This document shows positions 1-30,471 of a stretch of 30,471 nt of DNA, piece after piece (positions within the stretch are counted from its first letter, which is position 1; each line of letters starts with the position of its first letter). Where the stretch lies: positions 1-30,471 of the IMG/VR virus record IMGVR_UViG_3300043444_000316; one strand, given 5' to 3'. A program made the position numbers and the translations under genes. The DNA comes from a virus. Below the pieces are notes generated by a model that saw only the letters and a list, made by a program, of their open reading frames with translations, searched no databases and was not told the origin of the DNA.

Positions 1-310
1 GTCTAAGTATATTATCAATACCTACCTAGCTACTAAAGTTGTGTTTATGAACGAAATGTATCAGCTTGCTAATGCTTGCGGATACGATTGGCGTAAAATG
101 CGATCGTTAATTGATATAGACGAGAGGGTAGGAATAAGTCATACACGAGTTCCAGGTCCAGACGGAAGTTTTGGTTTTGGCGGAATGTGTTTTCCTAAAG
201 ATGTTGCAGCCATGCTCAATTTTGCAGGTGAAAAATCAATTCCACTAAACGTACTGGACATGGCGGCAAAGAAAAATACCATGTTACGCTTGACATCATC
301 GCCTAAATAA
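1..310 (+). CDS. Nucleotide-sugar (UDP-glucose type) dehydrogenase, C-terminal part, 5' end outside window
   Basis: Partial gene. The frame is open from base 2, so the GTG at 41 is not a reliable start; the upstream codons read SKYIINTYLATKVV, which continues the central helix of this family. The family oxidises UDP-glucose (or GDP-mannose) to the uronic acid in two NAD-dependent steps. The visible signature is FGFGGMCFPKD at about 169-201, whose Cys is the catalytic nucleophile. Upstream, FMNEMYQLANACG matches the central dimerisation domain. The protein stops about 35 residues after the catalytic motif, so the UDP-binding C-terminal domain of full-length enzymes (well over 100 residues) is absent. 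It may be a shortened phage form that works as a partner, or may bind its substrate differently. The role is probably sugar supply for glycosylation or capsule change, which is inference. The next gene starts 52 bases on. Confidence 0.8.
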   Translation, partial: SKYIINTYLATKVVFMNEMYQLANACGYDWRKMRSLIDIDERVGISHTRVPGPDGSFGFGGMCFPKDVAAMLNFAGEKSIPLNVLDMAAKKNTMLRLTSSPK

Positions 311-362
311 AGTTACAATTACATATGGCAATCCACTGCCTCAACATCGGAGAAAAATAACA

Positions 363-1058
363 ATGACAGAAAAATATCTAGCACACAGCATTAGAGAAAA
401 GATGATCGCGGACGGAAAAAGATTCTGGGCTGGCGATAACGTTTCGGAATACGTTACAGAAGAAATTAAACACAAGCTAATTGACGAAGCAACAGAAGCA
501 TTTGAACTAGTGCTAGATCGTTTGCTGATCGATCGAGATACAGATCCTAACAGTCAAGGTACTGCAAGACGTCTTGCTAAAATGTACTTTAATGAAATTA
601 TGAGTGGTCGCTATGAACAAAAACCAGATGCAACAGCCTTCCCCAATCACACCGATGACGCCTATGACGGCATGCTTGTGGTACGATCTGAACTTAAATC
701 CATGTGCAGCCATCACCATCAGCCTGTTAGCGGTGTCGCCTACATTGGCATATTGGCTGCTGACAAACTTATTGGTCTAAGCAAATACACTCGTATTGCC
801 CAGTGGTGTGCTCGTAGAGGTACGCTACAAGAAGAACTTGCAATGGATATTGCTCGCGAGATTATGGAAGCTACAGGTAGTAAAGATGTAGGCGTTTATA
901 TTCAAGCTGTACATGGATGTTGCGAGAATCGCGGCATTATGGCGCATAGTTCATTAACTCAAACTACTGTACTCAAAGGACTGTTTAAAACAGATCCAGG
1001 TGTAAAGAAAGAGTTTATGGACAATATTAAACTTCAGCAAGACTTTGCACCACGTTAA
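363..1058 (+). CDS. folE: GTP cyclohydrolase I
   Basis: This enzyme converts GTP to 7,8-dihydroneopterin triphosphate and formate in the cytoplasm. That is the first step to folate and, with QueD and QueE, to 7-deazaguanines. The 231-residue length is normal for the family. Visible motifs are SMCSHHHQPVSG (about residues 113-124), with Cys115 and His117/His118 in the zinc and catalytic site, then IGLSKYTRIAQWCARR (137-152), and AVHGCCENRGI (182-192), whose Cys186 is the expected third zinc ligand. A GGAG Shine-Dalgarno at 349-352 supports the ATG at 363. Because queE lies downstream in the same run, the likely use is preQ0 synthesis for DNA modification or queuosine rather than folate; this is inference. 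The family assignment is firm. Confidence 0.95.
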   Translation: MTEKYLAHSIREKMIADGKRFWAGDNVSEYVTEEIKHKLIDEATEAFELVLDRLLIDRDTDPNSQGTARRLAKMYFNEIMSGRYEQKPDATAFPNHTDDAYDGMLVVRSELKSMCSHHHQPVSGVAYIGILAADKLIGLSKYTRIAQWCARRGTLQEELAMDIAREIMEATGSKDVGVYIQAVHGCCENRGIMAHSSLTQTTVLKGLFKTDPGVKKEFMDNIKLQQDFAPR

Positions 1059-1068
1059 GGAGAAAACT

Positions 1069-1323
1069 ATGGCAACACGTAAAAAGAAAGATTCAATCGT
1101 ATTAGAGATGCCGGGGACAATTGGCGGCGCTAAAGTTCTAGCACCCACAGTAGTTAAAGGCAGTCATTTGACTGTTACTACATATCCCGACGGTCGAACA
1201 GAATTAGAGTGGGACGACGCTGCCTTAGAACGAGATGTGCGTGAAGCCATTGAGGCATACGAACTAAGCCAGCTTAAACCCGCAGTAAGAGCTAAAGTTG
1301 CAACACGGAAGAAAAAGGAGTAA
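1069..1323 (+). CDS. Small basic-ended protein of unknown function
   Basis: An 84-residue protein that I do not recognise. The ATG at 1069 is preferred over an upstream in-frame start at 1045, because AAGGAG at 1057-1062 is correctly placed for it and the upstream start would lie inside folE. The protein begins MATRKKKD and ends VATRKKKE, so the same basic hexapeptide sits at both ends. The middle is acidic and probably strand-helix (TVTTYPDGRTELEWDDAAL followed by a helix). No membrane segment or signal peptide is visible. It lies 10 bases after folE and 2 bases before the cupin-like gene, so it is probably in the same operon. The basic tails could contact nucleic acid, which is speculation. 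Confidence 0.7.
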   Translation: MATRKKKDSIVLEMPGTIGGAKVLAPTVVKGSHLTVTTYPDGRTELEWDDAALERDVREAIEAYELSQLKPAVRAKVATRKKKE

Positions 1324-1325
1324 TC

Positions 1326-1787
1326 ATGAAATGGTTTCTTAACATGCTAGAACGACTTGGTCGCAAACGCATTGTAATGGACAGAATCAATAATGAACCT
1401 TATCTCGAACGCTACTACCTTTTTCTTAAGGATCGAAAGCACTTCCCCTTCAATGTGTTTCTTCACCGTTTCCTTAAATCAGATCCCGATGATGTGCATG
1501 ATCACCCATGGCCTTACGCAACGCTTATCTTAAAAGGTGGATATTATGAATGGATTCCACAATTTAATAGTAACGGTGAAAAAATTGGCGAAGTGGCAAA
1601 GTGGAGAGCTCCTGGTCATTTCCGTATTTGTCGCTCTACTAGTTATCACAGGATTGAATTAGATCCAGCTGTAGAATGTTGGACACTTTTTATGCCAGGT
1701 CCCCAAAAAAGAGAATGGGGATTTCTAGTTAAGAACAAATGGATACAACATGAACAATATCTCGAAAGTAGAGCAAAAAATGGATAA
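1326..1787 (+). CDS. Cupin-like protein, possible metal-dependent dioxygenase fold
   Basis: A 153-residue protein of unknown substrate. It has a cupin-type pattern: VHDHPWPY at residues 57-64 gives a His-X-His pair, Glu75 follows in GGYYEW, and a second half motif, SYHRIEL, gives His108. Together these would form a three-His plus Glu metal site like that of cysteine-dioxygenase-related cupins. The conserved-looking tail LFMPGPQKREWGF also fits a beta-barrel. AAGGAG at 1315-1320 supports the ATG at 1326. Its 3' end overlaps the next gene by 38 bases. Its place between folE and queE invites a role in nucleotide or pterin metabolism, but nothing in the sequence proves it. The fold call is moderately sure; the reaction is unknown. 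Confidence 0.65.
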   Translation: MKWFLNMLERLGRKRIVMDRINNEPYLERYYLFLKDRKHFPFNVFLHRFLKSDPDDVHDHPWPYATLILKGGYYEWIPQFNSNGEKIGEVAKWRAPGHFRICRSTSYHRIELDPAVECWTLFMPGPQKREWGFLVKNKWIQHEQYLESRAKNG

Positions 1788-2058
1788 AGTTACAGAAGAA
1801 GTCATGGACATTCTACAAGAAGAATGTGCCGAAGTTGTTGTTGCAGTAAGCAAGATCAGTCGATTTGGTATCGATAACTTTAAACCCGGCAAGCCTAAAA
1901 CCAATCGAGAACACCTCGAAGAAGAAATCGGTGATGTGCTAGCAATGATTGACATCTTACTTGAAAAGAATGTAATTTTGTTAGAACACTTAGAAGTTGC
2001 AAAAGCTGCTAAGATTGAAAAACTAAAACAATGGTCAAACATTTATGAGCAAAATTAA
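1750..2058 (+). CDS. MazG-like nucleotide pyrophosphohydrolase
   Basis: A 102-residue all-alpha protein of the MazG/dUTPase-C type, which hydrolyses nucleoside triphosphates to monophosphates plus pyrophosphate using Mg2+. The metal motif is visible as QEECAEV (Glu24, Glu25, Glu28) followed by EEEIGDVLA (Glu59 and Asp62), the usual EExxE...ExxD arrangement. The start is uncertain: the ATG at 1750 overlaps the cupin gene by 38 bases, and an in-frame ATG at 1780 (MDKVTEE) would overlap it by only 8. Either start keeps the catalytic motifs. In phages such enzymes may trim nucleotide pools or the alarmone ppGpp; which applies here is not known. The 3' end overlaps the short queE-like start remnant at 2045 by 14 bases. 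Confidence 0.8.
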   Translation: MNNISKVEQKMDKVTEEVMDILQEECAEVVVAVSKISRFGIDNFKPGKPKTNREHLEEEIGDVLAMIDILLEKNVILLEHLEVAKAAKIEKLKQWSNIYEQN

Positions 2059-2101
2059 AGTCGCAAGACTTTTTTATTCAACACATTTATATAGATTTTA
2101 A
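2045..2101 (+). pseudogene. Remnant or duplicate of the queE 5' end
   Basis: An 18-codon reading frame that begins MSKIKVARLFYST and then runs into a stop. The intact queE at 3021 begins MSKIKVAELFYSI. Eleven of the first 13 residues are the same, and the DNA differs mainly at synonymous positions (AGC/TCA, AAA/AAG, GTC/GTA, CTT/CTA, TCA/TCG). Similarity ends after about 13 codons, where endonuclease-associated sequence begins. Its ATG overlaps the end of the MazG-like gene, which looks like the ancestral translational coupling of that gene with queE. The best reading is that a homing endonuclease entered just inside queE and that a second, diverged start now serves the gene. It could still be translated as an 18-residue peptide. 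Confidence 0.75.
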
Positions 2102-2106
2102 TAATA

Positions 2107-2997
2107 ATGATAATTTGGCCTGTTCCGTTAGTAGAAGACAAGTATAGTCGATACTATTATCAGCTTGTTCTACGTGCTCAAAATAGAAAATTAGATGAGA
2201 ATACTTACACAGAAAGACATCATATTATACCCCGAAGTTTCGGTGGCAGTAATAATGCTGACAATTTAGTTAATCTAACTGCTAAAGAACATTATATTGC
2301 TCATGCTTTACTTTGGAAAATGAAATTTGATTCAGAGTATCATAGCAAAATGTCATATGCATTAAGGCTAATGATATTTGGCGCTGGTACAAAAAATCAA
2401 CTACGGAATTATAAATGTCATTCTAGAATATATGAAACAGTTAGAGCAGAATTTTCCGAAGCCCATTCGAAAAATATGTTAGGTGTTAATAATCCATTTT
2501 ATGGTAAAAAACATTCTCAGGAAAGCATTAACAAAGCTCTTCAAACTAAAAAAGAAACCGGGAATTGGGGTCATAAATTTAAAAAAGGACATAAACTTTC
2601 TAAAGAAACTATTCAAAAAATATCAATTGCTAATAAAGGCAGAACCTGGGATAAAATTTATAGTCCGGAAGAACTTGTAATTAAAAAACAACAAAGATCC
2701 GAAGAAACTCGAATTAGAAATACTGGACAAGTATTTTCGGAAGAAAGACGTCGAAAAATTTCAGAAAAGGCCAAAGGAAGAATTCCTCATAACAAAGGTG
2801 TTAAAGGAGTAGTAAAAAGATCTCCGGAAGCATCTGCTAAAAGACTTGCCACTATGAAAGCTAAAGGGATAACATCCCACAATAAAGTAATGAAGGTGTG
2901 CGAGCATTGTGGTAAAGAAGTAAAAGCAAATGTATATTCAAGATATCACGGCAACAAGTGTAAAACTTTACATTCTTTAGATAATATGTTAAACTAA
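2107..2997 (+). CDS. HNH homing endonuclease with NUMOD3 repeats
   Basis: A 296-residue site-specific DNA nuclease of the phage free-standing or intron-encoded type. The HNH core lies near the N-terminus: ERHHIIPRSFGG (residues 37-47), then NADNLVNLTAKEHYIAH (50-66), giving the His, Asn and His of the motif. From about residue 128 to 250 there are several NUMOD3-like DNA-binding segments, for example NPFYGKKHSQESINKA, KGHKLSKETIQKIS and FSEERRRKISEKAKGR. The C-terminus (about 263-285) has a small Cys-X2-Cys...His-X3-Cys zinc-knuckle-like element. The gene is visibly more AT-rich than its neighbours and has no good Shine-Dalgarno. It sits between a queE start remnant and the intact queE. The duplicated start argues against a spliced group I intron. 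Confidence 0.9.
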   Translation: MIIWPVPLVEDKYSRYYYQLVLRAQNRKLDENTYTERHHIIPRSFGGSNNADNLVNLTAKEHYIAHALLWKMKFDSEYHSKMSYALRLMIFGAGTKNQLRNYKCHSRIYETVRAEFSEAHSKNMLGVNNPFYGKKHSQESINKALQTKKETGNWGHKFKKGHKLSKETIQKISIANKGRTWDKIYSPEELVIKKQQRSEETRIRNTGQVFSEERRRKISEKAKGRIPHNKGVKGVVKRSPEASAKRLATMKAKGITSHNKVMKVCEHCGKEVKANVYSRYHGNKCKTLHSLDNMLN

Positions 2998-3010
2998 AAA
3001 TAAGATAATA

Positions 3011-3015
3011 AAGGA
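3011..3015 (+). promoter_or_regulatory. Shine-Dalgarno of the re-established queE start
   Basis: AAGGA lies 5 bases before the ATG at 3021. It lies in the AT-rich tract after the endonuclease stop and gives queE its own ribosome binding site, replacing the coupling to the MazG-like gene that the insertion broke. Confidence 0.7.
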
Positions 3016-3020
3016 TAAAA

Positions 3021-3869
3021 ATGTCAAAGATTAAAGTAGCAGAACTATTTTATTCGATACAGGGCGAAGGACGCTATATGGGCGTCCCTTCTGTATTTTT
3101 ACGCACCTTCGGGTGTAATTTTAAATGCCAAGGGTTTGGCATGCCACGAGGAGAACTAAGTAATGAAGCAGAAAATATTGACCCGTCTCTTTACACCGAG
3201 TACAAATCGCTTCCGTTGGTTTCTACAGGTTGTGATAGTTACGCTAGTTGGGATCCTCGCTTTAAGCATCTATCTCCCCTTCTTTCTACTGATGCAATTG
3301 CCGATGCTATTGTGGATACGCTACCGCACAAGGAATGGCGGGACGAACATCTCGTAATCACCGGTGGTGAACCATTGCTAGGTTGGCAAAAGGCTTATCC
3401 AGATTTACTAGACCACCCTAAGATGGCAGGTCTTAAAGAAATTACCTTTGAGACAAACGGCACTATGCGTTTAACAAGTGCGTTTAAAGAATACTTGATT
3501 AAATGGCAAATGCCTTTTTTAGAGTTCGATCGTGAAATTACTTTTAGTGTAAGTGCTAAACTTCCTTGCTCAGGCGAACCTTGGGATGATGCCATTAAGC
3601 CAGAAGTAGTTTGTGACTATGAAAACTACGGCACAGTTTATCTAAAGTTTGTTATTGCAACTGAACAAGACTTTGCAGATGCCGAATGTGCTATTGCCGC
3701 ATATCGCAAGGCAGGATTTAAAGGTCATGTCTATCTAATGCCAGTGGGCGGCGTTGAAAGTGTCTATGCACTAAACAATCGTAAGGTAGCAGACCTTGCA
3801 ATGAAACATGGATTAAGATATAGCGATAGACTGCAAGTTCCGTTATTTAAAAATGAGTGGGGTACCTAA
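3021..3869 (+). CDS. queE: 7-carboxy-7-deazaguanine synthase (radical SAM), phage form
   Basis: QueE converts 6-carboxy-tetrahydropterin to 7-carboxy-7-deazaguanine using S-adenosylmethionine and a 4Fe-4S cluster; it acts between QueD and QueC. Visible are the N-terminal AELFYSIQGEGRYMG (residues 7-21), FGCNFKC (30-36), GCDSYASWDPRF (70-81), the SAM-binding VITGGEPLL, and EITFETNGT. The cluster cysteines are Cys32, Cys36 and Cys71, so the second and third are 34 residues apart. Common QueE forms have only two residues between the last two cysteines; an insert of about 30 residues, starting QGFGMPRGELS, lies between them here. The length of 282 residues is longer than compact QueE enzymes. The stop overlaps the next ATG by one base. 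With folE upstream it points to preQ0-type modification of DNA or tRNA; the gene for QueD is not in the window. Confidence 0.9.
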   Translation: MSKIKVAELFYSIQGEGRYMGVPSVFLRTFGCNFKCQGFGMPRGELSNEAENIDPSLYTEYKSLPLVSTGCDSYASWDPRFKHLSPLLSTDAIADAIVDTLPHKEWRDEHLVITGGEPLLGWQKAYPDLLDHPKMAGLKEITFETNGTMRLTSAFKEYLIKWQMPFLEFDREITFSVSAKLPCSGEPWDDAIKPEVVCDYENYGTVYLKFVIATEQDFADAECAIAAYRKAGFKGHVYLMPVGGVESVYALNNRKVADLAMKHGLRYSDRLQVPLFKNEWGT

Positions 3870-4339
3870 TGTTAAAAAACTTTCTTAAAAAAATAACAGG
3901 TCTAGATGTTTTAGAAAAAGAAATTCAAAACGTAGAATCTAGATATCAAGAAGTGTTAGATAAAACTGCTCAAGCTGTTAGAGAACAGGTACGTGCAGAA
4001 CAGGCAGAAGAAGCGGCGAAAGAAGCTGAACGAGTTGCTAAACTAACTCCGAAAGAACGTGCAACAGAAGCCAAAGAACCTTGGGTAGCTGTATTGGATA
4101 CACATGTTAATAAAGAGAATGTCAAGAATGGTTTTTTCGAACTTGACTGGAATGAGTACTTTGTGCTACAATTAAAAGAAGCTGGCTACAAAGGTGACAC
4201 AGATGAAGCTGTTGTTGATCTTTGGTTCCAAGAACTATGTAAAAATGTCGGCGCCGAAGCAGGTGTTGATATGGAGCGTAGAGGCAGTGGATTCATCAAT
4301 GTTAATGATCTAGGTAATGGAAAGTCCGAGGTAAGTTAA
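3869..4339 (+). CDS. Coiled-coil protein of unknown function
   Basis: A 156-residue protein that I do not recognise. The ATG at 3869 overlaps the queE stop by one base (TAATG), and this is preferred over an in-frame GTG at 3857. Residues 1-70 are a highly charged helix rich in Glu, Ala and Lys, probably a coiled coil. Residues 75-156 look like a small alpha/beta domain beginning EPWVAVLDTHVN and containing FFELDWNEYFVLQLKEAGY and a Trp-rich VVDLWFQELCKNVG helix. No signal peptide or membrane segment is present. Its stop overlaps the start of the exonuclease gene by one base, so the three genes from queE on are translationally coupled. Confidence 0.7.
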   Translation: MLKNFLKKITGLDVLEKEIQNVESRYQEVLDKTAQAVREQVRAEQAEEAAKEAERVAKLTPKERATEAKEPWVAVLDTHVNKENVKNGFFELDWNEYFVLQLKEAGYKGDTDEAVVDLWFQELCKNVGAEAGVDMERRGSGFINVNDLGNGKSEVS

Positions 4340-5325
4340 TGACTTATATTTTAGTCGATACTGCAAACACATTCTTTCGAGCTCGTCACGTAGTTCGCGG
4401 CAGTCTTGAAGATAAAGTAGGTATGAGCCTACATACAATTTTGAGCAGTGTCAGAAAGGCATGGCGCGACTTTGACGGTACCCATGTAGTATTCGCACTC
4501 GAAGGTCGTAGCTGGCGCAAAGATCATTATGCTCCTTACAAACGCAATCGCAGTGATGCTCGTGCGGCATTGAGTCCCCGAGAAGCAGAAGAAGATCGTG
4601 TATTCTGGGAAACATTTGATGAGTTTAAGAACTTCATCACTGACAAGACAAACTGTACCGTATTACATAATCCTAGGCTAGAAGCTGACGATTTAATTGC
4701 AGGTTGGATACAGAGTCATCCAAACGACAATCACGTTATTATTTCAACGGATGGAGATTTCGCACAACTGGTTGCGCCCAACGTGAAACAATATAACGGT
4801 GTGAGCCAAGTTACTACTACACACGAGGGATACTTTGATGAAAAGGGTAAGCCTGTTAAAGATAAGAAAACTGGCGAAGTCAAAGGCGCACCGGACCCAC
4901 AATGGTTACTCTTCGAGAAGTGTATGCGTGGCGACACCTCCGACAACATCTTTAGTGCTTATCCGGGAGTACGTGAGAAAGGCACAAAGAATAAGGTTGG
5001 TCTCCGTGAAGCCTTTGCCGATCGAACAAGCAAGGGGTGGGCGTGGAACAATATGATGCTTCAACGTTGGACCGACCACGAAGGTGTAGAACACCGTGTA
5101 ATGGACGACTACTATCGTAACGTCAAGCTATGCGACCTATCTGCACAACCTGACGAAATTCGTACGATCATTAACGAAACAATTAACACAGCTACACAAG
5201 CAGAAAAAAATATTCCGCAAGTCGGTATTCGACTGATGAAGTTTTGTGCAGCCTATGATCTCCAAAAGATTACTGAGCAGGCACAAAGTTATGCAGACCC
5301 ATTAAATGCAAGGTATATCATATGA
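4339..5325 (+). CDS. 5'-3' exonuclease / flap nuclease (T4 RNase H type)
   Basis: A 328-residue metal-dependent 5' nuclease of the FEN family, which in T4-like phages removes RNA primers and flaps during lagging-strand synthesis. Acidic metal ligands are visible in order: Asp7 in ILVDTANTFFRARH, Glu55 in FALEGRSWR (an Asp in most relatives), Glu115/Asp117/Asp118 in LEADDLIAGW, Asp138/Asp140 in ISTDGDFAQLV, and Asp199/Asp202 in MRGDTSDNIFSAYPGV. The last starts the helix-three-turn-helix DNA-binding element. YAPYKRNR (65-71) is the typical helical-arch start. The gene overlaps its neighbours by 1 base before and 4 bases after. The family is firm; it could be equated with T4 rnh by role, but similarity was judged by motif only. 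Confidence 0.88.
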   Translation: MTYILVDTANTFFRARHVVRGSLEDKVGMSLHTILSSVRKAWRDFDGTHVVFALEGRSWRKDHYAPYKRNRSDARAALSPREAEEDRVFWETFDEFKNFITDKTNCTVLHNPRLEADDLIAGWIQSHPNDNHVIISTDGDFAQLVAPNVKQYNGVSQVTTTHEGYFDEKGKPVKDKKTGEVKGAPDPQWLLFEKCMRGDTSDNIFSAYPGVREKGTKNKVGLREAFADRTSKGWAWNNMMLQRWTDHEGVEHRVMDDYYRNVKLCDLSAQPDEIRTIINETINTATQAEKNIPQVGIRLMKFCAAYDLQKITEQAQSYADPLNARYII

Positions 5326-5807
5326 CAACTATTGCCAAACCATTAGTTCCAAATAAAAGTTGGTTACTCGAGACAGACGGTTTAAAAGTAGGAACGCTTA
5401 ATAAAGAACGCAGTTCTTATTCCATCCTTAAAGACGGAAAGAAAATCAGCGTCGGTACTGCTAAAGACGTCAAAGAAAAACTAGGTATTGTATTTTTCGA
5501 ACTAGCAAAAACTACTAACGTAGAAACTAAAGAATATGCAATCTATGAATATCCCTGCGGTTCAAAGCCCTACGGCAGTGTTTATGACATTCGTAAAAAA
5601 CTACCTATCTATGCCAAGAGCACAAAAAGCAAGAGTCAATATTGTGCAGGATATTATGTAATTAAATTCCGTAAGGGGTGGGTTAAGAGTTTCTGTCCTA
5701 AGCTAATTACACTTGACCGGTATCCGTTTCATGGTCCTTTTAAGACCGAAATTGAAATGAAGCAGATGCTCACTAACCTAAGTAGAAAAGACAATGAAAC
5801 AAATTAA
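5322..5807 (+). CDS. Unknown phage protein, 161 residues
   Basis: Not recognised. The ATG at 5322 overlaps the exonuclease stop in an ATGA arrangement, so translation is coupled. The protein is basic and probably beta-rich. The first half reads like a small barrel (LLETDGLKVGTLNKERSSYSILKDGKKI) with a DG-turn repeat. The second half has several aromatic and Cys residues (IYEYPCGSKPYGSVYDI, QYCAGYYVIKFRKGW, VKSFCPKLITL). It ends with a short helix, EIEMKQMLTNLSR. No nuclease or helicase motif is seen. Its place after a replication nuclease suggests DNA metabolism, without proof. Confidence 0.65.
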   Translation: MTTIAKPLVPNKSWLLETDGLKVGTLNKERSSYSILKDGKKISVGTAKDVKEKLGIVFFELAKTTNVETKEYAIYEYPCGSKPYGSVYDIRKKLPIYAKSTKSKSQYCAGYYVIKFRKGWVKSFCPKLITLDRYPFHGPFKTEIEMKQMLTNLSRKDNETN

Positions 5808-6018
5808 CACATTACCTATTGAAAACTATCTCGAAAAGGCGAGAATTGCCAAAAAAACAGGTCAGAAACAGGTAGTTTTAGACATAAATGAAGCGGTTGC
5901 ATTATCAGATAGCATTGCGGTTGTTATGACCAGACTAACTGCCAAGCTAGACGAAATCATTCAGCAGCCTAAGCAAGAAGATGTAATTCAAGTATCAATG
6001 GACGGTGGTACTTTTTAA
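5794..6018 (+). CDS. Small unknown protein, 74 residues
   Basis: Not recognised. It begins 14 bases inside the previous gene and is read in another frame. The protein is mostly helical: NYLEKARIAKKTGQK, then INEAVALSDSIAVVMTRLTAKLDEII, and a short C-terminal strand, QVSMDGGTF. The central amphipathic helix could support dimerisation. No Shine-Dalgarno is strong, so coupling to the upstream gene is likely. Confidence 0.6.
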   Translation: MKQINTLPIENYLEKARIAKKTGQKQVVLDINEAVALSDSIAVVMTRLTAKLDEIIQQPKQEDVIQVSMDGGTF

Positions 6019-6028
6019 TAAGTCCCAA

Positions 6029-6035
6029 CTAAATA
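6029..6035 (+). promoter_or_regulatory. Possible late-type -10 element (CTAAATA)
   Basis: CTAAATA is close to the T4 late element TATAAATA, sharing the TAAATA core. It lies 29 bases before the ATG at 6065 and just ahead of a GGAG Shine-Dalgarno. In such an AT-rich stretch the match could be chance. Confidence 0.25.
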
Positions 6036-6064
6036 TATGCGTATATAACGGAGATGTACGCATT

Positions 6065-6364
6065 ATGAGCAGACCAAAGCCAACGGTTCTTTTAGAGCTA
6101 ACAAACAAGAAAAACTACAAAACTGAACAAGTTCTTGAGGCCGATGCCATCTGGGCTGTTTTCTACAAGGACAAACCAGTTAATTTAAAAACTACCAGTA
6201 TTGTAGCGCAAGACCTCGGTCCTAAATACAAGAAGGTTAGTTTTTCAAATAGCGGCCATGCCTTTAATTTGGCAGAACGCTTGAACAAAATGTTTAACTG
6301 CCAAGACTTTAGTGTATATAAACTAACCACTGGCGAAAAATTGTCAGATGAATCAAAGGATTGA
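6065..6364 (+). CDS. Small unknown protein, 99 residues
   Basis: Not recognised. The ATG at 6065 (MSRPKPTVLLEL) is chosen over an in-frame GTG at 6005, because GGAG at 6050-6053 is well placed for it and the GTG lies inside the previous gene. The protein is a basic alpha/beta chain: TVLLELTNKKNYKTEQVLEA, a Trp-containing AIWAVFYKDKPVNLKTTS strand pair, a Gly/Ser-rich loop, and an amphipathic helix, AFNLAERLNKMF, followed by FSVYKLTTGEKL. This is a plausible small OB-like or ribbon fold. The 3' end overlaps the next gene by 17 bases. Confidence 0.6.
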   Translation: MSRPKPTVLLELTNKKNYKTEQVLEADAIWAVFYKDKPVNLKTTSIVAQDLGPKYKKVSFSNSGHAFNLAERLNKMFNCQDFSVYKLTTGEKLSDESKD

Positions 6365-6740
6365 AATAGTCAAATATGTATTAAATGCGTTGGGCAAGCC
6401 CAGCGATGATGCGTATGCCAAAAAAATGCTTCCTGCATTTTGGGTAAATCCTAGACAAAAAGAAAAAGGCGGTTTAAGGCTAACTGAATCCGGACACGAA
6501 TGGATGCAGGCCGCTGACATCAAATGCTACAAAATTGATCTCCCAAAAGAAATAGATTGGACAAATAGGTTAATTATCCAATTGGATCAATTTATCGATA
6601 GTCCGTTTTACATCACCAAAAAAGCCATTTTTGTTTATAACGAGAAAATGGCTGTCCAATTAGTCCTATTTTCCGGAAATATCCAAAAATACGGTATTGC
6701 TCGTGCTATGGCTGTTGCAAAAACACAACAAGCAGAGTGA
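6348..6740 (+). CDS. Unknown phage protein, 130 residues
   Basis: Not recognised. It starts inside the end of the previous gene in another frame. The N-terminal helix is RIEIVKYVLNALGKPSD, followed by a positively charged stretch around RQKEKGGLRLTESGHEWMQAADIKCY. The second half has alternating strands (IDLPKEIDWTNRLIIQLDQFI, FYITKKAIFVYNEKMAVQLVLF) and a final helix, QKYGIARAMAVAKTQ. It has no recognisable catalytic motif. It is the last gene before a consensus promoter, whose -35 box begins on the base after the TGA stop. Confidence 0.65.
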   Translation: MNQRIEIVKYVLNALGKPSDDAYAKKMLPAFWVNPRQKEKGGLRLTESGHEWMQAADIKCYKIDLPKEIDWTNRLIIQLDQFIDSPFYITKKAIFVYNEKMAVQLVLFSGNIQKYGIARAMAVAKTQQAE

Positions 6741-6769
6741 TTGACTTTTCTGCAAAACTCCTGTATAAT
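6741..6769 (+). promoter_or_regulatory. Sigma-70 consensus promoter for the AAA+ ATPase gene
   Basis: TTGACT at 6741-6746 and TATAAT at 6764-6769 are separated by exactly 17 bases. One base of the -35 box and none of the -10 box differ from consensus. The -35 box abuts the upstream stop codon. It would be read by unmodified host RNA polymerase and give a leader of about 50 bases to the ATG at 6827. Confidence 0.85.
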
Positions 6770-6776
6770 CAATACA

Positions 6777-6796
6777 TACGCTAACGATACAGCGTA
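6777..6796 (+). other. Stem-loop in the 5' leader of the AAA+ gene
   Basis: TACGCT (6777-6782) pairs with AGCGTA (6791-6796) over an 8-base loop. Six base pairs lie right at the expected transcript start. It may protect the 5' end of the mRNA; it is too weak for a terminator and has no T-run. Confidence 0.45.
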
Positions 6797-6826
6797 AAAA
6801 TTTCAACACTTTTTAAAGGTTTTAAA

Positions 6827-7909
6827 ATGGCAGAAGCAATCAGCGGCAACCGTGCAGTTACTCCTAATGAGGCTAAAAAGTCTATTCGCAAGTGCGTAAA
6901 GATTAAGCGTCCAGTCTTTATGTGGGGTGCCCCCGGTATTGGCAAATCCGATATTGTTAAACAAATCGGCGAAGAATTTGAACGTGAAGTTATTGACGTT
7001 CGTTTGAGTCTGTGGGAACCCACTGACATTAAAGGCATTCCTTATTACAATAGTGACCAAGGTACTATGACTTGGGCACCTCCTGCAGAACTGCCTACTG
7101 ATCCAAACTCTACTGCTATCCTGTTCTTGGATGAATTGAACTCTGCGGCTCCTGCTACTCAAGCGGCTGCTTACCAGCTGGTTCTGAACCGCCGTGTTGG
7201 TACTTATAAACTGCCCGATGGTGTTAGCATTGTTGCCGCAGGTAACCGTGAAACTGACAAAGGTGTTACTTATCGTATGCCTGCTCCACTGGCAAACCGT
7301 TTCCTGCACTTGGAACTGAAAACTGATTTTGAAGATTGGCTCATGTGGGCTACTCGCAACAAACTGCATGAACAGGTTGTTGGTTACGTTTCGTTCGCAA
7401 AACAAGACCTCTACGACTTTGATCCTAAGAGCTCAAGCCGTGCATTTGCAACTCCCCGTTCTTGGTCTTTCGTTAGCGAGCTGTTGATTGATGACGATTT
7501 GGATGAAGGTACTCTTACTGACTTGGTTTCGGGTGCTATTGGTGAAGGTCTTGCTGTTAAGTTCATGGCACACCGTAAGGTTGCCAAACAGATGCCTAAG
7601 CCAGAAGATATCCTGTCTGGTAAGATTGACAAAATTAACATCAAAGAAATCTCTGCGATGTACTCTTTGACTACTTCTATGTGCTACGAGCTTCAAGAAG
7701 CTGACAAGAAGAAAGTTAAAGATTGGGATGCTATGGCAGATAACTTCTTTGGCTTTATGATGGATAATTTCCCAACTGAGCTGGTTGTTATGGGTGCCAA
7801 AGTTGCTCTTACTAACTACCAACTGCCGTTTGACGCAAGTAAGCTCAAGAACTTTGACAAGTTCCACGACAAATACGGCAAGTACATCATCCAAGCAATG
7901 GAAGGTTAA
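6827..7909 (+). CDS. MoxR-type AAA+ ATPase
   Basis: A 360-residue AAA+ ATPase of the MoxR/CbbQ/NorQ kind, which forms rings that remodel protein targets together with VWA-domain partners. Walker A is WGAPGIGKSD (33-42) and Walker B is ILFLDELNSA (98-107). The sensor-1 region is IVAAGNRETDKG, and PAPLANRFLHLEL gives the arginine-finger region. The C-terminal part (about 190-360) is a helical lid plus an extra helical domain, with no second nuclease or protease domain. AAAGG before the ATG is a fair Shine-Dalgarno. Codon use is biased to CTG, CGT, GGT and GTT, unlike the AT-ending choices of nearby genes, which suggests high expression. The VWA gene downstream is the likely partner, yet a terminator and a second promoter separate them. 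The target is unknown. Confidence 0.9.
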   Translation: MAEAISGNRAVTPNEAKKSIRKCVKIKRPVFMWGAPGIGKSDIVKQIGEEFEREVIDVRLSLWEPTDIKGIPYYNSDQGTMTWAPPAELPTDPNSTAILFLDELNSAAPATQAAAYQLVLNRRVGTYKLPDGVSIVAAGNRETDKGVTYRMPAPLANRFLHLELKTDFEDWLMWATRNKLHEQVVGYVSFAKQDLYDFDPKSSSRAFATPRSWSFVSELLIDDDLDEGTLTDLVSGAIGEGLAVKFMAHRKVAKQMPKPEDILSGKIDKINIKEISAMYSLTTSMCYELQEADKKKVKDWDAMADNFFGFMMDNFPTELVVMGAKVALTNYQLPFDASKLKNFDKFHDKYGKYIIQAMEG

Positions 7910-7912
7910 ATT

Positions 7913-7933
7913 GGGCCCTTCGGGGCCCTTTTT
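7913..7933 (+). terminator. Rho-independent terminator after the AAA+ gene
   Basis: GGGCCC, a TTCG tetraloop, GGGCCC, then five Ts. The stem is pure G-C and carries one of the most stable known tetraloops. It lies 4 bases after the stop and ends just before the next promoter. Confidence 0.92.
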
Positions 7934-7935
7934 GC

Positions 7936-7964
7936 TTGCCCTTTGGTAAAAAATAGTGTATAAT
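7936..7964 (+). promoter_or_regulatory. Sigma-70-type promoter for the VWA gene
   Basis: TTGCCC at 7936-7941 and TATAAT at 7959-7964 have a 17-base spacer. The -10 box is perfect; the -35 box matches in the first three bases plus the fifth. It starts immediately after the terminator and leads to AAAGGA and the ATG at 7992. Confidence 0.75.
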
Positions 7965-7991
7965 AAGTATATTAAACAGAAAGGATAAACT

Positions 7992-9257
7992 ATGTCTGAT
8001 GTTATGAAAGCTGAGAAAGTCAAAAAGACTAAGCCCACAAAAGAATATTCAAATGCCGAAAAGGCAAAAATTATTGACAAGCTGATTACCGCTCGTGTTG
8101 GACTGTTGCTCCGCCATCCTTTCTTTGGTAATCTGGCTACCCGCATGAAACTAATTGACGCATCTAACTGGTGTCAAACACTGGCAACAGATGGTCGCAA
8201 TTTCTATTATAACCTAGAGTTTGTTGATAAGCTCAAGCCTAAAGAAGCAGAGTTCGGCTTTGCACACGAAGTTCTCCACAACGTATTTGATCACATCGGC
8301 CGCCGTGAAGGTCGAGATCCCCAGTTGTCTAATATTGCCGCAGACTTTGCAGTTAATCAAATTCTCAAAGATGAAAAAATCGGTGAAGTGCCTAGCTTCA
8401 TCAAAATCTTTCAAGACAACAAATATCGCGGCTGGAGCTACGAACAAATCTATGACGACCTTTACGAAAAGGCTGAAAAGATCGATTTGAGCCAACTCGG
8501 TGAACTGTTAGACGAACACCTTGACGGAGAAGGTGACGATGACAGCGACGGAGATGATGGTCAGGACGGTGATCAAGATGGATCGGGTAAGCGCCCTCGT
8601 CTAACTGCTGAAGAAAAGAAAGCCATCCGAGACGAGATCAAAGAAGCCATGGTAGCGGCTGCTCAAGCGGCAGGCGCAGGTAAAATTCCTGCAGGTGTTG
8701 CACGTCTTATCAAAGACTTCACTGAGCCTAAGATGGATTGGCGCCAACTGCTCCGTATGAACATCCAAAGTATCATTAAGAGCAATTTTAGTTTCCAACG
8801 TCCTAACCGTAAGAGCCAACACTGCGGTGCTGTATTGCCCGGTATGATGAATGAAGAAACTATTGACGTGTCTGTTGCAATTGATATGTCAGGGTCTATT
8901 AGTGATGCTATGGCTAAGGACTTCATCAGTGAAGTCAAAGGCATTATGGACGAATATGTAGATTTTAAATTAGACCTGTGGTGCTTTGATACCGGCGTCT
9001 ATAACTATGCAAAATTCTCAGGTGACACCGCTGACGAAATTATGGATTATAAAGTCAAAGGCGGTGGCGGTACTGACTTTGATGTAAATTGGGACTTTAT
9101 GAAGCGAGAAGGTATTGAACCTAAGCGATTCATCATGTTCACCGATGGATACCCTTGTGGTAGTTGGGGTGACGAAGATTACTGCGAAACCCTGTTTGTC
9201 ATTCACGGCAACGAATCCATTGTTTCCCCGTTCGGTCAGACTGCTTATTATAAATAA
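7992..9257 (+). CDS. Metallopeptidase-like and VWA-domain protein, partner of the AAA+ ATPase
   Basis: A 421-residue protein in three parts. Residues about 25-140 resemble the putative metallopeptidase domain found N-terminal to VWA-like domains (DUF2201 type): GFAHEVLHNVFDH contains HEVLH (92-96), a zinc HExxH motif. Residues about 170-205 form a very acidic Asp/Gly linker with many DD and DG pairs. Residues about 285-421 are a VWA fold with a complete MIDAS metal site: AIDMSGSIS (DxSxS near 298), GGGTDFD near 360 and FTDGYP near 382. Proteins of this shape commonly accompany MoxR ATPases and act as substrate adaptors. AAAGGA lies before the ATG. Whether the HExxH site is catalytic is unknown. 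Targets may be host or virion proteins; this is inference. Confidence 0.85.
   Translation: MSDVMKAEKVKKTKPTKEYSNAEKAKIIDKLITARVGLLLRHPFFGNLATRMKLIDASNWCQTLATDGRNFYYNLEFVDKLKPKEAEFGFAHEVLHNVFDHIGRREGRDPQLSNIAADFAVNQILKDEKIGEVPSFIKIFQDNKYRGWSYEQIYDDLYEKAEKIDLSQLGELLDEHLDGEGDDDSDGDDGQDGDQDGSGKRPRLTAEEKKAIRDEIKEAMVAAAQAAGAGKIPAGVARLIKDFTEPKMDWRQLLRMNIQSIIKSNFSFQRPNRKSQHCGAVLPGMMNEETIDVSVAIDMSGSISDAMAKDFISEVKGIMDEYVDFKLDLWCFDTGVYNYAKFSGDTADEIMDYKVKGGGGTDFDVNWDFMKREGIEPKRFIMFTDGYPCGSWGDEDYCETLFVIHGNESIVSPFGQTAYYK
9249..9256 (+). promoter_or_regulatory. Exact T4-type late promoter element TATAAATA
   Basis: The 8-base T4 late consensus occurs here, overlapping the stop codon of the VWA gene and 13 bases before the ATG at 9270. 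The leader to that gene would be only about 6 bases, so if it is real it may serve the two genes further on. It may also be a by-product of Tyr-Tyr-Lys-stop coding. Confidence 0.35.
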
Positions 9258-9269
9258 AGTAGGTATATA

Positions 9270-9548
9270 ATGGCTATCAGCAAAGGAAGGGTGAATCCAT
9301 TAAACGTACTTTCAGCAAGGCGTTTAAATAGGATTCCTCCAAATTTTGGCAAGCTCTTAATAAAGAAATTTATTGATATTAAAGAACTCGATAAATGGAT
9401 TTATTTGAACTTGAACAGTAGATACTGTGTCAGAAAATGCACCGTCGTCGATGACAATAAGCTAACTACTGCTATCGAGATAGGCATTGAAGATTCAAAA
9501 GAACTTTCTATGCTGTCTTTAGCCTGTCCAATACTGCATAAGGAATAA
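9270..9548 (+). CDS. Small unknown basic protein, 92 residues
   Basis: Not recognised. It lies 12 bases after the VWA gene; AGTAGG is a weak ribosome site before the ATG. The N-terminal half is basic (GRVNPLNVLSARRLNRIPPNF) and leads into helices, KLLIKKFIDIKELDKWIYLNL. The second half has two Cys (YCVRKC), a Val-Asp-Asp turn and probable strands, TTAIEIGIEDSKELSML. No known motif is seen. Confidence 0.6.
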   Translation: MAISKGRVNPLNVLSARRLNRIPPNFGKLLIKKFIDIKELDKWIYLNLNSRYCVRKCTVVDDNKLTTAIEIGIEDSKELSMLSLACPILHKE

Positions 9549-9554
9549 GAAGAA

Positions 9555-9773
9555 ATGTCTGAACAGAAACAAGCGCCGGATCTTACAATTACTGATCTTC
9601 AGAATGTAAGATCTGTTATTGATATTGCCGCAACTCGCGGCGCTTTTAAAGCCGCAGAAATGGCGGCTGTTGGTAGTGTTTTTAATAAGCTAGATGCATT
9701 TTTGCAGGCAGTTGTGCCCGCACAGGCTGCACCTGCTGAAGCACAACCAGCAACAGAAGGCACACCAGAATAA
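9555..9773 (+). CDS. Small helical protein with an Ala/Pro-rich tail
   Basis: A 72-residue protein that I do not recognise. Residues 8-50 form two or three helices (LTITDLQNVRSVIDIAAT, GAFKAAEMAAVGSVFNKLDAF). The last 20 or so residues are an unstructured Ala/Pro/Glu-rich tail. A purine-rich AAGAAGAA stretch precedes the ATG. The gene is 6 bases after the previous one and 9 before the next, so it is in the same run. Confidence 0.65.
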   Translation: MSEQKQAPDLTITDLQNVRSVIDIAATRGAFKAAEMAAVGSVFNKLDAFLQAVVPAQAAPAEAQPATEGTPE

Positions 9774-9782
9774 GGAAACAAT

Positions 9783-10403
9783 ATGAAACATGTTGGAAAA
9801 ATGAAAAACAACGGAGCAAGGGTTGCAGTTCTATTTAGAACACTGCCTGGTGACTCCCAAAGTGCCCTTGTATGCGGCACCAACGGCTTGCCGGATGCTT
9901 TCCACGACTCTCTTATGAGTCTAATTGAAAGTGATTCTGGACAACAGGCCAATGAGCTAGCAGACATTTTGGCAGTTCGTCGTTTCCCAGACGGCTCCAA
10001 CATGTTAGAGTTTCTACATCGTAATGGACTGCTAACTAAAGTTCCTACTAATATGGTTACTATGATTTTTGATCCAAAAAATCAAATGCAATTAAATGAA
10101 TTAAATCAATTGATTGCAGACCAGAAAGGTGTAACAGTTGATCAACTGGCTATCTCCGAAGAAGGAAATAGTGACGAGATTGTTGTTAAGGAAGGAACTG
10201 TTGCCACAAAAAATAAGTGGGACAAGGCTAGAGAAGAACGTGCCGCAAAAGAAGCAGTACCAGAAACTAATATGAGTTTGACTCCTGCAGAAATGCGTAG
10301 TCGAGCAGATGCACTTTATAAGGAAGCCTCGAGACTTCGTAAAGAAGCGGATACAATGGATCCGCCGAAAAAGAAAGCTAAAGCAGAAACCACTGAAGCA
10401 TAA
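9783..10403 (+). CDS. Unknown phage protein, 206 residues, Lys-rich C-terminus
   Basis: Not assigned to a function. AAGGA lies 7 bases before the ATG at 9783. Residues 1-105 look like a compact alpha/beta domain: GARVAVLFRTLPGDSQSALVCG, then FHDSLMSLIESDSGQQANEL and ILAVRRFPDGSNMLEFLHRNG. Residues 105-150 are helical and charged. Residues 160-206 hold a helix, TPAEMRSRADALYKEASRLR, and end in a Lys/Ala tail with PPKKKAKA. The N-terminal pattern could suit a small virion or assembly protein. Its stop codon lies inside the bidirectional terminator. Confidence 0.7.
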   Translation: MKHVGKMKNNGARVAVLFRTLPGDSQSALVCGTNGLPDAFHDSLMSLIESDSGQQANELADILAVRRFPDGSNMLEFLHRNGLLTKVPTNMVTMIFDPKNQMQLNELNQLIADQKGVTVDQLAISEEGNSDEIVVKEGTVATKNKWDKAREERAAKEAVPETNMSLTPAEMRSRADALYKEASRLRKEADTMDPPKKKAKAETTEA

Positions 10404-10428
10404 AAAAGCGCCCTAGGGCGCTTTTTTT
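10402..10428. terminator. Bidirectional terminator between convergent arms
   Basis: An A-run (10402-10407), then GCGCC, a CTAG loop, GGCGC, and a T-run (10422-10428). It works on both strands. Both flanking stop codons lie at its edges: + strand TAA at 10401-10403 and - strand TAA at 10429-10427. It insulates the enzyme arm from the structural arm. Confidence 0.93.
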
Positions 10429-11815
10429 AATATACCATTACTTCAATAACCCCAGTCTCTCCATCAAAATCTTGGAGTGCCTTTCCGAGGATCGCTAACG
10501 GATTTGTTCTGTGCCCGTATCTACGAACTTCAGCGTGTCCAGGTACATTAGATGAAACTAAAACGTCACCTTTCTTAACAGGACCTTTTACCTTACATGG
10601 TACTCTTCCTTTTAGTGCAATAGCAACTCCGTTTTCTAGTCCCTGATTTAATAAATGTCCAGGCTGGGTTGATACAATACCTGCAATACCTTCGTGTTCA
10701 TAACTTGCACAGATAGTAACTTCGGCTTCGCCACCTAGTCTTAAAACTGTACCAGGTTCGTATTCTGCATCAGCAAGATATTTTTCTGCCAAGTCAGCGC
10801 CGGTTGTATTGTATTCGTTAGCATAAACTACATTAAATGGATTTGCACTACTACCAATATTAACTAAAGTTCCGGCTGTTCTACTAGGCATCAATGCAAG
10901 ATTGTCACTTGCATCAACGTTAATAATATTAAACAGTTCTCCGCCTGCTGTTGCATTTAAACTAATCCTAGGTAAATCAGTATTAAGTTGAGCGCCACTA
11001 GTATTGGTGTATAATCTTAAACCATTCGATGCAATGTTAATACCGTCAGTAGTATTGACTCTAACTTGAGATGTAAAAAGAGGAGATGAATACTGGACAT
11101 ACTCGCTGGCAAGTTTTCCATCTAGTCGAATACTGTCAGCCGCAGTTCCCCAAAATATAGAACCTAATTCTGTTTCAGAATCATAAGAAATACCGGTCGA
11201 ACTATCAGCACCTGCTAGGGTGATACCTTTCTTAATTACAGGGAATAAAGTAGTGTAGTCTTCTGAAAGAGGTGTAAATGGATCATTCGAAATTACAGCA
11301 ACTTTATTGATTTCTGTTTCTAAATAATAGTTCTGAATATCAAATTTTAAAACATAGTGCGACTGTGTTTCTTCTCCATTATCTTCAAGTAGTACAGGAG
11401 AGACTGTATTTTTAGAAGCTTTACCTGAAAGTTGTGGTCCGATTAAAACATATTTCTGTCCGTCATAAAAATACAACTTACCTTCAGTTTCATTATAGTG
11501 TAAATCGCCCTTTAACTGATCTGTTGGATAATCTTTGCCGGCATTTAATGCAGGTATAGATTTAAAATCACTACCTGTGTAAAATTTAATTTTTTTGTTC
11601 GAGCTATCGTACCAAAGTTGGCCGACTAACGGCTTTGCCGGTTGCTTCGGACTTGAAAAATTTTCTAACAATTTAACAAAGTTAGATGCAATAGCTTCGC
11701 CGTATCCTGCATAGTTCTTTCCAACAAGAGAAATATCACATGCCGTTACATTAATAGAACCGTCTTCGACAGTAACTAATTTTGATCCGTTTGATTTATT
11801 AATAATATATGCCAT
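10427..11815 (-). CDS. Fibre-like structural protein 1, shared N-terminal domain
   Basis: A 462-residue protein, the last gene of the structural run. The N-terminal domain (about 1-130) carries the pattern shared with the next three genes: SLVGKNYAGYGEAIASNF, KLLENF, VGQLWYDSSNKKIKFY, then GDLHYNETEGKLYFYDG. The middle (130-335) is Thr/Ser/Asn-rich and beta-like, with no recognised fold. The C-terminal domain (about 337-462) starts ADLAEKYLADAEYEPGTV and contains EGIAGIVSTQPG, ALKGRVPCKVKGPVKKGD and GVIEVMV; the same domain ends protein 2. The arrangement fits a tail or baseplate-associated fibre: a constant attachment head and a variable tip. AGAGG lies before the ATG at 11815. The gene begins one base after its upstream neighbour ends. 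Confidence 0.8.
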   Translation of the reverse strand: MAYIINKSNGSKLVTVEDGSINVTACDISLVGKNYAGYGEAIASNFVKLLENFSSPKQPAKPLVGQLWYDSSNKKIKFYTGSDFKSIPALNAGKDYPTDQLKGDLHYNETEGKLYFYDGQKYVLIGPQLSGKASKNTVSPVLLEDNGEETQSHYVLKFDIQNYYLETEINKVAVISNDPFTPLSEDYTTLFPVIKKGITLAGADSSTGISYDSETELGSIFWGTAADSIRLDGKLASEYVQYSSPLFTSQVRVNTTDGINIASNGLRLYTNTSGAQLNTDLPRISLNATAGGELFNIINVDASDNLALMPSRTAGTLVNIGSSANPFNVVYANEYNTTGADLAEKYLADAEYEPGTVLRLGGEAEVTICASYEHEGIAGIVSTQPGHLLNQGLENGVAIALKGRVPCKVKGPVKKGDVLVSSNVPGHAEVRRYGHRTNPLAILGKALQDFDGETGVIEVMVY

Positions 11816-11816
11816 T

Positions 11817-13448
11817 TTAACCTCTTGCTACCATAACTTCAATAAAACCTACTTCTGTTGAGTTATAAAATTCTAATGCCTTTGCAACTAAAGATCCAGT
11901 CTTCGGTGCTACTGAGCTAGTAAGTACTCCCGGAATATCGCTAACAACTAGCATATCTCCTTTAAAAATAGTACCAACTACTTTGCAAGGTACTCGACCT
12001 ACTAAAGCGATGGCCACTGCATCTTCTAAGTTTGTATTTAAAATTTGTGCAGGCTCAGTTGTAACAATTCCAGCAACTTTAGTTGTTGAAGGTAAATTAG
12101 CAATAGTAACTTCTTTATCTCCGCCAAACATAACAACTGTTCCGGGTTCATATTGAGCATCAGTTGCATACTTTTCAGCAATGTCGGCATAAACTGCTCG
12201 CAATCTACTGCTAGCAGTTAAAGACCAATCACCTTCAATTAGTCCAGTTGTTGATGAAGTTCCTGCTGTAATAAATCTAGTAACTACTTTATCTGCATTT
12301 ACAATAGTTGCATTAACTACTCCAACATCTAAAGAACCCATAGATGCATCGGCAGAAACAAAAACGCCATCAGATACATCTAACGTACTGCCAGTATCTA
12401 ATTTCCAGTTTCCTACAACTACCCCTTCTTCAGTAGTTCCTCCTGCATTAAGTCCTTTAGTGAATACCGTAGCAAATCTTGCATTAGCAGCACCCATATT
12501 GATCGAACCGTCTGTGCCAGGCTCAATCTTACTACTTGCAGTAAGGATAAATTTACCTGTAAGATTGGCAGAACTTACACTACTGCCTGCGTTAAATTCG
12601 CTTGCATAAACTTTTGCAAATTTATTTGATGTTGTTCCGAGCGTAACTGTACTACCGCTCGGTCTTAGTTCATTAGCATTAATTACAACACTCCTACCAA
12701 TTGATTGGAGTGTTAAGTTCCCCGATTCACTTGGAAATATTGTCGAGGTTCCGATTCCGATACCATTAATACTATTAAATGTCCATCGTCCTGTAATAGT
12801 TTCATCTGCTTCTGCTCTAAGATAAACATCATCGGAAGAAACTGTTGCACCTGAGGCAAAATTAAAGCCGCGGCCAATAACCTCAATTCCTGCAAGATAT
12901 ATTTCATCCGATGTATTGACATAAAATTCGTCGTTAGAAACAGCACCAAGTACTGCATCATCTACATACATAACAATACATGCATGTGATGCATTGGTAA
13001 GATCTTTAACTGTTCTTGATAAAAATTTAGTTTTACCAAAACCAGGTACAGATTCTGGGCCAACTAATGTATAATCCGATAATGTATTCTTAATAAACAA
13101 TTGATCTCTAGATGTATCGTACCAGAGATCACCTACTGTAGCATTAGTTGCTGATGTTGAGCTTGCAGCTATCGTGCTAAATGTGCGCCATTCCGCTCCG
13201 TCATAGACTTTAGGTTTTAAAATACTTGAAGTTTTATCAAACCAAATTTGTCCTTGAACTTTATTAACTGGTTCAACTGTTCCTGCAAAGTTTTCTAACA
13301 ACCAAAGGAAGTTATCGTTCTGAATTGTACCGTAACTAGTAACATCTTTACCAATAAGATAAAGACTGGAAGATGCCTGCTGATCTACTACACCGTCAGC
13401 AAGTGTTATAAAAGCTCTTCCGTCGAAATATTTTAAATTATAAGGCAT
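11817..13448 (-). CDS. Fibre-like structural protein 2, same C-terminal domain as protein 1
   Basis: A 543-residue protein. The N-terminal domain shows SLYLIGKDVTSYGTIQNDNF, LWLLENFAG, VQGQIWFDKTSS and VGDLWYDTSRDQLF, the family pattern. The middle (about 180-415) has several short repeats of the type NAGSSV...GKFILTASSKI and DGSINMGAANARF, which suggest a trimeric beta-rich shaft. The C-terminal domain (about 419-543) begins YADIAEKYATDAQYEPGTV and ends GFIEVMVARG, closely paralleling protein 1. A GGAG Shine-Dalgarno precedes the ATG at 13448. Such a C-terminal domain may aid folding or mediate processing; I see no proof of cleavage. Confidence 0.8.
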   Translation of the reverse strand: MPYNLKYFDGRAFITLADGVVDQQASSSLYLIGKDVTSYGTIQNDNFLWLLENFAGTVEPVNKVQGQIWFDKTSSILKPKVYDGAEWRTFSTIAASSTSATNATVGDLWYDTSRDQLFIKNTLSDYTLVGPESVPGFGKTKFLSRTVKDLTNASHACIVMYVDDAVLGAVSNDEFYVNTSDEIYLAGIEVIGRGFNFASGATVSSDDVYLRAEADETITGRWTFNSINGIGIGTSTIFPSESGNLTLQSIGRSVVINANELRPSGSTVTLGTTSNKFAKVYASEFNAGSSVSSANLTGKFILTASSKIEPGTDGSINMGAANARFATVFTKGLNAGGTTEEGVVVGNWKLDTGSTLDVSDGVFVSADASMGSLDVGVVNATIVNADKVVTRFITAGTSSTTGLIEGDWSLTASSRLRAVYADIAEKYATDAQYEPGTVVMFGGDKEVTIANLPSTTKVAGIVTTEPAQILNTNLEDAVAIALVGRVPCKVVGTIFKGDMLVVSDIPGVLTSSVAPKTGSLVAKALEFYNSTEVGFIEVMVARG

Positions 13449-13462
13449 CTAGTTACTCTCCA

Positions 13463-15676
13463 TTATACATCTCTTCGAATAATCCACGAAGTAAATGTAG
13501 ATGTTGTTGCGGTATTGTAAGCAAGTGTTACATTGACTGTTAAATTAGTACCAGAATATTCAGTAATTGTACCTTGTAGGTAATTAACCTGAGTATCTGT
13601 TTCTCTAATTGTTACACTCGTACCAGTTGTAAAAATTCCTCCCCATGTTGTAGGAGAACTGTAAATTGTTGAACTATTTCTATTAACAGTGAATGTCTTA
13701 ACACCTGTCTCAAGAATAGAAGAACTGTCAGAAGTTAAGTATGTTGTATCAACATCTTCAATAAATGTCCAGTATCCTGCAACTACAGCAAACAATTTAA
13801 CTGATCTAACAATGCGAGGCATTGGTGTAGAAATTGTTACGTTACCTGCAAGTTCAAAATCGGTTACTAACAATGTCGATGTACTAGAAACTGTATTAAT
13901 AAACGAAGTAGTTGTCGAAGTTGCAGTGTAGCTAACATCGGTAACAATGTTAAACAACTCTCTAACTGTCGAAGTATTTAGGTTGCTTAATAGATATGTT
14001 GCAGTAGTTGCTTCATATCTAGTGCATAGTACAGTACATCTAGCACCATCTGGCTGAACATAGTAAGGATCACCAAATCCATCTACTGGTAACGTAACAT
14101 CAAGGATAGCAATAATGTCATCATTAACTGTATCAAAGTCAGTAATATCAACGTTTAAAGTATATGGCTTTCTAGCACTGTATCCACCCAATGCACCTGC
14201 TAAACGACCTTCAAAATATCCTTTAGAAACAGCATAATCATCAGGATCAGTGTCTAATGTTGCTGCCATTCCACCAATTTTTGCAGCAGAATTTAGATCA
14301 ACAACACCACTTGACGGTGCTAACACAAGGTCCGCTAATGGTGATATTGGTGTAGAAATTGTACTAATAACAGCATTTGTAACTGTTAAAACATTCAATA
14401 CTGGAAGATTCTGTAATCCAGGTGCAGATTTAACTGCTCCCCCTAACTTAAGATCAGCCGCACCGTCATACTCGATTGCTACAATGTTATTAATTCTATA
14501 CGAACTTGCAGTAGAAGACAAGTCAATATTAATATTCGACTGCCATGCTTCTCTGTCTTGTTCATATAGCCATAATTTATCAGTAGCTCCATGAACAATC
14601 ATACCGCCGCCATCGGCGCCAAGGTCAGTTGCAGTAGTCTGTACAGCAAGTTCGATGTTTTTATCATCAACTTTAATTGTCGAAACTTCTAAACTTACTT
14701 GAGCCCCATCAACTACCAAGTCTCCAGTAATTCTAACATTACCGGTAATATCTAAATCAGTAGTTGGTGTCCTGTTAAAAATACCAATTCTATCATTGTC
14801 AGAGTCAATATGGATAGCAACTGCATCAGTTCCTGTAGAAACACTGTTATATCTAATCTCTAGTGGCTCGCCTTGAATAGTTCCTCTAATAACACTGGTT
14901 ACGATTCCAGTATTATCGACTAAAAGTTCAATATTGGTATTAGTACCAACACTAACACCTTCGTCAGTTTCAAAGTCAAACGGTTCTGTGATTGTTGCAG
15001 CGGTATCTGCACGTAGTACAGATTCGAGATTAACGCCTGCAACAGAATCAGCACTGGTTGCAGTGCCATAAAACTTAGCACCAATGGCGCTGTTGATGAT
15101 TAAACCGGGTCTAATTGTACTGGTGTTTAAATCTGACTCAAGCAAACTTCCACTAATTATATTAATAGTAGAAGTGCTCATTACAGCCCATCTAGATCCT
15201 TGACTCCAGAAAATAGAGACATCGTGGTCGTATCCAGAACTGTCTGTAATAGTTTCAACAAACCAACCTTCTTTACCGGCTGTATCGGAATATTGTTTAG
15301 CAGATAACTGCCATTCGGAACCATCATACCATTTTAGTAAGTTGTTTGTTGTATCTACCCAAAGATCGCCTCGAACTGCTCCGGAAGGTTCAACAGTACT
15401 AATCACTGGAGCACCGACGGGCTTAAATGTACCAGTCGAATAAACCTTTAATCTGCCTTCGCTAGTGTCAAACCAAGTTTGTCCTACAACAGGACTAGAC
15501 GGTTCTAATAAATTTGCAAAGTTTTCTAGTAAGGCAACAAAGTTAGTATTAACATACTGACCGTAATTATTAACATTTTTACCAACAAGAGTAAGACTTG
15601 TCGATACTTCATCTATCGACTGGTCTGCTACTACTGCCAGTGTCTTACCGTTTGTGTATTTTATCGTATATGACAT
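13463..15676 (-). CDS. Fibre-like structural protein 3
   Basis: A 737-residue protein. The N-terminal domain has SLTLVGKNVNNYGQYVNTNF, VALLENFAN, VVGQTWFDTSEGRLKVY and VRGDLWVDTTNNLLKWYDG. A central block near residues 295-340 (GIFNRTPTTDLDITGNVRI, then a DLVVDGAQVSLEVS strand) is typical of phage fibre shafts. The C-terminal third is very Thr/Ser-rich and beta-like and lacks both the AEKY-type end of proteins 1 and 2 and the collar end of protein 4. An AAAGG-like site is at its upstream boundary. The exact role (short fibre, whisker or baseplate decoration) cannot be told. Confidence 0.78.
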   Translation of the reverse strand: MSYTIKYTNGKTLAVVADQSIDEVSTSLTLVGKNVNNYGQYVNTNFVALLENFANLLEPSSPVVGQTWFDTSEGRLKVYSTGTFKPVGAPVISTVEPSGAVRGDLWVDTTNNLLKWYDGSEWQLSAKQYSDTAGKEGWFVETITDSSGYDHDVSIFWSQGSRWAVMSTSTINIISGSLLESDLNTSTIRPGLIINSAIGAKFYGTATSADSVAGVNLESVLRADTAATITEPFDFETDEGVSVGTNTNIELLVDNTGIVTSVIRGTIQGEPLEIRYNSVSTGTDAVAIHIDSDNDRIGIFNRTPTTDLDITGNVRITGDLVVDGAQVSLEVSTIKVDDKNIELAVQTTATDLGADGGGMIVHGATDKLWLYEQDREAWQSNINIDLSSTASSYRINNIVAIEYDGAADLKLGGAVKSAPGLQNLPVLNVLTVTNAVISTISTPISPLADLVLAPSSGVVDLNSAAKIGGMAATLDTDPDDYAVSKGYFEGRLAGALGGYSARKPYTLNVDITDFDTVNDDIIAILDVTLPVDGFGDPYYVQPDGARCTVLCTRYEATTATYLLSNLNTSTVRELFNIVTDVSYTATSTTTSFINTVSSTSTLLVTDFELAGNVTISTPMPRIVRSVKLFAVVAGYWTFIEDVDTTYLTSDSSSILETGVKTFTVNRNSSTIYSSPTTWGGIFTTGTSVTIRETDTQVNYLQGTITEYSGTNLTVNVTLAYNTATTSTFTSWIIRRDV

Positions 15677-15682
15677 AACCTT

Positions 15683-17926
15683 TTAAGCCTTGATAATATA
15701 ATTCATTGCATGGAACGGAGGCATAACTGTTGTAACCATACCTGTTGCTGTTCCGCCAAACCCCGGTGTAGGATAAGGGAATTGTTGCGAGAACGATGTT
15801 GCAGTCATTGTAGCTGTTGTAGCTCCGCCAACTACCGGCGGTGCAGTTCCAATAGATGCACTATACGCATTAGGAGTAGTTGCTCCAACTACTCTGTTAG
15901 CAACTCCGCCGCTACTCAAGAATCCGTTAGTCATATCATCGTACCCGATGATAGTTCTTCCACGCATATCTGGAAGTCTAAACTGTCCATTAACTAATGT
16001 CTTGCCGTAAGTAAATCCGATTGCGGCAAATAATTCTGGGTAGTCGCTTCTATTAACGATAGAACCATCGCAGAACAACCAACCTTTGCTTAAAGTAGTT
16101 GCCGCTGCCGGCTTTTCTAATCCTGCATAAGGAACAATAGTACCAGGAGGTATTAAGAAGTCAAGTACGTCTTGTAATAGAGCATCTCGACTAGCTTTAG
16201 CTAGACCTGTTACACCAGTTCCGGATACAGTAACATATGATGCAGTAGTAATCGGAATACTTCCCAATACATTAACGCTAGGAACAGTAATGTCAAAATC
16301 GTTTATATTGTTAGAACCACCTAACAATCCACCCGGAATAGTTAGGACATCGTTTGCAACATAATTAGTTCCGCTGTTTGCAACTCTACTGATAAAGTAA
16401 CTACCGTTACTCTGTCGAACAATATCAAAATATGCACCGTTACCTGTTCCGCCATTAGCAGGAATAGATACAAAATTAACGGCACTAACTGCAACTAGCA
16501 ATTCGTCATTGGCAGACACATTAGTAACTGTGCTTCTGTTGGTAATTGCTTCTGCTTGAAGTTCAGTTACAAAGTCTTTAGGATCACCTGTACCATTGTA
16601 TGTTACACCTGCACTGGCAATATCGCCAGACATTGTAAATTGTGCAGAAGCAGATAATCTTGTGGCTACTGTCGAAGTCCCATCTAAGTTACCCTTGAAC
16701 ACTGCACTATGAACTTCTTTAAATGCCGAGCTTGTAGATCCTAATGTATAGACATTATGAACTAAAGGTTTAATAATTTCTTTAGAGAATAAAGCAGAAT
16801 CTGTAGTAGAGTTACCAATCTTTATTCCACCTGCAAATGTAGCAGTGGAGGAGAATGTAGCTGTGCTACCAAATGTAGTCGATTTGCCAAATGTTGCAGA
16901 TCCAGTAATGATCAATGCATCATTTGCATCAGTTGTAATTGTAATGTTTCCAGAAAATCTAGCATTGCCAGTGACATCTAAAGTATATTGAGGGTTAGTA
17001 GTGTTAATACCAATACGCTTATTCTGTCCGTCAATGGTTAAAATTTCATTGTAGATATCGCTCTCGTCGATTACTTGGAATCCAAAAGTACCATTTACCT
17101 TACTATTAACAAACTTATTTTTAAATGTACCTTCTTTAGATATTGAGAACGTAGGATCTACACCTAGTGTGATACCGTTCTTGGCATTAATAACTCCGCT
17201 AATAGAATTATCAATGTCGTTTCTAACAAAATAATTTCCGTTAATAACTGCTCTAACAGGAGTAGTTACTACAATGTTCTGTGCGGCATAAGCTGTTGCA
17301 TTTAAGATTGCACTATTAACTGATGTTAAGTTTAATCCAGGTTTGATAGCTTCAAAGCCGTCAATTTTAATCTGCGGAGTAAATTGATCAGGGCTAATAA
17401 TTTCAACAATTTCACCATCAACATAGTTTGCAATGATTTTATGATCAACACCAACTGTATCTTTTACTGTTTCCGGAATAGGACCAGACTTTGTGCCGCC
17501 GTCAATTGCAGGACCTACTAAAATCCAATCACCGTCAGGATTTTTTACCTTTAACTGATAAGAAACTGTATCGACCCAAATATCTCCAGTCACAGCTTCT
17601 GGTGGTTCTTCAGGCTCTTGATAAACGCCATTAATAGATTTCCAATTAGCACCGTTGGCAGTACCATCATTAACTTTTAGTTTATGATTCGCATTGTCAT
17701 ACCAAAGTTGTCCTTCAATAGGATTTGTAGGCGGAGTACTGTTAGCATGGTTTTCTAACAGATGTAAAAAGTTTGTGGAAATATCATAAGCATAACCAGA
17801 AGCGTTTTTTCCAACAAGCATTAAACTTGTAGAATAATTATTGCCCGGCGCTCCAGGTAGTCCATCATCAACTACAATAGCACTACTGTATTTGGTAGGG
17901 TCTGTAAAATAAACATTATATGCCAT
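15683..17926 (-). CDS. Fibre-like structural protein 4 with tail-collar domain
   Basis: A 747-residue protein, the longest of the four. The N-terminal domain shows SLMLVGKNASGYAYDISTNF, LHLLENHAN, IEGQLWYDNANHKLKV and VTGDIWVDTVSYQL. The middle (about 270-400) has INTTNPQYTLDVTGNARF, a fibre-shaft motif, and an Ala-Thr-Phe-Ser repeat (ATFSSTATFAGG). The C-terminus (about 590-747) is a phage tail collar domain: IPPGTIVPYAG, GWLFCDGSIVNRSDYPELF, GQFRLPDMRGRTIIGYDD, ending PPFHAMNYIIKA. In T4-like phages this domain is found in baseplate short fibres and related receptor-binding parts. A GGAG site precedes the ATG at 17926. Confidence 0.88.
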   Translation of the reverse strand: MAYNVYFTDPTKYSSAIVVDDGLPGAPGNNYSTSLMLVGKNASGYAYDISTNFLHLLENHANSTPPTNPIEGQLWYDNANHKLKVNDGTANGANWKSINGVYQEPEEPPEAVTGDIWVDTVSYQLKVKNPDGDWILVGPAIDGGTKSGPIPETVKDTVGVDHKIIANYVDGEIVEIISPDQFTPQIKIDGFEAIKPGLNLTSVNSAILNATAYAAQNIVVTTPVRAVINGNYFVRNDIDNSISGVINAKNGITLGVDPTFSISKEGTFKNKFVNSKVNGTFGFQVIDESDIYNEILTIDGQNKRIGINTTNPQYTLDVTGNARFSGNITITTDANDALIITGSATFGKSTTFGSTATFSSTATFAGGIKIGNSTTDSALFSKEIIKPLVHNVYTLGSTSSAFKEVHSAVFKGNLDGTSTVATRLSASAQFTMSGDIASAGVTYNGTGDPKDFVTELQAEAITNRSTVTNVSANDELLVAVSAVNFVSIPANGGTGNGAYFDIVRQSNGSYFISRVANSGTNYVANDVLTIPGGLLGGSNNINDFDITVPSVNVLGSIPITTASYVTVSGTGVTGLAKASRDALLQDVLDFLIPPGTIVPYAGLEKPAAATTLSKGWLFCDGSIVNRSDYPELFAAIGFTYGKTLVNGQFRLPDMRGRTIIGYDDMTNGFLSSGGVANRVVGATTPNAYSASIGTAPPVVGGATTATMTATSFSQQFPYPTPGFGGTATGMVTTVMPPFHAMNYIIKA

Positions 17927-17927
17927 C

Positions 17928-18590
17928 TTATGCTCCTACTCCGCTGATACTTTGGATTCTAACTGTGTAATCAATTTGAATCATTCTATTCAAACTCTTT
18001 TGAACAGGGTGGAAAATAACATGTGTCAATAGCAATTCATTTCCAGTAGCATCGTAACCAACTAGGCCTAGTTCATCAAACACATATTGCCCATCTAAAT
18101 TAGAACTGTTGTCAAATGCAAGTTGTCCGCTCGGCTCGCCAAAGTCTAATAAGCAACTGACTAATAGATCGCTGTAGGTTGCGCCTACTACATGTCTAGC
18201 TTCCATGTAGTTTCTAGTAGGGTCTAGGTTAGAAGAACTTGCAGCATCGACTGATTTTTCATATGTTTTATTATATAATGCGGCGTTTTGTCCTACAGAA
18301 TTAGGAGTTAGATATGTAATAATCCCAGTAGGATCAACACGACTACCTCCGTTGCCAAATGCCATTTTACTAACCCAACCAAAACCTTGATTGCCAATAC
18401 TGTTGGCTAGGGCAAGGCTAAAATTTTCATAATGGATAGCGTTTCTTTTATTGACAAAAACTTCTTGTGTCTGAGGATCATAGATCTTAATATGCCCTTG
18501 GAGGCTAATGCCGCCTACTTCGTCTGGACGTTTTTCGATTTCCTGAGTATTTTCAGTCTGCTGTTGGTTAAATTCTTCTTGCATGTTCAT
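17928..18590 (-). CDS. Probable virion structural protein, 220 residues
   Basis: Not assigned to a known protein. The N-terminus is Gln/Glu-rich (MNMQEEFNQQQTENTQEIEK) and probably flexible. The body is beta-rich, with GGISLQGHIKIYDPQTQEVF, NRNAIHYENF-like and GWVSKMAFGNGGSRVD segments and LLVSCLLDFGEPSG, LLTHVIFHPVQKS and QIDYTVRIQSIS near the end. GGATAAG upstream is a usable ribosome site; MQEEF two codons later is an alternative start. It sits between the collagen-like gene and the fibre cassette and is read in the same direction, so a virion or baseplate-associated role is likely by context. Confidence 0.7.
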   Translation of the reverse strand: MNMQEEFNQQQTENTQEIEKRPDEVGGISLQGHIKIYDPQTQEVFVNKRNAIHYENFSLALANSIGNQGFGWVSKMAFGNGGSRVDPTGIITYLTPNSVGQNAALYNKTYEKSVDAASSSNLDPTRNYMEARHVVGATYSDLLVSCLLDFGEPSGQLAFDNSSNLDGQYVFDELGLVGYDATGNELLLTHVIFHPVQKSLNRMIQIDYTVRIQSISGVGA

Positions 18591-18607
18591 ACTTATCCAT
18601 TATTATT

Positions 18608-20494
<1,887 letters not shown>

Positions 20495-20495
20495 A

Positions 20496-23400
20496 TTATT
20501 GCCCTACTAAAGGTTCTCCTGATTCGCTGTCTAGAGTATCACCGGTTTCTAGTACGATATACTGGTCGGTTGCGGTGTTCTGACCATAGTAATATTTATC
20601 TGGTAGGAAAGATGGTCTTTCTAACAAGAACTTAACTTGCTCAACATTTCTAATGTGAGCGTCAGAATATTCAAATCCTACTTCCTGTGAAACTGCTTGA
20701 ACTACTCGAACCTCTGCACCTACTGTAGGTGTAAAGTTTAAGCTGATAGCATTAGTTGCTGTGTTAATAGAAAATTCAGCTGTCAGCGCAACAAGTGTAG
20801 ATGTTCCTGCAGAATTTATATCTCCAGAATCGTAACCAATAGACACGTCTGTAATCTTATAAGTTGAAGTTGTATTCTTAACAGTCTTTACACCGTTATT
20901 AAACAAAGAAGTGTAGGTATCAGAAATTGGCTTTCTTAAAACTCTTCCTTGATAGATGACTTCAACTTGATCAAAATCTACAGTATTTTCAACAATAACA
21001 TTAGTCATTGTTAATAATGTATTAGTCGTACTGTTGATTACAAACTTATCAAGACGTTTAGTTTCACTGACAGGAATGTTTTGTCCATTCCCTTGATCTA
21101 AAACTACTGAACTTTCTTTGTGTAAAGTTTTTACACCAGTTCCTAATGTTCCCCTACGTAGCCAGCTTAGTTTATTACCTTCTAGTTTGTAGAATTCAAT
21201 ACGTTCTCCATCAATTAAGATAACTCCTGGACGATTCTTAGCATGGTTAGGTGGTGTAAGAACGCTAGCATCTTCAACAGTAATAAATGTATCTGTTGGA
21301 CGCAAGTCATCTGCTAACTGAGTTGTGTTTTCTTGGCTGATTCTCTTATAGTGAGTTCTACCAAGATTGTCATGGAATATTCTATAACCAATTAGTTTTT
21401 CACTAGTTTGATCAACAACACTCATAACAACTACTGTATCAGACGAGCGAAGTTTAAATCGCTTGTTAATTACAACCGTTCTTTGATCACTTTCAATTCT
21501 AAAATCAAACTCTCTAGTAATAGGTTTTCCATTAACTTCAACCCAAACATAATTGATATCAACAACTGTTCTGCTTAGTTTAAAGATGCCAGATGATCTG
21601 CCTTTGAAGCGTTCTCTTCTGAATAGACTGTTATCGTGGTTAGTAAATGATGTAACTTTGATAACACTAGCAGAGGAAACATCAACACGGTCTGTTAGAA
21701 CTAGTTGATTATTAACAACATAGTAATCGTGGTCTCTTAAGATTGTTATTGCCACAACATCAGAGTTAGACAATGCAGTTTCTGCAAAATCTACAGAATT
21801 ATTGTCTTGATTTAACTGTACTGATTGACTAAATGCAGTTCTTTGTCCATTTACATAAACTTCAAGTTTTGCTCTATCAGGTAGTCCTTGCGGATAGTCA
21901 ATGTGTTGATCTAGAGAGAAACTACGTACTCCGTTTGCAGCTGAATAATAAACTGTATCTGGAGGACTTAATCTTACACCATCACGTTCAACAATAATTT
22001 GACTGTGGTAAGGTTGAATATTGCCCGGAGCATAAGTTAATGTAAATTGGCTAGTTCCTGTGGTAGCAGATATAATCTGCTCTTGAACTTCGCTAAATGC
22101 TTTGTTGTCGCTAGCAAAGAACCAGACTTGTAACAAGTCTCCAACTGCTAAGTCAGTGTTAAATGTTACAACAACACGACCAGAAGTTCCAGACTTTTGG
22201 TTACCAGTTAAAGTGTAATCTGTTCGCTTGATACCATTAACAGTTACATAAGCACTATTAACATCAGCATAGTTAGATGCAAAATCAAACACACGCTGAC
22301 CGCTAGTATATGTAATAGGCACAGATGCTTTTTCTAAGAAATTCTTACCACCAACACTCATTGTTGTAATAGACAACAATTCCGGATCAGGGTTTTGATT
22401 TTTAAATGCATCAAAGCTACCTTGGCCAGCATACTGCCAGTTTCCGCCATTGCTGGTACTGTAGAATACATGACTTGTATTATTTTGAATATTAGCATCA
22501 TCTACGAAAATTCCAGTTCCTGGCACAGAACCAGAACGTCCGAGAGCAACACCTGTTACAAAGCCTTGATCTCCGTTGAAGTTAGTGCCTCTCCAGGTAT
22601 TTTCATAAATCATTTCAATGTACTGATTTGTACCATCGCTGTATAGTGTAACTTCATACTGATAAGCAGGAATAGAAGTAGTTCCTATTCTTTGATTATA
22701 GTGGCCGCCTTGGAAGCGTAGTCTCCAATAGACAAAGTTGCCAATTTCGCCGTTACTCAAGAACAATCCAGGAGTTTCTCCAGTGGATAACGGAATAGTC
22801 TGTCCAACACTGTTAGTTCCGTAATCTTGCCACAAGTCGCAATATTCGATATAGATTGCAGGGAAATCAATAATTCCCGGAACTAGCGGAGTCCAACTAT
22901 CGTCGCCGCCACCAAATGTTAAGTAACCGTTTGTACCAACATAGACTTCGTTGTATAATGTTCCAAACATGTTCCATGAGAAACCTAACGAGTACGGACC
23001 GGTATATGTATCATCGCCTGCGGTACTTGCAATTGGATTGTTAATGTTCTCACGTCTTGGAAGAACAGCAGCCGGACTAAAATACGGACCTCTTATACCT
23101 GCATAAGGATCATCAAGGAATACAACTTCGTTGGTTAGATAATCAATAGTGTAATCAACACCATAGGACAATAATCTGTTATTCAGTAGAACTTCTACAG
23201 ATTGATTGTTAGGCGGTGTAAATCCAATAGGATATCTATCAGTAAATGCATCTTTGAGATACTTCTTATTGATCATCAAGGCTGCACCAGACTTAGGATA
23301 GGTATAAACGTTTATGCCTAAACTGTCAGTAACTCTGCCTGGAAGATTTTCTTCTGGGCCGTAACTGTTAGTTGCACTAACTAAAGCATCACCGTCAATA

Positions 23401-26400
23401 TTAATATCTTCTAAGTCATCAGACTTAGTTAATTCCATTCTTCCATTGATGCTATCATAGTACCAGCCTGGACTATTAATACCATTAGGATTAATATAGG
23501 TGTCTAGATCTAAATCAACTACCGGAGCAGATCCGTCACTTGTTTCTAGCCTAAATAATACTCTATCATCGGAGTTGTAAATTTCTGCAACAGAAATTGT
23601 GCTAACATAACCGTTGCCAATAAAGACAGTTGCAGTAGTATCTACTCTAACAAATGTGTTAGAACCCGAATACTTAACATAGGCATTATAAACGTCGCCA
23701 TTAGCAGGAACAAATGGTAAAGTATAAACTAGCGGTGCAGGATTCACAAAGGCCAAACTAGTACCAGTAGCAACCCCAACCGGAGTATCTAGAACAACTT
23801 TCCATCGAGGATCAGTTTGATTTTCAATGTCTAAAGGAATAAAGGTCGATGATGTTACAGAATAAACTACTGTAGAAATAGTAACTGTAGATCCAACTTT
23901 TAAATTAACAATATCTTTATCTTCTGTTACATCAAAATAAAGAACTGTGCCTGCGCCAGATGTTGTATTTGCAGAAACAGTAGCAGTGATTCTTGGTCCA
24001 CGAGTTTCATATGATCCAACTTCAGGAACAAAATCATCCCAGTTGCTTTCACCGAATGGTGTAGAATCCCAACCTTTTGAAACTTCAAACGGTAGTGTAT
24101 CTATTGTTACGCCCGGATATTCTAAGCCATGCATTAATAGAGTAGCAGTATTGCCCGGCATTCCAGATGTAGGTGCATAGAAATCACGAATTCTATCAAC
24201 TGCATGATATAAAGAATGATCTTTTCTGTATTCGATAGTAATGCTAGATAGTTTTCTAGGAACGTAGCTTAAAACTAGTTTTCCAAACTGTTTAGAATAC
24301 CCATTAACTTTTTCAGTATATCGAACAATTTCGTAATCGCCAGTAAGTTCTCTAATGCCATTAACTCGAACAGTAATGTTATTCTTATCAGGATCAGGTG
24401 CCCAAGTTAATGCAAATTCTCTTGTAATACCGTTAGCAACATAAGAATCGTATGCTGTCGATGTTGTAATCTCATTGTAGCCAGAAACTCTGTCAAACTT
24501 CATAGTGATAGAGTTTGAGCGAACTAATCCGTTAGTCATTCTCGGAGCGACTCTTGCAGGAATTAGATCAGTAGGGCCGCCGCCAATTAGATTAACAACA
24601 GGTGTAGCTGTATATCCAGCACCTGGATCAGTAACAATAATTTGAGATACTTTTCCAAGAGCAATATAAGCAACTGCCTTGGCGCCGGTTCCAGTTGTAT
24701 CGCCTACCTGAGGCACTATTTCAACTACAGGAGGAATTTCATAACCGGATCCACCATCATACACATCAATAGATTCTAAGGAATAAGAATAATTCTGTAG
24801 CCAGTTCTTCCAAGGATATGTATTAAGTTCAGCACGACCAAAGGTAACTGGAACAAATTTTCCTTGACTTGAGCTATATGTAGAAGGCAGGTCAAAGTCG
24901 GTTATAACAGTCGTAGATAAATCTGTAGCTGTATAGTTGTTAGTAAAGTTTCTTATCTTAGTGTGATAAGGTTTTGTTTCATTAATATAGTCTTGGTAGT
25001 AAGACTCGTTGTTTAATTTATAAACAGGACGCTGGTCTAATGCACCTGCATAGTTATATACGTTAATGAACGATGTCTTAAATGCCCAGTCTAAGAACTT
25101 TTGTTCAGACATAGCATACTTGACTAACTTGAAGAACAGCTTGTTATAATAGACTTTTAGTGGTCCGACAAACACATCTTCTAGAAGACCGTAAATGATA
25201 TTTTCAGTTTCTTTAGCAGGATTTTGGTCGAACGCTGTTTGGTCCCAACCAGAAACTTGGTCCCAACCATAGACAGAATCTTTGTAGTTCCAAATAGCAC
25301 CGTCTATCTTAATAGTACCTTTTTCTTGGTAGATTAAATCATATTTGTCGTTAAATGTTCCTACACCAGAGTCTGCAGATCTACGGCGTAGAATAATGTA
25401 TCTGCCATCGCCGCCATTTCTAACTTTAATATAATTCCCAGCAGGTACAGATGCAACACTAGGTAATTGATAAGGTGCATCAATTGTAGCAATAATATCC
25501 TGTGCAGGATTGTATGTTGTATCTACCCAATCAATGTATGTCCAGAAGTCCTGTGTGTTAAATGATTGTGTATATTTTCTTAAGAATACTTTAGCATCAT
25601 AATCCCACTCGTATCGGCTCCAGCGACCATTGACTGTATCATCTGCTCGAACAATAACGCTAAACGGTCTTACTGTTAGAGTAGGTGCTGAAGTAAAATT
25701 CTTTCCTGTATTAACAACTGTAGCAGCAACAAGTTCGCCAACAATATTAACTTCAGTAGTAATTAAAGCTTCAACACCGTCACCTTCGATCACTACAGTA
25801 GGTCCAACATAAGTAGAAGTTTCTCCGTTAGATAGTGTCAAAGTCTTGTCTTGAGTACCGTACCCAAATCCAGGATTGTCAATTGTTACCGAATTAATTC
25901 TACCGTGTTTAATTGTACAGCTTAGGCTTGCCTTCTTAAGATTCCTTGTAACAATAGTAAAATCACGCTCAATTAAATCTTCAACAAGTACATCGTATGT
26001 ACCTAGTCTAGAATTAGGAATTTCATCTTTAGATAAGAATCTTTTTAAACTTACACTATCAACAATATTATTAGTTGCAAGAATAGAATTAGAATACTCA
26101 ACTAAAGTACGAAGAGCTCCTATTCTATCTTTAAACATACTTTGTCTAGGTCTGAAGCCAACTCCGTACTTTTGTCTATCAGACAACATAGGATCAGGTA
26201 CTGAATTACCTAGTATATCTTTGCCTAACAAGCTATCAATTGTTTTTCTAACTAACAGAGTATTTGGAACACTTGAAGCATTGCCATCCTGCAACAACAA
26301 CCATTCAGTGTGCTTGTTAGTTTCTTTGCCAGAAGAATCGATGTCAATAGAAAGGTTAATGGTTCTTCCAACTAATGAGCTTTCCATGTTTGTTAACATA

Positions 26401-29400
26401 ATTGCATTATCTGCAACCACTGATGCAAACTTAAGACCTTTAGCTTTAGGGTCTGCAATATAAGTTGCAACATCATACGCACTTAATCTTCTTGCAACAC
26501 CTTCCGGAACAGTTACTTTGTTCTTTACCCAATAGTAATAGACATTACTAAAAGAGTTTGAAATAGGATTCCAAACTTGTTTAATAGAAATAACAGAGTT
26601 ATCAGCAAACTTAGGTTGTCCGCTGATTCCTTGAGCTAGTCCTTCATTAGTGTCTGCTATTGCACTCCATTCGCTAGGCAAATATGTAGTTCTAACCCAT
26701 TCATACACATCAACCATTGAGCCAGGGAAAAGCGTATTCCAGCTGTTTCTTCTAAACTCAAGTTCTCCTTGTTCATACCATACATATTTGACTGAACTTA
26801 AATCCCACCATAGTTCGCCAACGTGTTCATCTAGCCAGTTATTGTTTGTATTCGCAACAACACCATTAATACCGATAGAATAAACAGCAGGGTCAAATAG
26901 AGATTTAAAACTCAACTCTTGATCTGCAAGTCCAGAAATTTTACCCTTTAGTGGATCAATTATTTCTAAGTAATCGACAACAATTTCTTTATCAACATCA
27001 ATTGTTCTAATAGTCTTAATGTTGCTTAGATCGACTAATGCTGTTTCTTTCCTAAACAATTTCCAACTACTTAAACTATCAGAATTAGAGTCATAGAAAT
27101 ATATATCTCCCATTTGAGAATTATCTTTGCTCAATCCAGGAGCGCCTACAATAACGCCTGTTTCAAATACAAACGAGCTGTTGCCGTATAATTGCCCAGG
27201 TGTCGATAATTGATTGTATAATTCTTCGCCGAAGACAAACTTAGCATTTTCTTTTACAAAGGTAAAGGCTGCTCCAGAATTCTTAATCGTTGAGAAGAAT
27301 CTTGTTGTATCAGAGTCAAAGGTAGTACTTGATTCTCTAGGAATACTACTTGTATCTAATACATATTTTTCTTTAGTACTGTCTTGTCTAGTATATGTAT
27401 CAAAGGATGCGAACGGCTTGTGACTTGACCCGGTGCTAGATATTATTAAAGTTTTTCCGTCAGGAGCAACATTAATTACACTACCAAAATCAAAACCGTT
27501 GTTAGTATAAGGATTGTCAATAACATGATCTAGCACATATTGGCCAGATGTTAGTTTTAGAACAAAAACTTTTCCTGTTCTTACTAGATTATCGCTCGCT
27601 TTAATCGCAGAAATAAACAAGTAATCGCCTGTTCTATCCATTGCAATACTTTCTGCAAAACCCGAACCTGGGCTAACAAAAGTTAAACCAGTGATAACTT
27701 GAACATTTGTATAAGTGTCGTAGTCACTAGAAGTATATACATAGACTGCGCCAGTAGAAGTTGTCCAGCCAGGAGCAGCTACAGCAACTCTAGATCCTGT
27801 ATAGTTACCGGCAATAGCGTGTCCAAAACGACTATTAGCAGTTAGTCCCGTTGCCGGCAATTCAATACTAGTGCTTGCAGTAATTGATAAACTTGCAGTT
27901 GTAATAGTGTCTATTACATTATGATATACTGCACCCACATCACTATCCTGACCAGGACTTGATACAAACACAATCTTAGAAGATGTTGATACATTGCCAA
28001 CAAAAATATCATGACCAAACTGAGCATTGGACTGCGGATCAGGGCTTGCAATAACTGTATCAAATAATTCTTCGTTATTATCAAAATCGTATCTAACAAT
28101 CTTAACTAGACCTTGTTCAACAAGTGCTGAAGTAGAAGAAGTTAAATTAACTGTACTAAATTTATTAGCAGAAGTTACATGTCTAACATAGGAAGCAGAA
28201 GGTGCTCCAATAAACACTAGACTGTTATCTTGGTCAAATTTAATTGCTGTTCCAAATAACGAAGAATTAGTTCCTGTGAAATATTTTTCAACTTTAGAAG
28301 GGTTAGGATTAATAATTCCTGCAGACAGTACATCGTCTTGTCCTACACCTGTTCTTTTGTATAGATAAACTCTTCCGTAAGAATCAGATAATCCTGCATC
28401 ATAGAAGAAGTTAGGGGACGATACTGCAAATTTATTTCCGTCGTCACTACCTGTTATACTATAACCATATTGTTGATTTTCACTTAAGGTATAGGCAACA
28501 TAAGGAGAACTGTATTCAAAAGAATTAAAGTTAGCAGACTTTTGATAGACCGCCCATTTACCCGAGCCGTCGTCATCAACCCATATTTTTTCGTCAGCTT
28601 CAAATCTATCAAGAGCAGCAGATGCTCTGATGTCGTCAAAACTGTTAAATCTTACATTAACAAATTTAAACAGAAGACCTACTTGAGGAACGAATGGTGT
28701 TGATAAGCTAGTTAATACAGACGGAATTACAAATTGATTTAAATTAACGATCTCATCAACAGTATAAACTCCGTCTAATTGAGGATCAAATTGGCTTATA
28801 CTAATAATATCGCCGACTGATAAATTATGTCTAAACTCGGTAGTAATTAAAACACTAGCTCCAGGGCTATAGACGCTAGCATCAGTAATTCGAGTAGTAG
28901 TTTGAGTATAGCGAACAACTTCCCAGCTGCCGTTTGGAAGGAATCCAATCCAAACAGTGTCGCCGTCTTTCAACGAACGGTTATTAGCAATGTCTAATAA
29001 GCTGTCTCTATTAAAGGCTGTGGCAGTAACATCATCAAGTCTTACATAACCTGCAGAAGGTAAAATAGCGACACTGTCTGATAACAGTGTGCTAGTTGTA
29101 AGGAAAGGACTACTGTTATAATCTTTTGGCTTAATAACAATTCCGTCCGGAGTCTCATAACTGATAAACTCGTTAGGTTCAACTGGACTAGCTTCAACAA
29201 ACTCAATTAGTTGAGGATTTTCTTTAAACTTTAATTCGTCAAGAGTAAATTCAAGTGTTTCACTGTTAGCAAACGCACCAAAGTCTCCAACTCTAAATGC
29301 CCAGTCTTCGTAGTAATCAATGTATCCGCCTTGAGATACAATACTAGCTTTAGCTAGTTTGCTGATTGTGTTTTTAGTACCTTTCTCTTTGATATAACCT

Positions 29401-30471
29401 TGATAGAATTTGTACTGACTAGTTGCATTTGTAAAGATATTGTCAAGATAAGTTCTTGGGCTATATCCAACTAGGTGTTGTGCAAGAGCCTGTTGGCTTG
29501 CATCAAAGTTGTCAATATCAAGACTGTAGAAATCTTCAAACTGTCCAATCTTATAATCAAAGTTAGGTAGCAGTTCTGCAACAGGCTTGTTACCTAATAC
29601 ATTCCATTCGTTGAAGTTAAATTCTTCAGATCCTATTGTTTTGGAAATAGCAGAATAATAATTGCCTGCATAGAAAACAACGTCGCCTGTAGAGTAGTCT
29701 GTATATTTTTCCCAATTAGAAATTTGTGCTTCGTCGTAGATGAATCCGGGACTGAACATGTCGCCGTTCCATCCAGCTGTTATAAATCCTAGAAGTTTAA
29801 TTCTACGTTGGCGATATCCTGTTTCAGGATCGTAAATAACATCATTAAACAACGAAGAGTTGTTTAAAATCAATGTATGTTCTTTTTGTACTAGATTTAT
29901 TCTAACAAAATAAATTCCGTCATTAGTGTTAGATGTCTTAACAACAAAAACATTTTCATCACGAGCAGTTGAAATGTTCTTACTTGACATAACAGTACCG
30001 TCTGCTCGTAGCACACTGTAGTCATAGAAAATATTAGTTAAACTATCTGCAACTGCGGTAGAATCTTCAAACTTTAAAGAGTTAGCGAACGGGCTTAGTG
30101 TAATAACACTACCTGTTGCCCACTTTTGTGTTGTCCAGTATAACGCTTCTTTAGAAGAGAATGTCCAGTCAATAACTTCAGTAAGTTCTTTGTTGTATTC
30201 GTCAAAAATACAACCTTGACTTTCTAGCCAACGACCATACCCGAGAATTACTGCATATAAGTCTTCAACAGAAGTATATTCAGTTCCATAAGAAACTTCG
30301 ACTGGAGTTTTACTAAACTTAGAAGGACGGCGTACAGAAACACCGCCTACTACAGGAAGAGCAGGCAATGGTTGAAACTTAGTTAGGTCAAATGATTGTC
30401 CAGAATTATGTCCAACTTTTGTTCTATAATATTTGCCGAGATATCTAACAACTTGTCCTTGCTTATAGTAT
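20496..30471 (-). CDS. Giant multidomain virion protein (over 3,300 residues), 5' end outside window
   Basis: The frame is open to the window edge. The first base pair of note, a TTG at 30368, is not a credible start, because 34 further codons upstream stay open and read on smoothly ([13 protein letters not shown]). Residue numbers below count from 30368. The edge segment and residues about 217-262 ([16 protein letters not shown]...W) share a short aromatic module like carbohydrate-binding ones. Residues about 630-1095 hold seven FG-GAP-like blades. Near 1490-1590 and 1866-1925 are G-x-GY strand repeats. About 2440-2620 is nidogen-like ([22 protein letters not shown]). About 2660-2960 has repeated V-x-VNG units. 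Near 2993 begins another beta domain ([13 protein letters not shown]). There is no enzyme motif. It is probably a baseplate or fibre component that contacts the host surface; the precise role is unknown. Confidence 0.85.
27085..28480 (-). repeat. Seven FG-GAP-like blades within the giant protein (probable beta-propeller)
   Basis: Seven successive units of about 60-70 residues have the pattern (F/Y)G-x-(S/A)(I/V)...D-G...(V/I)-(F/A)-(I/V)-(G/S)-(A/S)-P...G-x-(V/I)-(Y/F). Core examples are KFAVSSP, LVFIGAP, IVFVSSP, RVAVAAP, YLFISAI, TLIISST and GVIVGAP. The unit number and total length fit an integrin-alpha-like seven-bladed propeller. Confidence 0.65.

Follow-up and report, generated by a model that had tools for sequence, protein, structure and literature searches.

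Probable replacement of the queE 5′ end by a homing element in a phage genome

Introduction

Why would a phage genome carry two starts of one gene, on either side of a homing endonuclease? The question is raised by queE in a viral stretch of 30,471 nucleotides (IMG/VR record IMGVR_UViG_3300043444_000316), here called the window. A first-pass annotation, made from the letters alone, proposed that the endonuclease had inserted just inside queE and that a diverged copy had served to restore the gene downstream. We compared the locus with other queE loci and with other genes, and we think it probable that the window holds a homing element aimed at queE, whose 5′ end it exchanges for its own version.

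Results

All features lie on the plus strand. A MazG-like gene (1750 to 2058; Pfam MazG, 2.8e-6; PHROG 4856, 5.1e-22) overlaps by 14 nt a remnant of the apparent original queE start (2045 to 2085), in which homology covers about codons 1 to 14. There follow a free-standing homing endonuclease gene (2107 to 2997), a leader (3005 to 3020) with the Shine-Dalgarno motif AAAGGA (3010 to 3015), and intact queE (3021 to 3869), predicted to encode 7-carboxy-7-deazaguanine synthase, a radical SAM enzyme (PHROG 2076, 1.1e-53; NCBIfam QueE models also matched, all under their cut-offs). This queE is full length, at 282 aa, and the target is not in two complementary parts, so that a gene in pieces of the Aeh1 nrdA type was set aside.

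The two starts, and the overlap with the MazG-like gene, are where the first-pass annotation placed them, at an ATG at 2045 (MSKIKVARLFYSTHLYRF) and an ATG at 3021 (beginning MSKIKVAELFYSIQGEG). Past its queE homology, the upstream frame runs into a stop at 2099 to 2101. Over the first 42 nt the copies agree at 31 positions; six of the 14 codons are identical, five are synonymous, and three change the residue (R/E, T/I, and H/Q). Differences were said to be mainly synonymous, and they are so in five of the eight changed codons, with the old copy decaying as well.

Aligning the mazG-queE junction in relatives that lack the endonuclease had been suggested as a check. Nine relatives with no nuclease match (L013, L021, L023, L024, L044, L050, L062, L065, and L066) start queE at the identical mazG overlap (gap −10), with a junction that equals the window's or varies closely from it, so that 2045 is the old start. 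The remnant agrees at 35 of 42 nt with the start of the uninterrupted, mazG-overlapping queE of L044. Among the loci compared there was no near-identical empty-site relative of the window, the nearest queE genes being about 82% identical; a scan with the broken start of the window as pattern gave no match, and a repeat finder run on 1500 to 4000 did not list the 2045/3021 pair. The flank-duplication score of the window was 52, against 95% nulls of 39 and 37 to 42 in two tests. Single null pairs reached 121 (probably pairs of queE loci) and, in the second test, 100, and the T4 null maximum was 53; thus the score alone is not decisive, and it is the position of the repeat that decides.

The endonuclease matched NUMOD3 (1.7e-11, above the cut-off), HNH_5 (1.2e-5, under the curated cut-off), and PHROG 655 (1.6e-47), with mobE of T4 and Aeh1 among its phage matches; by these matches we class the predicted enzyme as a MobE-like HNH/NUMOD3 endonuclease. 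Its nearest relatives, absent from the first scan for such genes, sit beside recoded queE. One of these, at the queE of L283, is 76% identical over 291 aa, with dN (0.16) far under dS (0.96).

The arrangement recurs. At eight other distinct queE loci (L300/L279, L283, L292, L296, L297, L299, L320, and L326), a broken start is followed by an ORF for a nuclease or putative nuclease and then by an intact queE whose 5′ end is recoded, for the most part synonymously. The intervening ORFs are MobE-like, endonuclease VII-like, or an ORF that we call ORF216. A dnaX-like gene (L113) and the gene for DNA polymerase III alpha (L125) have a matching stub, nuclease, and recoded start, so that the proposed insertion and rebuilding is supported at eight other queE loci and two other genes. 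Stub break points fall within codons 12 to 24. In one set, each of the seven distinct broken starts is followed by an ORF for a nuclease or putative nuclease, and the case that the first-pass annotation had named as refuting its reading, relatives with both starts and no endonuclease, did not turn up among the loci examined. That annotation also saw a translationally coupled gene refactored into an independently initiated one. This does not hold generally: at six of the eight other loci (L283, L296, L299, L300, L320, and L326; for L320, as judged from its contig mate L242) the preceding nuclease or ORF216 has its stop within an overlap with the rebuilt ATG. At L292 and L297, a truncated ORF216 frame alone reaches the rebuilt ATG.

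Recoded starts were found at 18 distinct loci. In nine of them queE is preceded by a nuclease or ORF216, two (L291 and L298) have too little upstream sequence, and at seven (L162, L282, L284, L286, L288, L294, and L302) no nuclease was seen. L162, nuclease-free at queE, has an exact 25-nt leader-and-start stretch in common with the window. A nuclease or ORF216-type ORF precedes queE with no coding stub at L281, L321, and the cultured Vibrio phage D486, which carries an ORF216-like gene there; its counterpart D485 is an empty site, and queE in this pair is mosaic elsewhere too. L267 and L164 were dropped as queE-like matches, since what they have in common with queE is MNKLKI only. Further loci above the 95% null scored 41 to 47; L375 (a noncoding repeat), L379 (a 3′ tail agreeing at 41 of 45 nt, unclear), and L106 (57 in the 3′ test) were set aside. 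As a control, the 12 free-standing homing endonuclease genes of one T4 record had no comparable duplicated gene end; mobB, segG, and segB scored 38, 40, and 41 (95% null, 38; maximum, 53), and their aligned peptides were unlike gene-start copies.

The leader bears on where the new start came from. The sequence ATAATAAAGGATANAA was found in 22 of 401 loci, all of them recoded-start queE loci or copies thereof. The window leader agrees with this element leader at 16 of 19 positions and with the best ATGAGY-type start at 13 of 19; by this likeness, the new start seems to have been brought in with the element, though nuclease-free L162 has the 25-nt stretch as well. A 34-nt element leader-and-start pattern, allowing three mismatches or fewer, was absent from the window, and a shorter leader pattern was matched. 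The arrangement in the window resembles an L283-type element after erosion, in which the second ORF, ORF216, has gone from between endonuclease and queE, and the window leader may be a scrap of the 3′ end of that ORF. ORF216 itself had no significant family match, and its predicted structure had a mean pLDDT of 33.8; among five relatives scanned, L231, L272, and L161 matched phrog_314 “homing endonuclease” (2e-10 to 1e-15), and L042 and L321 did not.

A replaced 5′ end should have a history apart from that of the gene body. The best case is L292 and L300, which carry different nucleases at queE although their flanks on either side are about 98.5% identical (upstream, 98.6% over 576 nt). Their queE genes are identical over nt 1 to 44, differ at 25 of 127 positions in nt 45 to 171, and differ at 7 of 678 in nt 172 to 849, which we read as insertion with 5′-end replacement. 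L173, their empty-site relative (92.5% identical over nt 150 to 1000 from the queE start), agrees with the two stubs at 61 of 69 and 43 of 46 positions and with the rebuilt starts at 48 of 69 and 31 of 46.

Across the group, recoded-start genes form no clade in a quick tree of the gene body (AU p 4.8e-53). The recoded label changes 13 times on that tree, against a mean of 14.84 in shuffles; 18 of 200 shuffles gave 13 changes or fewer, so that mild clustering in the body is possible. The label changes once on a tree of nt 1 to 108 and five times on one of nt 49 to 108. The pattern by which the group was retrieved spans nt 1 to 47 and was drawn partly from the window, and likeness there and two of the four codon switches therefore arise by construction. 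Outside the pattern, Arg18 is AGR in 16 of 18 recoded starts and 36 of 160 others, Ser24 is AGY in 17 of 18 and 69 of 160, and mutual identity stays high to about nt 108, beyond the break points. For the group, these comparisons argue that the replaced end and the rest of the gene have different histories. For the window itself they are only suggestive: its presumed replaced tract (3021 to 3062) is short, agrees at 36 of 42 nt with the nearest recoded starts, and has two of four codon-box switches, with the evidence from nt 1 to 42 coloured by how the group was fetched, and beyond about nt 43 the gene is like standard alleles.

Discussion

The stubs, nuclease ORFs, recoded starts, genes of mixed history, and repeated cases observed here suggest a way in which such an element might spread. 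In a mixed infection, the conserved queE start (at about codons 12 to 24) of an uninvaded phage genome is probably where the endonuclease cuts. Repair would copy in the donor's nuclease gene together with the donor's queE 5′ end; the recipient's old start would remain upstream as a broken stub, and the working queE would be chimeric, with its 5′ end from the donor and its body from the recipient. In the rebuilt gene the target region is whole again; since insertion itself would thus leave the cut site intact, the 5′ end from the donor would need another spelling, in synonymous codons, to escape cutting. We infer the cleavage site, the homing, and the resistance of the recoded start from sequence.

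A variant of this explanation, which does not exclude its homing part, is that homing and start replacement are real and that the recoding is a distant donor's divergence, kept for translation (the ribosome site and the overlap with the upstream stop) and not for resistance. Consistent with this, the ATGTCAAAGATTAA start supplies the stop of the overlapping ORF (NVKD-stop), and the window retains chiefly the ATGTCAAAGATTAA part. Against it stand identity continuing to about nt 108, past the break points, and the Arg18 and Ser24 biases outside the search pattern; the dnaX-like and DNA polymerase III alpha starts are recoded as well. We consider this variant rather unlikely. Alternatively, divergent queE alleles may have recombined as phage genes ordinarily do, bringing a nuclease gene and a foreign start together, with the nuclease a passenger and not the driver of replacement. 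Such recombination would account for the seven recoded-start loci of 18 with no adjacent nuclease, L162 with the window's exact leader and start among them, and for the further mosaicism in the Vibrio pair. It sits poorly with the presence of an ORF for a nuclease or putative nuclease after seven of seven distinct stubs in one set, with breaks confined to codons 12 to 24, with two near-identical phages differing at queE mainly in nuclease and 5′ tract, and with repetition at two further genes, and it too seems unlikely.

A nuclease ORF between two copies of a gene start might also suggest a group I intron or another spliced element joining the first codons to the downstream gene. The first-pass annotation held an intron to be less likely, and we find it very improbable: Rfam gave no match at E ≤ 1 in window positions 1700 to 3400, and none in six relatives at gathering score. 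A complete start with its ribosome site stands on the 3′ side, and the stub, which carries missense changes, reads into a stop. That the endonuclease lies in an intergenic gap and a short frame resembles queE by chance, with a duplication score not beyond the largest null values, is scarcely credible given 31 of 42 nt matching in frame at the relatives' exact mazG/queE junction and longer stubs in relatives.

Homing with 5′-end replacement, the reading we prefer, may not be peculiar to queE. The chances seem to us evenly balanced that phages harbour a general, so far unrecognised selfish class, in which free-standing homing nucleases of several unrelated families insert where 5′ coding sequence is conserved and bring along a recoded target 5′ end as both rescue and resistance, with successive nucleases competing and continually swapping the gene's 5′ end. 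If homing with 5′-end replacement is right, a free-standing homing gene could invade a conserved coding sequence with no need of splicing and leave the gene working, and a directed cause would be at hand for mosaic gene starts in phages. D485 and D486 are a cultured pair in which the idea is testable.

In engineered home-and-rescue and Cleave-and-Rescue drives, a nuclease is linked to a still-working version of its target, and the working copy is recoded. The queE element, in contrast, is natural and involves the gene start only; if our reading is right, it would be a natural counterpart of home-and-rescue drives and a precedent for recoded-rescue drives. It would also give bacterial viruses a counterpart of the WHO elements of yeast, the source of HO.

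The window enzyme resembles MobE of T4 and Aeh1, which belongs with the free-standing homing endonucleases described in PMC2988022. Co-conversion of flanking sequence is known for T4-type genes; their insertions, as described there, are intergenic or split a gene in pieces, unlike the queE element. Further likenesses come from fungal mitochondria, where mobile endonuclease ORFs at atp6 of Allomyces and at atp6, atp9, cox2, and nad3 of Glomus carry foreign gene C termini (PMC3630166). As at queE, the target end is duplicated and largely synonymously diverged, and the old end is left behind; unlike at queE, it is the 3′ end that is replaced, and the atp6 case involves a LAGLIDADG ORF.

In yeasts of the genera Torulaspora and Lachancea, WHO elements have an endonuclease gene adjoining the target gene, FBA1. 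As described in PMC7282813, cleavage is demonstrated, homing is proposed to replace one target end by the resistant allele's version, the recipient's old end persists as a fragment, and several elements stack at one gene. The queE element likewise adjoins its target and leaves an old-end fragment, at 2045 and at eight other distinct queE loci; its cleavage and homing are deduced from sequence, whereas WHO cleavage was observed. Family scans of the window enzyme listed homing/HNH endonuclease and NUMOD3 families and no HO or intein family, and on those scans it does not belong by descent to the WHO family (HO/VDE-like, intein-derived, with a zinc finger). The WHO enzymes are intein-derived, HO-like zinc-finger proteins of yeasts, whereas the phage ORFs here are of HNH/NUMOD3, endonuclease VII-like, or GIY-YIG type, or are ORF216. 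WHO elements replace the 3′ end of their target; the queE element would replace the 5′ end, together with its ribosome site and start codon.

Two starts of queE in the window

The window, 30,471 bases of viral sequence, carries, in a row, mazG (1750-2058), a homing endonuclease gene (HEG; 2107-2997) and an intact queE (3021-3869), the gene for 7-carboxy-7-deazaguanine synthase. A further ATG, at 2045, starts a brief reading frame, MSKIKVARLFYSTHLYRF, which repeats codons 1-14 of queE with 31/42 bases identical; of these codons, 6 are identical, 5 synonymous and 3 residue-changing. The rebuilt ATG lies 23 nt behind the end of the HEG, with a ribosome site, AAAGGA, at 3010-3015. The first-pass annotation had described an endonuclease flanked by two diverged queE starts, and the coordinates of both starts, as well as the presence of the ribosome site, agree with it. 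A GTP cyclohydrolase I gene (FolE; 363-1058) also lies near queE, as in 7-deazaguanine pathways. Elsewhere, a single 3290-aa reading frame occupies the minus strand at 20496-30368; its neighbours are a tail collar protein (15683-17926) and, by eye, a collagen-like repeat protein (18608-20494).

Nine relatives that lack a nuclease hit upstream of queE (L013, L021, L023, L024, L044, L050, L062, L065 and L066) show mazG and queE overlapping as at 2045, with a gap of -10 in 9/9, and their junction sequence is the window's own or a close variant. The one closest to the 2045 copy, L044, matches it at 35/42 bases, compared to 33/42 for the 3021 copy. Because of this shared overlap and the closer match of L044, the start at 2045 is, judged from sequence, the ancestral one, broken after about nt 41, and that at 3021 is the newcomer.

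Recurrence and anatomy of the queE elements

Among the loci searched, queE-like starts comprised 217 full ones (173 distinct; 144 preceded by 700 nt or more) and 12 look-alikes with only a short frame (7 distinct: the window, L279/L300, L283, L292, L296, L297 and L299). All seven of these stubs, the remnants of an old gene start, are separated from queE by a nuclease or putative nuclease ORF and precede a start carrying a TCA serine codon. The ratio 7/173 is not usable as a frequency because most stubs came from the scan for the recoded start, which yielded 27 contigs (18 distinct, including earlier loci and the window). Of 168 distinct starts sampled earlier, some of them preceded by only a short stretch, 4 had a look-alike upstream; 2 were dropped as unrelated frames, leaving L279 and the window. 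L320, which shares its contig with L242, and L326 came from later scans and bring the distinct queE cases to nine, including the window.

The elements vary in their parts. L283, L292, L297, L299 and L326 have a stub broken at about codons 20-24, with the same short border, TTCTAATTCTGCTTAACAT, and a MobE-like HEG behind it; identity to the window's HEG is 76% over 291 aa for L283 and about 33% for L299 and L292. L300 breaks at codons 15-16 and bears an endonuclease VII-like ORF (PF02945, 9.1e-24); in L296 the break is at about codon 12 and the ORF is ORF216, a putative nuclease ORF. Placed between HEG and queE, ORF216 is present in L283, L299 and L242 too, and it is reduced to a 3′ scrap in L292 and L297. 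Family searches gave no significant direct match for ORF216 itself; 3/5 of its relatives scanned matched phrog_314 (homing endonuclease). The stop of the ORF preceding queE overlaps the rebuilt ATG in L283, L296, L299, L300, L326 and L242/L320. The last full nuclease ORF stops 189 nt short of that ATG in L292 and 185 nt short of it in L297; in both, just a truncated ORF216 frame extends to it. A relative of the window's HEG (60% in the best segment) lies before a peroxiredoxin-like gene, named by eye, in L319 (5001-6269), and thus this HEG lineage is also found elsewhere than at queE.

ORF216 relatives (34% identity) lie directly upstream of queE in four cultured Vibrio phages, D486, D527, K566 and K567, overlapping the queE start by 10 nt in D486 and D527. 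No ORF216-like gene precedes queE in D485, so that D486 (L397, 2282-3867) and D485 (L399, 2746-3864) form a pair of related phages with and without it. The gene upstream is identical at 242/243 positions; queE matches at 20/30, 23/30 and then 30/30 in successive 30-nt bins. Over the first ~57 nt, 8 codons differ synonymously, 2 differ non-synonymously and one codon is added, and the two genes differ beyond the 5′ end too. D486 compared to D485 shows no coding stub at queE, the break falling within the leader.

Separate histories of the 5′ end and the gene body

For successive 18-nt bins over nt 1-108, pairwise identity averaged 0.97, 0.94, 0.91, 0.87, 0.89 and 0.83 in 16 recoded genes other than the window's, compared to 0.77, 0.74, 0.80, 0.78, 0.76 and 0.81 for 153 other genes; since the search pattern spanned nt 1-47, only the bins past it are free of that bias. 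From nt 126 onward, the ranges were 0.58-0.72 (recoded) and 0.54-0.69 (others). The recoded label needs 13 changes on the gene-body tree, where 200 shuffles averaged 14.84 with a minimum of 12 and with 18/200 at 13 or fewer, and a single recoded clade is rejected (AU p 4.8e-53, from a quick tree with 87 rows); the label changes once on the nt 1-108 tree and five times on the nt 49-108 tree. Four Ser/Arg sites use the other codon box in 16/18 recoded starts versus 1/160 others (2/4 switches in the window), two of the sites being fixed by the search pattern; the free sites give 16/18 versus 36/160 (Arg18) and 17/18 versus 69/160 (Ser24). By these comparisons, the rebuilt queE 5′ end is apparently a mobile piece.

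L292 and L300 share 98.6% identity across 576 nt upstream, and 98.5% across nt 150-1000 counted from the queE start, yet they bear different nucleases at different codons. Their queE genes are identical over nt 1-44, differ at 25/127 positions over nt 45-171 and at 7/678 over nt 172-849. L173, with an uninterrupted standard start, is 92.5% identical to the pair over nt 150-1000; it matches their stubs at 61/69 and 43/46 and their rebuilt starts at 48/69 and 31/46. The simplest reading is that two separate insertions occurred and probably exchanged as much as about 170 nt at the 5′ end.

The window's own HEG is close to that of L283 (dN 0.16, dS 0.96). The 16 nt preceding its rebuilt ATG, ATAATAAAGGATANAA, form the 3′ end of ORF216 in L283-type elements and were found in 22/401 loci, all recoded-start queE loci or copies of them, with L324 and L325 assigned to that group because they share the HEG score and the spacing of L326. 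In a ranking of 173 leaders, the top nine apart from the window's own were element leaders (16/19), compared to 13/19 for the best ATGAGY-type start. Against an element-derived leader, L162, which has no nuclease before queE, is identical to the window over 25 nt of leader and start, although over the longer leader it matches at 14/19. Of the 16 genes nearest to the window's queE, 10 were recoded over nt 1-42, a count that shares the search-pattern bias, and 0 over nt 43-108. In our reading, the window contains an L283-type element from which ORF216 has probably been lost and whose rebuilt tract does not exceed about 42 nt.

Similar arrangements at other genes

Beyond queE, the test for duplicated gene starts around nucleases returned L121/L125, which agree at 1700/1700 bases, when run on 81 loci, and L113 when run on 117 distinct loci. 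In L125 (3170-7496), a stub of 25 codons is followed by a GIY-YIG/NUMOD3 enzyme and then by a complete DNA polymerase III alpha gene with a rebuilt start (1144 aa; TIGR00594); the stub breaks a few codons past the HAHS motif, and its last 14 codons comprise 3 identical, 10 synonymous and 1 non-synonymous. In L113 (2651-4559), a GIY-YIG enzyme separates a rebuilt dnaX-like gene (TIGR02397, 5.5e-92 on the first 300 aa) from a stub broken off at the Walker A motif (36 codons: 13 identical, 14 synonymous, 9 non-synonymous). For 12 free-standing HEGs in one T4 record, the top duplication score was 41 (null 95% 38, maximum 53), below the queE cases in the same kind of test (52-121).

Other duplications were seen in passing. 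L379 (4400-5858) has a 45-nt gene tail on either side of an HEG (41/45), possibly a 3′-end counterpart, and L375 (4714-6525) a similar non-coding stretch before an HEG and again downstream (50/63 nt over the part compared). In phage T4 (L396, 23071-23456), the record's notes describe alt.-1 and alt.-2 as a past duplication of the opening part of alt; the annotation shows no nuclease at this place, but they could be the scar of a similar event.

Comparison with known homing systems

The sequences show the stub, the nuclease ORF, the different 5′ end, the differing histories of 5′ end and body, and the repetition of the arrangement; the cutting site, homing and resistance are what we infer. Probably, the nuclease inserts and the gene is rebuilt behind it, its 5′ end replaced together with leader and start codon, so that the target is uninterrupted again. 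The insertion would therefore not protect itself, and sequence difference would have to.

Intergenic and gene-splitting insertions with co-conversion in phages are covered in a T4 review (PMC2988022). No passage on rebuilt gene starts was found in the retrieved part of an HEG survey (PMC10448857), and titles and abstract starts of open PMC papers, among the matches listed, held no description of the 5′ phage form. Mirror-image cases at gene 3′ ends are published for fungal mitochondria (PMC3630166) and yeast (PMC7282813). We liken the phage 5′ form to the yeast WHO elements, which replace the 3′ end. Introns, inteins and in-site HEGs protect themselves by their insertion, whereas the queE-type element would not.

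Follow-up and report, generated by a model that had tools for sequence, protein, structure and literature searches.

Evidence for an integrin-like beta-propeller set in a hairpin turn of a giant phage protein

FG-GAP propellers are already known in phages, and propellers also take part in phage host recognition. Named FG-GAP examples from isolated phages are small, separate proteins of about 375 to 410 residues, as opposed to the domain within a giant protein that we describe here; AP-J-162 gp213, for instance, was reported as integrin-like (PMC11242549). Viral FG-GAP proteins with the same fold as our domain, some of them virion proteins, come from Mimivirus LCMiAC01 (A0A481Z0W4), an uncultured member of the Caudovirales (A0A6J5S3H5), cyanophage S-TIM5 (H6WG31), and Atu_ph07 (a hemagglutinin, A0A2L0UZX4). 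In the receptor-binding protein of Staphylococcus phage phi11, a propeller of five blades has a cavity that could accommodate GlcNAc (PMC4901313). As a propeller used in baseplate host recognition, phi11 Gp45 is a functional comparison only; it is a separate trimeric protein and has five blades.

Proteins of family phrog_10938 from the isolated jumbo phages PA5oct, CBB, XaC1, Atu_ph07, SCTP-2, and Phosso have the same scaffold as the giant protein studied here, including its conserved blocks A and B, and the same position after a gp6-like gene. None of these six homologues was seen to carry a propeller at the corresponding hairpin: PA5oct and SCTP-2 have an uninterrupted hairpin at the site, and the rest have other sequence or no sequence there. 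In the open-licence literature, we found no description of the propeller reported below, nor of FG-GAP repeats in connection with a phage baseplate or a jumbo phage. What appears to be new is where the propeller lies, in a hairpin for which empty-site homologues serve as a control, and that a large clade has conserved it.

The giant protein and its locus

The window, a stretch of 30,471 nucleotides from a lake-type tailed phage that makes up positions 1 to 30,471 of IMG/VR record IMGVR_UViG_3300043444_000316, contains a giant open reading frame (ORF) that matches phrog_10938, a virion structural protein family, at an E value of 4.9e-152. Its main parts outside the propeller are as follows.

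20496..30470, minus strand: giant virion structural protein ORF, 3,324 residues visible, truncated at the 5' end by the contig boundary
28671..30470, minus strand: block A, residues 1-600, conserved sequence before the insertion site
25971..27065, minus strand: block B, residues 1136-1500, conserved sequence after the insertion site

Because the frame runs on past the contig end, an earlier, sequence-only reading of this DNA, which counted residues from a TTG at position 30368, used an artificial start. The nearest relative, L020, is 4,779 amino acids long and has about 1,456 extra N-terminal residues compared with the window ORF. A sequence-based search with block B returned no structural homologue. 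The C-terminal third (residues about 2150 to 3324) is common to the closest relatives only and varies more than the propeller does; by eye, it contains a NIDO-type-like stretch of 12 residues. In the Atu_ph07 giant (L002), about 1,530 residues (1656 to 3186) lie between blocks A and B, and the recurring glycine-rich units of that stretch also match window residues 1897 to 2060.

The window ends before the gene upstream of the giant ORF, and the position of the ORF is read from the synteny of its relatives. The homologue lies directly downstream of a gp6-like baseplate wedge gene in PA5oct, CBB, XaC1, Atu_ph07, and Phosso, and the upstream gene of L020 matches a baseplate wedge family. This is the gene position of T4 gp7. 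A search for homology to gp7 found none: neither the N-terminal region nor the A-B region gave a significant profile match to T4 gp5 to gp12 or gp53. Several contigs of relatives, some of them longer than 200 kb, encode a T4-type Gp23 major capsid protein. In public annotation, the PA5oct homologue carries the note ESI-MS/MS, and from synteny together with this mass-spectrometry annotation, we infer that the giant protein is part of the virion.

Fold and blades of the propeller

The window copy of the propeller is too divergent to be recognized by itself: its match to Pfam FG-GAP_2 (E = 0.11) is below cut-offs, and phmmer found nothing in the PDB. With the window propeller as query, neither tblastn against 50,697 phage records nor a scan of viral contigs with this one sequence found a match. 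The conserved flank gave access to relatives, of which the nearest 80 per scan of the 569 found were used. An alignment of 57 homologous propellers was the basis of both a family profile and an AlphaFold2 model. FG-GAP_2 is matched by 47 of the 57 aligned homologues (best E value, 1.3e-13), and the family profile matches integrin alpha-4 at 2e-15 and other integrin alpha chains at up to 1e-4; apart from integrins, nothing scored below 0.1.

Structure prediction, which the sequence-only reading had named as one check for this region, gave a confident AlphaFold2 model (pLDDT 88.7, pTM 0.88) whose strand order is that expected of seven blades. When the model was searched against the PDB, all 50 of the matches listed were integrin alpha chains (best E value, 8e-15). 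TM-scores to integrins are moderate, at 0.5 to 0.68 with an rmsd of about 6 Å; the value of 0.68 is normalised to the 443-residue alpha-5 chain 9ef2. Viral fold matches were giant-virus FG-GAP or collagen-repeat proteins and a few phage proteins. Sequence and model together strongly support residues about 648 to 1130 as a seven-bladed propeller of the integrin-alpha (FG-GAP) type, laid out as follows.

27085..28530, minus strand: seven-bladed integrin-alpha-type (FG-GAP) propeller, residues about 648-1130 (profile, model, fold search, blade HMM)
28353..28469, minus strand: blade 1, residues 668-706 (model, pattern, HMM unit 659-707)
28071..28259, minus strand: blade 2, residues 738-800 (model, pattern, HMM unit 734-760)
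27906..28025, minus strand: blade 3, residues 816-855 (model, pattern, HMM unit 808-849)
27732..27830, minus strand: blade 4, residues 881-913 (model, pattern, HMM unit 876-913)
27549..27665, minus strand: blade 5, residues 936-974 (model, pattern, HMM unit 927-974)
27252..27494, minus strand: blade 6, residues 993-1073 (model, HMM unit 986-1016)
27276..27428, minus strand: blade-6 insert of about 50 residues (about 1015-1065), between strands 2 and 3
27087..27188, minus strand: blade 7, residues 1095-1128 (model, pattern, HMM unit 1085-1127)

The sequence-only reading had counted seven FG-GAP-like units at about residues 630 to 1095, which in open-frame numbering is about 664 to 1129. An HMM of the blade, built from the family, recovers exactly seven in the window, each scoring 11 to 41 bits. 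A relaxed FG-GAP blade pattern has 6 matches in the 3,324-residue protein, all within residues 668 to 1095; over 1,000 shuffles of the protein, the same pattern had a mean of 0.06 matches and a maximum of 2. The domain probably starts near residue 648, as a strand at 648 to 654 comes before blade 1.

Seven is also the commonest blade number among relatives (98 of the 129 that bear a propeller). Of 17 relatives first labelled propeller-less, 16 have zero blades and the other, L250, has seven divergent ones. Inserts are tolerated in the loops. Blade 2 has an insert of about 30 residues between strands 2 and 3, and the longer insert of blade 6 holds a conserved TFD...TTFDxxxT motif, with F1023, D1024, D1052, and T1056 ranking among the most conserved residues. 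In L062, inserts stretch the propeller region to more than 1,000 residues, yet the blade count is still seven; one insert of about 430 residues lies between blades 5 and 6 (8312-9622). The loop inserts of relatives, including that of L062, matched no known family.

By profile and structure search, the domain shares its fold, along with seven blades and FG and GAP-like motifs, with the propeller of integrin alpha chains (3v4p, alpha-4; 8xek, alpha-V; 9ef2, alpha-5). It differs from them in lacking the DxDxDG calcium motif, which is absent from all 57 homologues, and in belonging to a virion protein without a beta-chain partner. The integrin propeller stands at the start of a membrane receptor, whereas the phage propeller is inserted within its protein; the thigh and calf domains and membrane anchor of a true integrin alpha chain are absent, and the phage flanks are unrelated.

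Insertion into a hairpin and descent

The propeller interrupts a beta-hairpin, the strands of which remain on either side of it.

28539..28589, minus strand: first strands of the receiving hairpin, residues 628-644 (17 residues)
27048..27065, minus strand: return strand of the receiving hairpin (WKLFRK), residues 1136-1141

At the same site, an uninterrupted hairpin of the form kVWVD...WAVY-turn-RxQxxLVD is present in PA5oct, L087, L088, L089, L090, L133, L114, and L124. Aligned with L133, the window protein reaches a single point from both sides, at residues 647 and 1121; there, a model of L133 has strands at 584 to 589 and 592 to 598 with a two-residue turn between them. This empty-site control fixes the insertion point and strongly supports insertion of the propeller into the two-residue turn of a hairpin of the giant virion protein. 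In other homologues (Atu_ph07, SCTP-2, and L149), different sequence fills the region. SCTP-2, which has the uninterrupted hairpin at the site, shows a LamG-looking stretch by eye in the region, and in L149 (about 6071-9982) a YHYH domain (5.3e-37) comes directly ahead of divergent FG-GAP blades in the same place.

Insertion at a hairpin turn makes the two ends of the propeller neighbours, which a closed ring would need, and closure is argued indirectly from this and from the seven blades found across the family. In integrins, the N-terminal strand completes blade 7. The strand at 648 to 654 before blade 1, with the last strand (1136 to 1141) in the hairpin, suggests that the same may be true here. 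We considered whether the repeat is real but the ring unclosed, an open or degenerate array. The window copy falls short of Pfam cut-offs and its resemblance to integrins is moderate in TM-score and rmsd, as such an array might be expected to appear, but the confident model, the seven blades across the family, and the meeting of both ends at one hairpin turn leave this reading with hardly any credibility. The sequence-only reading had proposed a probable integrin-alpha-type seven-bladed propeller, which in a baseplate or fibre protein would be a natural platform for receptor binding. The proposal is partly supported: its fold part strongly, by the profile, model, fold search, blade count, and adjacent ends, and location in a virion or baseplate-locus protein by synteny and the homologue with the ESI-MS/MS note, while the receptor-binding part is a candidate role.

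In a tree of the flank block, a quick tree from similarity-ranked samples, a branch with a support value of 99 has all propeller-bearing proteins, L250 included, on one side. The tree supports a single gain without proving it, and the propeller was probably gained once and inherited vertically. Propeller and scaffold identities covary (r = 0.80, 113 proteins), which indicates that the propeller is not swapped, unlike many host-range modules; one gain on the tree and this correlation led us to reject cassette exchange of the propeller between phages. The domain is kept across a large clade of related environmental phages. In a comparison across 63 relatives, the distant ones have 25 to 37% identity in the propeller versus 40 to 67% in most flank windows. 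Sequence comparison thus strongly supports faster evolution of the propeller than of its flanks, and it is the fastest-evolving segment within the conserved part of the giant protein.

In Phosso, a Sinorhizobium phage, two adjacent giants (PV764938.1, 48338-57826 and 57900-68978; L251), both annotated as hypothetical, have about 40 FG-GAP_2 repeats together, enough for several propellers. Smaller frames of 429 and 398 amino acids at 92 to 94 kb also match FG-GAP.

Possible roles of the propeller

We propose, at roughly even odds, that the closed integrin-alpha/FG-GAP propeller on its hairpin forms an exposed platform at the baseplate periphery for host contact at adsorption. Since both of its ends leave from a single hairpin turn, the ring is expected to project from the scaffold; it would stand out as a rigid, stalked head, and from the periphery of the baseplate it could touch the host surface during adsorption, with the insert loops of blades 6 and 2 as likely contact sites. 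Putative receptor binding by the propeller is plausible: host adhesion would suit a platform that evolves fast, accepts inserts, and would protrude from a protein of the baseplate locus. Speaking against adhesion are the vertical inheritance and lack of swapping, the still greater variability of residues after about 2150, the missing DxDxDG motif, and the better-placed fibre-like genes downstream. Those fibre-like genes and the variable C terminus of the giant are equal or better candidates for receptor binding.

The same traits would also suit a structural docking platform in the virion, to which another protein of the baseplate or fibres would attach instead of the host, an explanation we regard as quite possible, if short of probable. 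Steady vertical inheritance from one gain, with near-constant blade number, leans toward docking, and the conserved motif of the blade-6 insert could equally mark an internal virion contact. Four successive downstream proteins that share two N-terminal families would, moreover, need a place of attachment. On the other hand, the propeller evolves faster than any other segment of the conserved part, and propeller-less homologues have related baseplate loci, so the propeller is not needed for assembly in general. We rank adhesion slightly above docking. Some other propellers of phages, that of the K1F endosialidase for one, are enzymes, and we asked whether this one could be an enzyme or glycan-processing domain, such as a tail-spike-like hydrolase or lyase. 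A fold search with the empty-site scaffold model gave weak matches only, to E1 ubiquitin-activating enzymes and phage endosialidases (phi92 and K1F), and L101 has a sub-threshold match to an endosialidase beta-barrel. For the propeller itself, however, every listed fold match and every significant profile match is a nonenzymatic integrin chain, and Pfam matches of the window copy and its homologues include no catalytic family, which makes an enzymatic role very unlikely.

Returning to host adhesion, we speculate further, and with considerable doubt, that a large clade of uncultured T4-like phages uses the propeller, inserted once into the hairpin of a baseplate protein, as an adsorption head on which clade-specific loop inserts serve as interchangeable ligand-binding modules, in the manner of the integrin alpha-I domain. 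A widespread environmental phage group, in any case, has an integrin-type adhesion fold as part of its baseplate-locus scaffold, a further case of the repeated occurrence of FG-GAP propellers in the virion proteins of phages and giant viruses. The natural empty site would allow the propeller to be excised cleanly, with adsorption as the readout.

Two further observations concern the remainder of the window. Downstream of the giant gene, on the minus strand (10427-17926), are four successive proteins that match phrog_14394 and phrog_15511 at the N terminus and differ beyond it; they look like fibre-type proteins and resemble an adhesin set on a common anchor. On the plus strand, a GTP cyclohydrolase gene (363-1058) and a QueE-like gene (3021-3869), with a homing endonuclease between them, suggest a 7-deazaguanine (queuosine-type) pathway.
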